Assembly (NCBI GenBank): GCA_961205875.1 | Contig: OY540809.1 | Location: forward strand, 27,354,267-27,418,266 | Length of the DNA stretch: 64,000 nt | Reading direction: 5' to 3' | Source of the DNA: Sialis fuliginosa | Taxonomy: Eukaryota > Arthropoda > Insecta > Megaloptera > Sialidae | Shown here: positions 1-64,000 of the stretch, in pieces | Layout of the letters: every line of letters starts with the position of its first letter | Numbering within the stretch: position 1 is the first letter of the stretch | Notes under the pieces: generated by a model | What the model saw: the letters and a program-made list of their open reading frames with translations, nothing else | Told to the model about the DNA's origin: nothing | Databases searched by the model: none | Made by a program: the position numbers and the translations under genes

Positions 1-1202
1 AATTCGTGCTAAGGGTGTAGTTAGTACAAAGGTAAGCATACATCGTTTTTAATTTATAGTTTGCAGCAGCAATTTATCAATAATTAACTGTCATGGATTG
101 ATTGGCGGCTTTGATAGGTTATATTTTTTTAGATTTTTTTTCTCACTTTTCAGAACGTTGGTTAAAATGGATGGAACTTATACCAGTAATCCTGACATAT
201 ATAATGATTGTCTTTCTTGAATAATTTAAATGAAATAATGTAACGAGACTGATCTTTTTTGTTTTTTGTTTTAATACTTATGATAAATAATTGTTTGATA
301 GTCTGTAATTCATAAATATATATTATGTTTTGTTAACAGGTGTATTTTAGTTAATACTCTATTAAAGTTCAAATAAGTAACCCCGTGGTCCAATTTACAG
401 TACCGGTTGACTAAATTGAAACAAAGCTCCGATCTCACATTTTGTTGATTTTTGTCGAGTTTATAATAATTATGTTGATTAATACTTAATAAAAAAAATA
501 TACTTATAAACTGCTGTTTCATTTCATAAAAAAATAATTTGTCTAAGCCTGAAACTAGTATACTAAATATCTTAATTAAAAAAATGGTCCAAAATAACCG
601 ACTTTCCCCTATAAATGATAAGATCTTATATTTTATAGGCAACAAAATCATAAAGATGTATAAAAGATTCGCGACTATATTCTTTTATTAAAAATAAATA
701 TTTCGGTTTTTCATTCTATCGCCCGCCACTGAGCTGAGGATTTTTTCACTGAAATATATCCATCATAAACAACATATGACGTTAGCAAACTCGCTTTTTT
801 ACATCCATTTTTAAATATGGTATTTTTCATATAGTATGAAATGTGTTTATCTCATCTATGTATGTTTATATAAACTATATAGGGCTGAGAGATTGTTTAG
901 GTTATTATTTGATATATGATACATATATAAAAAGATATTGTATGTAATATAGTGTAAATAGTTGCTAATGAAGTAACTTTATGTAGGTGTAGGTATGCAT
1001 GTAAATTGTTTACCAGTGTGCAAATTAATTTATATTGTACGTTTTATTGCTAAAGTGCTTTATGAACATATGTAGCTTATTTGGTTTTATTATTCTTGTT
1101 TAACTTTTCGTTATATTATAGTGAAAAAGTTCACCAATAAATACGTAGGCTCTCTATGGATTGTACATATTTGTTTAATAAATTAAATGATATAAGTATT
1201 TT
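1..1202. other. AT-rich DNA, no gene recognised
   Basis: Low-complexity AT-rich sequence. A 113-codon open frame on the minus strand (310-651) shows no recognisable domain and is the kind of frame that AT-rich DNA throws up by chance. I see no terminal repeats and no paralogue elsewhere in the window. Confidence 0.5.
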
Positions 1203-1210
1203 CAGAAAAA

Positions 1211-1214
<4 letters not shown>

Positions 1215-1248
<34 letters not shown>
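1215..1248. repeat. (TG)n microsatellite
   Basis: About 17 uninterrupted TG units, at the left edge of family B copy 1. Confidence 0.95.
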
Positions 1249-1251
<3 letters not shown>

Positions 1252-1373
1252 CTGTGTACGTAAGTCATACGTACGTGCGTGTCATTGATTTCGTTGGGGT
1301 GCCAATCGAAGCATCTTGATGTGAATATGATCTGAAAGAAAGGATTTTTCGAGATTTAACCCATACGAGGGGA

Positions 1374-1396
1374 GGTTAGGTTAGGTTAGGTTAGGG
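1374..1396 (+). repeat. Interstitial telomere-type (TTAGG)4
   Basis: Four perfect TTAGG units at 1376-1395, preceded by GG. TTAGG is the ancestral arthropod telomere unit. It lies inside family B copy 1, at a position where copy 2 (about 11215-11245, minus) instead has CACCCCTTT-type sequence without TTAGG. That points to a late gain in this copy, by slippage, telomerase capture at a break, or chance expansion. Four units is too short to argue for a former chromosome end. Confidence 0.8.
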
Positions 1397-1729
1397 TAAT
1401 TGTTTGTGTGAGTAAAAAAATGTTTTTACTTGAAACTTGGCATAAATAATCTACCATACAAAAAATGAAACATGTATTTCAGTATTTATTTATTTAATAC
1501 GTGCGTGAACAGCCATTGAAGGGGTGAAAACCACCCTCAAAATTTTAATTTTAAATACTAATAAATACGTCTTGGAAATAAATGCAATTAAATTCTAATT
1601 GTCAGATTAATTATTCTAAAAATGTGTATTGTATTATTGACATTAGGATATTAGAAAGCTAATATTCATAATATAAAGGTGAGTTTTATTTCTGACAAAT
1701 TCCATAAAATTTTTTAAATTTAAAAAAAA

Positions 1730-2482
1730 CATCTGCCAAGTGAATGCACAGTGCTTCCTCGTGCTACATTCACTGAATGTAGTAAATTATTGAACAATTT
1801 AAATAAAAGCCGATAAATTGTTCAGATAAATTGCCTGCCATTGGTTAACCATTTAATTTTTATACAATTTTACTAAAAAATATTAGTTAGAAATTTTTTT
1901 AAGACGCACCTGATATTTTTTCGTATATTTTTAATTTTTGAGAATTTCAATCTAAATATAAATTTATGCAAACGTCAAAATGACATTTAAAACGTCAACA
2001 TGACATTTATTATGTCAAATGGCGAATTTTTAAAAGAAATTGAGATAAATCTTTTTAATATATATTTTACAACAAAAGTTGTAGACGTAGACTATATTAT
2101 AGAAAATTGAATGCTCTACAAAAAATATTCTATATAATTTTAACGTAACATGTGTCGTCCTGAAATATAAAAAAAAAATATTTTGCAATATCACCCCTCC
2201 TCCTTACACATAATTTTGAAATTGGACCGTCCTCAAGCCAAACACAACCATCCCACCATGTTTCATTAATATTGGTTCAGTGGTTCATGAGTGATACGTG
2301 TAACAAGGATTCAGGGGACAGATACACAGACGGACAGACAGACAGACACGGAACGAAAAGTGTTTGCCTTGACATGAAACGAAAAGATCAATTTAAAATT
2401 TAGAAATCGGAAAACAATTTTTTTGTCTCAATCTGAAACGATCACAAAGCTTCCCGTGTCTTCGATATTACGAGGAAGCAAT
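1730..2482 (+). mobile_element. Family A non-autonomous element, copy 1
   Basis: Bounded by an inverted TGCTTCCTCGT (1752-1762) and ACGAGGAAGCA (2470-2480). It shares with 46941-47723 (minus) the same internal order: ACATCTGCCAAGT-type lead, repeated GTCAAAATGACATTT blocks, GGACCGTC...CAACCATCC, a GACAGACAGACAGACACGG run and a CTTCGATATT end. It interrupts family B copy 1. No transposase sequence is seen. The superfamily is not determined; the termini fit a TIR element. Confidence 0.7.
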
Positions 2483-2600
2483 ATTTTCACATTAACTATA
2501 TGAAAACAATAAATAATCAGTATTCAAATATTGATAGTCATACTATGTTGGGAAGTTGGTTGTGTGAACCTAAAGGGTCAACCCACTCCACGTCGTGTTT
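2481..2600 (+). repeat. Family B copy 1, right part
   Basis: Continues the family B match after the family A insertion. AAACAATAAATAATCAGTAT and TGGGAAGTTGRTTGTGTG correspond to the reverse complement of about 10700-10810. Confidence 0.65.
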
Positions 2601-3059
2601 TATGTATATTAGTTCTAATATAAAATTTTAATTATAAATAATTATTTCTTTGTGTCACGTTCTTTTTGAAAGACGCAGGTTATTTTCAAAATATAAGATA
2701 CGGTATTTTCTTCTAAAGCTTCTTTTGAGTTCTAAGAATTCAATATACAGAACGTATGTACATACATATTTGTAGGTATTCATAATACAATATATGTATA
2801 ATACATATATATGATCTAAAAAAATATTATTTGTTACTGATTTTTAGCTGTTATCTGTGTTTTTGAATGTATTGAGTTTTTATTTATAGAAATATTTACA
2901 TTTCTTTGGTGGGTGGGGAAAAAAATTGTCAAAATAATCAAAAATTGAGTTTTAAACTTTATTTAACTTAGAAATCATGTTGATATTTTAAGTATATTAT
3001 AATATTATTATTAGTGGGAAAACAGAACAAATATACAAATAAAACGGCACGCACATGAT
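2601..3059. other. AT-rich spacer
   Basis: No gene, terminal repeat or within-window paralogue seen. Confidence 0.5.
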
Positions 3060-3887
3060 AGGGTTCTGTAGTTATTACGATTAATAAAACAATTTTATTG
3101 AAAGTACTAACTAAAAGCTACATTCTGGATTTTTTTATTGATTTTTTGCATCGAAGGCTTAGAAAGTTATTTTGAATTTTTTGACAGTGTTTGTTATAAC
3201 TTTCAGTGAAAGTACTAATTAAAAGCTATATTTTGAATTTTTTTCAGATTTTTTGAATCCATAATTTAGAAATTAGAGGGGGAGGGGCGCTCTGATAACG
3301 ACAATGCAAATATATCGTGACTGAAGCGTTAAAATCTAAAAGTCATCTAACATTTTTTGTTATATTTTAGAAGACCTATCTATTGACACCCCACTCAATG
3401 GGGTATATGAAAAAAAAAGTGAGTACAATTTTCAGTCTATGGGAAGGGGTCCAAAAATTTTTTGACAGTGTTTGTTATAATTTTCAGCGAAAGTATTAAT
3501 TGGAAGCTATATTCTCGAATTTTTTCAGATTTTTTATTTTGATAGTTAAGGAAATAGAGTGTTGGGGGACGCTCTGATAACGACATTGAACACAAATATA
3601 TCGTGACTGAAGTGTTGAAATCAAAAGGTCATATACCATTTATTATTGCATTTTAGGAGACCTATCTAAAGTCACCCTACTTAATGGATTAAGTGAAAAT
3701 TTTTTTTTAAGGTACTTTTCAGTCTATGGAAAGTGAGTCCAAATATTTTTTTTAAATCTTATCATTTCTGTTTTTGGGTTAGTCTTCGTCTGTATACTAA
3801 ATTTCATCTAAATCGGCTTAAAATTATTGGAGACGGGCGGACGGACATGGCGAAACTATAAGGGTTTCTAGTTTTCTCCGGAAACCT
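3060..3887 (+). mobile_element. Family D element, copy 1, internal tandem structure
   Basis: Starts AGGGTTCTGTAG and ends CCGGAAACCT, an imperfect inverted pair. It holds two degenerate direct repeats about 285 bp apart: TCTGATAACGAC at about 3291 and 3575, GACCTATCTA at about 3373 and 3659, and TTTGACAGTGTTTGTTATA at about 3180 and 3461. A GGGCGGACGGACATGGCGAA tract lies near the right end. Copy 2 is 13365-14013 with the same repeat unit. No open frame. Confidence 0.65.
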
Positions 3888-3904
3888 AAAAAAAGACATA
3901 GGTA

Positions 3905-4500
3905 CAGTCAGGGTGCTCGCGATAAATTGGCAAACTTTAGATCTCCTTAATTCATGTGCTTCTTAATAATTTTATGGAATTAGGTATGTTTCTAAGGTTA
4001 TGATTAAACATCGTCGCTTCAGATATAAAGTATTAAATTCTGAGAAAAACCATCATGTCGAAGGAATACTATGTAAAAGCAACCATAATTTCTGAATTGC
4101 GCGCAGGGCGAATTGCTAATGAAGTTGTAGATTTCAATAACATCCTCTTACGTACAGTTTACAACGTGAAGAAGGTGTGATCCTGTCGCCTCACCAACAA
4201 GGGAAATGCATAAGGTACGCAAGGATTGCACAAGTCCATAGTACACAGAATACAGGAATTATCAATGAAGATACTGGAAAGACAATGCGCCCCATAGCAA
4301 GAGAACTGCAGATATCGGATGCAACGTTATCAGATACAGATCGTATGTTCTTAGAAGATTTTAATAAAATTTCGTCAATTTATCGCGCGCAGCCTGTATA
4401 TATAAGTAACAATAATATAATTAAATCAAATTTCATTAAACGTTTAAAAGCTATCTCAAAGAGACCCACAGGGTTTCAAAAGATTATACATTAAAAGAAA
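3905..4500 (+). pseudogene. Tc1/mariner-type transposase remnant, N-terminal part
   Basis: A transposase of this class cuts and pastes its own element in the nucleus. An ATG at 4055 opens 41 codons ending at TGA 4178-4180, including ISELRAGRIANEVVDFN and RTVYNVKKV, which resembles the N-terminal helix-turn-helix of IS630/Tc1/mariner-type proteins. A shifted frame (from 4177) then carries INEDTGKTMRPIARELQ and ISDATL, resembling the second helix-turn-helix, to about 4342. The frame after that (to 4494) no longer looks like transposase, and no DDE/DDD catalytic region is present. A terminal-repeat-like CAGTCAGGGTGCTCGCG follows TA at 3903-3904; no right terminus was found. At least one frameshift and a 3' truncation make this a pseudogene. 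The fold assignment rests on these short motifs only. Confidence 0.6.
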
Positions 4501-4653
4501 GAAATAATTAAATCGTGTTTTCTCTAAATGCTCATTTTTGACATACCTGTATAATGTTCCCTCATACCAAATGTTTATTTATGTATTCTTTACATACTAT
4601 TTTCATAACCAAATGTAAAATTATGAATAATAATTTCAGTTATTAGTGATATA

Positions 4654-5178
4654 CCGGGTGGACCATTTTAACCTTTAATGGACAATAACTCAACCGGTAA
4701 GTGAAATAATAAAAAAAGTTTTGTACAAAAGTTGTTGGGCAAGAAGGGGGACGTACGACCATGACCTTTAATTTGACCTTGACTTTGACCGTAGGGGTTA
4801 TTTGAAGGCCAAATAATTTTTTTCAAATGGAAATGATTTTCGACCCCGGATTCGGAAAGAACGGGAAAATCTACAATAGGATATGTATTATTGATAAGGT
4901 CAAATGTCATGTTTTGACTTTGAAATGACCTCAAAACATGACATTTGACTTTATCAATCATACATAATGATTTTTTCGAATCCGGGGTCGAAAATAAGCG
5001 TTTCCTTTTGAAAAATTTTATTTGGACTTCAAATAACCCCTACGGTCAGTCAAGGTCAAATTCAAGGTAATGGTCGTACGTCCCCCTCCTTGCCCAACAA
5101 CTTTTGCACAAAACTTTTTTTATTATTTCACTTACCGGTCGAGTTATTCTCCATTAAAGGTTAGAATGGTCCACCCGG
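4654..5178. mobile_element. Foldback MITE, TIR CCGGGTGGACCATT, TA target
   Basis: About 250-bp inverted arms meet near 4920. Outer ends are CCGGGTGGACCATTTTAACC and its inverse, each preceded or followed by TA (4652-4653 and 5179-5180). Arms share CCTTTAATGGA, GGACGTACGACC, TAGGGGTTATTTGAAG and CGACCCCGGATTCG with a few mismatches. The centre repeats AAACATGACATTTGAC in both orientations. No protein. TA duplication and long arms fit a Tc1/mariner-mobilised MITE. Confidence 0.85.
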
Positions 5179-5180
5179 TA

Positions 5181-5995
5181 TGTATGTAGATGATATGGCA
5201 ATCATTTAATTTTTATTTATACCTTTTAAAATGGAAATTTGTAAACATGTCTCGACTGTAGTATCATATTTTTAAAAGATACATGATGTATTATAATACT
5301 TCAGTAATTGAATACCAAGTGGGATAAAATGTTTTGTAAACAAGTTAAATAATATGAGTTTACAAAAACATGTTTAACAAGTTAAATAATATGAGATATA
5401 AATAACGAGAACAGTTTATTTGTAAACAAATCAAATATCGAGTGATTTATTTTTTCTCTGAAAAATACTCGAGAGAAGTATTATTATCATTATAAAATTG
5501 ACAAAAAAAAACAGTAAGCAGCTTTAGTTTTTGAAGAGCCCAATTATCGACATAGTGTGTTATGCGTATTGTATACATATTAAGGAGTTTTTTTATTTTT
5601 ATTTTTCCCCATTTGATTAACATGGGAAAAATTAAGTTTTACTTACTTATGTGAGAATAGCTCGTTGAAAAATTATTTTTTGAAAATTTCTCAGAGCAAT
5701 ATTTTGTAGAGAATTAAGTGATTAATTCATAAATCCAGTAATTAAAAGATATTTTTGTTTAAAAAGTATCATAAAAATTGGATTTTACTTTTTATGTTAA
5801 AGTTTAAATATCTTTATATAATAATTATATTTTCATACTCCCAGCTCTTGTCTTAGAATTTGTATGAAAATCAAAAATAAATAAATAGGCTAACAATAAT
5901 CAAAATAATTAATTTCGATACTTTACCTTTCTTGGAAATGAAATGTTTCTTTATATTTCATTAATATGTTTCAAAATATTGAATTATTGATTAGC
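5181..5995. other. AT-rich spacer
   Basis: No coding motif, terminal repeat or paralogue noticed. A direct repeat of AACAAGTTAAATAATATGAG occurs at about 5341-5395. Confidence 0.5.
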
Positions 5996-6728
5996 ATGTG
6001 TCAAAAATATCTATTTATTCGACAAAATAATATTTGAAAGGACGTAACCATAGTGATCTAAATTAATAAAATACTGAAACCGTAAATTATAGAATTCTTT
6101 ATCTACTGTGTTTAATGACAGTTGTATGCTCTGACATCATGGAAACAAAAGACGACTTGAAGAAGATCCTTTTTAGTCTTTTGATGTTCAATCTTAGGTT
6201 TTCATAAAATATTATTAGCCACGATACTGCTCACAAAAATTATCTAACTATTGGTAAAAACCGCATTGAAATCGGTTCAGTAATTACCGAGTCTATAAGT
6301 CACATACAAACGAACATTCATTTTTATATACAGTGTATTCCAAGTTGATTAAGACATAAGAAATTTAACATGAGGACAATTAGTGTTGTAGTAACTTTGG
6401 TCAAATTTAACGATGTGTGATTGGTGCATTTTGAAATGCCTGCCGCCACCAAATTTAATAAAATAGTAATTAGTATTTTGTTTTCAAAATATCTGCCAAA
6501 AAATATTATTATAATTTTATCTAGGATGCTTACTTTAATTTCATTAATTAATTTTATTCTTTATTAAAGTTGAAAACAAAATACTGTTGATTAATTTAAA
6601 ATTTATCAGTTAGATTCGAGGCGGCATTTCAAAATGCACCAATCACACATCGTTAAATTCGATCAAAGGCTATTACAACACTTCTAATTTCCTATGTCTT
6701 AATCAACTTGGAATACACTGTATATTGA
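5996..6728 (-). mobile_element. Helitron-like element, copy 3, split by a MITE
   Basis: Positions about 6018-6330 and 6721-6728 match the 14530-15016 Helitron-like element (AATACTGAAACCGTAAATTA, GACATCATGGAAA, CGCATTGAAATCGGTTCAG, GAACATTCATTTTTATAT). Removing the MITE at 6331-6720 plus one TA rejoins the match. The minus-strand 5' end reads A|TCAATATA, as in the other copy. The CTAG 3' end is not preserved on the left, so this copy is 3'-truncated or diverged. Confidence 0.6.
6331..6720. mobile_element. TA-flanked foldback MITE (CAGTGTATTCC family), copy 1
   Basis: Outer ends CAGTGTATTCCAAGTTGA and its inverse lie between TA dinucleotides (6329-6330, 6721-6722). Arms of about 130 bp share GATTAAGACATA, ACGATGTGTGATTGGTGCA and TTTTGAAATGCC. 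Other copies are 55153-55485 (complete) and 17381-17561 (left half). It sits inside a Helitron-like copy, so it inserted later. Non-coding; Tc1/mariner-type target. Confidence 0.85.
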
Positions 6729-6738
6729 TATAAAGTTT

Positions 6739-6880
6739 TCAAAGATCAACTTTTCTTTTTTCCAAAGCTTACTGGAGTTTTTAATATTACACTCGAGTGA
6801 TTGTTAGATTTGGCTGATAAACATATTTTCGTTTTTCATGGCAACTGTGATTTTTATTCAATAATGAATAAAAACACATT
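6739..6880 (+). repeat. Dispersed 140-bp repeat, copy 1
   Basis: Matches about 59445-59582 (CTTTTTTCCAAAGCTTACT, CACTCGAGTGATT, TTTTTATTCAATAATGAATA). It directly abuts the 2-kb foldback at 6883. Family identity unknown. Confidence 0.6.
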
Positions 6881-6882
6881 TA

Positions 6883-8950
6883 GTGGAGTCATATAACCGA
6901 TTTTTTTTTTGAATAAAACAATCTCTCCCTACAGCGATTTTATGATTTTAAAATGTTCTAGGGATTAAGAGAAGTTCATAACTGAGTTTGTGGATTAATC
7001 CGTTTTCCGCGCGGTACTTTTTTCACGACTTTTCCGAAAAATCATCGATTTTTCCTGTTTGCGGTTCGATTTTTCGCAATTATCTCGGCTTTTACTTGAT
7101 CAATATCGACCAAAAAAAATAGGGACACTCGTAAGGAACCCCTCTATCGATCTGTGGGAGGCGGAATACTAAAACATAATTTATAGCTTCAAAAAAAATT
7201 ACAAACTGCGCATATAACAGATTTTTTATTTTTTCTCAATTACTTTGCAACAAGTATGAATATTTTGATGAAAATAAAGAAAAATGTACCTCTTATGATC
7301 CTTAATAAACTTACCAAGTTTGATTTCAAAATATTCAAAATTGCCGCCAAAATTTATATTTTCAAAAAAAAATTGATTGACGCGCCATCTTTGGGCAAAC
7401 CATCGTAGATCAATTTTGTTTATCTCAAATTGTAGGGTATTTTATGCCCTTTTAAATGATGTATATATACTTCCCATACATTCTGAAACAAAAAAGTTAT
7501 TAAGATTTTTCTGAACTGATTTTTGTTTTTTCGGATTGTTGCCGTAAATACATTTTTCCCGCTTAACTTTCATTATTGTTCAAAACAAATTACAAAATTT
7601 AAAATATTGTTAAAAGATGAGTGTTTGAAACAAATTTAACATATTTTTACTATATTAATTAGTAGGTCGCCCCAAAAATTTTGTAATTTTAAAATTTCAC
7701 CTGCACAAATTAATCAGTTTTTATTGTTCAAAATATATTTTATTTGAAATTTTATTTTTAGTAACGAAAAAAAAAAAATTAAATTCAAAGTTATTTATTA
7801 TAACAACATAAAATTACACACTAACACTCAAAATATATATTTTAACCAAGCCTCATTAGCGTAACAATTATTTCTGAATCATCAGATTAATCAAAAGTTT
7901 CAATTATTATATTATTCATGTGTAATGAAGAATGAAGTCGTTTTTATATGGACCTTCTTCTTTCCTGAAGGACTACCAAATGAAATAAATATCCATAAGC
8001 TAGCTCTCGTACAAGTGAATTTGTTAGAAGACTTAATTTTTAATTTTTTTTTAACCTATTTCATTACTAAAAATAAAAATTTCATGTATGAAAATGTATT
8101 TTTAACAATAAAAACTGATTAATTTGTGCAGGTGAAATTTTAAAATTACAAAATTTTTGGGGCGACCTACTAATTAATATAGTAAAAATATGTTAAATTT
8201 GTTTCAAACACTTAACTTTTAACAATATTTTAAATTTTGTAATTTGTTTTGAACAATAATGAAAGTTAAGCGGGAAAAATGTATTTACGGCAACAATCCG
8301 AAAAAGCAAAAATCAGTTCAGAAAAATCTTAATTACTTTTTTGTTTCAGAATGTATGGGAAGTATATATACATCATTTAAAAGGGCATAAAATACCCTAC
8401 AATTTGAGATAAACAAAATTGATCTACGATGGTTTGCCCAAAGATGGCGCGTCAATCAATTTTTTTTTGAAAATATAAATTTTGGCGGCAATTTTGAATA
8501 TTTTGAAATCAAACTTGGTAGGTTTATTAAGGATCATAAGAGGTACATTTTTCCTGATTTTCATCAAAATATTCATACTTGTTGCAAAGTAATTGAGAAA
8601 AAATAAAAAATCTGTTATATGCGCAGTTTGTAATTTTTTTTGAAGCTATAAATTATGTTATAGTATTCCGCCTCCCACAGATCGATAGAGGGGTTCCTTA
8701 CAAGTGTCCCTATTTTTTTTGGTCGATATTGATCAAGTAAAAGCCGAGATATTTGCGAAAAATCGAACCGCAAACAGGAAAAATCGATGATTTTTCGGAA
8801 AAGTCGTGAAAAAAGTACCGCGCGGAAAACGGATTAATCCACAAACTCAGTTATGGACTTCTCTTGATCCCTAGAACATTTTAAAATCATAAAATCGCTG
8901 TAGGGAGAGATTGTTTTATTCAAAAAAAAAATTCGGTTATATGACTCCAC
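6883..8950. mobile_element. 2.07-kb foldback element with ~870-bp arms, TA target
   Basis: Outer ends GTGGAGTCATATAACCGA and its inverse lie between TA at 6881-6882 and 8951-8952. Arms run from about 6883 to 7775 and from about 8030 to 8950. In about 190 bp compared by eye (6974-7163 against the opposite arm) I count three mismatches. The 250-bp loop (7776-8029) has no match to the arms; the 65-codon frame at 7925-8122 spans loop and arm and is not convincing as a gene. A diverged copy of one terminus is at 22124-22142. A transcript would form a very long hairpin. No transposase is seen, so it is non-autonomous. Confidence 0.88.
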
Positions 8951-8952
8951 TA

Positions 8953-10057
8953 ATTATATAAATATAGAAACCTTTTATATTACCTACTTAATCATTTTTT
9001 AACATATTAGCCCAGACATGTATTAAGTACGATTTAAGACCCTTATTGTTAAAATAACAAAATCATAGAAACAATATTATAAACTAAAATAATATGTACC
9101 TAATCATTTCAGTACAGATGGGTATTAGTGAGATTTAGAGTCCTTTACCCTATTTATGTTAATATTTCATACATTGCCGGCCAGCAGTTAGGTAGTCTAT
9201 ACTCTATACTACTCTATACAGTGCCTAGGAAATGTATATTATTATAATTATTTTATGCATTGCCGGATTTCATGCAGAACACTAGATTCATAACATATCG
9301 TTTATTTATAACACTAGTTGTGTCTCACTGTATACATATTATACAAAGACTTTAATCTATAGAGATGTAGATACCATTGATGACTCCTCTCTTTGTCTTT
9401 GTTGCTCTCTCACTCGGGCTCAAGGGTTTTAACTTTGGCCAAGTCTAAAAGTTTCTCCGCGATGTTCTTGCTACACACAACACCATCACCCCACCCGCCC
9501 CCCCTCCTGCCCCTCACTCCGTGCTATGGCCTGCGGCATATTAAACGTGGTTTATGTGCAAAACCAACAACTTTTTCTTATTCTTTTCGTCCGTTGTTGT
9601 GGTGCTCTGAATGTCCTATATCTTAGCCAGTATTTGATAATTATTGTGCCGACAAAAAGCTTGAGGCAAGATGGTAAATGTTTGATGTTTTTTGTGGGTG
9701 TAAGTTTTTCAATATCTTGTAAAGTTTAATATGTATTTTTTATTTCATAACGAAACAATGCAGTGTATAAAAAGTAATTATTACTTGTATAAAAATAATA
9801 ATTTAAGATCGTTGAAAATTTTAACTAAAATTTTATTTGAATTTAAAAGTAAATAATTATAATTTATATTGATATTTTATTTAAATTGAAAACATTCATT
9901 TAATGGTGAGAGACAGAAAGAGAGTACCACTTCTTTCACTATTCATAAAAATCATGATATGAAAACATACTAGTTCAATAAAAAATCAAAAAAATCAGTT
10001 AACTACGACATTGTGTGTTTTCTCTTGAAATTATTCGAACAAAAATGTACAATTTTT
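8953..10057. other. AT-rich spacer with a GC-richer patch at 9380-9620
   Basis: Mostly featureless. The patch 9380-9620 is pyrimidine- and GC-rich (runs such as CACCCCACCCGCCCCCCC), with two overlapping forward frames (9393-9626, 9526-9729) that show no recognisable domain. CTATACTCTATACTACTCTA at 9197 is a short tandem. A promoter, 5' UTR or TE edge is possible, but nothing decides between them. Confidence 0.45.
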
Positions 10058-10546
10058 AGGGTTCCGTGGAACTCTTTTGGGATCACTTTGTTGTCCGTCT
10101 ATCTGTTCGCCAAGACCCTTTTTTCAGGAACGACTAGAGGTATTATCTTGTAATTAAATGATTGTCAAATACTAAGGTCTCCAGCCTCATAGTCCTGTAA
10201 AAAATTCAAGTTTCTAACTCAATGCAATAAAAAAATACGATCTTTCAAAGCGTATTTTGATACTGACAGACGGACTCACTGATAATCAAAACCTATACTT
10301 CCCGTTGACTAAGAATCTTTAAATTTGACACGAAGGAAGGTCTAATAGCATAAGAAAAAGAAAAAAAATCATGAATTTCTAATTCTATGTGAAATTATTA
10401 CGCGACAAACTTATTTTTGTAGGATATTACATACAACGTCTACGTTAATTAAGACGTCTACCCATAAAGACACCTTGGGAATCTATTCCATTGTCTACAT
10501 TACTAATTATTACAAATAACTGTTTTATATAACGGTATGGAACCCT
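10058..10546 (+). mobile_element. Family D-related element, terminal pair AGGGTTCCGTGG / GGTATGGAACCCT
   Basis: AGGGTTCCGTGG at 10058 is inverted as GGTATGGAACCCT ending 10546. A TTGTTGTCCGTCTATCTGTT tract near the left end echoes the GGACGGACGG tract of family D. A TCAGAGCGCGGGTCC stretch lies just outside. Insect genomes carry abundant repeats with GGGTTCCGTA termini (general knowledge). Non-coding. Confidence 0.5.
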
Positions 10547-10689
10547 CAGAGCGCGGGTCCTATTCGAAATTGTCCGTCTTTTTTTCTTATATTTTAATGT
10601 ATTGACAAAACGTTAATTACTCGGTTACTACATATTATAATAAACAAAAATATAAATCGAGCAATAAGTAAATTTTTAAAGAAACTACC

Positions 10690-11344
10690 CCGATAAACTG
10701 TCAAAAGAAACAAGCTTGGGGTGTGGTGAGACCCTTTAGGTCCACACAATCAACTTCCCAATACGGTATGATTATAAATACTTGAATACTGATTATTTAT
10801 TGTTTCCGTATAGATTACGTGAATATTTTTTTAATATGTATCTGAATAATTTTAAAAGAATTGGTCAAAAATAAAACTCACCTTTTTATTATGAATATTA
10901 GTTTTCTAATATCCTAATGTCAATAATATAACACACATTTTTAGAATAACTAATTTGATAATTTGAATTAAATTGCATTTGTTTTTATAATAATTAATCT
11001 GACAATTTAAATTTAATTGCATTTAGCAAACATGAATTATAGACTTATTTATTAATATTTAAAATTCAAATTTTGAGGGTGGTTTTCGCCTTTCACCCCT
11101 TATATGACTGTTTAGGCACGTATAACAAAAAAGTACTGAAATACATTTTTCATTATCTGTATTGTAGAATATTTATGCTAAGTTTCAAGTAAATCCGACC
11201 AAAAAAAACTTTACACCCCTTTTTACCCCTTTAGTGGTTGAATTTCGAAAAATCCTTTCTTTCAGATCATAATCACGTAAAAAATGACACGCACATACGT
11301 ACGTACGTATGTACATACACACACACACACACAGACATCTTTAT
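10690..11344 (-). repeat. Family B dispersed repeat, copy 2
   Basis: The reverse complement matches 1203-1716 and 2481-2600 end to end without the family A element, so it is the unoccupied version. It contains (AC)n at 11317-11332 and (ACGT)n at about 11296-11310. No open frame of note. Confidence 0.7.
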
Positions 11345-12061
11345 GAAAATAGTGTAAATAGACTATAGTGACCTTAAAACATCAATTATGTTGAAATTTT
11401 TTGATTTTGATTTTCGGATCGATTACAATAACTTCCAGTTGGGAAGTTAAAAATCACTGTTTTACTAAGCTACCCAAGATTTTTTCACTTAAATAATCAA
11501 GATAATTTTAATAATATGACATGTACCTACATCAGTGATAAAATTAATGAATTATATTCGTTCTTTTTCATACTGACAAAACCTCGAAAAAGAGATTAGT
11601 TCTTTTGTTTATTTCATTCAGCGGTAATGTTCTCGTATGTTTTTCTGGCCAAACATAATTTTTTTTAATACATTATATTAAGAATCATTCGAAAGACGAG
11701 TTCCCGAACAAAAATTTTACTAAACTGATTCAAATGATTCAAGCTACTAAAAATATTCATTTTTCACTTGATAATAAACTATGTTATAATTACGCGTATA
11801 CTTGTATCATCTTTCATCTCGTTCTCATAGAGAGAATGCAGCAAACATTATTACGTGTGTGTAGTATGCACCTTAACACGTGTTTGATGAAACCCAGGTG
11901 TAAATTAAATGTGAACGTGATATAAACAGTACGTACACGTGTACAAACGTGTCTCTGTTGTAAACGTGTTAATGTTAGTATTCCCTTAGAAACATGATAT
12001 GTCTTGAATTGTTGCATAATTACATAATATAATCAACATACATAATATACATAGGTACATA
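11345..12061. other. AT-rich DNA with an ACGTG motif cluster
   Basis: No gene recognised. The only notable content is the ACGTG cluster at 11853-11968, listed separately. Confidence 0.5.
11853..11968. promoter_or_regulatory. Cluster of six ACGTG motifs, two being CACGTG
   Basis: ACGTG at 11853, 11915, 11947 and 11964 plus palindromic CACGTG at 11877-11882 and 11936-11941, all within 116 bp of otherwise AT-rich DNA. CACGTG/ACGTG cores bind bHLH (for example CLOCK/CYCLE, MAX) and bHLH-PAS (HIF/SIM) factors. No adjacent gene start is visible, so a regulatory role is inference. Confidence 0.3.
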
Positions 12062-12063
12062 TA

Positions 12064-13191
12064 CAGGGTGAGTCATATCAGGTGGAATAAACTTGAACCG
12101 TGGATTGAGAAAAATATTTTAAGCAAAAAAGTTTATATGAACATGTGTCCGGAAATTCTTCGTGAGGGAGCTACAGACCTTCGAAGATTTAACCCAAAAT
12201 TATTTTTTATTTAATTTCTAGAGAACCCATTATGCTACAGTTATGAAATTTGATACAGGCTTTGATATTAATAAATGTTATCGATTTCCAGTAGCAAATA
12301 ATAATAATTTAGACCAGGGGTGTGTGGAGCCCGTGGACCCACCGATTTTTATCAAGTATTTTTTTGTTCTTGTAGAAGATTATATGATGCAAAATACACA
12401 AAAATATGTATTGTTTATTTATCATAAGATCAACCGTTTTCGAAAAATATCGAAAAAAGAAAATACTGTAGAATTTTATTTTATATGGATGCTTCAAATT
12501 TCATAAAATAGGTTTATATTATTGTTCTATAATTGAAAATAAGATAAAAAGTTAATATAAATATACCTCCTAACACTTATCATCATAGAGTTATAGCCAG
12601 TTGTATTACTGTTACACGTATTTTGCTAACCTGATTAAAAAACGAAACTATAAATGGCTGTTTGTTGTTAAAAATGCAGTTTTGGGGGTATATTTATATT
12701 AACTTTTCATCTTATTTGTAATCATAGAACAAGAATATAAATTTATTTTGTGTAATTTGAAGCATCCGTATTAAGTAAAATTCTGCAGTACTTTCTTTTT
12801 TTCGATATTTTTCGAAAACGGTTGTTCGTATGACAAATGAACAAAGTATATTTCTGTATATTTTGTATCATATAATCTTCTACAAGAACAAAAAAATACT
12901 TGATAAAAATCGGTGGGTCCACGGGCTCCACACACCCCTGGTCTAAATTATTATTATTTGCTACTGGAAATCGATAACATTTATTAATATCAAAGCCTGT
13001 ATCAAATTTCATAACTGTAGCATAATGGGTTCTCTAGAAATTAAATAAAAACTAATTTTTGGTTAAATCTTCGAAGGTCTGTAGCTCCCTCACGAAGAAT
13101 TTCCGGACACATATTCATATCAACTTTTTTGCTTAAAATATTTTTCTCAATCCACGGTTCAAGTTTGTTGCACCTGATATGACTCACCCTG
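12064..13191. mobile_element. Family C foldback element, 1.13 kb, TA target
   Basis: Ends CAGGGTGAGTCATATCA and its inverse between TA at 12062-12063 and 13192-13193. Arms are about 440-480 bp and include CGAAGAATTTCC, AATGGGTTCTCTAG and TCGATTTCCAGTAGCAAATA-type sequence. The two arms each carry an open frame starting MKFDTGFDINKCYRF (12243-12506, +; 12743-13012, -): these are mirror copies, not two genes. Relatives: a half-copy at 43165-43665 and a composite at 59413-59919. Superfamily probably Tc1/mariner by target site only. Confidence 0.85.
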
Positions 13192-13364
13192 TATATTATG
13201 TTGAAAAATAGTACCAAATAATATGTAAAATTGAATCTATTTATTTGATATATACCTAATATATAAGTATACAATTTTATAAGTTGTACTGGCGTGCTTA
13301 GGTAAAAAGCAGTAAGTGTAAAAAGGAACAAAACGGCCAAGTGCGTGTTGGGCACGTACATGAT

Positions 13365-14013
13365 AGGTTTCCGTAGTTATTACGATTTATAAACAAGAGT
13401 TATTTCAACGGACGATCTGTTAACGACATTTAAATGCAAATATATCGTGACTGAAGGGTTAAAATCAAAAGGTCATATAACATTTTTTGTTGCATTTTAG
13501 GAGACCTATCTAAAGATCCCTTACTCAATGGGGTAAGTGAAAAAAATTTGAGTACAATTTTAAGCCTATGGGAGGGAGTCCAAAATAATTTTGACAGTGT
13601 TCGTTATAATTTTCAGTGAAATTACTAATTAAAAGCTACATTCTGAATTTTTTTCCGATTTTTTTAATTGATAGTTTAGAAATTAGGGTGGGGACCCTCT
13701 GATAACGACATTTAAATGCAAATATATCGTGACTGAAGGGTTAAAATCAAAAGATCATTCAACATTTTTTGTTGCATTTTAGGAGACCTATCTAATGCCA
13801 TCCCACTCAATGGAGTAAGTGACAAAAAAAATGTGAGTTCACTTTTCAGTCTATGGAAAGAGGGTCCAAAAAATTCATTCATTCATTTCCCTTTTTTTGT
13901 TAACAGTCTTCGTCCGTATACCAAATTTCATCTTAATTGGTTTAAATTTTTCAGGACGGACGGACGTCGGACATGGCGAAACTATAAGGTTTCCTAGTTT
14001 TCTACGGAAACCT
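13365..14013 (+). mobile_element. Family D element, copy 2
   Basis: Perfect 12-bp inverted ends AGGTTTCCGTAG (13365-13376) and CTACGGAAACCT (14002-14013). The internal repeat unit is shared with copy 1: AAATATATCGTGACTGAAGG, AGGAGACCTATCTAA and ACTCAATGG occur twice, about 290 bp apart. GGACGGACGGACGTCGGACA lies near the right end. A GCCAAGTGCGTGTTGGGC stretch just outside the left end resembles a motif found beside similar insect repeats. Confidence 0.7.
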
Positions 14014-14529
14014 AAAAACGAAGAAAACTAAACTCGAACTTTTTGATTTTTTTAAACTGAATTAATTTTTTTTTTTCATAAAATTTGTTTAGAGATAAGT
14101 TACATGACTTAATTATAAGTCATTTGAGTGTAATTTTAGGTTATAATTCATCAAAATGCCTAAATTTAATGACTTATTGTCTTTTATTTCTGGAAATTTA
14201 AAAGCAGTAAGATGTGGTTTACTGCCTTTGTACTATGTAAAACAGAAGTACTATTTTTTGTATTGTTTTATTTATTTAATAGTTTTTGTCAGAGGTAGAA
14301 CGCAGTAATGATGAGGTTTTATTTTAAGGTATTTTATTGAGATCAAATTTAAAAAAGACAATCTTTGTCTAATGAGTATCGAATTACAAATCTTAGATAG
14401 TAAATTTGCTGATCTTTGTTGAACACATAACGAAAAATTAATTTTTATGACACTAATTATAAAATGATTGAAGAATAATTACAATAATATAAATAAAAAT
14501 AAACAATTTACTGTATTATTTATTTGAAA

Positions 14530-15016
14530 CTAGTGCATTGGCCCGGTGTTACCCGGGTTAATATCTACAAATTATACACCAAAACATACATGGTTCACCG
14601 CAAATTGTTTTTTTTTCGATTTTATGAAATTTACACAAAATATCCACAAATTAATACACCTAAACCTCCCTCGTGAAACTCCCAGAATAAAATCCGTTCA
14701 GTAGTTACTGTGAAAAGTGTGTAAAATTATATTTTCATGTTTGACAAAATTTTTGAAAGAAACGTAAATTAATAAAATACTGAAACCGTAAATTATAGAA
14801 TTCTGTATTCCATGGATAGGTACTACGTTTTTATATACCTAAATGACAGTTGTATGCTGCGACATCATGGAAATAAAAGACGACTTAAAAAAGATTTTTT
14901 TTTTTTCATAAAATATTATAAGCCACGATTCTGCTTAAAAACCGCATTGAAATCGGTTCAGTAATTCCCGAGTCTATAAGTCACATACAAATGAACATTC
15001 ATTTTTATATAATTGA
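14530..15016 (-). mobile_element. Non-autonomous Helitron-like element, 487 bp
   Basis: On the minus strand it begins TC (after A) and ends CTAG (before T), the Helitron rule of insertion between A and T without target duplication. A hairpin CCCGG-GTAACA-CCGGG lies 8 nt upstream of the terminal CTAG (plus-strand ACTAGTGCATTGGCCCGG). The paralogue at 58350-58907 lacks the insertion. Near the 5' end is ACTGAACCGATTTCAATG. No Rep/helicase coding. A truncated relative lies at 5996-6728. Confidence 0.72.
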
Positions 15017-15079
15017 TAAGTAGATAATTTTTAAAAACTGTCTTTTTGAAATTATAAGAACTTGGAATGATTGTGAATA

Positions 15080-15932
15080 TCCTTAATAATATATATAAAG
15101 CTCAACGTCTCTCTGTCTGTCTGTCTGTCCGTTCGTGCGCTTATCACTCGAGAACCACTTATCCGATTTACGTGTTTTTTTTTAATTCATAGGTACGTTC
15201 TCTGGCCAGGTTATAGGCTATATTTTGTTAGGTTAGGTAACATAACAACTAAGCAGTGACAATAATAGTAAATCAAGTCGGAACAATTTTTGCCGTCGGC
15301 GCGCTGTTTTGTAATACGCTGCCTAAACCATTCAATATAGATCAAAATAATGTATTAAAGAATTGTGTAGAATCAAAAGTTCTACAATAAAGTCCGCGAC
15401 AGCATATGTCTAACTTTTATATTTAAGCCACAATGACTGCTTTTATGTTACAAAGAAAACATAAAATATTTGGGTTCTGTTTACATGGACTTATGACGTA
15501 CAAAACATTAATCCATATCAAAATAAATGATTTCATCGTCATAAGTACTTAATGTAGATATAATTTGCCCTTTACAGAATCCAATTTGGTTTTTTGGTTT
15601 AGGAAATAACGTTAAATATACATAAAATAACATATTATTCGCGGCAATTCGCGCGAACTATGATGAAGTGTCGCGGGGAGAGGGACGATTCAGCGCTCGG
15701 CCGGCAGTTGTTTATTTTGTTTTCAATTATTAACTTTTAAATTTAAACAGAACAAAAATGATTTGTAATTTTTGTTCTGATTTGTTTTTTTTTAGGTACG
15801 TTAGGTTTTGATCAGTTATTATTACGATAATAATTAATCGTGTTTGTACTTAATTCAACTATGTATATTTTTCAAAAATCCTAAACAATAATTCCGTAGT
15901 CCAAGCGGGCGAAGCTGCGTGGGCCCAGCTAG
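15080..15932 (+). mobile_element. Non-autonomous Helitron-like element, 853 bp
   Basis: Begins A|TCCTTAATAATATAT and ends GGGCCCAGCTAG|T, again inside family E and absent from the 58-kb paralogue. A (TCTG)n run at 15104-15129 is followed by CGAGAACCACTTATCCGATT. The 3' end GCGGGCGAAGCTGCGTGGGC has weak hairpin potential, degenerate compared with the 14530-15016 element. A GC-richer patch (about 15640-15710) is internal. No Rep/helicase. The two Helitron-like elements lie back to back, 5' ends 63 bp apart. Confidence 0.65.
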
Positions 15933-15990
15933 TTATACATATGTATATTTTTCAGTGGATAAAAGCAGTCTAATTTAAATGTTAATTTTA

Positions 15991-16399
15991 TGTTAAAAAA
16001 TGATTTTACTGTTTTTTTATATTCAGGAAAAGTAACTAACTTGATATATTCGATAAATAAAAAAAAATTCTATTCAAATAACATTCATAATGATTAATTT
16101 TATGACTAATATGTAGAAAATCGTCTGTAAAACCTGACATCATCAAAATTACTAAAAGGCAGTAAAATATGTTTACTACCTTTTACCTAAACACGGTAGT
16201 GTAGGTCATAACATGATAATTGAAATTCTGGTCATTTCATATAGGAAGCTACCATCGTAATAGGAAGACATTAATAAAATTTCATGTCCAAGGCATAGAG
16301 CCGTGTATTGATTAGTTAGTGAGTAAATGAGGACAATTTCTTTGGAATTTTTGTTATATCGCAATATATTTTAATTTTAATTTTAATAGAAGAGTATGT
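15991..16399. other. AT-rich spacer
   Basis: No gene seen. AAAGGCAGTAAAATATG followed by TTTACTACCTTTT at about 16155-16190 can pair as a short hairpin and resembles GCAGTAAGATGTGGTTTACT in family E. Confidence 0.45.
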
Positions 16400-16948
16400 A
16401 AGGTACTGGCATTAATCTTGTGCGCTTTAAGAGCAAGGTATACTGTTTTTGGGATTGATGGACTGCTATTAAAATAATTACCTCTTTATTAAATCAATTT
16501 ATAATTACCAAAGTCTGCAAATATAGTTTTTTTTATTTTTATTATAGCTTATTATTTTGGTTATGTTTTTTTTTTAATAATGGACAAAGTAAAGCCAGTA
16601 TTGGGTACCCAGTGATGGACACTTGCTAAAGATTACAAAACGATAAGTATGTACTACGACACATAAGTAATAAAATAAAGAATTGTAAATTTTGAAACAA
16701 TGTAAAGCAAATTCTATGATAGTATCATAATTGATAAATAAATAATACTAATAATTAGTTTAAATATCCATCATTTTGACACCCATTGGCCGATTGTCAT
16801 TAAATTAAGCTGTTTTACAGTTACGTGTCTATATATTATGATTCAGTAATGGCAGTAATCAAATACAAACAAACATTTCTAATTTATTACATTTAATTAA
16901 ACAAGTATCCAATACTGGGGAATTATCTAAGACTGGTGCTAGTACCTT
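16400..16948 (+). mobile_element. Family F element, copy 1, 549 bp
   Basis: Ends AAGGTACTGGCA and TGCTAGTACCTT form an imperfect inverted pair. The interior (GTATTGGGTACCCAGT, TACTACGACACA, GACACCCATTGGCCGATTG, ATGGCAGTAATCAAATA) recurs at 30885-31412 (+) and 62761-63300 (-). No conserved open frame. Superfamily unknown. Confidence 0.65.
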
Positions 16949-17380
16949 ATTCGAATTATCAAAATGTTAATTTATGTTTATCTGTATAATTTCAGCTGTA
17001 TATATAGAAAAAAGCGAAAGTTCAGAATACGCATGTATTTAGTAGAAAAGGCTTTGTAAGGAGTTGAAATGTCCGTATCGTTAGCTGGAATGTGAAGCCC
17101 AAAGCATGAAATAAGCTCAAATAAACTTTGGTATTTTGGTAATACGCGGGATGATTCATTTGACGTCTTAAGGAAAAAACAAAGACGATGTCGAGGAATC
17201 AGTGAAGAAGCTTCTTTCTTGTATTATTTAAAGATTGTAATCAGCTTGGGTAATAAGGCTAAACTTTTTAGTTCTATATCTACTCCAAAATTTATTTCAA
17301 AGTAGGTCACAATATTATAACATGATCACTTAAGCTGGGTATTTTATATTTATATTTAAATAATTATATATAATAATATA
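16949..17380. other. AT-rich spacer
   Basis: No gene, terminal repeats or paralogue noticed. Confidence 0.45.
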
Positions 17381-17561
17381 CAGTGTATTAAAAGTTGATT
17401 AAGACATAGGAAATTTAACGGGGGGGCAATTAAAAGTGTTGTAGTAACCTTTGGTTTTTAACGATGTGTGATTGGTGCATTTTGAAATGCCGCTACAAAA
17501 TTTAGTTAAATAGTAATTAGTATTTTGTTATATCTGCCAAAAAATATTATTATAATTTTAG
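17381..17561 (+). mobile_element. CAGTGTATT-family MITE, left half only
   Basis: Matches the left arm and part of the centre of the 6331-6720 MITE (GATTAAGACATAGGAAATT, ACGATGTGTGATTGGTGCAT). The match stops at ATAATTTTA, 25 bp before the arm of the next palindrome starts. A TA precedes it. Confidence 0.75.
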
Positions 17562-17585
17562 ACCGGGAACTAGAAGGCAGTGAGT

Positions 17586-19853
17586 GAACATAAAAGTATA
17601 GGAGCCAGCCGCAAAATCGGTGTAGATTTAACAACCGTCTGCCGTTGTGGTTTTTTTGAAGTAGGTACTCACTCAGACAAGCTCGGACGATGAGTCCGGT
17701 CCACCAGCTTGTAGGGATTTAATAGTTAGGGCCCACGAAAAATAAACAAAAAAAAATCACGTAACAACCGTTTGAATTAAACGGTTGCTTATAGTAGACC
17801 CCAATTAAAGATGTTTTGGATATACGGCAGAAATTTTTGCGTAGGGGTTTAATTACTGGGGCCTCTCAAAATTTTGACCCAAAAAATCAGATAACAACCG
17901 GACCAGACCTGGTGTAAAATGTTTATTTGGACGTATACTTACATAAAAACATAATGGCAGAATTTTTTATGTAGGGACTTGGGTGCCATAAGGCCTACAA
18001 AGGGCCAGAATTGGGCCCCAATCTTAAAAATGCTGTAAAATTTCTGCCGCGCGGTGTATGCCTTTGATATGATGCCACGTATATAAATGACGCTACTGGC
18101 ACAGGTCAAGTTTCACCCTGCTCAGTGGAGGTGGGGGGGGGGTTCTGTCGTAAAGAAAAGATACAGAATATTTATTTAAATATGGTGTTACGATTTTATG
18201 GGCGCCACATGGTTTGCCCCCGAGGTATACCATGAACCTGGCCTACTGCGAGTTAAAAGGGGCCTGTATGATTGCGAAATGTTCACACTTTACTTAATAG
18301 TAATATTAATCATTAACAATAAAAAAATAAAAAAATAAATAAAAAAATAATTCACCGATTATTTCTCAAAACAAAAAAACCAATACTTGACTTTATTTAA
18401 ATTCTAGCAATCCTTATTCCAAAGTAATAACAAACTTAAAATTAACACTCTGTTGCACCTTAACTCTAACCTAATGCTACACAAATAACCGGGGTGGTTT
18501 TTGGTCGACGCAAAATACCACCTTCACTTTTATCACGTCTCCTATCAGAGACCCCACACTTCCCTTATCAACTCTCACAAGATCTTCACTACACTTATTA
18601 CTATATCCTAGCCCACAACACTATCTTTATTTCGCCTCCAACAGATACACTATCTCCCGTTTTACAAAAACACACAATAAAACAATCAAAACTGCGATCT
18701 ACGCTACACGTGTTGTTCCTACCGGCGCGTGCACTGCTCTTGTTACGGCGCGATCCCGTCCGCTCGCCGTCAAGTTTCAGCCCGCCTCGTCCGCGTGCTA
18801 GTGCGTACGGCTGATTTTTAAGTCCCTGCTCATACGTACTTTTGTATCGTTACAATGAACTATAAAATAGATATATACCCATGGCAGAAGTTTTTATTCA
18901 TGCAGTTTCCCCTCCCAGCTCCCCCAAAAGGTAAATTTGGGTTAGTAATAAAATGCACTAAAAAAATCATAACAAATAGGACTATAGAGGCTTATAAACT
19001 TATAAAATGATAATATATTATTGTATGTAATGTTAGACACCCCCCATCCCCCCCTCACCACCAAGGGAAAATTTGGGATAGTAATAAAAATTAGCAAAAA
19101 ATCATTACAATTAGGTCTATAATGGCTTATGAACTTTTAAAATGATAATATATTATTGTATGAGGGGGGGGGGGGGGGCACGGGGGGTGTCTAACATTAC
19201 ATACAATAGTATATTATCATTTTATAAGTTTATAAGCCTCTATAAGCCTATTTGTTATGATTTTTTTAGTGCTTTTTATTACTAACCCAAATTTACCTTT
19301 TGGGGGAGCTGGGAGGGGAAACTGCATGAATAAAAACTTCTGCCATGGGTATATATCTATTTTATAGTTCATAACAAAGGCATACACCGCGCGGTATTTA
19401 AGATTTTACAGCATTTTTAAGATTGGGGCCCAATTCTGGCCCTTTGTAGGCCTTATGGCACCCAAGTCCCTACATAAAAAATTCTGCCATTATGTTTTTA
19501 TGTAAGTATACGTCCAAATAAACATTTTACACCAGGTCTGGTCCGGTTGTTATCTGATTTTTTTGGGTCGAAATTTTGAGAGGCCCCAGTAATTAAACCC
19601 CTACGCAAAAATTTCTGCCGTATATCCAAAACATCTTTAATTGGGGTCTACTATAAGCAACCGTTTCATTCAAACAGTTGTTACGTGATTTTTTTTTGTT
19701 TATTTTTCGTGGGCCCTAACTATTAAATCCCTACAAGCTGGTGGATCGGACTCATCGTCCGAGCTTGTCTGAGTGAGTACTTCAAAAAAACTACAACGGC
19801 AGACGGTTGTTAAATCTACACCGATTTTGCAGCTGGCTCCTATACTATGTTCA
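17586..19853. mobile_element. 2.27-kb foldback element with an LTR-like insert in one arm
   Basis: Left arm is 17586-18068 continued at 18855-19050; right arm is about 19160-19853. Shared stretches include CAAAATCGGTGTAGATTTAA, CAGACAAGCTCGGACGATGA, ATTGGGGCCCAATCTTAAAA (either orientation) and CCGCGCGGTGTATGCCTTTG. The loop holds a direct repeat of about 140 bp (18926-19020 and 19065-19165, TAAAATGATAATATATTATT) and long G/C runs at 19164-19180. Within the arms, GGCAGAA-TTTTT-GTAGGG recurs as a degenerate internal period. Terminal target duplication is not clear. The ORFs seen in this region are palindrome shadows. Confidence 0.8.
18073..18854. mobile_element. Probable solo LTR, 782 bp, 4-bp duplication ATGA
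   Basis: The other arm of the palindrome reads GCCTTTGTTATGAACTAT without a gap; here the same sequence is split. The insert starts TGCCACGTAT and ends ATCGTTACA (TG...CA, short imperfect inverted ends) and is flanked by ATGA at 18069-18072 and 18855-18858. It has TATATAAAT near its start, AATAAA at about 18678 and a GC-rich last third. These are features of an LTR; a 4-bp duplication suits Ty3/Gypsy. An internal TGTTACGAT at 18186 is an alternative LTR start. The 106-codon frame 18494-18814 is unrecognised. Confidence 0.6.
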
Positions 19854-20429
19854 GATTCGTATACCTGAGACCTCAAAGAGCTTAAAAAGACAAGGTGCCA
19901 GTCGGTACTTGGGTGCAATTTTTTTTAAAGAGCGAAAAGAAAAAAAAAGATTTTTAAATCAAAACTTTTTTTGTACCATTATTATGCCTTTCCGCTTAAA
20001 AAAGGTCCTTACATTCATAACTGTAACTCTACTCATTTATTTGTTATAATTTTTTTAAAGTTCATAAAAACTTGAATTTGGGTGTTTTCAATCATGAAAA
20101 TGTACACTTTAAAACTAATATTATCATATTTAAAAAAAAATTATAATCTTCAAACGAATGTTAACAATATGGTATACTTCAATTTTAAATTATTACCGGC
20201 ACCCACCTTTATTTTAATTAACAACTATGTGCGTATTTCTACTCTGCGCGCTCATATTGTCCTCTCACTAACACTTCTACGAAGGAACTGAGTGGAAATA
20301 ATATGACAACCGAATTTTTTCAATCGATATAAGCTCACAAGAGCCCAAAGATTAATATTCTGAAAGGTGCTAACCAATTTTATAGTTCGTTTGTTTTTTA
20401 CTCCTCCTCTTCTTAAAAATTAAAGAAAT
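19854..20429. other. AT-rich spacer
   Basis: Small open frames at 19807-20049 and 20082-20291 are low-complexity and unrecognised. No repeats identified. Confidence 0.45.
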
Positions 20430-20990
20430 AGAAATAGTGTGTCGGACTCTAACCGACAAAAAAACTCCCCATCACAGGCATTTACCTCCTCGGAATCGCC
20501 GCTTAGCATTACTTCGGGAAGGTGCCTCTGTTAGCTCTCAAAGAGCACCACCTTTATTTACTCACCCTGCTCCGCTTCCGCGTATGCGGTGATACAGCGC
20601 CAGCGATCTTCGCCCGAGAGCATAGACCGTAGAACCGTATCCACCGAAAACCCGCCGGCGGCGATCTCCTCCACGAGTCTGCCCCTCCTTTCGAGCCATC
20701 TGTCGCACTCAAAGAATGTGTGGTTGGCGTCGTCCAGAGGCGAATCCCCGTACTGGCAGGCAGGACTCTCTTCCTTTCCCATCCTGTGCAAGTAGGCATT
20801 GAAGTATCTATGTCCCGTTAAGAACTGGGTTCACCTTCCTATACGTTCGTCCCGTCCACTCGGTCAGATCAACGATCAGCCTCGCAGGTCTCTTCTTCCC
20901 AGCGCCTTTGCCATCGTCGCATGATCAGTTCCCTGGCCTCCGCCGTCGCAGCCTCTTTGCCTAAATCGGCTTTCCCAGTCTTTAAGTCAG
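20430..20990 (-). pseudogene. Non-LTR retrotransposon 3' end: ORF2 C-terminus and 3' UTR
   Basis: ORF2 encodes endonuclease and reverse transcriptase for target-primed copying; only its C-terminal tail is here. Reading leftward on the minus strand: a basic/acidic stretch (EARELIMRRWQRRWEEE, about 20955-20905), then EWTGRTYRKVN, then after a frameshift LTGHRYFNAYLHRMG (about 20826-20782), then SPACQYGDSPLDDANHTFF-ECDRW, a variant of the C-x2-C...H-x4-C knuckle of R1/Jockey-type ORF2 C-termini (the second Cys of the pair is Tyr). The frame ends at about 20558. Downstream, to about 20430, is a UTR with a GTCGGTTAGAGTCCGACA hairpin. The block is markedly GC-richer than its flanks and 5'-truncated. 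At least one frameshift and one stop show it is dead. Confidence 0.8.
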
Positions 20991-22123
20991 TCTAATAGGA
21001 TATGTTTTTCTATAATACCTACCCAATCTATTACTTCATTAATCATTTTTAACAGATAATGTAAGTAAAGTAAGTAAAAGTAATACTTTTAACGAAAATA
21101 ATTCTTAACGAGTATGTCACTCATTGAAATTTTACTGTATTTAAGTGATAATGGTAGAATATACTATTTCGATAATAACATTATATTATAATTATTAATT
21201 TAATCTCATTAATAATAAATTATAATAAATAATATAAAATGTTACTTTTATTTTGTAGAAACAACAGTAAAGATAAAATATTCATTTAGGAAAATAAATA
21301 CTCCTTAAAAAGTAATTACCTTAATTTATTTAGATTCTGTAGCTAAACCCAACTTTACTCTAAATAAGTCATCAAATTTTATTGGTACTTAAGCTAAAGC
21401 AGTTACAAACATTTTAGTTTTCAGTTTAAATCCATTAAGAATAACTATATATAAACTTTTTAAGTGGTAATGAAAATTCTACATTAGTATTGCGGTTGAA
21501 GTTCTACAAAATACTTATTGATTCATTATAGAAAATTTAAATTCTTGTTTTACAACTAACATTTAAGATAAACCTTTGGAAATGGGGTGTTGTAAAGCTG
21601 TTTGAATATAAACTCATCTTGATTATATTCAGCGTGAATTTAACTTTTAATATCATTTTTATGAGAAAGAAATGTTTTTAATCTTTCGAATTTTATAATA
21701 TTTTAATGTAAAATCAATTGTTATCATTATACAAGAACAATTTAGTTTTGAATTAGGGTCAAACAGTTACAGTTCAAAGAAATTTTGCTGATGAAAAATT
21801 AAAATGTATATCTTAATTTTATAACTAATTATTTAGGCGGGGGAAGGTGGGGGGGGTTATTGGGGTATTTTTCCGGTAAAAAATTCCTTTTTAACTTAAT
21901 TTTCTTTATAAATTTTTAAGAAAATATAATTAGAAAACAAATTTTCAACGATAAATGTCACAAGTTTATGTTGAATTAATTAAATTTAGTAATAAATAAA
22001 AAATGATATCCCCTAGTGAATAACGGATTATTTTGATAATTTATTTATGAAAATTGACCATAAAAAATACTTTTAGAAATAGAACTTTTATTTATATAGT
22101 TAGTGTTTTATTCAATACAAAAT
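20991..22123. other. AT-rich spacer
   Basis: No gene or repeat recognised apart from a G-rich run GGCGGGGGAAGGTGGGGGGG at about 21837-21856. Confidence 0.45.
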
Positions 22124-22142
22124 TTCGGTTATATGAGTCCAC
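22124..22142 (-). repeat. Solo terminus related to the 6883-8950 foldback
   Basis: TCGGTTATATGAGTCCAC followed by TA matches the right end of the 2-kb foldback (TCGGTTATATGACTCCAC) with one difference. Similarity extends about 20 bp left (TTTTATTCAA-AAA). The rest of the element is missing or unrelated. Confidence 0.55.
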
Positions 22143-22143
22143 T

Positions 22144-24202
22144 ATATATTTTATTATATTCTTGATTTTGTCGTTTTCAAGTTTTACAATTACAGTTTAT
22201 CTCACTGTTAAGTAACTATTGATTTAACTAACTGACAATTCAAGTTATATCTGTAAAATAACTTGTCAGTATCATATGTATGTGAAATGTTCATAATGAA
22301 ATGTGCATATAACACATGCAGGTGTCAGAAGTGTAAATATTGGGGATTCATAGTTTAAGTTAGAATAGAACCTAATATGTAACCACTAACCATATCTCCA
22401 TGGACATTAGTGAGTGGGCACAATCCTCATCCATATTTCAACTACATATGTCTGGTAGATCTAGCTGGCTAAAATTGTAAACAACAAGGCCAAAAAAATA
22501 TATAAAAAAAATTGTCAGTACCTGTTCTTATATTCATTTGAGTGTTACTATAATTATTTGAGAATTAAGTACCTATTGAAATAAATAATAATATTTCACA
22601 AAACAACTACAATATAATATAATATAATATAATAACAATATAGATCATTTACAGATAATTGTGTATTCGACTGTACAAAAATAGAAGATGAAATATACAA
22701 AATTATTTATGTATTATTGCAATAAATATTAAAAAAAATAAAAATAATATTATATGAGAAACATATTTCCAGTTCAAGAATTTCCCATCTACACATAATC
22801 CAGTACCCGATGCAGATTGCTGCATTATCTACCTCACAAGTAGAACAGAAAAGTGGAGAAATACCACTGTAATCCTTTTATTAGTTCTATAGTAATGTAG
22901 ATATTTCCAGTTTTCTTTGTATTATATATCTATATCTAAGAAATTGTTTCATAAATGGAGAGTTTATAAGGAACGTTTTACTTCAATAAAACTTAATCCG
23001 GAACAATTGTTATTGCACGGATGTTGGTAGATTTTTTTTAATGTAATGTAAATTATTTTGATGGAACTTTCATATTTTCCATACATATGTAATGAATGAA
23101 TCAACAATTTATATTCAATAATTAGGTCAGGCACGTATCCAGAGAAATTTACAACTAATATTCTATTCATATATATGTACATAAATAAGTATGTATAAAA
23201 TGAAAAGGATAATCAGTGGTATTTGTGATGTTAATTTTAATTTTTAGAGCAGTCTTTTGCGCGGACATTAATTAATTTAAGATACACGCGAGTGAAGCCG
23301 CAAAGAAACTATTAGAATAAAATACACTAATCTACATGCTGAACATAAAAGTTTCGTAATCTCTTTAACTATTGTCACTTTCACTTTCTGTAAATCGAGT
23401 CTTGGAGCACAGCTGAACGCTGCCAATTTAATATAATAGGTAAATGTACGTCGATATATAGAGTAAATACGCAGTTAACTGCATCTATATGCAAAGCATA
23501 TGGTTTGCTGTACCAATATACAGATCTGATAATCATATTACTGAATATTCTCCAAGACAATGCACACTCTAACAATATTAAATACATGCTATATTTAATC
23601 GTCTGATGCAATTTGTGGAACGTATCACAGATTGTGTATGCATTTAGAAACTGTGGCTGTCGTTCGTACAAGTGTTGCTTGTTTTATTGACGTTGTTGAA
23701 TGAATATACAGTGGCGTATATGTGTGATGTTAAAATACTGTTTTACTTTGATGAAAAGTAAACGAAAAATTTATTGTAACTGTGATTTGTTTGCTTGGAA
23801 ATAACTGCACATTGTAAATGAAATTAAAATTATGTATAATTTTCTCAAAACTTTTACTGTGAGATTTAGTTATAAATTAAATGGGTGTGACTGTGTCAAG
23901 ATACCCAGTCGAGGAATTGACATGAATACGTTCCAAATGTAAGGTCATATTTAAAAAAAAACTATAATCAAAAAATTAAACACGTTACTACAAGCGAAAT
24001 CGTGGAAATACAAAATTTACCTTTTTATTATGTGAAGTTTTCCACTCACTGGTTAAATGTTTTGATTTGTGCTTGAACCTCATAGACCGAAGTCTATAAT
24101 TTGATACCAAAATCAGCGTGCTAGCTGCTCTGAATGTTGAGATATACTGATTTTAAATTTACGCTAGCGCGCAAAATGATCCCTGTGCGTTTCTCAAGTG
24201 TA
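22144..24202. other. AT-rich spacer with an ATAAT pentamer run
   Basis: No gene recognised. (ATAAT)n at about 22609-22635. Minus-strand frames at 22964-23182 and 23381-23671 (72 and 96 codons) have no recognisable domain. Confidence 0.45.
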
Positions 24203-24210
24203 TCTACTGT

Positions 24211-24728
24211 CAGCGGCGGCTCAAGTCAACTGGAGGCCTCATGCGGTAAAAATTTTGGGTCCCTCAAACTCAAGTTAGAAATAGAAGTTGCAAGAAAACT
24301 CTCATAAACTTATTAACAAAAAAGAAAGGTAAGAAAAAATTTCATACCGTTACACATTAAATAAAATTTCTTGCAAAATCATCACTTATTTTGACAGTAT
24401 CAATGCGGTTTAAAATTTCCTGCTCTATATACAATATGGCCAAGTTATTTAGTCTTTCATCTCCTATTGTATTCCTGAAATAATTTTTTACTCTATTTAA
24501 ACAGAAAATGATCTTTCTACTGACACGTTAGACAAGGAAATTGTTAAAAAAATAATCTTCAATAATATTTCAATATTCTGAAATGTGCAAGATTTATTTG
24601 GCGGTTAGATAGATGTGTAAATAATTTGAATTTTTTTGTAAAAAAATGAATACTGCGAAATTCAGGACCCTTTGGTATCCGGGGCCACACGCGGTCGCTT
24701 AGTTCGTTTACCGTTAAACCCGCCACTG
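24211..24728 (-). mobile_element. Internally deleted hAT element
   Basis: Ends CAGCGGCGGCT (24211) and CCGCCACTG (to 24728) are inverted, the CAG-GGCGG type of hAT termini. Flanking octamers TCTACTGT (24203-24210) and CCAACTGT (24729-24736) agree at 6 of 8 positions, as expected of an old 8-bp hAT duplication. It contains the transposase C-terminal remnant 24358-24540, so this is a deletion derivative of a coding element rather than a pure MITE. Confidence 0.75.
24358..24540 (-). pseudogene. hAT transposase C-terminal dimerisation region
   Basis: hAT transposases excise and reinsert their element; the C-terminal region mediates dimerisation. On the minus strand, VSVERSFS (in a shifted frame) is followed by RNTIGDERLNNLAILYIE and then EILNRIDTVKISDDFARNF to a TAA at 24360-24358. 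This is the S-x-ERSFS...K-x-Y-R-x(3)-G-x-ERL-x2-LA pattern of the hAT C-terminal domain, close to the ZMYM1/TTF-type family. Stops and a frameshift precede the conserved block and the DDE catalytic part is absent. The position between hAT-type ends supports the assignment. Confidence 0.75.
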
Positions 24729-24736
24729 CCAACTGT

Positions 24737-25958
24737 GTGCTATTTAAAATCTGGAGTGGGACGTTACATACAACAAATTATTTGTTAAATTAGGCATGCA
24801 ACTTTGATAGAAAATATTTTCCCATAATATTTATATTTAAGACTGTAGAATAAATTACCACTATTTTTTATTCACCTGTATATGAATAGTAGAACAATAC
24901 TAGATTACTTTCTGAATGCTAATTGGTGAATGAATTACTGTAAATGAAAAACAAATTAGTTTAACACGTGTACTTGCGTTTTAGATATTACTATTTATTG
25001 AACTTCTTTGTAGCCCTTTCATGTTCCAGATCATGATAGTAACATCTGTGCAAGATGAAACATACACTTTTGCATTTATCGTAGTATCAAATTTCATTTT
25101 TCGTGTTCCTATTTTAATACATATTCCGTTTTCTGAACTGTATCATGTTTCATATCGATTTTATATACATAGATAACAAAAATATATTTGGCATAACGTT
25201 GTATATATATATACTATATATAGGTATGTATGTTATTAATACTTTAAAATACACGTATTATATTTTCCAAATGTCGTAAAAACATATAAACAAAATTTTT
25301 CCAATATTTTATAAATGTTTAATTATTTTAGATTTTTTGAATTTCACATATTAGTTAAATACATTATTAACATACGAATATAGTTATAAATTTTATGTTT
25401 GTAATTTCACACAAAATAAATTGTAGTTGGTATAGATTACTATAGAATATAAAAAAATAAAAAATAATATTTAAATATAAATAAACGGTGATAAAATGAA
25501 AATAATTTTTTTTTAATTCTAGACTGTGACACATTTATATGTAAGTATAATAGTATGTAATAATTAAAAATATTACATGTTTTTTTTATAGGCTAAAATA
25601 CAAAATTTTCATTTCCCGGAAGCTACGTACTTTAATATTCCTTCTTAATCAGAGCTTACAGGTATGTGGAAAATAATTACAGAGGCGTCAGGTATCTGAA
25701 ATTTAAATCATCACAATGATTTATGTTTGTAATTTACTTATACATATTTATTAGCTGGGGAAAGTGTAAAATATTGTTAATATATTATAACTCTGAGACG
25801 TTTCTAATAGAACAGGGTGTTTGAGGATTGTGTGGGATTGAAGGTAAGATTATTAAATTAGAAGGTCTTTGTTTAGTTTTAGAATCGTTGTGGGTGGTTA
25901 TGCTTAAGAACACGGGTATTTTAAGAAAATTTTAATATACATTTTTTTTGCTTTTTTG
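24737..25958. other. AT-rich spacer
   Basis: No coding motif. TATATATATACTATATATAG at about 25203-25222 is a simple repeat. Confidence 0.45.
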
Positions 25959-25966
25959 TTCTGAAC

Positions 25967-26431
25967 CAGCGCCGGCTTTAAGTAAACTTTTTTTTTAATC
26001 TTTAAATTTTTTGTCGATCTGTTAAACCCGACTAAGCAAAAAATATAGCTAAATATAAACAATGTTAATTTTTTTTTAATCCAAGAAAAATCGATTATTT
26101 GATAGCTGCTAACTAACAAATTCTTATTCAGCAACCCAGAAAACCTTTAATAAGGTATTAGCTGAGATATTAACTAATCAACTTATTTGTTAATTTATCA
26201 ATTTTAATTTGTTAATAAAAGGGGAAGGAGGTCTTGACGGTCTTAGGGCATTTGATAATCTTAAAGTTAATGATAGAAGCTATATTTAAAAAAAAGTTGG
26301 GGTTTGTAGGATCGCGCCAAGCTGAAATATTAACTATTCTTGTTAATTTATCAATTTTAATTGACATTTTCGGTGATTTTTTAACATTTTTTAGGGGGAG
26401 AGAGGCGCCAGACTTGCTAAGGCCGGCTCTG
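25967..26431. mobile_element. hAT-type MITE, 465 bp
   Basis: Ends CAGCGCCGGCTTTAAG and the inverse of CAGAGCCGGCCTTAGCAAG. Flanking octamers TTCTGAAC (25959-25966) and CTCTAAAC (26432-26439) agree at 6 of 8. A direct repeat of about 50 bp (GTTAATTTATCAATTTTAAT) lies at about 26190 and 26340. The 67-codon frame at 26234 has no recognisable domain. Confidence 0.6.
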
Positions 26432-26439
26432 CTCTAAAC

Positions 26440-27744
26440 ATACACTTTTTTATATTTTTCTTTCTACTAGCAATTTTTCAACTACACAAATTAGCTTTTA
26501 CAACTGCAGTTTTCATTTTTGGAACTGTAGAAACAAGCTACAACTACACACTAAAATAACCCCTGCTTAATTTACTTTTAAGCAACAACACACATGTTTA
26601 CAAAATTATAAGAATTTGTAGAGAATGGATAGATATAAATGTTTTTCTGAAAATACTGCTTTTTTCTCAATTTTTCCTGTATATTTTGACTTTTATTGGT
26701 AGATGGTAAATTTTTAAAGAAGAATTTATAATTTAAAAAATTAATTTATAAATTCCATCTCCGCAAAAAATGGATTATTTGTTAAATTTGACTTTTACAA
26801 ATTTTTAATCTATTTTCTCTGGAAATGAAAGTAATAAATTAATAAAAAAAAAAAAACTATATCTTATTAAAAAAAGTCATAATATACAGGAAAAACTGGA
26901 AAAAAGTAGTATTTTTAAGAAAAACGTGAAATTGTTATTTAAAATACACATCAAATTTAAAATGCATTGAACATAACTAAATATTAATTTTCAACATTGA
27001 GTTTGTGACTAACTTGTTTTTTGGTCATAAAGAGCACATTAAGGGGGCGTCCCATTGATATTTAAATTTGTACGGACACCCTAATGTCCATATCATAATT
27101 GGCTAAAAATCAAAAAGGATAAAAAAAATTTTTAGAATGCCCTGTAATGTTTTGGTCATTCATAATTAGTTATGTACTCAATTGAACATAATGTATGTAT
27201 TAAATGTAATTTGCAAGCATATTGACGTTTGTATTTCCGTCGTAATGCACGTGTTAAGATTATATTCCATTTTCTTGGGGTCAAACAGAGGTGGGCTGGA
27301 CACTAATAATTTTATTATTTCAAGATATTTTTCTTTATAAAAACATGGAAAATAGAGATCGGAAACTGATGAAAATAATTATTGGTAATTAATTAGTTAA
27401 TTTACGTATGTAACATATAGCACACCCATGTATTAGCGATACAATACTGTGTGAATGTATGAAAATACATTTGAGTGGGTATGTTGTATACACATGTGTA
27501 ATTAAATCCAATTAGGAATAACGTTCCGATAAATACAGAATGCTATAGAAATTAAATACGTCTATGTGACACGTGCACATTATGTGTAACTAGCAATCAT
27601 TTGTTTGATTTATTGTAAATACAAACAATTATTATAAAATAAACATGTTTTGTAGAAAATACAATAAGAATTTAAATTGAACACTGTCAATACAAAGATA
27701 TGCTTCAAATGTAAACACCCGATAACAAAAATGTGGGTAGCAGA
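26440..27744. other. AT-rich spacer containing a small foldback
   Basis: Apart from 26641-26925 no gene or repeat recognised. Confidence 0.45.
26641..26925. repeat. Inverted repeat with ~56-bp arms
   Basis: GTTTTTCTGAAAATACTGCT on the left pairs with AGTAGTATTTTTAAGAAAAAC on the right, followed by TTTTTCCTGTATATT against AATATACAGGAAAAA. No clear duplication. Probably an old foldback element. Confidence 0.55.
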
Positions 27745-28539
27745 TGTTCGTGTGGTAAAATAGGTGACATAAACCACATATTTTTCAAATGTGATAATAG
27801 GGCCAAAATAAAATATTTTCTAAAATCACTACAAGATCTAGGTTTCATATTTCCTTTAAACTTAGAAGTTTATTCTTAACAGCAATAATATAAAAGTAGG
27901 GACTTGAACCTGAACCCAAACAATATACCCGAAAAAAACTGTATTTTTCATTAACCTGAACCCGAACCGAACCGCTATATCTCAAAGTCAACGAACCTGA
28001 ATCTGAACCCGAACCTTTTCATGGATAACCGGTATCCATATATTTTTAAAAGGTTCAATAAATTATTTTTAATATTTTAATATTTTCCTCCAACAATTTT
28101 TAAGAGATTATAAAATGTATTAATACCTACTGGAAATCTGTTTGAATTTTATTTAAAAATATAAATTTCAATCTTTAAAATGTAATTTTATTTTTTGTCC
28201 TTTTTTATAGCAATATTGTAATGCTATTAATGTTTTTTTCTTCTTCAAAAAATGATTTATTTGTTAATTATAATTTTTTTTCGAACAAAATAATTTTCTT
28301 TCAATTACAAACTTGAACTCGAACTCGAACCTGAACCCTAAGAAATAACGGTTTTTGAACCCAAATAGTTTGTAACATGTTAAACCCAAACCCGAACCGA
28401 AATGTTTGTTTGAACCCGAACCGAACCCGAACCATAAATAAATTCCGGTTCAAGTCCCTGTATAAAAGCATTTCTGACAATTGAAGACTTCTTTCGTAAA
28501 ACGAAGTTAAGATTAAGTGTTAGTACTCCTTATGCGTGA
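27745..28539 (+). pseudogene. LINE ORF2 C-terminus, split by a hAT element
   Basis: ORF2 provides reverse transcriptase; this is its C-terminal tail. CSCGKIGDINHIFFKC (27745 on) is the Cys/His knuckle of I/Jockey-type ORF2 C-termini. The frame continues through LKSLQDLGFIFPLNLEV to about 27870, then shifts, and reads on to the hAT insertion. Beyond it the same frame resumes (AFLTIEDFFRKTKLRLS) and ends at TGA 28537-28539. Omitting the insert and one TSD copy keeps the frame, so the insertion hit an already frameshifted or still-readable tail. The AT-rich tail after 28540 is likely its 3' UTR. 5'-truncated; no catalytic RT motif in the window. Confidence 0.7.
27897..28460. mobile_element. hAT-type element, 564 bp, perfect 8-bp TSD
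   Basis: Ends TAGGGACTTGAACC and GGTTCAAGTCCCTG, flanked by identical TATAAAAG at 27889-27896 and 28461-28468. The subterminal regions are full of GAACC/GAACCCGAACC motifs in one orientation on both sides, plausibly transposase-binding repeats as described for hAT elements. No transposase. Inserted into a LINE tail. Confidence 0.88.
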
Positions 28540-29670
28540 ATTCCTTACATACATTCCATAAACATGGCCGTACTGTTCGTAAAAACCCGCCCCGACAGGT
28601 GCGGAGGCAAATTTCCTTTCCATCATGTATGTCCTTTATCAGAGGGAAATAAAATAACTATAAATTAAAATTTAAAGTCAACAAAGGTTTCATAACTAAC
28701 TAAATAACTATAAATAACAGATGTTGAATGAAATATAATAAACTATAACCGATAAAATCCTCTAAACAATCATTTAAAATATAAAAAATAAAAATAAATA
28801 AAGAAACTAATAAAAAATAATATCAATAACAGTTATATTATAATAACACAATAAACATTAATTATAAATAGGTCAAATAAAGCGGGTACATATATTATAT
28901 AATCCATAAAAATAAACATTGAACCCAAACGTAACACAATATGTAGCTGTAAGGGATCATCCCTAACTCTAAATAAGTAAAATTAAAAAAAAGGGTGTGT
29001 GTACTTATGTACGCCCATTAGAAATATGCATTAGTAAAATTTCACCTTGAACGCGTCTAAAGAAGTATAACATCAAAAAATAATTTCAAATGATGAACTA
29101 AGATTTAATATTAATTAATTATATTGTATGCACACATACACACTTTATACCAATGATATGGTAAATTGCAATATCTGCATAATATAATCGAGAGCTACAG
29201 AATAGGGGTCAAGTACCATAGTTTGAGATCGAAACATAATACTAGTCACATGTACTTGTAAACATACTCATAGTTAGCATACATATGTATTATGTATGTA
29301 TTTAGAAATCTGTAAGTATGTATTACCTCAAGTTGAGGCAAAGCTCTACATAATTGGTGAGGAATGTACAATAGTTCTGACCTGGTAATATAATATGTAT
29401 GCATGTATATTGTACATATGTATATGCATATTATATCATAATGAATTATTAAACAGCTAATAGAATTTTAAATAAGTATAATAATAATAAAGATTTATAT
29501 ATTGTCTTGGTATTATATACCTACTAAATAGTCCAGGATTTATTTGAAGATCATTATAAAAGTTTTAATCAATTTTCTTCATTACTGAATAAATTAACAT
29601 CTATGTGATAAGACTGATAAGTATACACATAAAACAGAAAATGTAATATTGTAAATATTATATTATGGGT
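28540..29670. other. AT-rich DNA, partly LINE 3' UTR
   Basis: The first 300 bp or so probably belong to the LINE at 27745. The rest has simple ATGT/TATG-type runs (29280-29430) and no recognisable gene. Confidence 0.4.
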
Positions 29671-29930
29671 TGATCCAGATTATCGAACCGGTCTCGGTCC
29701 AATCAAATACTATACATGAAATAGCATTATGACTGACCCATTAGCAACTTCCAATCCTTGCTTGTATCATCGTGCTACCCATTTACACTACATATGTACA
29801 CTAAAACATTATAACTGTCTTTACAGAACTCAATCCAGTGGACAAAAATGGATGATGAAGAAGAAATAGCATTATTATAAAATAAATAGGAAGACAATCA
29901 AGAATTTGTGAATTGGACTTTATTTAGGTA
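29671..29930 (+). other. Possible decayed PIF/Harbinger 5' region
   Basis: CCAGATTATCGAACCGGTCT at about 29676 recurs (with changes) at 63495. Downstream a 3'-splice-like TCTTTACAG precedes ATGGATGATGAAGAAGAAA, which would read MDDEEEIALL before a stop. An acidic M-D-D-E-E-E start is common in Harbinger-type ORFs, but ten residues cannot prove it. Confidence 0.22.
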
Positions 29931-30884
29931 CTATAATAAATAAGTTATTTGTTCAATATATTAATATTAGTACTAGTAAAATTTATTTATGAAGTACTAT
30001 TTTGCTTTAAGCTTATAATTATGATATAAGTATTTAAAAAAAAATAATAGTTGCTACTTCCTACATAATTCCATTAATACCGGTCACCCTGTTTGTTCCC
30101 ACCTGCTATGATTGGTCCATCATCAACTTCCCATTTCATCTTGTGTTCTTGTTTTTCTTAATACACATTCACACTCACAACATATTCTACAAGTAACAAT
30201 CAACCACGAAGGAGCTGTCTGAAAGGTTAAGCCAGCTGACAATAATACATGAAGAAGAATAGTTAGCTAATATTTTGATTTATTAACAGTAAAATAAATA
30301 ATGTTTTAATTTTATTTATCAAATTATCAAGAAATTTCTATAAACACGCGATTGGCAACCCTAGCGTTCTTTTACAAGTTGATACGTAAAGAAGTTCCTC
30401 TCTAGCAAGTGACTGGGTGTAACCAATTAAAACTCTTGCTGGAAAGTCGACACCTCCTGAGCGTCAGACGGGTCATTAATCACGACGTACGTGGCGTTAA
30501 TATCGCGTTACTGTAACTGCACACCGCTCCTGGGACTGACTGACTGGAGCACTTCACGTCTGGTCAAACGTTACACCCATCCCTATTCTATTGGTCTGGT
30601 CAAGCACGTTCAATGCATACACGCGCATTTCAAATGTAATTTATGGTTTCGAGTATAAAAAGTAACGATAAGATGTGTAATAGCTGAGATAATTGTCTGA
30701 AGGATTTTGTGGGAAGCGGATTCGATAAGAAAAGATTATAAATGCTATCGTTTAGAATGGAGGTTATTAATTTTTTGCTCGCGACACCTTTTCTACAAGA
30801 CACATTTTTAGCGACCACTAGGTCGTATTTTGTATGTTTCTTAAGTATAATGTATAATCGATTGACAAAAACATAAGATACCGC
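29931..30884. other. Spacer with a GC-richer stretch at 30345-30650
   Basis: 30345-30650 is richer in GC and CpG than its surroundings (GGGTCATTAATCACGACGTA, GTGGCGTTAATATCGCGTTA). No repeat partner or open frame recognised. The minus frame 30630-30887 (85 codons) is unrecognised. It could be a promoter-proximal region or an orphan TE piece. Confidence 0.35.
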
Positions 30885-31412
30885 CATCAGTCTTGGTCGC
30901 TGTAAGAATAAGGTATACTATTTTTTGGGATTGTTGGGCTTCTTTTTTGTAATTCTCATGAACTCATACTACTAATAAAATAAGTACCTCTTTATTCAAT
31001 CAATTTAATTACCAAAGTCCACAAATATAGTTTTTTTTTTAATTATAGCCTTTTTAATTTATGTTTTTTCGCCAGTAATGGACAAAGTAAAATCAGTATT
31101 GGGTACCCAGTAATGGTTACAAATTGATAGGTACTACGACACAAACAAAACTTTAAAAATAATAATGTGAAGCAGATGTTATGATGATATAATAATTAAT
31201 CAATAGGTTCGGTTACACTAATAATTTGTTTAAAAGTTTTTGACACCCATTGACCGATTGTCATCAAATTATATTGTTTTATAGTTACGTGTCTATAGAT
31301 TATGATTCGGTAATGGCAGTAATCAAATATCAACAAATATTTCTAATTTAGTACATTTAATAATATAAGTGTCCAACACTGGGGTATTATCCAGGACTGG
31401 TGCCAGTACCTT
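30885..31412 (+). mobile_element. Family F element, copy 2
   Basis: Colinear with 16400-16948: AATGGACAAAGTAAA-TCAGTATTGGGTACCC, TACTACGACACA, TTTTGACACCCATTGACCG, GGTAATGGCAGTAATCAAAT and the end GACTGGTGCCAGTACCTT. The left terminus is degraded. Confidence 0.65.
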
Positions 31413-31436
31413 GATATTGAGAAATTTTACTTATAA

Positions 31437-33615
31437 GTAATTATAGTTCAGGAAACAAAAACACAGCTCCATATAAACTTCTAAATAATTCCAATAGAAA
31501 TGATACTTATACATATTGTTCCCAGTACTTAGATGCATCTTTTCAGAAATATCCCCATATGTAGGTGTTGAGCAAAAAAAAATACACTTATTTTAATTTT
31601 GGTTTTTGGTATTTTTTTTTTAATGAAGTGCTTTCTTAATATGGTTGTATCTTTTGAACTAAAGAACTGACAAACTTATATCAAAAAAATCAAAATGGAG
31701 GTACTCTCTTTAGGTTCTTACATAGGTACATTTGAAAAGAAAATATTATTTTTTGTTTAGTCATTTAAGTGAACCTTTCTGTCCAAAAACCAAGTTTTAA
31801 AATTACCCCGAAAAATTTATTTACCTGCCTGGGAGAAGATATTTAAATTTGCTATACACATTATTAGTCAAGTCAAATAAACATAAATTTAAACAACTAT
31901 CGGAAACTAATTCGGACCAAAATGATTTTTGGTAAAAATGTTCTACTAATGACTCTGGTTATTCTCCAAAATGTTCAAGTTGATCCGAGTTGTGCTACCG
32001 TCGCCATCTTAAAAAAATGGCGAATGGGTCACATTTTTCTACAGTTTTTCGCGTTTTTATCTGAAACCGTACGTTCTACGAAAACATAGCAAATATCTTT
32101 TTTTGTAGAGCATATAATTTTCTTTAAAATAAGATCAAGAACATTGAGATCGGTTAAATATTAATGTTAGGAGAGCTGGGTTTTTGAAAAAATAGTGAAC
32201 GAAATGTAATTTTTTTACAATATTTTCAATTTTATTTCAGTCTCGATACTATTAATTTAGAAATACTGTGCAAAAGTACTAAATAATTCCAATAGTTATG
32301 AAACTTTCCAGGGTTTTAGAATTAGTTGTGAGGAGTATTTTCGTAAAAGTCCCCATTCTTAAGTGTTGAGCCAACCCTGCAATCATGGTTGGAAGAAACA
32401 GCTTAAGAGATTATAAAAACTGAAATAGCACCTGAACGGTACATAGAATCAATTTGCAATTACCCTTAAATGACGCAGAATTAAATTTTGCATAGATAAT
32501 ATACATATATTTTTTTAATTGTGACTAACCTAAGCGGTGATATCGCTGCCATCGTAAATAAATGGCGGACGGGGCACAATTTTTTACGGTTTTTCGCGTT
32601 TTTCTTTGAAAATATTCATTCTACGAACACGATGCAAATAACTTTTTTTGTAGAGAATATAATTTACTATAAAATAAGATCAAGGTTATTAAGATCAGTT
32701 ATGTACTAGCGTAAGGAGCATTGTGACTTTAAAAAAATATAGTTAACTAAAAAACATTTTTTTGCATTTTTTTAGATTTTAGTTGACCCTGATGCTATTT
32801 CGAAATTTTTTTGTAGAATCTTATTCAAATATCAGAAATTTTCGCGTATAATAAAAACCAAAAACATCAAGATTAATGCAGTGGTAACGGAAAAAAGGTT
32901 ATTTTTTTTAACTACTTAATTGCTGTATACCAGAACAGATACGTTCCTATTACAGTATTGATGCAAAAAATTCAAATTATGAACATATTCCATTAAATAT
33001 ATTACAGAGTATTATTATAAGTATTACTTCAACAACATTACAGAGTACATGATGTATTTTTAGAAACGGTTTAAGAAGGAATTTTGGTCCGGATATTTGT
33101 GAAAAATTAACCGATTCACTGCAAATATTTGCGTGTTTATTTAACTATATTAAATAGTTAATTTCAGTAGCCAAACAATATACTTGGATCAATTTTTATA
33201 GGATCGTAACAAGACAAGTACAATAGATCCATCTATTTTATAAACAAAAGGCATACAAATAAAGGAGCAACTAATTCATTAATAGTATAAAACCATAATT
33301 ATTTCATATTCTATAATATTTAATGTTCTTATTACCTTAATGTGAGAACCCCAATCCTTACATTTTAATCCTGTAAAATCGATAAGGCCTTAGTATTCAT
33401 ATTTTAGCCTGAAAATGTTACTATAGTCCAGGGAAGAAAAACACAGCTTAATTTATTAATTAACACATTCAAATGAAGTGATACTTATACATGTTATTAC
33501 ATTATTTTATTTTAATACATAGATGAATATTTTCACAAATATCCCTATATGTATCTAATTGTAAGTGTAGAGCAAAACATTATATCGATATTATTAGTTT
33601 TGGTTTTTAGTGATT
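31437..33615 (+). repeat. Mosaic of direct repeats
   Basis: Two overlapping direct duplications. 31950-32230 recurs at 32515-32770, about 545 bp downstream (TTTTTCGCGTTTTT, TTTTTTGTAGAGMATATAAT, AAAATAAGATCAAG). 31437-31620 recurs at 33415-33615 (AACACAGCT, GTGATACTTATACAT, AATATCCCYATATGTA). 32264-32480 recurs inverted at 34830-35055. No open frame of note. Probably several copies of one unidentified TE family. Confidence 0.6.
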
Positions 33616-34615
33616 TTTTTACGGTACGTTTTGGTAGGTTTCCTTAAGATTCTTAACTAAAGAACTTACAAACTTGTTTTTACAAAGCGAAATTATTTAA
33701 AATCGAATGTTTTAAAATTATAATATTATAAAAAAGAATCGCACGGACAACATGTTTGTAGCCTAAAAATATTTATAATTTTACTGTTTAGTCATATTTA
33801 TAACATAAGTACACATACAATTTTAAAAAGGGTGCATTTTATAATAAAATAATTTTTTTTTCGATTTTTTAATTTTTGACGTACCTATTGTTAAATGCAA
33901 GTCAATTTAACACATTTTTTCTCTCTTTTCTACTCAATATATCCTAAGCTTATTTTAGTAGAACCATTAAATAACTTTGAAAAAGCTTAGGTGTGGATTT
34001 TGAACACAAAATTGAACAAGAATGGTAAATTTTCATAAATCGCTATATTTGTAGTTCTACTAAATGTGATTAAAATTGATTAAAAATGTTTTTGTAATAT
34101 ATCCGAATGACACACCTTATAGATTATTTGCTACTCTTTAATTTTTGTCCTGTAATTTTTTCACGTACAAATAGTCATATGAGAATAGTCAATTGCCATA
34201 GAGTGCGACATACCGTATGCAAATATATAGCCATACTTTCTCCGCGCTCTACCACGATAACGGTTGTTTCTTTTTAAAAATGGAAAGAACATGTTTTCTT
34301 AAGAATTTTATAACACACCATTTATATAATAACCCTTATTGACCTCCGAGTAATAGGAAGCGAGATATTCGTTAATAACTGTTTTTCGTCACGTTAGACC
34401 TTCAATATCTCGCAACGTCGACACGATATCGCTGGGGACTTTTTACACGTTATTTATAACACTGTAACGAAGGTGTATACAAAAATTCAGCTAACTGCTA
34501 TTTTTTTCCCAGATTGAGTGCATTTATATCTAAAATTACTGGACTATTTATGAAATTATTCGTTACTCTGACTACTACTGTTTTAACCAACAATTTTGTT
34601 TGGAATTAAAAAAAA
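33616..34615. other. AT-rich spacer
   Basis: No gene or repeat recognised. 34380-34450 is slightly GC-richer (TATCTCGCAACGTCGACACG). Confidence 0.4.
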
Positions 34616-34900
34616 CATATCTCCTGTATGGTACATAGTACAAATTTGCAATTAGGCTCAAATGACGCGAAATTAAATTGCGCACAGACAAAAATAACAT
34701 ATTTTTTTAATTTGGGCCCGCAAAGTAGGTTATATTTGTGGTACAAGATGGAATTATATATATTTTTAATGTTTAACTGCAAATTTAGCATAGTTAACGG
34801 GACCACATTTAAAAAAATGTTCTCTGTATCTATAAAGAACTTAGTTCTGCGTCATTTGGGCCTAATTGCAAATGTGTAGTATTTATCGTTTCGGAGATAT
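34616..34900. repeat. Palindrome, 285 bp
   Basis: ATATCTCC...ACAAATTTGCAATTAGG on the left pairs with CCTAATTGCAAATGTG...GGAGATAT on the right; AAATGACGC-GAA is mirrored inside. The overlapping open frames 34606-34806 (-) and 34628-34879 (+) are products of the palindrome. The right arm continues into the unit shared with 32264-32480. Confidence 0.7.
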
Positions 34901-35055
34901 TCCGATTTTTATAAACACTCAAAATTGTTTCTTTCAACCCTGATTGCAGGGTTTGCTCAACACCTAGGAATGGGGACTTTTCAGAAAATACTCCTCACAA
35001 CTATCTCTAAATCCATGAAAAATCCCTGAACTATTGGAATTATTTGGAACTTTTG
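34830..35055 (-). repeat. Inverted copy of 32264-32480
   Basis: Reverse complement shares AATGGGGACTTTT, CAACCCTG-TTGCAGGGTTTG, AATACTCCTCACAACTA and AACTATTGGAATTATTT with 32264-32480. Together with that copy it makes a 2.8-kb inverted arrangement. Confidence 0.65.
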
Positions 35056-35379
35056 CACAAGTTTCCTGAACTATTACCAATGTTATTCTTTTTAGACTTA
35101 AACATATCACCATGACTAGATATCGTATACTACTACCCAGTTTCTTCAAAGCATGTTAATAGCCTTTTTCCAAATGGAACAATCTCAGCCCAGCATTCAG
35201 AAGTAAAATTTATGATGGGTATAATTGGATATTTGCAAGACTCTTTGAAGCAACAGACTTTTGTAAAATTAACGATAACTTTTTTATATCTATTGTAAAA
35301 GAGGAATGGTGGATGAAAATATAACTAAAATTTTATTTTAATTTTATCTAACATTGTAACATGTAACTAGTATATAAAC

Positions 35380-36058
35380 AACATCTGCCAAGTAAATGCA
35401 CAGTGCATTTTGAAGATCTAAACTCAAAACACAAAAACATATTATATCTTGGATTTTATGAAAATAGAAATATAAAACTGAATATAAAAACATCTGCACA
35501 GTGCTTCCTCGTGCTAAATTCACCAAAGGTAGTAAATTATTGACCAATTTAAATAAAAACCGATTATATAACCATTTAATTTTTATACAATTTTAGTAAA
35601 AAATATTAGTTCGAAATATTTTTTAAGACGCACCTGATTATTTTTTGTATATGTATTTTAAAATTTTTGACAATTTCAATCTAAATCTAAATTTATGCAA
35701 ACGTCAAAATGACATTTAATATGTCAAAGTAAATATCAATTTTAAAAAAAGAATGACAACATTGTAGACCTATTTTTATAAAAAATTGAATGCTCTACAA
35801 AAAAAATTCTATAAAGTTTTCACGTAACGTGTGTCGTTCTTGAGATATCTTGAAAAAATAAATATTTTAAGAAGTCACCCCACCCCCTTACACACGATTT
35901 TGATGATTTTTAAATGGGACCGTCTTCAAACCAGACTCAACCATTCAACCAAGATTCAGGGGACAGACACACATACAGACACGGAACGAAAAGTGTTTGT
36001 CTTGACCTGAAACGGAAATATCAATTTAAAATTTTGAACAATTTTTTTGTCTCATTAT
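35380..36058 (+). mobile_element. Family A element, copy 2, right-truncated
   Basis: TGCTTCCTCGT at 35502-35512 begins the same colinear sequence as copy 1 (GTCAAAATGACATTTAATAT, CACGTAACGTGTGTCGT, GGACAGACACACATACAGAC). It stops after TTTTTTTGTCTCATT. The lead ACATCTGC(CAAGTAAAT)GCACAGTG occurs twice (35381 and 35490), a local duplication. Confidence 0.65.
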
Positions 36059-36640
36059 AAATATTTTGTATGTTTTCAAAATCAATTTTTAGCTATAATT
36101 GTCCTAGAATTAGAAGAATTGAACCATTGTTGAAATGAATTAATACAACGATAAAACTTTTACAACGAAATTTCTACATTGTGAATATAGGCTATATTCA
36201 AAAACAACCCTCCCCACTCAAAACAATATCATTCGTCAATTATTTTTATTATTCCCCTTAAGCCAATTCTGTTAATAGATTAAACACCTGTATAATTATT
36301 AAACATTACGGCTAAGAATGGTAGACCTGTTTATTTTGATTACATCGCGTCTAGTCTGCCAAATACACCCTTTCCACTGCAGTCCCGATGTGTAATTTAT
36401 TGCTCTTGGTGTAAAAGGATGCGATAGCACAAACAGGTATGTTATAGGGTTTACTCGAATGACATAATGTGATTTTAATTTCTTTTTTTTTGTATTATTC
36501 TAATATGAAAGAAATATAAAAAATGGTTTCCAAGTTTTTCCAAGTTAAAATAAACAGTTTTAATACTCGGTATTATAAATAATTCGGGCAAAGGGTTCCG
36601 AAGTTCGTACTACGTGGAATGTTTGTAGCCATGCATTTTT
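36059..36640. other. AT-rich spacer
   Basis: No gene recognised; 36310-36440 is somewhat less AT-rich but has no motif I can name. Confidence 0.4.
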
Positions 36641-37020
36641 GCGTTAGAAAAAAATATAAAAAAGTGTCGTTTTACTGAGATCTACATTTTGACACCCCAC
36701 TTGCCTAGATGTCAAAATAAAAAATTCTATGATGCCCCTCCCTATTATTCCAAAATTTAAAATTATATTGCTGACTTTAGTATTTGTCGTTGGTAGTCCC
36801 ACCAAAGCCTCATTACCAAATTTTTTTCATGTAAACAATAGGACAAAATAAAATACTGCTCTTAGCCCCCTACAGGCGCCATTTTTGAGTCATATTCTAC
36901 TAATTGAGATGTACATTTTGACATCTCACACGTTTTGGTATACAATTTTTTTTTTTTTTATTTAATTTAAAGCCCCCAAGCAGGCACCATTTTTGATTTA
37001 GAAAAAAAAATAGAAAGAGA
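36641..37020 (+). repeat. Degenerate tandem repeat
   Basis: ACTGAGATCTACATTTTGAC (about 36676) recurs as TTGAGATGTACATTTTGAC (about 36904), and GCCCCCTACAGGCGCCATTT recurs as GCCCCCAAGCAGGCACCATT about 105 bp on. Family unknown. Confidence 0.5.
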
Positions 37021-37051
37021 GTTAAACTCCGTTCATTTGGTTATACACTAA

Positions 37052-37385
37052 GCATCGCCGATTACAGTTGTTGCAATCGCACTACTCGCACACGTTGTTT
37101 GCATGTAAGTCGCACTTTATTACTTTTACGGATGATGTATTCATGCGTCTTACAAGATGCTGTCATGGAATGTGTTGTATTTCTAGTTTTTCATTACTTT
37201 GAATAAACCTGGTTCTGAAACTACACGTGAATAGTGTGTTCTATAATTTTTATAGTATTTATATAAAAAAGGGTTGAAGTTTCGAATAATCACTGTTTAA
37301 AACGTTTCTGTATAGAATTTTTATGTAGAATTTTAATAAATAGCGCACTTCCGGCGAGTTCTCTGATTTACCGTGTATTAAAAAT
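37052..37385 (+). repeat. Family G repeat, copy 1 (uninterrupted)
   Basis: GCATCGCCGATT-CAGTTGTTGC, TTTGCATGTAAGTCGCACTT, TTACTTTTACGGATGA-GTAT and TTTGAATAAACCTGGTTCTG match copy 2 (40152 on). AATAAA followed by TGGTTCTGAAACTACACG gives it an LTR or 3'-UTR look, but no TG...CA bounds or primer-binding site were found. GTTTAAAAC at 37295-37303 is the empty counterpart of the foldback insertion site. Confidence 0.6.
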
Positions 37386-38164
37386 TATATTTTTAATATC
37401 CAATTACTCAAAAACGATACGTCCAATATTTAAAAAAAATAACAAAATATATGAGCTATCTATAAATAACATATTAAAATTTTAGACTTTTTTCTATACA
37501 TTACTCTTACGATCGAATAATCTTAATTAAAAAGAAATCACTGCAAAAGTTTAAATTCTATAATTACTTTAACTTTTTTTTTAATTTTTACATTTTTCTT
37601 TTTATATTAATCTTTCACAGCTACGACATATACAAAAACTTTAATTTGCTAAAGTAATTTAGAAATACGTAAATGAAAAAGTTTGTTCATATATCTGATA
37701 TACACGAATACACACACACATACATATAAACATACACATATGTATTCTGACAATATTTGAATGCAGACTGTCTAGGTGTATCTATTATACTATATGATAT
37801 ATACATACATATATGTATATATATGTATGTAGATAATAGCAGTATTGATGAAATGATATTAAATTATAACGATTGGTTCGATGATTAGAATGTTAATCAT
37901 AAACCACGTGTATAACATTGTTGTATGCCAGAGAATGTTTGCTGGATATTATTATTAATATAACTACTACCTAGTTTCTACATAGAATTCTACAAATGTT
38001 GGAGATACGAGTTGTGGCGAGATAGTTTCTATATAAAGTAAGTTTTACATTTTAATGAAGATGATTTAAGAGTACAATAAAATGTTGTAGATTGACATGA
38101 GTAAAAAAAGGAATTTTGTTGTTTTATTGGAACAGTGTGTTTATGAGAATTTAAAAAATATATA
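37386..38164. other. AT-rich spacer
   Basis: Contains ATACATACATATATGTATAT-type simple palindromic runs at 37720-37835. No gene recognised. Confidence 0.45.
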
Positions 38165-38460
38165 ATCGACTATTGAACCGATATTAATGAAACTTGGTTA
38201 GATGGTTGGGTTTGGCTTAAGGACGGTCCCATTTTAAAATCATCAAAGTCTTGTGTAAGAGGGAGGGATATATCAAGAATGAAACATGTTACGTGAAATT
38301 TTTTATAATATAGTTCTACAACGTATGTTGTAAAATATTCCCTAAGATTTATCTGAATTTGGTTTAAAAAATCGTATTTCTTTAAAAAAATGTATATTTA
38401 ACATGATGTAATTTTGACGTTTGCACAAATTTAAATTTAAATTGAAATTGTCAGTATTAG
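38165..38460 (-). mobile_element. Family A fragment, copy 4
   Basis: Matches the inner part of 46941-47723 (TTGAACCGATATTAATGAAA, GACGGTCCCATTTTAAAATC, AACATGTTACGTGAAA, ATTTTGACGTTTGCA). Both ends missing. Confidence 0.6.
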
Positions 38461-38539
38461 TTAATTGCTGCTGAGCTAATCTTAGTAAGATTTTCATTTA
38501 ACACAGTGTCAAATCTGTGACAAAACAAACACAGTAGAT

Positions 38540-38592
38540 GGATAGCACAGTTGATAGAAGTACCATCATTATGAAATGAGGTTGTGGTCCTA
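38540..38592 (+). ncRNA. tRNA-like box A/B pair (possible SINE or tRNA relic)
   Basis: GGATAGCACAGTTGATAGAA resembles a tRNA A box (TAGCTCAGTTGGTAGA) and GGTTGTGGTCC, 37 bp downstream, resembles a B box (GGTTCRANTCC). Spacing is near tRNA-like, but the box B match is weak and I could not fold a clean cloverleaf. Confidence 0.25.
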
Positions 38593-38600
38593 CATGCTTA

Positions 38601-39866
38601 GAGCAGCCAGTTGCGTTGTCATTCAATGATTTAAAAATACAGGCGGGTGAAAATATTTACAAAGAAGTAAATCAAAAGTATCATACAATAGTAAATGTAT
38701 AAAGTAAATATAGACACATTTTATTACTATATTATAATTATTAAAATGACTTCCTTATGAAATTAAAATCCTTGTTCATCTTTAATGAACATTTTTGTTG
38801 TGAAATTATCTTTAAAAAATTCCTCTTAGTGCTGTAAAACATCACAAAAGCGTACAATAAAACAATGGTCTCGTAATCTAGAGATGAGCTATGGTGTGAA
38901 AATTATACTTTCTTCGCTGGCTCCTCCTTGTTTTATGATTCAAAGGAGCTTTATGTTACTGACTGAAAGAAATGATTGCGCTAAACTTTTCTTCTCCATT
39001 GCAGTGGTATTATAGACTTAGTAAATTTTAACTTTAATGAAGATTGGACATAACCCAAACTTTTATATACTATACGTCTCGACGAGACACTTTGGTTTAC
39101 TCGTTTAAAATGGAACTTGCTCGTTCAATTAACTTACTGTTTTATCACTCTGTTATTTGTTCGTGTTTATTATTGCTTAATATCTATATAGCAGGGTTCT
39201 TTCGCATTCCTATATATGTACATTTGATATGTAAGTAAGAAACATGGATTTAAGAAATTATTAATTAATTTTACAAAAAAATATTTTCTATAAAACTTAT
39301 TAGTTAATTATTTGCCACAGTTGAATGTAGTATTATAATTGGTATTATTGTAAAATATCATCGTTGCACGTGCAAAAACCTGCTATGTGACATTTTTCGG
39401 TGAAATTGCATTATGGAGCTAATCGTTGGAAAGGTAATAACTGACATGTGTTATTGCTTCCCAAAGACTCCTGACAGTATAGCAAAATCTGTTAATTGTA
39501 CCCATGTAAAATGCATCAAGTAATATTAAAAATATATATATTTGTGACATAGTAGATTTTAAACGCGCAACGATGATGTATTATTAGATCTGTTATCACA
39601 AATATATTTTATTCTCTTTGCACTCATATAAAAATATCATACTATATCAGTGATAATTTAATTGTAAAGATTTTGAAAAAAAATGTTTTGTTGAAAATAA
39701 TTTTTCAAACCAATAATATAATGTACCAAACTTCTTTTTCCATCTCCTACGGGAAGTTAAACTACCTTGTATATATTTATACTATCTCTATTCCACAATT
39801 TTTATTTTAAAATATCAATATTTTCATTATATTAATTGTATTTAATTGTTTTTTATTATATTTTAA
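38601..39866. other. AT-rich spacer
   Basis: No gene recognised. 39600-39690 (TTCTCTTTGCACTCATATAA, CAGTGATAATTTAATTGTAA) is a copy of 41513-41590, just outside family G copy 2. Confidence 0.45.
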
Positions 39867-40008
39867 CCTGACGATGATTCTGTGAATCGAAAGCTTGCGT
39901 TATTAAATTTTCTCAATATGGAATTTCTGACGTTTAGACAATCAAATTGTTTTTATTTTTGAGAAAATTTATAAACGCAAACTTTCAATTCACAGAATCA
40001 TCGTCAGG
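39867..40008. repeat. 142-bp inverted repeat with CTGACGATGATTCTGTGAAT ends
   Basis: CCTGACGATGATTCTGTGAA starts the left arm and its exact inverse ends the right; arms continue to TTTTCTCAA/TTGAGAAAA. Each end holds CTGACGA, a 5-bp stem (GATTC/GAATC on the left; the right copy ends in a wobble), then GAAA. The loop contains TTTCTGACGTTTAGACAATC, which recurs at about 40088. Confidence 0.8.
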
Positions 40009-40151
40009 CTACTAAGAAAGAACAAAATGTGAGAACGATGTCGTTATCTCAACAATATTCATGTTTATAAATTTTATCAATATATAATTCTGACGTTTAA
40101 ACAATCAAGTTGTTTTTAGTGATCATATCTTTAATATATGTGTATACTATG

Positions 40152-41490
40152 GCATCGCCGATTGCAGTTGTTGCACTCGCACTACTTGCACACGTTGTTT
40201 GCATGTAAGTCGCACTTGATTACTTTTACGGATGACGTATTCATGCGTCTTACAAAGATGCTGTCATGGAATGTGTTGTATTTATAGTTTTTCATTACTT
40301 TGAATAAACCTGGTTCTGAAACTACACGTGAATGTATATGTTTTATAATTTTTATATTTTATAGTATTTAAAAGAGTTTAGAATAATCAGTGTTTAAAAC
40401 GGGAAATAATTATTTGAGCAGTTTTTTTAAATATTCGGGCGGTTACATTGGGCAGTTAATAATTCATTTGGGCAGTATTAAAACTTTTTGTGCAGTAATT
40501 AAATCAATTGTGGCAGTAAAATGTAGCAAGTAATATACAAGATTATGGTAAGTTATTTAATCTTACAGCGGCAGTTAAAAACCTACTCGAGCAGTAGATT
40601 AAATAAATGGCCAGTATAATAATTATTTAAGCGGTGAAATAATTGAATTGGGCAGTTAAATAAATAGTTCGGCAGTTAGATAACTATATAGTTCGGCAGT
40701 TCGGTAAAAATCAAGTTGACTTTTGGTTGAAAAAAGCGGCACACGTTTGTTAAAAAAACCTAACCAGGATATTTTTCGGGGGGAGGGGGGAAATTTTTTA
40801 TTGGGACCATTCACATATAATATATATTTTACAAATATATTATATGGAATAACCATTTGGCCCCCCGCTGGTGACAAAAATGCAGGGGTGGCAGGGTTCC
40901 TTTCCCCGTCCCCCTGTATTAAAACAAACAAGAGACCAAATGGTAACACAATATAATATATTGTAAAATATATATATTATATGTTAATGGCCCCCATAAA
41001 AAATCTCCCCCCCCCCCCCACCTAAAAATCCCTTTTTGAACATTATAAAATTTCTAAATTTAAGTTAAAATAAATAAATAATTTTATATAAAGTTTACCC
41101 CCCCACAAAAAAGTACCAGGACTCGGAAAAAGTCCGTCCCGCATTGCCTTCTCAGAAAATAATAGTTACCGCTTACCCCAATATTTCTAAGGGACCGATT
41201 CTGATTTAGTTACTGCTCACGTGTTACTGCCCAATCATTTATTTTACTTTCCAAAGTATTTATTCAACCACCCATTTCATAATATATTACTGCTCGTTTC
41301 CAATTTTTTACTGTTCACATTTTATCACCCAATATGTTATTGAACTTACCATTTTTATTTTAATACTGACTGAAGCTGTAATATATTACCCCCGTTTAAA
41401 TCATAGCCGTTTAAAAAATTTCTGTATACATTTTTTGTGTAGAATTTCAGTAAAGAGAGCACTTCCGGAGAGTTTTCTCATTAACTATGT
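40152..41490 (+). repeat. Family G repeat, copy 2 (interrupted)
   Basis: 40152-40400 and 41394-41490 together match copy 1 at 37052-37385 (TTTGAATAAACCTGGTTCTG; TTTCTGTATA-A-TTTT-TGTAGAATTT; GCACTTCCGG-GAGTT). The break is filled by the 40401-41393 foldback. Confidence 0.7.
40401..41393. mobile_element. Foldback element with tandem-repeat arms
   Basis: The left arm (40401-40705) is about a dozen degenerate 22-30 bp units around GGGCAGTTAAATAA; the right arm (about 41200-41393) has inverse units around TTACTGCCCAATCAT. Inner arms pair AGGATATTTTTCGGGGGGAG with C-rich sequence at about 41005-41030, with AT-rich and G/C-run stretches between. Outer ends are GGGAAATAAT and TATATTACCCCC. Flanks are GTTTAAAAC (40392-40400) and GTTTAAATC (41394-41402), 8 of 9 alike, as for a 9-bp duplication; a third GTTTAAAA at 41411 leaves the right boundary open. 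It resembles the Foldback/Galileo structure described in Drosophila; no transposase. Open frames 40656-40949 and 40723-40956 are mirror artefacts. Confidence 0.65.
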
Positions 41491-41590
41491 ATTATTAAAA
41501 ACTTTTGTTCTATAATTCTCTTTGCACTCATGTAAAAATATCACATATCAGTGATCATTTATTTGTAAAGATTAAAAAAAAAAAAAAGCA

Positions 41591-42727
41591 TTTTAATCAG
41601 TGCTGGATTATCGCACAGGCGTAAGAGGCTTTTACCAGGGGTTTTTTAAATGATTTTTTTTTTATAATTAAATTTTTCTTTAACACACATTTTGAATTTA
41701 TTTTTTTAGTCGTCGATCTGGATTTTTTGTGTGTATTTTATTATAATTAAAAATTCGTGACTTCTTTGTATTCATTTAATTTTCAGTATTTAAAAAATTC
41801 AGTTGGGAACCCAATTTTTTTTCCACGGATATAATCCCTCATTAAACATATGGTGCCAAATTGTATTAATTCATTTTTGTTACCTTTCAATTAAACGTTT
41901 CTTTATATCTTTTGAATATATGTAATTAAATTACATACACATACTTCAAAAGTAAGTTATCATTTAAAATAACTCAATTTATATTTAATTTTTAATTTAT
42001 ATGGGAGGAAGAGACACGTGTCTGTTTTTAAATAATAAATAAACATAAATCACATTTCAGTTGTATTCATTTGAACTTTAAAAAAATATTTTATAAATGG
42101 CCTTTGGCATATTTTCAACTCCATATATTTATAATAAACAAGTTATAGTGATGAATACTATCCATACAGAAAATTAATTAAATAATAGATATTAAAAAAT
42201 TGCACATTTTTCAATTACAAAAAGTGGAAATAACCCATTCTAAAAAAATAGTCTGTTTTTGTACAAAATTATTGTAAACATATTGTACGCGCAAACATAG
42301 GTTTTAATAAATTACACATGCAATAAAAACATCGCACGGTTATGATTTATAAGTTTTTTTAATAACTATTGCGTAAGTTTTTCACTATATTGTTTTTTTT
42401 TCGTGTATTTGGGATAAAAAATTACACGCGAATTCGTTAGCAATATTACTCTCTCCAGGCCTGAAAACAGCTATATAATTTTATTTATTTATGTTTATTT
42501 TATTTATGTATAAAACTTGTTTTTTTTTACAAATTGTAGGTTATGAGGTATTATTTTATATTATTGTTTAATAAAATGCAATAACTTTTTTTGTAGTAAT
42601 TACATTAATAGAATTAATTTTATTTGGGTATATTTGAATATAAAATAATTATTTATGTTAAAAAATGTATTAAATAAAAATTAAAACTCATATACTGGTT
42701 GTACATTTTTAGTCGACACAATGGTCA
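41591..42727. other. AT-rich spacer
   Basis: No gene recognised. CAGTGCTGGATTATCGCACA at 41602 resembles a hAT-type terminus, but no partner end was found. Confidence 0.4.
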
Positions 42728-43086
42728 CGTTCACGACTGACCAAAAACAGTGAACAACGTGCTTTGATTGGTTGATTCATGGAATTTCTGGTGGAATGTA
42801 CCAGAAATTTAAAAAATGTCATTTTTTAAGCGTGTAAGGAAGTGAGAAAAAAGTAACCAGAAAGAGATAGAAACTAGTATTCTGGAAGAAACGCTCAACA
42901 TGAAGTGAACATAAAAATTGTTTGGTTAGCCTGGTCACTAGTTTCTATCTCTTTCTATTTAATTATTTCTCACTTCCTTACACGCTTAAAAAATGACATT
43001 CTTTTAATTTCTGGTACATTCCACCAGAAATTCCTCGAATCAACCAATCAAAGCTCGTTGTTCCGTTTTTTGGTCAGACGTGAACG
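42728..43086. mobile_element. Foldback MITE, 359 bp
   Basis: Arms of about 160 bp: CGTTCACG, GACCAAAAA-, GATTGGTTGATTC, ATTTCTGGTGGAATGTACCA, AAGCGTGTAAGGAAGTGAGA and AGAGATAGAAACTAGT are all mirrored on the right. No clear flanking duplication. The 63-codon frame at 42905 is incidental. Confidence 0.75.
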
Positions 43087-43164
43087 CTTCCTATGAGTGT
43101 AACGGTCTATAGAACTAATGTAAGAGGACACATTTTAAGAGATATGAACTTTTTAAAATATTTT

Positions 43165-43665
43165 GTTATCATAGAATAAGAATATTAGTTTATTTTGTGT
43201 AATTTAAAGTATTTAAGTAAAATTCTGTAGTCCTTTCGTTTATGTCGAGATTTCTCGTAAACGGTTTATACTACTTATGATAAAAGAGCAATTAATATTT
43301 ATATGTATTTTTTGTCATATAATTTTCAAAAAATACTCAACTCAGGAAAAAAACAGGACAAAAATATTTAATAAAAATCGGTAGGCTGATTGGGCCCTTA
43401 CAGTCCTGGTCTAAATTATTATTGGTTGATATTGGATATCGATAACAATATTAATACTTAACAATTTATCAAATTACATAATAACGTACCACGATGGGTT
43501 CTCTAGATATTAAATAAAAACTTATTTTGGACAAAATCTTTGGAGAGCTGTAGTTCTCACACGAAAAAATGATGATATGAAAATTTTTTGCGTCAAATAT
43601 TTTTATTTTCAATTTACTGTTTTACAGTTTGGCATGCCAGTTTTGAATCATCCAGTATATTTGTA
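43165..43665 (-). mobile_element. Family C half-copy
   Basis: Matches one arm of 12064-13191 in order (ATTTATTTTGTGTAATTT-AAG, AAAAATCGGT-GG, TCTAAATTATTATT-G, GGGTTCTCTAGA-ATTAAATA). Ends in a diverged TIR before CAGTATA. The opposite arm is absent, so this is a deleted or partial copy. Confidence 0.6.
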
Positions 43666-44208
43666 TAGTATAGATACATACATATATACATATGTAGGTA
43701 CATACATGTATATGAATATTTTTTATTTTCGTTTCTATTGAAGTGTTATATGAGGCTTTATGAAACGTATTTTAAGTATGAAATACATTTACAAACATGA
43801 ATTTTCTATTTTATTTACAAAGGACTTTTATATTAAAAGTGCTAGCGAAAGTAATTTCTAAACCTCTGTGGGTAGATTTCACAATATGTCAGAACTGAAA
43901 ATGTCCTTTGTTACGCTTTCGTATATTGTATTCTAAGAAACAATACGTTATTGAAAATAGAAGTCTTAATAAAGTCATGATCTTTAGGAGAAAAGAACTC
44001 GGAGCGTATTTTTAATAATACCATAAAATGTAGTGAACCACTTTGGATAATACCGTATATTGTATACATTTCACTTTTTTATTCGGTACAAATTACAAAC
44101 CACTCCCATTCATGATTTAAGCTATTTTGACTCTGACAATAACATATTTATTATAAATAAGCCATTTGTTGTAATTCATTGTGTCAAGAGGAATTTACTG
44201 TAAGTATA
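43666..44208. other. AT-rich spacer
   Basis: No gene or repeat recognised. Confidence 0.45.
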
Positions 44209-44210
44209 TA

Positions 44211-45050
44211 CAGAATGGTCCGGTTTGGGGTACAGATATTTTAAGAGCTGATTCCTTGGCTTATTGTGAGTAAAAAATTGTACAGGAAGGGGGATATATC
44301 TTTAATACCCTCTGAGTTACAGGCTGTTTAAAAACATCCTTCAGATTTACTTACAAACAAAGATTATCTTATAACTTCCAAAGTAACGTAACTAGACAAA
44401 CCAAAATGAGTCAGTTTCATAGGTAATTAACTATTGTATTTTTCAGTATTAGCGTTTTTGCTAGTCGTGTTTCCAAAAGTACCTATGATATGTGGTATTT
44501 TTTATCATTATTTTGGTGTGTCATAATGTTACCTACAAATTCACTATACTAAATTTGGACCTGGGTCTTTTTTTTAAAGTTATACATTTATCTAAATAAT
44601 CCCCAAAGTGACTATTTTGCTACCTAATTTTTTACTTTGTATGGTGAATTTGTAGGTAACATTATTACAATCCAAAATAATGATAAAAAATACCACAAAT
44701 AGGTACTTTGGGGGGAAAATGTCATTTTCATAAAAATTTTCAAAAAAATAAACATATTTTTGACTTTGATGAGCAATAACTCTGAACTGGAAACACGGCT
44801 ACCAATAACGCTAATACTGAAAAATACGTTAGTTAATTACCTATGAAACTGACTCATTGTGGTTTGTCTAGTTACGTTACTTTGGAAGTTATGAAATAAT
44901 CTTTGTAAGTAATACTCTGAAGGAAGTTTTTAAACACTCTGTAGATCAGAGGGTGTTGAAGATAGACCCCACCTTCCCGTATAATTTTTTACTCACAATG
45001 AGCCAAAGAATCAGCTCTTAAAATATCTGTATCAAAAACCGGACCACCTG
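44211..45050. mobile_element. Foldback element, 840 bp, TIR CAGAATGGTCCGGTTT
   Basis: Ends CAGAATGGTCCGGTTT and the near-inverse AAACCGGACCACCTG, with TA on the left (44209-44210) and CA on the right. Arms of about 330 bp mirror AAGAGCTGATTCCTTGGCTT, TCAGAGGGTGTT, CTAGTTACGTTACTTTGGAA and ACCTACAAATTCACTATAC-type sequence. Non-coding. Tc1/mariner-like by its left flank. Confidence 0.82.
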
Positions 45051-45082
45051 CAATGTAATATTTATTTATCGATTGTATTAAT

Positions 45083-45430
45083 TAACCGACTTAAAAAAAG
45101 GAGGGGGGTTTTCAATTGAGCTGTATATATTTTTTATGTATTTTCGAACATAACTCCGACAAATATGCACCTATTTGGTTGATTTTTGTTTGTTTGAAGA
45201 ATATACTCCCGAGATGGTGCCATATAAATTATATCAGAAACTGACTATGGACTTCTTAGATATGTCTCTCAAAAGGGAAAAAAAAAAACCGACATAAAAA
45301 AATCTTAAAAACACAGAGATATGTAATAATTAAATTTAATAGTTTTTTAAAGTTGGTGCCAAGCCAAAAAAAAACTTAAAAAAAGGAATCCGACTTCAAA
45401 AACTCTTAAATTGAATTATTAGGTATATAC
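45083..45430 (+). repeat. Repeat starting ACCGACTTAAAAAAAGGAGG
   Basis: ACCGACTTAAAAAAAGGAGG followed by GGGTTTTCAATTGAG and CATAACTCCGACAAATATGC matches the look of a repeat abundant in many insect genomes (from general knowledge, not checked). A second CCGACTTCAAAAA lies at 45393. Single copy here. Confidence 0.4.
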
Positions 45431-46257
45431 TTTTTACGGTTTTTGAAAGTCGTTTTTTTTAAAATATTTTTTTATAATATGTATAATAACATTTTGTGTG
45501 GCACATGGATAGAAATCTATAAAAGTATGTTTGTATTTTCAAAAATTAAAACTTTTCTATTTCCGGTAAAATCGGAAGTCGATTTAAATTATATACATAT
45601 ACTAATTATATACCTATATATATTCAACATATAATATTCAACATATAACTAAACATCTGTTTTCCATTTGTAGCAGTTTTGAAAAGTAAAGTAAAGTAAA
45701 TATTAATCAAATTTGAGTAAGATCACTTTTCATACCAAAATCAATATTTGTATTATGAAATGTAAAAATACTTAACAAATTTAATCAGAACCTCAATACC
45801 CGAGAAAAAAGCAACAGATACAAAAATATTCATGTATAGGTCCTTTTGTACAAGGAATAAGAAAATGACCTGAGTTGTAAGCGTCAGCTGTTGGTGGCAG
45901 CAGTAGTCAATATAAGGGGTATAAAATATACCACATACATTGTGAATGCTTGATTCGATATTGTAAACATTCCGCGCATACCAAAATCGCAATTTCGTTT
46001 CTGGTCCAAGGAACTATCGGATTCCACATAAGTAGCAAAAACTGATCTTGTGTAGGTACGGATAGGAGTTTATTATTATGGACTGGTTTGATCGGTGTTC
46101 CCATTTTATTTTAGTCTAGTGGAGCATGTTCAATGAAAAACTAATGTAACATATATCGATTCTGTGTTTAAAATTATACACTGGGTGAATAAAAATAAAT
46201 ATATATTATTCCCTCTGTTCCGATTTGCATTCAATGTAAAGAATTATTGAAAATAAA
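45431..46257. other. AT-rich spacer
   Basis: No gene recognised; minus frames at 45753-45992 and 45907-46104 have no domain I know. Confidence 0.4.
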
Positions 46258-46640
46258 TTAATAATAATAAATCTTTATTTCGTGATACTGCTATACAGTG
46301 TGAAACAAGTCAGTACATTGCATTGGTAAGAATATACCTATATAAAGATATTAACAGTGATAATTATAAAAAGTGCTCTTATTGTTAGTGTAGAGAATTA
46401 TTCACTAGAAAAAAACTCATCTACATATACTGTAGAGGATGTCTTGCAATAGGTGTTTTTTTCAAATGAATTTTAAATCTACTTAACGGTAAGTTTTTAA
46501 TGTCTGCAGGAGTTTTATTAAAGATTTTAATAATTTGGTACATAGGAACTTTCTGAACCACATTGACACTAGTTTGTGTTTATGTTGTTAAACACATTTT
46601 TTATACAAAATTAAGACGTTTTCCTATAATTCAATGAACA
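46258..46640 (-). pseudogene. LINE ORF2 C-terminus with 3' tail
   Basis: Minus strand, from about 46578: VVQKVPMYQ, IKIFNKTPADIKNLPL then SRFKIHLKK, the hydrophobic-K-x-F/Y-N-K-x-P-x2-I-K pattern at the end of Jockey/CR1-type reverse transcriptase ORFs. After a frameshift YSI and VDEFFSS are readable (about 46425-46395), the usual YS-x-DEF ending. A 3' UTR follows, closing with AATAAAGATTTATTATTATT (to about 46258), a typical LINE tail. 5'-truncated and frame-broken; dead. Confidence 0.65.
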
Positions 46641-46940
46641 TTTTACGTCAATAATATTATATACTATACATCATATAATTATTTTTTTAAAGTTGTTTTT
46701 TTAATGAAAAATTTTGTTTCAAAATACTTTTCCGATTTGTTAAAAATGAATTATAAACATGAAAATGTTTATGCAATTTTCATGTTTTCAGTGAAAAATA
46801 GTAAAATAGTAACAGCATTTTGAAAATTCTAAACCATTATTAGTTACTTCACTGCTTAATAGATGGCTTTAATGTTTGTAGATATTGGTACCGAATCGGA
46901 TAAAATCTGGTGTTCAATTGTTGACGTTTGTATGGCATTT

Positions 46941-47723
46941 TGCTTCCTCGCAATATCGAAGATACGAGAAGCTATGTGATCGTTTCAGATTGAGACAAAA
47001 AAAAAGTTCTCCAATTTCAAAATTTTAAATTTATTTATCCGTTTCACGTCAAGACAAACACTTTTCGTTCCGTGTCTGTCTGTCCGTCCGTGTGTCCGTG
47101 TGTCCGTCTGTCCCCTGAATCCTTGTCACACGCATAACTCATGAACCACTGAACCGATATTATTGAAACTTGGTCGGATGGTTGGGTTTGGTTTGAGGAC
47201 GGTCCCATTTCAAAATCATCAAAATCGTGTGTCAGGGGGAGGGGTGACACCCCAAAATATTTATTTTTTCAAGATATCTCAAGAACAACACATGTTACAA
47301 GAAAATTTTATAGAATATTTTTTTTAGAGAATTAAATTTCCTATAATATGGGTCTACTACGTTTGTTGTCAAATATTTCCTTACAAAGATTTATCTAAAT
47401 TAATTTTAAAAATTCGTGTTTTGTTTTTCTAAATTGATATTTGATTGGATATATTAAGTGTCATTTTGACGTTTTAAATGTCACTTTGGCGTTTTAAATG
47501 TCACTTTGACGTTTTAAATGTCATTTTGACATTTGCATAAATTTAGATTTAGATTGAAATTGTCAAAAAATTAAAAATATATGAAAAAATATTCAGGTGC
47601 GTTTTAAGAAAAAATTCGAACTAAGATTTTTTAGTAAAATTTGTATAAAAATTAAATGGTTAACCAATGTCAGGCAATTTATCTGAACACTATCGGTTTT
47701 AGTGAATTTAGCACGAGGAAGCA
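46941..47723 (-). mobile_element. Family A element, copy 3, most complete
   Basis: Ends TGCTTCCTCGC (46941) and ACGAGGAAGCA (47713-47723). Contains TGTCTGTCTGTCCGTCCGTG (47074 on), CATAACTCATGAACCACTGA, and three to four tandem copies of GTCACTTTGACGTTTTAAAT (about 47459-47525). The 68-codon minus frame 47044-47250 is incidental. Confidence 0.75.
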
Positions 47724-48207
47724 CTGTGCATTTACTTGGTAGATGTTTTTCTACAGCAATAACAGTATACACTGAGAAAAAAAATAGTAAATTTACAATA
47801 TTTTTACTATACAAATGTGAAGGAAAATTCCAAAAGTCAGTGTTGGAAAAATAAATTACCTCACAGTTTAGTATATCACCAATACAATTTGTATTTTTAT
47901 AATACATCTTGTAAGTTTACCACACAAGCTTGGAAATTTCCTATACTTTTACGCTACAAAATTTTCTCTATATATGTTCGAAGATTAGTTGTGCGTCCCG
48001 AGATAATTGCATAATTATGCATTTTTGATACATTTCAAGTGTATCGATACAGTGTTTTTGAAATATCTCCGGTTCTATAGGTCGTAAGAAATTTGAACAT
48101 ATGCAAAAATCTGTTAAATAAATTAAAATATCGTAAATGATGTATAAACTAATGCTCGATCAAGGCCACGTGCGCGTAATATATGTTTATACCACATTTT
48201 AATAATC
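47724..48207. other. AT-rich spacer
   Basis: No gene recognised; the 104-codon minus frame 47593-47907 overlaps family A and is not credible. Confidence 0.4.
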
Positions 48208-48210
48208 TTA

Positions 48211-48539
48211 TGTCCGGTATTATAAAGGACCTAACAAAATTTGCTAGCTAGCAATTACTTTCAAATGGGGTATTAATTCTGTACTAGTATCTATGGATTA
48301 GTTATGGAATTTAGAGCAGTGACACTTCAACTAATTGTAACACAGTTGACATCTTTGACCGTACAAAATAATTTTCATAACATCACTGTTTTAATACCGT
48401 TTGTATTTACCTACAACGCGTGCGCGAAACTTGTCAAAGTTATCAACAAACTCCAAAAGAACTGTCATATAAGTTTGATATCTCAGTTGAAAGTGCTTGC
48501 TAGCTAACAAATTTGTTAAGTCCTTTATGATACCGGACA
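48211..48539 (+). mobile_element. TTA-flanked MITE, copy 1
   Basis: Ends TGTCCGGTATTATAAAGGAC and GTCCTTTATGATACCGGACA, flanked by TTA at 48208-48210 and 48540-48542. TIRs run about 43 bp to GCTAGCTAGCAA. A 3-bp TWA duplication points to PIF/Harbinger (or a similar superfamily). It contains a 67-codon open frame (48304-48507) whose counterpart exists in copy 2. Confidence 0.75.
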
Positions 48540-48856
48540 TTATTATAGATATTTTGTAGGTATTTCTAATATTACATATTTTTGATGTTATTGTAAATGA
48601 CTTTTATTATTATGTGAGTGTGATTCTACAGAAATTGCGTTTTTTTAAGGGTTTTATTCGCAGTAATGGCCAAATATAACATTTTTTAATAAAAAAAAAC
48701 GATATTTCAATTTACATAAAAATATTGGTATATGAAAAGTGAGTAGGTTAATTTACTAGATCGATGTTAAAAACGAATGAATTGGACGTTTCAGTGCCAT
48801 CGATACAGCAAGGACGTTTCATTACGCTATATTAGCACTAGTAAATTAAATACTTA

Positions 48857-49147
48857 TGTTCGATATTATAAACTAGCTAGCCAATTTTGCTAGCTTTTAA
48901 ACACTTTTAAACAGGGTATCAAATTTATATGACAGTTCTCTTGGAGTTTCATGAAATGTTTAAGAACTTTCGCGCACACGTGGTAAGAAAACACGAACGG
49001 TATTAAAACAGTGCTGATGTTAATAAAATTATCATGTACGGTCAGAGTCGCCAATTGTGTTATAACAAATTGAAGTATCACTGCTCTAAATTCCAAATTT
49101 ATAGATAATATTACAAAACTTAGTTAGCTAGGCTGTAATACCGGACA
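48857..49147 (-). mobile_element. TTA-flanked MITE, copy 2, inverted
   Basis: Same family in opposite orientation, ends TGTTCGATATTATAAA and TAATACCGGACA, flanked by TTA at 48854-48856 and 49148-49150. Shorter TIR match than copy 1. Minus frame 48890-49096 parallels the copy 1 frame (both begin with EFRAV). Confidence 0.75.
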
Positions 49148-49150
49148 TTA

Positions 49151-49674
49151 TATTGTTAAATATTTAAAACTCCAACTGAATAAAACAGAAAAAAAGAAGT
49201 ATATATATGTATGTATAAATCATATTGTTACTCACTAAACGTTAACTATCTAATGAATATCTGATGAACGTTATATGAGTTGTAAGTAATATTTATTGAA
49301 AAATACAAATTGATTCGTTTTCAAGCAGTAGACATGGCATATTCGTATTCAGATACAAATAATATATGAATTTGTTAATTGAAAATGGAATGGTTATTGT
49401 GTAATTCTGAACATAATTTCCTAAATAAAAAGTATCCTGAAATATATAACATATTTTTTGCCTTTAAAAAAATGTAATTTAAAAAGAAACAACGAATTTG
49501 CAGATAAAAAAGGATAATTTTTCATCAAATAAATCATTTATCACTTCATTTATTTAACAATTTTCAGAAATAAACTTTAAACTACATTGTAAGTATTGTA
49601 TTATAATATTATAAGTATCTTGACAGATTATTTTCATACTCTAACAAAATACAAACAATTTATAATAATTTTTT
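49151..49674. other. AT-rich spacer
   Basis: No gene or repeat recognised. Confidence 0.45.
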
Positions 49675-50314
49675 ACTTCTTATACCCATGTATATGAAAA
49701 ATACAATTATAGTATAAGTAAGTATTGTAAAGACGATTTTTTTCGATATCCAGATTTTGATGGAATTATCCATTTTGACCTTCTCTGAATCCATTTTGAC
49801 TATTTTCGCCATGATGTCTGTCGGTCGGTCTGTAGACGCTGTAATACGACAATTCTTAAAAGGGTGAAATTTTATATTTAAAATTAATTTTTGTCTGATT
49901 GTGAGTAGAAAACCTATGTTTACTAAGGTCGATTTTTTGAATTTTTCGAATTATACTTTGAAACAGTGCAAATTAGAGAAAAATGGTCAAGTTAAAAATT
50001 GTATGTAATATTATATTATTATCTATAATTTATATTCTAAAATAAATTATAGATAATATCATACTCGATAGTTTTTATCTAAAATATTTTTTTCTTATTT
50101 CAAAAATAATTCGAAAATTCAAAAATTGATAAGAGTAAACATCCGTTTCCGGTTAAGTAATTACTTAAAAAAAATATATTTTATGTATGTATGTTATAGA
50201 GAATATATCTTATATTTATGTCCTGTTTATTTTTAGTTTATTATAATTTTTTTTAATAAAATTAAAATTACGTGCACTGTTCACTTTCACTATCAGTATT
50301 ACGTATAAGAAAAT
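49675..50314 (+). mobile_element. Family H element, copy 1
   Basis: ACTTCTTATACCCATGTATA at the left, ACGTATAAGAAAATCCCGTG at the right. Shares CCAGATTTTGATGGAATTAT, CATGATGTCTGTCGG, AACATCCGTTTCCGGTT and ATTACGTATAAGAAA with copies 2 and 3. A perfect 16-bp-stem hairpin TATTATCTATAATTTA...TAAATTATAGATAATA lies at 50017-50058. No open frame. Confidence 0.6.
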
Positions 50315-52353
50315 CCCGTGGCTCCCATAGCAGGTATTTTTTTAATTTAATCTGTCATGGCAAGTGTATTCATTGAAGAAACCTTAATAAAACATTTGAA
50401 AACGGTTTGATGATGTTTAGACTAATAACCCTACTAATATTATTCCTACAAAATAGATTGCAGTCGTTATAATTCCACACATGTATTTTCTATATCTGAA
50501 TAATATTTGTTTTACCGTTTGGAACTATTATTTTAATTTCTATACTATACGTGATATTGTTTTCTAATAATTTGAATTCTGTGTACATTTGTGATAATTT
50601 TCTGTTTGTTATTATATTAAAGATTATTGAAACGAAATTAAATATAAAACTTTAATTAGTATTATAATATAACTTTAAAACGTATTTTTACCCCATCATT
50701 TTAGATTAATCTCATCCCCTCAAAGAAAAAGATTCAAAACTATTTTTGAAAATTAGATAAAAAAGTTTGATTTTTATAATTTTGAGTTCAATATTAATAT
50801 TGCACACCGTGTCTCGTCTAACTTTTAAATAAATCTCCAATAAAATGTATGAAACAAACAAAATATTAAGATAAAAGAAATAATTAAATGTTAAAGTACG
50901 ATTAGCATTAATTTAATATATAACTTTTTCACTTTCTTTTAATAAATTGCCTATAAAATATTTATACAAAGAATCAATAACATTATCAAATAATTCGTCT
51001 CAAACAAAACGTATGATAAATTTACCTGTTGGGGTCTGTTCAAACAAAACTAACACAAAATTGGTCTAATTTATAAAGTAACAAGGCGCAAGGGTCAGCC
51101 AGAGATCTTTTGACATAGGTTTCAATTTGTTAAACGTAAAATTACTACCCACGAAGAGTTTTGTTTGAAGGAGGAGGAGGTTAAAGAAAGAAAGAGAAAG
51201 AGAAGGAGAGAAAGTATGGTTATGTGGTTATAGCCAGTGGCGGGTTTTATATATTTAGTATTATAAGGAAAAATTTATATTTGTACGTGTTTCTAATTAT
51301 ATGAAAAAATAACCTTTCTAGCTAATAATAAAGGATATGATATAAATGTAACATAAATTATAAAAAAATGTTTTTTACAACGTTTTAAATATATATATTT
51401 TTAAATTGAAAGGAATATGTTTTTCGGTTAATTGATGAGAAAGAAAAAAATAATGGAACATAAATTAGATATAGAAAAAAAAACGTTCTACATATTTTCT
51501 TAAAAACTTTTTTAAATCGCATCATTGTAATTATTGTAGATTGGTTTGTAAGTTAGTATAACGATAGTAATGACAGTTTTTTACATATGATTTTATACAG
51601 AAAATTTAAAAAATAATATTTATTTTGAATTTATATATCATTAAAATAAATTATATTTTGAATGTTAGTCAAACAATAAAAAAATATTTTAGAAATCGTA
51701 GAAAAATATCATTTATATTATCCAGAGGTATTATTCCTAACGAAAGTTTAGATTTTATAGATGTTATTTGGGTGAAGAAGGCTGCTAACAGATATTTACC
51801 TATATGTCTAAAGTTTTGACATAGATTGCCCATCAATAACAAAAATATGTGGTTTATATAAAAAAATATTGACGTTTAGTAATACTTAAAAAAACAAAAA
51901 AATAGCTAGGTACCTACCTACCTCAAATATCTAGTGGATCATAAATAAAGATTTTAAAACTTCTTATATAATAGTTTTTTTTTATAGTAATTTTAGCTGC
52001 GAATAAAAATTAAAATTTTCTACAGCCTAGACCTGCCTAGATAAAATAATAAATGGTGCTAAGTGATTTGCTTTTTTGTTGAAAGTATTAAGTTTAAAAG
52101 AATTTTGTTTGATTTAATACTTTATGCAGGTATAAATTATAAAATTATAAATACAATATTAATATTTATCCTTTAATTTTCTTTGTGTACGTTCTAGCTT
52201 GAAAAAGCACACAAAGAAAACATTGAAAATTTAACATTTTGTCTGTAGTAAAGTAAGTCCATAGTATCTACCCTGCAATATTATTTAAAAAAATGTTATA
52301 TCTTAAAATATGACAAATAGTACGTCTGCTTCGTGGCAAATAAAGCCAAAACG
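50315..52353. other. AT-rich spacer with purine-rich run
   Basis: 51165-51213 is a GA-rich run (GAAAGAAAGAGAAAGAGAAG). CAGTGGCGGGTTTTA at 51235 resembles a hAT terminus without a partner. No gene recognised. Confidence 0.45.
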
Positions 52354-54137
52354 CTGCACTTTTTGATTGGGGTATGCCACTTTCTGTGGTCATATATAAT
52401 GTCAAATGAAAGATTTTCAGATAGGGAGCCACTTTAAAATCCGTGTAGAACACTGTTATATCGGCTATTAAAGATGGCCCCCACGGTTTTTATTAAAATG
52501 GCTGTATCTCAGCTCCTAATCATCCGATTTCAATTTTATTTTGTTTATTTTAAAGTTCTTATTAAAAAAAATCTTTTTTATCATTATTCATTTTTCTCTA
52601 AATTTTAAGGGTTCCCCACAATTTTCCGAAATCTGAAGATTTCACTTTTCTTACAAACTTAATTGTTATATAACTTGTTTATTGTGCCCAATAATTTTTT
52701 TTTACTTCATATAAAAAATAAAGATATTTTTTTCTGCGTTCCATTGATAACTAGATAATACTGTTTTAATTAACAATTTCTTTGGAAATAGCGTGTTAAA
52801 CTAAGAAAAATAGATTATTTTTGGATCATTCCAAGTCAAGTTTACCTGTATTGGTTTCTCGGATTCGAGATTTTGATGGAAATGTCCATTTATACCTTCC
52901 CTGAATCAATTCTGACTATTTTTATCATCATGTCTGTCTGTCTGTCTGTGTGTGTATCTGTTTGTCTGTAAACGCTGGAACTCAAAAATGGCAGTACATA
53001 GAGGGGTAAAATTTTATATTAAGGATTAATTTGTTTTAAGAAAAAAAACCAGATGTTTTTAAAACCGGAAACGGATATTTACTCTTGTAATTTTTGTAAT
53101 TATTCGAAATATTTCTGAAACGGTACGTGTTGGAAGAAAATGTTTAAATAATAATTTACTTATAATATTATTATTTATAATTTATGTTATGTTCAATTCC
53201 TCTCAAAAAAAGTTTTTGACGTTATAATCGTTTTTTTCAATTATATTCGAAATGGTTTAAAGCAGAAATAAATTATTGAAATAAAAGTTGTAGAGTACGT
53301 TATTTTCTATAGTTTATGTTCAATTAATTTTTTTGTATCTCTTACCAATTAAAAAAAAATCTTTTTTATTTAATTTTTTTTTTTCCATTTTTTTTAACAA
53401 GTTCATGACAGAATAAAATGTTTATAACAAAAAATGTAGAGAACGTTATTTTCTATAGTTTATGTTCTATAAATTTTTTTATATCTGTCATCAGTAAGCC
53501 AAAATTATTTGTTTTATATTAGTAGATACACGTACATTTTTTTATTGTATAAGAAAGTTCAGTGACATCCATGACAGATTTTTCAATTTTTTAGCTATAC
53601 CATATGAGAAAATTGATCCCAACATAAAATTTCATATGATAAAAGGTAAACTTGACATGGAATGATCCAAAAATAGTATATTTTTCTTAGTTTAACACAC
53701 TTTTTCCAAAGACGTTTTTAATTAAAACAGTATTATCTTGTTATCAATGGAACGCAGAAAAAAATGTTTTTCTTTTTTGTATGATGTAAAAAAATGATAT
53801 TGGGCACAATAAAAAAGTTATATAAAAATTAAGTTCGTAAAAAAAGTAACATTTTCAGATTTTCGAAAATTGTGGGGAACCCTTAAGATTTAGAGAAAAA
53901 TGAATAATGACAAAAAATAATCTACTCAATAAGAACTTTAAAACAAATAAAAGAAAATTGAAATCAGAGGACTAGGAGCTGAGATACAGCCAATTTAATA
54001 AAAACGGTGGGGGCCATCTTTAATAACCGATATAATGGTGTTATACACGGATTTTAAAGTGGCTCCCTATCTGAGAATTATTCTTTTGACCTTATCTATG
54101 AGCACAGAAAGTGTCATACCCCAATCAAAAAGTGCAG
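52354..54137. mobile_element. 1.78-kb foldback element with ~490-bp arms
   Basis: Arms 52354-52847 and 53644-54137 mirror TGCACTTTTTGATTGGGGTA, AGTGGCTCCCTATCTGA, AAAGATGGCCCCCACC/GGTT, AGGGTTCCCCACAATTTTC and TTGGATCATTCCA. The 800-bp loop is a family H copy. Frames at 52268-52453 (-) and 54111-54317 (+) start in the two arms and mirror each other. The terminal duplication is not clear. Confidence 0.82.
52848..53643 (+). mobile_element. Family H element, copy 2, in the foldback loop
   Basis: GAGATTTTGATGGAAATGTC, TCATGTCTGTCTGTCTGTCT, ACGCTGGAACTC and the right end TTGTATAAGAAAGTTCAGTG (about 53544) match copies at 49675-50314 and 56614-57533. Either inserted at the palindrome centre or forms its original core. 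Confidence 0.6.
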
Positions 54138-55152
54138 GTTTTTTTTTATGTACCAGACGTACTAAAACAACAATTGTACAGTGAAAAGTTTAATTTCATT
54201 TTAAAGACAAAAGATAGTATTATTTATTGCCGTCGACAAAAACATAAGACATTTTTTTATCTTGTTGGTAATAAATATGACCAAATCGTGGTGAATAAAT
54301 TTGAGTACCGAATTTGAAACATATCAAAAACCCCAAAATCAACTATATTGGTCTCTAGGACAGTATAAACTTTTTTTTTGTTGATTAGTGTAATTATTTA
54401 CTTATTAAACTCTCTAATATCGAATTTAAACTAAACATTCAATTCAGCAACAAAGTATTTTAATAACACATCGTATTTAAAAATATATAGTTTGTTACTA
54501 CTTTGTTGAAAAAAATACGATGTTGCTGTTTTGTCATTCTGGTCTAAACACGGCATAAGAAATACCGACCCTGTAAACCTGCGGCTACCTTTAGAAGTAT
54601 AGTACCAGGAGTAGCTCAAGAGCAATTAAACGCGAAGGTATGGTCGAGTGTAGACGCCAAAGCCTGGCGTTTACAGAATTAAAAGCGTTTTAACCTATGG
54701 CATTCATTTAATTACTTTGTATGCAATTTTCAGCCAGGCGTATGAACATTTTGTACTTTTTGTTATTTTTTTCCCATGCAATTGTTATTCGACGTGTTTT
54801 CGTGCAATTAGAGAAAGCATTGAATGTTTTTAATTTTTTAAGAATTGTTTTTGTTTGTTAGTAATGTGTAATTTTGTCTAACAAGAGAACAACCTTTTTC
54901 GCGTTTAATCTTAACTTCTATTTAACATTTTTTGAAACTTCAGTGCTACTTTTTTATTGCTTTGTTTATTACTCTCTATATTTCTAAAGTACAAAATCAC
55001 AAAATAATATCATATAAATTTTACCGACATACCTCTTTTCTGACAAAAATAATTAATTTTACGAGTTGAAGAGGCTTACAGCACATTCGTAATTTGTCTT
55101 TTGGATGAAATAGATATAAGTTAACCCAATCGTGCCCACCGTGACATACATA
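54138..55152. other. AT-rich spacer
   Basis: No gene or repeat recognised. 54540-54690 is mildly GC-richer. Confidence 0.45.
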
Positions 55153-55485
55153 CAGTGTATTCCAAGTTGATTAAGACATAGGAAATTTAACATGGGGGCA
55201 ATTAGAAGTGTTGTAGTAACCTTTGGTCAAATTTAACGATGTGTCATTGGTGCATTTTGAAATGCCGCCACAAAATTTAATAAAATTGTAATTTTATGTA
55301 TTTTATTCTTTATTTAAGTTGAAAACAAAATACTGTTGATTAATTTAAAATTTATCAGTTAGTTTCGAGGCGGCATTTCAAAACGCACCAATCACACATC
55401 GTTAAATTTGACCAAAGGTTACTACAACATTTCTAATTGTCACCGTGTTAAATTTTCTATGTCTTAATCAACTTGGAATACACTG
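55153..55485. mobile_element. CAGTGTATTCC-family MITE, complete copy
   Basis: 333 bp between TA at 55151-55152 and 55486-55487. Same ends and arms as 6331-6720, with a shorter centre and an extra CACCGTGTTAAATTT near the right end. Confidence 0.85.
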
Positions 55486-55602
55486 TATATGTTACAGTGC
55501 ACTTTTGTTAAGATTTTGCGTCACCACTGGATTATTTGAATTCAAATGAGAGCACTAATAGTTGTGCATTTATTAAACTTTTATTGATATGTTATACATA
55601 TA

Positions 55603-56108
55603 CAGTTGGACTCTTATAAGTTCGAACCATTTATGTTCGAGTTCCCCTACATCGGAGGAGAAATTGTTTCCCTCACTTCTTACCGTTTTTCATTGCGTTG
55701 GCTTTACATGTCCAGTACGCTGTGCAATACTGAGCATGCGCAAACGGTGATAAAATAATTATTAAAATGGTTTCACAATTATATAAATGGAAATATATGT
55801 ACAATGTTATTAAACAGACGAAAAAAACAATATGTAATCAAATACTTGCATTACTATTCGAATAAAACTCAAATATAGTCACTACATATCTTCTTTTGAA
55901 GACGCCATACATTATAAATGACGAACTGTCATATAAGTTTTCAATTCTACCACCAGAAGACCAGAGTCATTTACGTGGGTTATGTTAGAGAGTAAAGCTA
56001 TTCCCGTCTCATTTCATTAGATTGATATTGTGGTAGAAGGGGTACACTATGTCTTCTAATTCCTAGAATTTACGGTCCCGTAGCTTAGAACTTATAGGAG
56101 TTCTACTG
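55603..56108. mobile_element. pogo/Tigger-like MITE, 506 bp
   Basis: Ends CAGTTGGACTCTTATAAGTT and the inverse of CAGTAGAACTCCTATAAGTT, between TA at 55601-55602 and 56109-56110. CAGT-GAAC-C at the terminus is the pogo/Tigger style within Tc1/mariner. Internally TTCCCCTACATCGGAGG and TTACGGTCCCGTAGC. No transposase. Confidence 0.7.
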
Positions 56109-56613
56109 TATATCATATTACAATTTAGTCCAGCCAATGAAGCAGAGAAAATGGTCAAAACGGGAAATTTTCCGGAACAACAATTTTATGGTTGATTCTT
56201 ATAGATTTTGAGCCGCTGTACACGAAAAAAATAACCCGACCGCGTGAGTAGTGGGGCTTCATTTCTAAATATGGGGTAAAAAGGTGAACATCGAGTTTTT
56301 TCCACGTTTTTTCGATTTATTTCAAAAACTAAATCAATGATGGGGTTATATTATGGTTGATATTTGTAGCTGATACTCAAATGAATCAATTGAGACTATT
56401 TAACCAAAAAACACCCCTTTAATAGTGTGAAAAAGCCGTAAAATTGTTAATTTTCGATCCTAATCAGTAAAAATTGATCGACCATATTATAGCTAAATAT
56501 GAATAGATTTACCAATGATATTAGCCAATATTTAAGAGCGAGTTAAAAAATATTTTTTTAAAATTTTGTTGCACTAAAAACCAAATAAAAATATCTGCAT
56601 TGGGAACCACGGG
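56109..56613. other. Unassigned sequence
   Basis: AT-rich, with GACCGCGTGAGTAGTGGGGC as a GC-richer core. No paralogue in the window, no gene recognised. Confidence 0.4.
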
Positions 56614-57533
56614 ACTTTCTTATACGTAATCCTAACAGTGAATAGTGTACGTGAATCTTATTTTATTAAGACATTTTTGACAATCTAATAAAATAGAATA
56701 AAATGAACGGGACATAAACTATAGATAATAATAATATTATTCTTTATATTATATATCAAATGAATTTTTTTGAACGTAATAACTGAAAACAGATGTTTAC
56801 TCTTGTAAATTTTAGAAATTTCGAATTATTTTTGAAATAAGAAAAAAATGTTTTAGATACAAAATGTCGAGTATGTTATTATCTATAATTTATTCCTCAT
56901 ACTTTTTTCCCAACATTTATGATTTAGCCAGAAATAATTTTTTTATGTAATTATTTAGACTCACACACACTGTTTACTCTCAGTATTACGTATAAGAAAG
57001 TCCCATGGTACCTATGGCAAACACACACACTATTCAATCTCTGTAATACGTATAAGAAAGTCCCATGACACTCATGGCAGATATTTCTCTTTTGTTATGA
57101 ATCATTAGAATTATAATAAAATTTTTTTTCAAAAATTCGTTTCTACGAAAAAATGAATCGAACATAAATTATAAATATTGATATTACCTACAATTTTTAA
57201 TTTGGTCATTTTTCTCTATTTCGCACTGTTTCTGAGTAATTCGAAAAATTAAAAAATCGACGTAGGTAAACATCCGTATCCGGTTGAAAGATCGATTTCA
57301 AAAATAGGACGTTTTCTCCCCAGACAAAAATAAATCTTAAATATAAAATTTCATCCTTCTACGATTTGTCGTATTGGAGTTACAGCGCTTACAGACAGAC
57401 ACACAGACATCATGGCGAAAATAGTCAATGGATTCAGGGAAGGCCAAAATGGATAATTCCATCAAAATCCGGATTTCGAAAAAAATCGGCTTCACTATAC
57501 TTACTATATTTCATATACACGGTATAAGAAAGT
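56614..57533 (-). mobile_element. Family H element, copy 3, with duplicated end
   Basis: Inverted ends ACTTTCTTATAC (56614-56625) and GTATAAGAAAGT (57522-57533). Inside, ATTACGTATAAGAAAGTCCC and AATACGTATAAGAAAGTCCC stand about 60 bp apart (56988 and 57048), so the family's terminal segment is duplicated in tandem. Minus orientation relative to copy 1 (ACAGACAGACACACAGACAT, CATCCGTATCCGGTT). Confidence 0.6.
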
Positions 57534-58349
57534 AAAAATCAGGAATCAATATTTTTTTACCAAATAAAAATTCTCGGTCTTATATGAGACCAATACGAGA
57601 TTTACCTGACTCTCATCTCATCTCGTGTGCAGCCCTAAAAAATATATATATGTAATTAAATATAAAAATTACTCAACTACCTTTTTACCAATATTCTTGT
57701 TATTTTTGTATTTCATAACAGGAATGAAAATAAAAAATATTTTTCTTTGCTCTTTATAATTTATTTATTTTTTAAATTTAAATTATGCCATTATTTTGAA
57801 TTTTCTATACATAAAACAACCATATTATAAACATGTTATTTTTCATTACACATTTCATTTAAAAATTGCTGCTTTAAAATATTTAACGACGAATATTAAA
57901 TTTTTGATCTCACAATTTAATATTAAATTTGATATAAATATTTATGACAATATAATCGATATAACGCTTTATATTTATATCGAACTGCATTGTACTGGAA
58001 AAATTTTAAATTAAAAATGTGTTTAATATGCGTTTTTTGAATTTATTAAAATTAAATAATATTTGTTGAATGATAGAGTAATAATATTTGTTTTTTAAAA
58101 TAAATTATTTATTGCAACATAATAATATGCATTTATATAGTACATGTGTAATGAATGCCATTTCGCCATTTTTGTTTAAAAAGTGAAACTTTTTAAAACG
58201 AATACACTTTATTGCAATTCAGTTCTAATGGAGAAATTAAAGTATATAATATGTAAAACTTAATGGATGTTATATTATTATTTATAAATATTTAACAATG
58301 TTAATCATAACCTCAAATTTGCGTCTAGTGGAATTTCAACATTAAAAAG
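57534..58349. other. AT-rich spacer
   Basis: No gene recognised; the 72-codon frame at 57796 is low-complexity. Confidence 0.45.
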
Positions 58350-58907
58350 CCGTAACTTTTAACCTATTCTGCTTTTATCCACTGAAAAATATCCGTACAA
58401 TATTCACAATCACTCTAAGTTCTTATAATTTCGAAAAGACAGTTATCAAAAATTATCTACTTCAAATAAATACCTACAGTAAATTGTTTTATTTATTTAT
58501 TTATTGAAATTATTCTTCAATCACTTTATAATAATAATTAATAAATATCATAAGAATTAATTTTTCGTTATTTGTTCAACAAAGATCAATAAACGTTAAT
58601 AACTATTTAATATTTTGTAATTCGATATTCATCAGACAAAGATTATTGTATTACTAACTTTTATTTTGATCTCAATAAAATACATTGAAATAAAACTGAA
58701 TTTTTATTCTGCATTACTGTTTTACCTCTGACAAAAAACTATTTAAATAATTAAAACAGTGGAAAAAAGCAGTACTTCTGTTTTACAGAGTAAAAAGGCC
58801 GGACACCACATCTTACAGCATTTAAATTTCCAGAAATAACAGACAATAAGTCATTCAATTTAGGTATTTTGATGAATTGTATTCTAAAATTACACTCAAA
58901 ATTATTT
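58350..58907 (-). repeat. Family E repeat, copy 2 (uninterrupted)
   Basis: Contiguous counterpart of 14122-15990 without the two Helitron-like insertions, which fixes their boundaries: the reverse complement joins TATTTATTTGAA to GTAGATAATTTTT, and GTGATTGTGAATA to TTGTACGGATA. Confidence 0.75.
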
Positions 58908-59410
58908 TATGTGGTATTTCTATATAAATAGTAGATAGTATAGATAGTATAGTATATTATATTATAAAAATATTATTTTTTTACAAATCTTGTAATTTTT
59001 ACAGTTTCGTAAGATCGATTGTTTTAAATTGTTTGTATATCATACGTCTTCTTGATCGAATCTAATTACATTTTTAATGTTAAATTATAAATGTGAAAAA
59101 TCACAAACAGCATCTAGACATATTCACAATAGAGAAGATGTTGTACATTTTTACAGATAAAAGAATACCTACTACTCGAAATTAAAGCACCAATACATTA
59201 ATATTTATAGTACATGTATCATAAACAATACTGCATTATCTTAATACTATTAGCTAAGTTCAGATAGTATTCATCAGTCTATTCAGTTATTCTCAGAGAC
59301 AGGAAATGTTATTGAGGGAAATATATGTAGGGCTACAGTATTATTAAAAAATTCAGAATAAGTTTTATTTTTACAAGATAACAATTGAAAATTTTCGTAT
59401 ATCTTTGGTA
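58908..59410. other. AT-rich spacer
   Basis: ATAGTAGATAGTATAGATAG-type simple sequence at about 58928-58950. No gene recognised. Confidence 0.45.
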
Positions 59411-59412
59411 TA

Positions 59413-59919
59413 CAGGGAGAGTCATATCATGCATAACATCAACCATTCTTTTTTCCAAAGCTTACTTGGCTTTTTAATATTGCACTCGAGTGATTATTGT
59501 AGTTTTGGCTGACGCCTCGACTAACAAAAATATTTTAGTTTTCCATGGCAATTGTGATTTTTATTCAATAATGAATAAAATCTTTTTTATGAGTTTGTTT
59601 TATTATCGAAAATTCGAAAAGCTTTGTGATCATTTAAAAAAAAAATGTTCTCCTATTTCATAATTTTCGCTCGATCTTTCTTTTTATAATCGGTTTAGTA
59701 TTAATACGTGTTTAATACTAAACCGATTATAAAATGTCATAACTGTTTCACAATGGGTTCTCAAAATATTAAATAAAAACCAATTTTAGACAAAATATTT
59801 AAGAGCCTGTAGCTCCCTCGCGAAGAATTTTCGGACAAATGTCTATATGAACTTTTCTTCTCGAAATATTTTTCTCGATCAATTGTTCAAGTTTGTTCTT
59901 CGTGATATGACTCAACCTG
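59413..59919. mobile_element. Family C composite element, 507 bp, TA target
   Basis: Ends CAGGGAGAGTCATATCA and TGATATGACTCAACCTG between TA at 59411-59412 and 59920-59921. The right part (59735-59919) is a family C arm. The left part is the 140-bp repeat also at 6739-6880, then a family A scrap (about 59610-59680, CTTTGTGATCATTT). A hairpin (59682-59733) joins them. So a family C element with replaced or captured interior. Confidence 0.65.
59682..59733. repeat. Perfect hairpin, ~22-bp stem
   Basis: TATAATCGGTTTAGTATTAA is followed, after a short loop TACGTGT, by TTAATACTAAACCGATTATA. No mismatch in the stem. Confidence 0.9.
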
Positions 59920-59921
59920 TA

Positions 59922-60727
59922 TAATTGAACATAATATAATATAATGGCATTTTTGTTAATAAATTATTATTAAAAAAATGTCTTATTTTTTAAAGGTTAA
60001 TTAATGTTATAATTACAATCAAACTTTTGCTACACAAAATGTTAAGAAACTGCATTTGTGTTATGAAATGATTATTTCCATTAAAATTCTTACTTATAAA
60101 ATGTTGTTATATCATAATTATTATATTTGTGTTTGATTTTTAACAAAAATAATGTATATTATTTATGAATTTCTTAGTAGAAAGCAGTATTAGAATTTGA
60201 AAATTCTGGAAAATCCGGCCTGAATATAATTGTGAATTCCGGTACACCCCTAATACATATACAGTCATAATTGCATTTGTCATTTTTAGTTAATTAAATT
60301 AAATTAAATGTAGATAAGTAGAAGACATTATTTAAACCCGACCCTGTTACATACATATACAGCCATACATACACTGACAGTGGACCACTGTCGGCATGCA
60401 AACGGATTTCCATATTATACGACACCGACAGCTGCATTTGATTCTTTTTGGTATTCGATCCCGGCCAGTATAACGGTCACCAGTGTCCAAGATTCAAATG
60501 GAGGCGTGACTGAATTATATATTGGCCATTGCTCTGAATAATGATGCATTGTCGACTGTTTTTTTCACTCTTTTCATTCAATTTGAAAGTTCCGTACACG
60601 TCTGTTGGAAGCATTTGTTTAGATCGTGATTGTAGTGATGTATACAGATTTGTTATCACTGTTGTTGTTACTGTTTTTGTGCAATGATGGTATAGATTAA
60701 ATGCATTTACGTGTTTGTATTACACAG
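59922..60727. other. AT-rich spacer
   Basis: 60340-60490 is GC-richer (CCACTGTCGGCATGCAAACG) without a recognisable gene. Confidence 0.4.
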
Positions 60728-61064
60728 ACAAAACTACAGCTCATCAATCAGGGAGTGGTTAATTCTGTCATAAGAGTCTACAACAAACTACCAGAAAATA
60801 TTAAAACATACTCAGGCCCTAAATTTCAGAAAGTGCTTTTAATCTAGAAAAAAACCACTACAGTTTTAACGAATTTATTAATTAAGATCACACGTTACTA
60901 TCATGTATTTTATACGTTAATTTTATATTTTATATCTAAATGTATTATAATTTATTTCATTATTTTATGTAGTTTTATCACAAGTTTTTATTGTTCTCTT
61001 GTTTACATCTTCTACGACACCATTAATTTGGTTTTTTTAAATAAAGCGTTATTATTATTATTAT
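60728..61064 (+). pseudogene. LINE ORF2 C-terminus with 3' UTR and (ATT)n tail
   Basis: Forward frame reads LQLINQGVVNSV then IRVYNKLPENIKTYSG and KFQKV, the NKLP-x2-IK motif of Jockey/CR1-type ORF2 C-termini. A single frameshift after that leads to NLEKNHYSFNEFIN and TAA at 60883-60885, the usual YS-x-(D/N)EF ending. The UTR runs to AATAAAGCG followed by (TTA)n at 61049-61064. 5'-truncated; only about 50 residues left. Similar to the minus-strand relic at 46258-46640 but not obviously the same copy lineage. Confidence 0.72.
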
Positions 61065-61215
61065 AAATGCAGAATTTATTTATTTGGATCTAAAAATGTT
61101 TATTTGTTGTTGAGAATTTTGTTTTCATAAAAACAATGAGTGATTTTATTACCTATAGCGTGCCTTATAACATGAAATTCTCCACGGCTTCGCCTTCGTA
61201 ATTAAATCCTTTTAT

Positions 61216-61700
61216 TACTTCCTTACCATATCGAAGATACGAGAAGCTTCGTGATCGTTTTAAAAAAATATATTCTCCGATTTCAAAATTTTAATTTGAT
61301 CTTTCCGTGTCTGTTCCCTGAAATCTTGTCACACGCATAACTCATGAACCACTGAACCGATATTAATGAAACTTGGTTAGCTGGTTATATTTCATAATTT
61401 TTTCATGATATCTCAAAAACGACACATGTTAAGTGAAAATTTTATAAAATCTTTTTTGAAGAGCATTCAATTTTTCCTAATACAGGTTACTACAACTTTT
61501 GTAGTGAAATAATCCCTTACGAAGATATAATGATATCTTAATTTAGTTTAAAAAATATTAATTTGCTTTTGAATAGCTATTTACTTTGGTATATTAAATG
61601 TTATTTTGACGTTTGCATAGCAAAAAAAATTAGATTTAGATTGAAGTTATTTAAAAATTAAAATATACGAAAAAATAATCAGGCGCGTTTAAAAAAAGTA
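61216..61700 (-). mobile_element. Family A element, copy 5, degraded
   Basis: ATCGAAGATACGAGAAGCTT, CACGCATAACTCATGAACCA, ACTGAACCGATATTAATGAA and ATTAGATTTAGATTGAAGTT match 46941-47723 in order. The (TGTC)n run is reduced to CCGTGTCTGTTCCCTG, and the GACGTTT repeat has a single unit. Confidence 0.65.
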
Positions 61701-61816
61701 TGTTTTTTTACTTTTGAATAGTATTTGCAAAACGACGTATAGACTCAAAAATATAAAAATATTAACATAGCACAGACAGAGATAGCAGATTTATATATTA
61801 TTTTAGGTAAGATCTA

Positions 61817-62343
61817 ACAAGGGAACCTTTTCAAGTGACATATTCGAGTTTAAATTTTGTATATAGTTAGAATGGATCATGGCTAGTGGTAAAACGGTTT
61901 AACGGGGTGAAATACCCCTATGAAAATGTGCAAAATAATCTTATATTTCAAATAACTTTGAAACTAATGAAGATTTCAAAAAATCTATGATATGAAATTT
62001 GTATGATTTTTATGCTCTTTCAAATGACAACAGTAGAAATTCGAAAAAATGAAACTGGGTGGGAGGTGAAGGTTAACGATTTCATTTTTTTTAATTTCTA
62101 CTGTTGTCATTTGAAAGAGCATAAAAAATCATAAGAATTTCATATTATAGATTTTTTAAATCTTCATTAGTTTCAGAGTTATTTGAAATATATTATTATT
62201 TTGCACATTTTCATAGGGGTGTTTCACCCCCTTAAACCGTTTTACCTCAGCTAAGATATTTTTTTTTACTAGCCATGATCCACTCTAACAATATACAAAA
62301 TTTAAACTTAATCCAAATATGCCACTTGAAAAGGTTCCCTTGT
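61817..62343. mobile_element. Foldback MITE, 527 bp, TIR CAAGGGAACCTTTTCAAGTG
   Basis: Arms of about 230 bp mirror AAGGGAACCTTTTCAAGTG, ATCATGGCTAGT, AAAACGGTTTAA and ATGCTCTTTCAAATGACAAC. If the ends are CAAGGG/CCCTTG, the flanks are TAA on both sides, a 3-bp TWA-type duplication. The centre GAAACTGGGTGGGAGGTGAA is single-copy. Confidence 0.8.
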
Positions 62344-62345
62344 AA

Positions 62346-62760
62346 GTCAGTTTGTTCTCTTTCTTGATCTGGCTTGCTTATATTTATTACAACAAACTCG
62401 TTGATTCCATCACAATAAAACAAGAATGTTGGAATAAGTTGAAGAATTTAGGTTAGTTTAGAGAAAGTTTTGCGTGCCATTTCTTGAGACACTCTCATAA
62501 AATCTACAATTTGTTTAACACATTAAAACAGAGTTTTCGGTGAATATGCTTTCTCTTGTAGAATAATAATTATTTGTAAAGTTTAACTTTAGAAATAATT
62601 ATTTCTGTTATTTTGAACTCGATGTACTATTACGTGTGTTTACATCAATGCAGTGTTTGTTTTACAACGGCTGGGTTAATTTAATAGCTTAGTAATTATG
62701 ACTTTACAACATTTACATATTTATTTTTTACAAGTTACCTCATGGTGATATGTAATATAA
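62346..62760. other. AT-rich spacer
   Basis: No gene recognised. Confidence 0.45.
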
Positions 62761-63300
62761 GTAGTGGCACCAGTCTTTAATTTGGACCCCAGTAATTAAT
62801 TAAATGTACTGAATTAGATAAAATATGTTAATATTATATTACTACCATTTCTGAATATTAATCTATATACATTTAACTGTCTTCACGCAAGATTTGATGA
62901 CAATCAACCAATAGGTTTCAAAATGGTAGACATTTAAACTAATTATTATTAGTATAATTTATTAATTAATTATATTATTATATTATCATAGCAACTGCTT
63001 TACATTATTTCAAATTTGACGATTCTTTCTTTTATATCTTTTGTGTCGTAGTACTTTTCATTTTGTAATCGTTACCAAGTGTCCATCACTACGTGCTCAT
63101 TACTGGTTTTACCTTTGCCATTACTGGAGAAAAGACATGAACAAAATAAAAGGTTATAATTTAAAAAACAAACTATGTTTGCGTATTTTGGTAATTAAAA
63201 TGATTAAATAAAGAGTTACTTGTTTTATTAGTAAAATAAGTTCATGAGATTTACAAAAAACAAGCCCATTAATCCAAAAAAACGAAAACTTGCCTTTACC
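62761..63300 (-). mobile_element. Family F element, copy 3
   Basis: Reverse complement matches copies 1 and 2 (GTGGCACCAGTC end; TGTGTCGTAGTACTTTTCAT; AGTGTCCATCACTACGTGCT; AAACTATGTTTGCGTATTTT; AATAAAGAGTTACTTGTTTT). More diverged than copies 1 and 2; the left TIR is not recognisable. Confidence 0.55.
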
Positions 63301-63489
63301 TTAGTTGGTTGTTATTGACGAGTATTATCAAAAATGCGTTTGCTTGAAGATAAGTATATCTGATGTTTCTATGTTCGTGACATTTTTCAAAAAATACGAA
63401 ATAAACAAATTTCTTATCAATATCTTGAGAAGAAACACTTAATAAAACCAAATGTTATTAATTTAATTTAATTTTTTGATATATTCAGA

Positions 63490-64000
63490 AACTAATGAGT
63501 CCAGATTATCGAGCCGCTCTCGGTCTGGTCTCACTCCAATCAAATTTTATGATATTCAAATTAACGAACAACTCTCGGGCCGGTCTCGGTTTAATCAAAT
63601 CTTACGGTATTCACATTATCGCGCAAGTTTAGATCACGCTTTACTCGGTGATCGCTACTAGAAACTGGAATGATCGAAGACGAATTGAAGTTCCTATTCA
63701 CACTATGGGTACAATCCATGTCAGGTTCGATCACGCTACAGTAAAATATTCTTCGATACTATACTGTATCTGAGCGTGATTGGACCGAGACCAGGGGGCT
63801 TATTACAGTTCTCAAATCGAGTGAAAATAACGAAAGTGAGTAGATCACTCTATTACAGTGAATCTCACACTAGGCGAAAAGAGATTATCCGCGTGAGTTT
63901 ACTCGACACGAAACTCTGTATCGACAACCGTTGTTCGCATGCTCGTGAGCATCATATGCTATCAAAACATGCATAAAAAAATAAAGATCAGACCACTTTT
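63490..64000. repeat. GC-richer block with ~60-75 bp degenerate units
   Basis: CGAGCCGCTCTCGGTCTGG...CCAATCAAAT and CTCTCGGGCCGGTCTCGGTT-TAATCAAAT are two diverged units, each followed by TAYGRTATTCA. Later GAGCGTGATTGGACCGAGAC is an inverted version. A 260-bp fragment at 29671 shares CCAGATTATCGA-CCG-TCTCGGTC. The unit peptides in the forward frame (SRSRSGLTPIKFYDIQ, SGRSRFNQILRYSHY) only reflect the DNA repetition. It continues past the window edge. Confidence 0.45.

Follow-up and report, generated by a model that had tools for sequence, protein, structure and literature searches.

What kind of element interrupts an older repeat at position 40401 of the 64-kb window (the whole stretch of DNA analysed, G000:C1:27354267-27418266, part of a 392-Mb, 20-contig genome that contains many copies of the element), and how may it have arrived there? 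A sequence-only reading of this locus had proposed an element of the Foldback/Galileo/MULE type. Our results bear out a transposable element with inverted arms of tandem units and a 9-bp target site duplication, but not a Galileo element, and they leave "foldback" as a loose description. We consider it likely that the element is a non-autonomous DNA transposon of the Mutator-like (MULE) type and of the type-2 Foldback structural kind, because it belongs to a family of many copies that has fixed ends, a 9-bp duplication, inverted unit arrays, an empty-site paralogue, a variable centre and no recognisable gene.

The boundary analysis started with region 39900-41900, which was read and in which repeats were computed. 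The interrupted repeat lies on the forward strand, with a left part (40152-40400) that matches 37052-37304 at 90% and a right part (41409-41494) that matches 37295-37380 at 83%. Its uninterrupted copy (37052-37380, forward strand), identified by repeat comparison within the window, represents a paralogous empty site. The match to this copy extends through the left flank up to 40401 and resumes in the right flank from 41409, so that 10 bp of the intact copy (37295-37304) are represented in both flanks. The element does, therefore, interrupt a repeat that was previously described as intact at 37052-37385. Based on the ends common to the genome copies and on a multi-copy search, it comprises 1008 bp on the forward strand (40401-41408), with the tips GGGAAATAATTATTT... 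and ...GTTTAAATCATAGCC; the left end of the span originally suggested (40401-41393) is retained, whereas the right end is corrected to 41408. The left copy of the target site duplication, GTTTAAAAC (40392-40400), was delimited against the uninterrupted paralogue and 28 other two-ended copies, the right copy, GTTTAAAAA (41409-41417), by comparison among genome copies. The two agree at 8/9 positions, as had been noted for the flanks, with the copies now placed at 40392 and 41409.

The motif GTTTAAA had been reported three times at the junctions, and the third copy had been ascribed to two events or repair slippage. The copies at 40392 and in the right flank are indeed junction copies, but the one at 41394 recurs inside the right tip of 29 of the 30 right ends among 51 loci. 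It is the element's own right-tip sequence, so that neither a double event nor slippage is needed. A junction model that keeps the rightmost GTTTAAA, scored even minus base 41409, reaches 62.5 without a 15-bp insertion, versus 56.5 for a model that keeps the copy at 41394 and requires such an insertion.

Long inverted arms, of up to 915 bp at 97% identity, characterise five further palindromic repeats in the window (6880-8953, 17585-19853, 12060-13197, 44216-45046 and 52348-54142; pairing inferred for 12060-13197). The window is thus rich in foldback-like repeats. A probable LINE remnant also occurs at 20561-20830 on the reverse strand, where a frame of 90 codons matches zf-RVT weakly, below the cut-off (E 0.03).

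At least 115 stretches of the genome match the element (best 40 of 304 candidates scored); grouping by eye placed them at 38 sites in addition to the window, all of which were fetched. First-look candidates numbered 144 for the left arm, 118 for the right arm and 185 for the centre, with the best 40 of each scored. Among the window and the 38 other copies, 23 passed the two-end threshold, and two copies with the left arm at both ends (L106 and L107) were added, giving a set of 25. A perfect 9-bp duplication flanks 15 of these 25 copies, and 19 match at 8/9 or better. By comparison, at the other lengths from 4 to 13 bp, perfect duplications were seen in two copies at 4 bp and in none at every other length, and mismatched end pairs yielded no perfect 9-mer (0/2000). 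Four of 11 further loci are two-ended (L134, 9/9; L135, 8/9; L138, 9/9; L145, 1/9), bringing the pooled counts to 17 perfect duplications and 22 at 8/9 or better among 29 copies, at a length within the 8-11 bp of MULE target duplications. The seven copies without a good duplication are L079 (3/9), L090, L093 and L109 (6/9 each), L106 and L107 (7/9 each) and L145 (1/9), with L106 and L107 representing a single insertion event that is counted twice. These two, about 327 kb apart on G000:C14, lie in an inverted segmental duplication (97% over 3 kb including the flanks), and their shared copy has left-type arms at both ends. Twenty two-ended copies of 700-1300 bp diverge by 4.7-7.5% from their majority sequence. 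The genome search for flanked arrays that had been recommended earlier thus returned many copies, most of the two-ended ones with a duplication, rather than copies that lack one or a plain satellite without an inverted partner.

The left arm (40401-40745, forward strand) consists of about 16 degenerate units with the core GGGCAGTWA at a median spacing of 20 bp, as determined by matrix and majority-sequence scans. The right arm (41160-41408, reverse strand), defined by matrix, alignment and majority sequence, contains about 12 inverse units and the 15-nt tip GTTTAAATCATAGCC, which is not a unit; both inner boundaries are approximate. In the majority sequence of 20 copies, sites with at least 6/9 matches to the core number 16 in the left and 12 in the right arm, with the cores spaced by 13-25 bp (median 20-21 bp), and the left tip is itself a unit (GGGAAGTAA, 8/9 to the core). 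At a threshold of 7/9 to GGGCAGTWA, the left arm has 14 sites on one strand versus 1 on the other (mean 0.93, maximum 6 in 2000 base shuffles), and the right arm has 8 versus 0 (mean 0.83, maximum 6 in base shuffles). The earlier description of a left arm with repeated degenerate units was therefore correct in kind, although the cores lie closer together than the 22-30 bp given there for the units. Thirteen left-arm cores, positioned by eye, served to train a unit matrix, which gave 8 inverse matches in the right arm at threshold 6, whereas none of the other 276-bp stretches sampled had more than 4; the left arm itself gave 3, and at threshold 8 the right arm retained 3. Other clusters of matrix matches in the window (7101-7500, 8251-8700, 31576-31850 and 36726-36900) were judged by eye to be A/T-rich chance matches or parts of other repeats. 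Tandem Repeats Finder, which had been suggested as a check on both arms, detected two short arrays only, both in the left arm.

When aligned in inverted orientation, the two arms reach a score of 67, compared with 34 ± 6 for 500 dinucleotide shuffles, which peak at 58, and no more than 56 for 312 other stretches, and 67 was attained in neither set; the same-strand score is 24. Together with the inverse matrix matches, this result confirms the right arm of inverse units that had been predicted. However, after shuffling of the unit order in the right arm, 393 of 1000 gapped alignments, with the units cut by hand, still reached 67, indicating that the arms share units but not unit order. The arms thus lack the near-identical mirror-image pairing of a clean foldback, whereas inverted arms with short tandem repeats around a middle domain, the structure of type-2 Foldback elements, are present. 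A 10.5-bp helical phasing of the cores was unsupported (R 0.27 and 0.12). Among copies, the left-arm cores are slightly less conserved than the spacers (0.956 vs 0.982) and thus give no indication of being under selection; length changes from copy to copy are in some cases unit-sized and in many not.

Between the arms lies a central palindrome (40778-41019), identified by repeat analysis and genome search, which is bounded by G and C tracts and 75% self-complementary; the stretch 40740-41160 that includes it folds strongly (z -7.1). L094, a 511-bp copy without the centre and with an incomplete right arm, nevertheless folds more stably than its shuffled versions (z -3.3). Since it retains a perfect 9-bp duplication, insertion did not require the centre, unless this copy lost it at a later stage. 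The possibility that the palindrome is a separate nested element was dropped: at 11 fetched of the 13 centre places not then linked to close arms, 10 carry at least a partial arm, and only L137 shows the centre alone. Within another family copy, L135, a second foldback-like repeat is nested (531-1805 of the reverse complement), with 561-bp arms at 91%.

Membership in the MULEs is most likely on the basis of the duplication length, the tips, the architecture and an example in the same genome. In the window and in most two-ended copies, the first three tip bases read GGG on the left and, as reverse complement, GGC on the right, and they are G/C-rich like those of MULEs in arthropod data (PMC13359780). 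In Aedes aegypti, all 14 MULE families described in PMC5225508 have 8-9-bp duplications, and 10 of the 12 families with long terminal inverted repeats contain subterminal tandem repeats of 9-15 bp. Muta1, an Aedes aegypti MULE, is named a type-2 Foldback element there and shares with the element an 8-9-bp duplication, long ends made up of a terminal motif and short subterminal tandem repeats (9 copies of 12 bp in Muta1), and many gene-less derivatives, more than 300 putative ones, with varied centres and variable unit number (PMC5225508). Each end of Muta1 is an inverted repeat of 145 bp in which spacers of 3-4 bp separate the 12-bp units (PMC5225508), whereas the element has degenerate cores about 20 bp apart (about 16 and 12 per arm), non-collinear arms and only 9-bp duplications. 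Tm1, a Mutator/Foldback element of Meloidogyne, resembles it in a mostly 9-bp duplication, asymmetric outermost tips, mostly gene-less copies and a variable unit number in the arms, but differs in unit sequence and length (about 14 bp), in an average identity of 93% between the arm parts compared, and in having a copy with a Phantom-like transposase (PMC3169594), of which no counterpart was found between the arms here. Tetris data are given in PMC4079207. Judged by the descriptions of Muta1, Tm1 and Rehavkus, the gene-less family looks like a new one of a known kind.

The in-genome example, L126, is a MULE of about 9 kb (G000:C7:18227490-18236441, positions 691-9642 of G000:C7:18226800-18236700) with FLYWCH and MULE domains encoded by an open frame of 482 codons. 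It is delimited by identical 25-nt tips, GGGTTGAGCACAACTCATACCAAGA, and flanked by a perfect 9-bp duplication, TATTTTATT; its arms are composed of units of about 15 bp at the tip (by eye) and, further in, tandem units of about 106 bp. L126 is thus similar to the element in its GGG tip, perfect 9-bp duplication and tandem-unit arms. However, its tip and unit sequences are different and its arms 97% identical, and by sequence it is not the partner of the family.

The longest frames of the element (106 and 101 codons, stop to stop) show no match to a Pfam family at E 0.1. A MuDR-like transposase between such arms, for which a search had been advised, was not found among the places scanned. The genome contains 10 matches to the MULE domain PF10551 (16 of 16 candidates scored), and 9.9 kb around each was scanned for arms. 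No right arm was seen near these loci. A left arm (85%) is present at one of the 10, L133, and its tip is separated by about 2.8 kb from the MULE domain, which is encoded in a 200-codon open piece; the chance expectation for such neighbours is about 0.04, an estimate based on the 144 first-look candidate arms in 392 Mb. We did not accept L133 as an autonomous partner, as it shows no right arm and its left arm continues into the gene-less centre, and it therefore looks like a truncated copy near a MULE domain, a weak lead as partner. Similarly, L134 (about 3.5 kb) and L135 (about 2.4 kb), considered as autonomous candidates, proved to be copies split by other sequence. Clusters of matches to the Mutator family PF20700 occur at about 6.65-6.69 Mb on G000:C14 and about 42.19-42.24 Mb on C1, including several open frames of more than 550 codons.

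The lack of a transposase between such arms, the cores that are no better conserved than the spacers, the many length changes that are not unit-sized, the seven of 29 two-ended copies without a good duplication and the asymmetric tips all count against the MULE reading, and other assignments have to be weighed. Mobilisation by a PF20700-type transposase, as a non-autonomous member of the MULE-related Rehavkus group, is an unlikely alternative. PF20700, which we take to cover Rehavkus, has 83 matches in the genome; none of them, however, comes closer than about 13 kb to the 88 arm or centre places listed, and this list is incomplete. Rehavkus elements, described from arthropods and annelids, combine a 9-bp duplication and inverted repeats of 26-400 bp with a PHD-finger transposase and a minisatellite before the 3' inverted repeat (PMC6446971); their duplication, arthropod hosts and short tandem repeats near one end recall the element, in which, by contrast, both arms are arrays.

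It is considerably less probable that the element belongs to the P superfamily, as a Galileo-like element, or is otherwise mobilised by a THAP-domain transposase. The core TTSGGCAGT presumably resembles the THAP1 site, with a THAP-like GGCA core, which speaks for this assignment, but the 9-bp duplication is unlike the target duplications of Galileo (7 bp) and P (8 bp), lengths at which none of the 25 copies is perfectly duplicated, versus 15 at 9 bp. The long inverted repeats of Galileo do contain tandem repeats that bear THAP sites, an arrangement of transposase sites that its authors call untested for Foldback and Phantom (PMC3688188). The degenerate units and the scarcity of arrays detected by Tandem Repeats Finder could suggest a satellite or a chance inverted array and no transposon at all, but this notion is already refuted by the fixed ends, dispersed copies, 9-bp duplications and empty-site paralogue, and we give it practically no credence. 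Scans of public collections with the unit pattern returned no related element: 58 matches in genome_contigs were read as chance from their prokaryote titles, and those in viral contigs were arrays of period 12-25 or single matches, with few or no inverse partners. Two further unit patterns had no match in viral contigs and the unit pattern none in the phage collection, and an RT fragment search gave no confirmed relative.

If the element is a MULE derivative, as we favour, a MULE transposase supplied in trans would bind the repeated core at both ends, bring the ends together, cut at the GGG/CC tips and insert the element through a 9-bp staggered cut. In such a scheme, binding strength and specificity may both come from the arrays of weak sites, and the arms could have come to share units without sharing their order as units were gained and lost. 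It is tempting to speculate, although we remain doubtful, that recognition requires the arrays only: the arms may have grown independently by amplification of a tip unit that serves as a putative transposase-binding site, and two inward-facing arrays of 9-bp cores, spaced by about 20 bp, might suffice without a mirror-image inverted repeat.

Collectively, our findings add a well-bounded family to the Mutator/Foldback type. The occurrence of both the element and L126, with their different tandem units, suggests that such arms may arise repeatedly within one host. Moreover, because its arms have units but no unit order in common, the element offers a natural system for testing whether arrays of weak sites can take the place of mirror-image ends.
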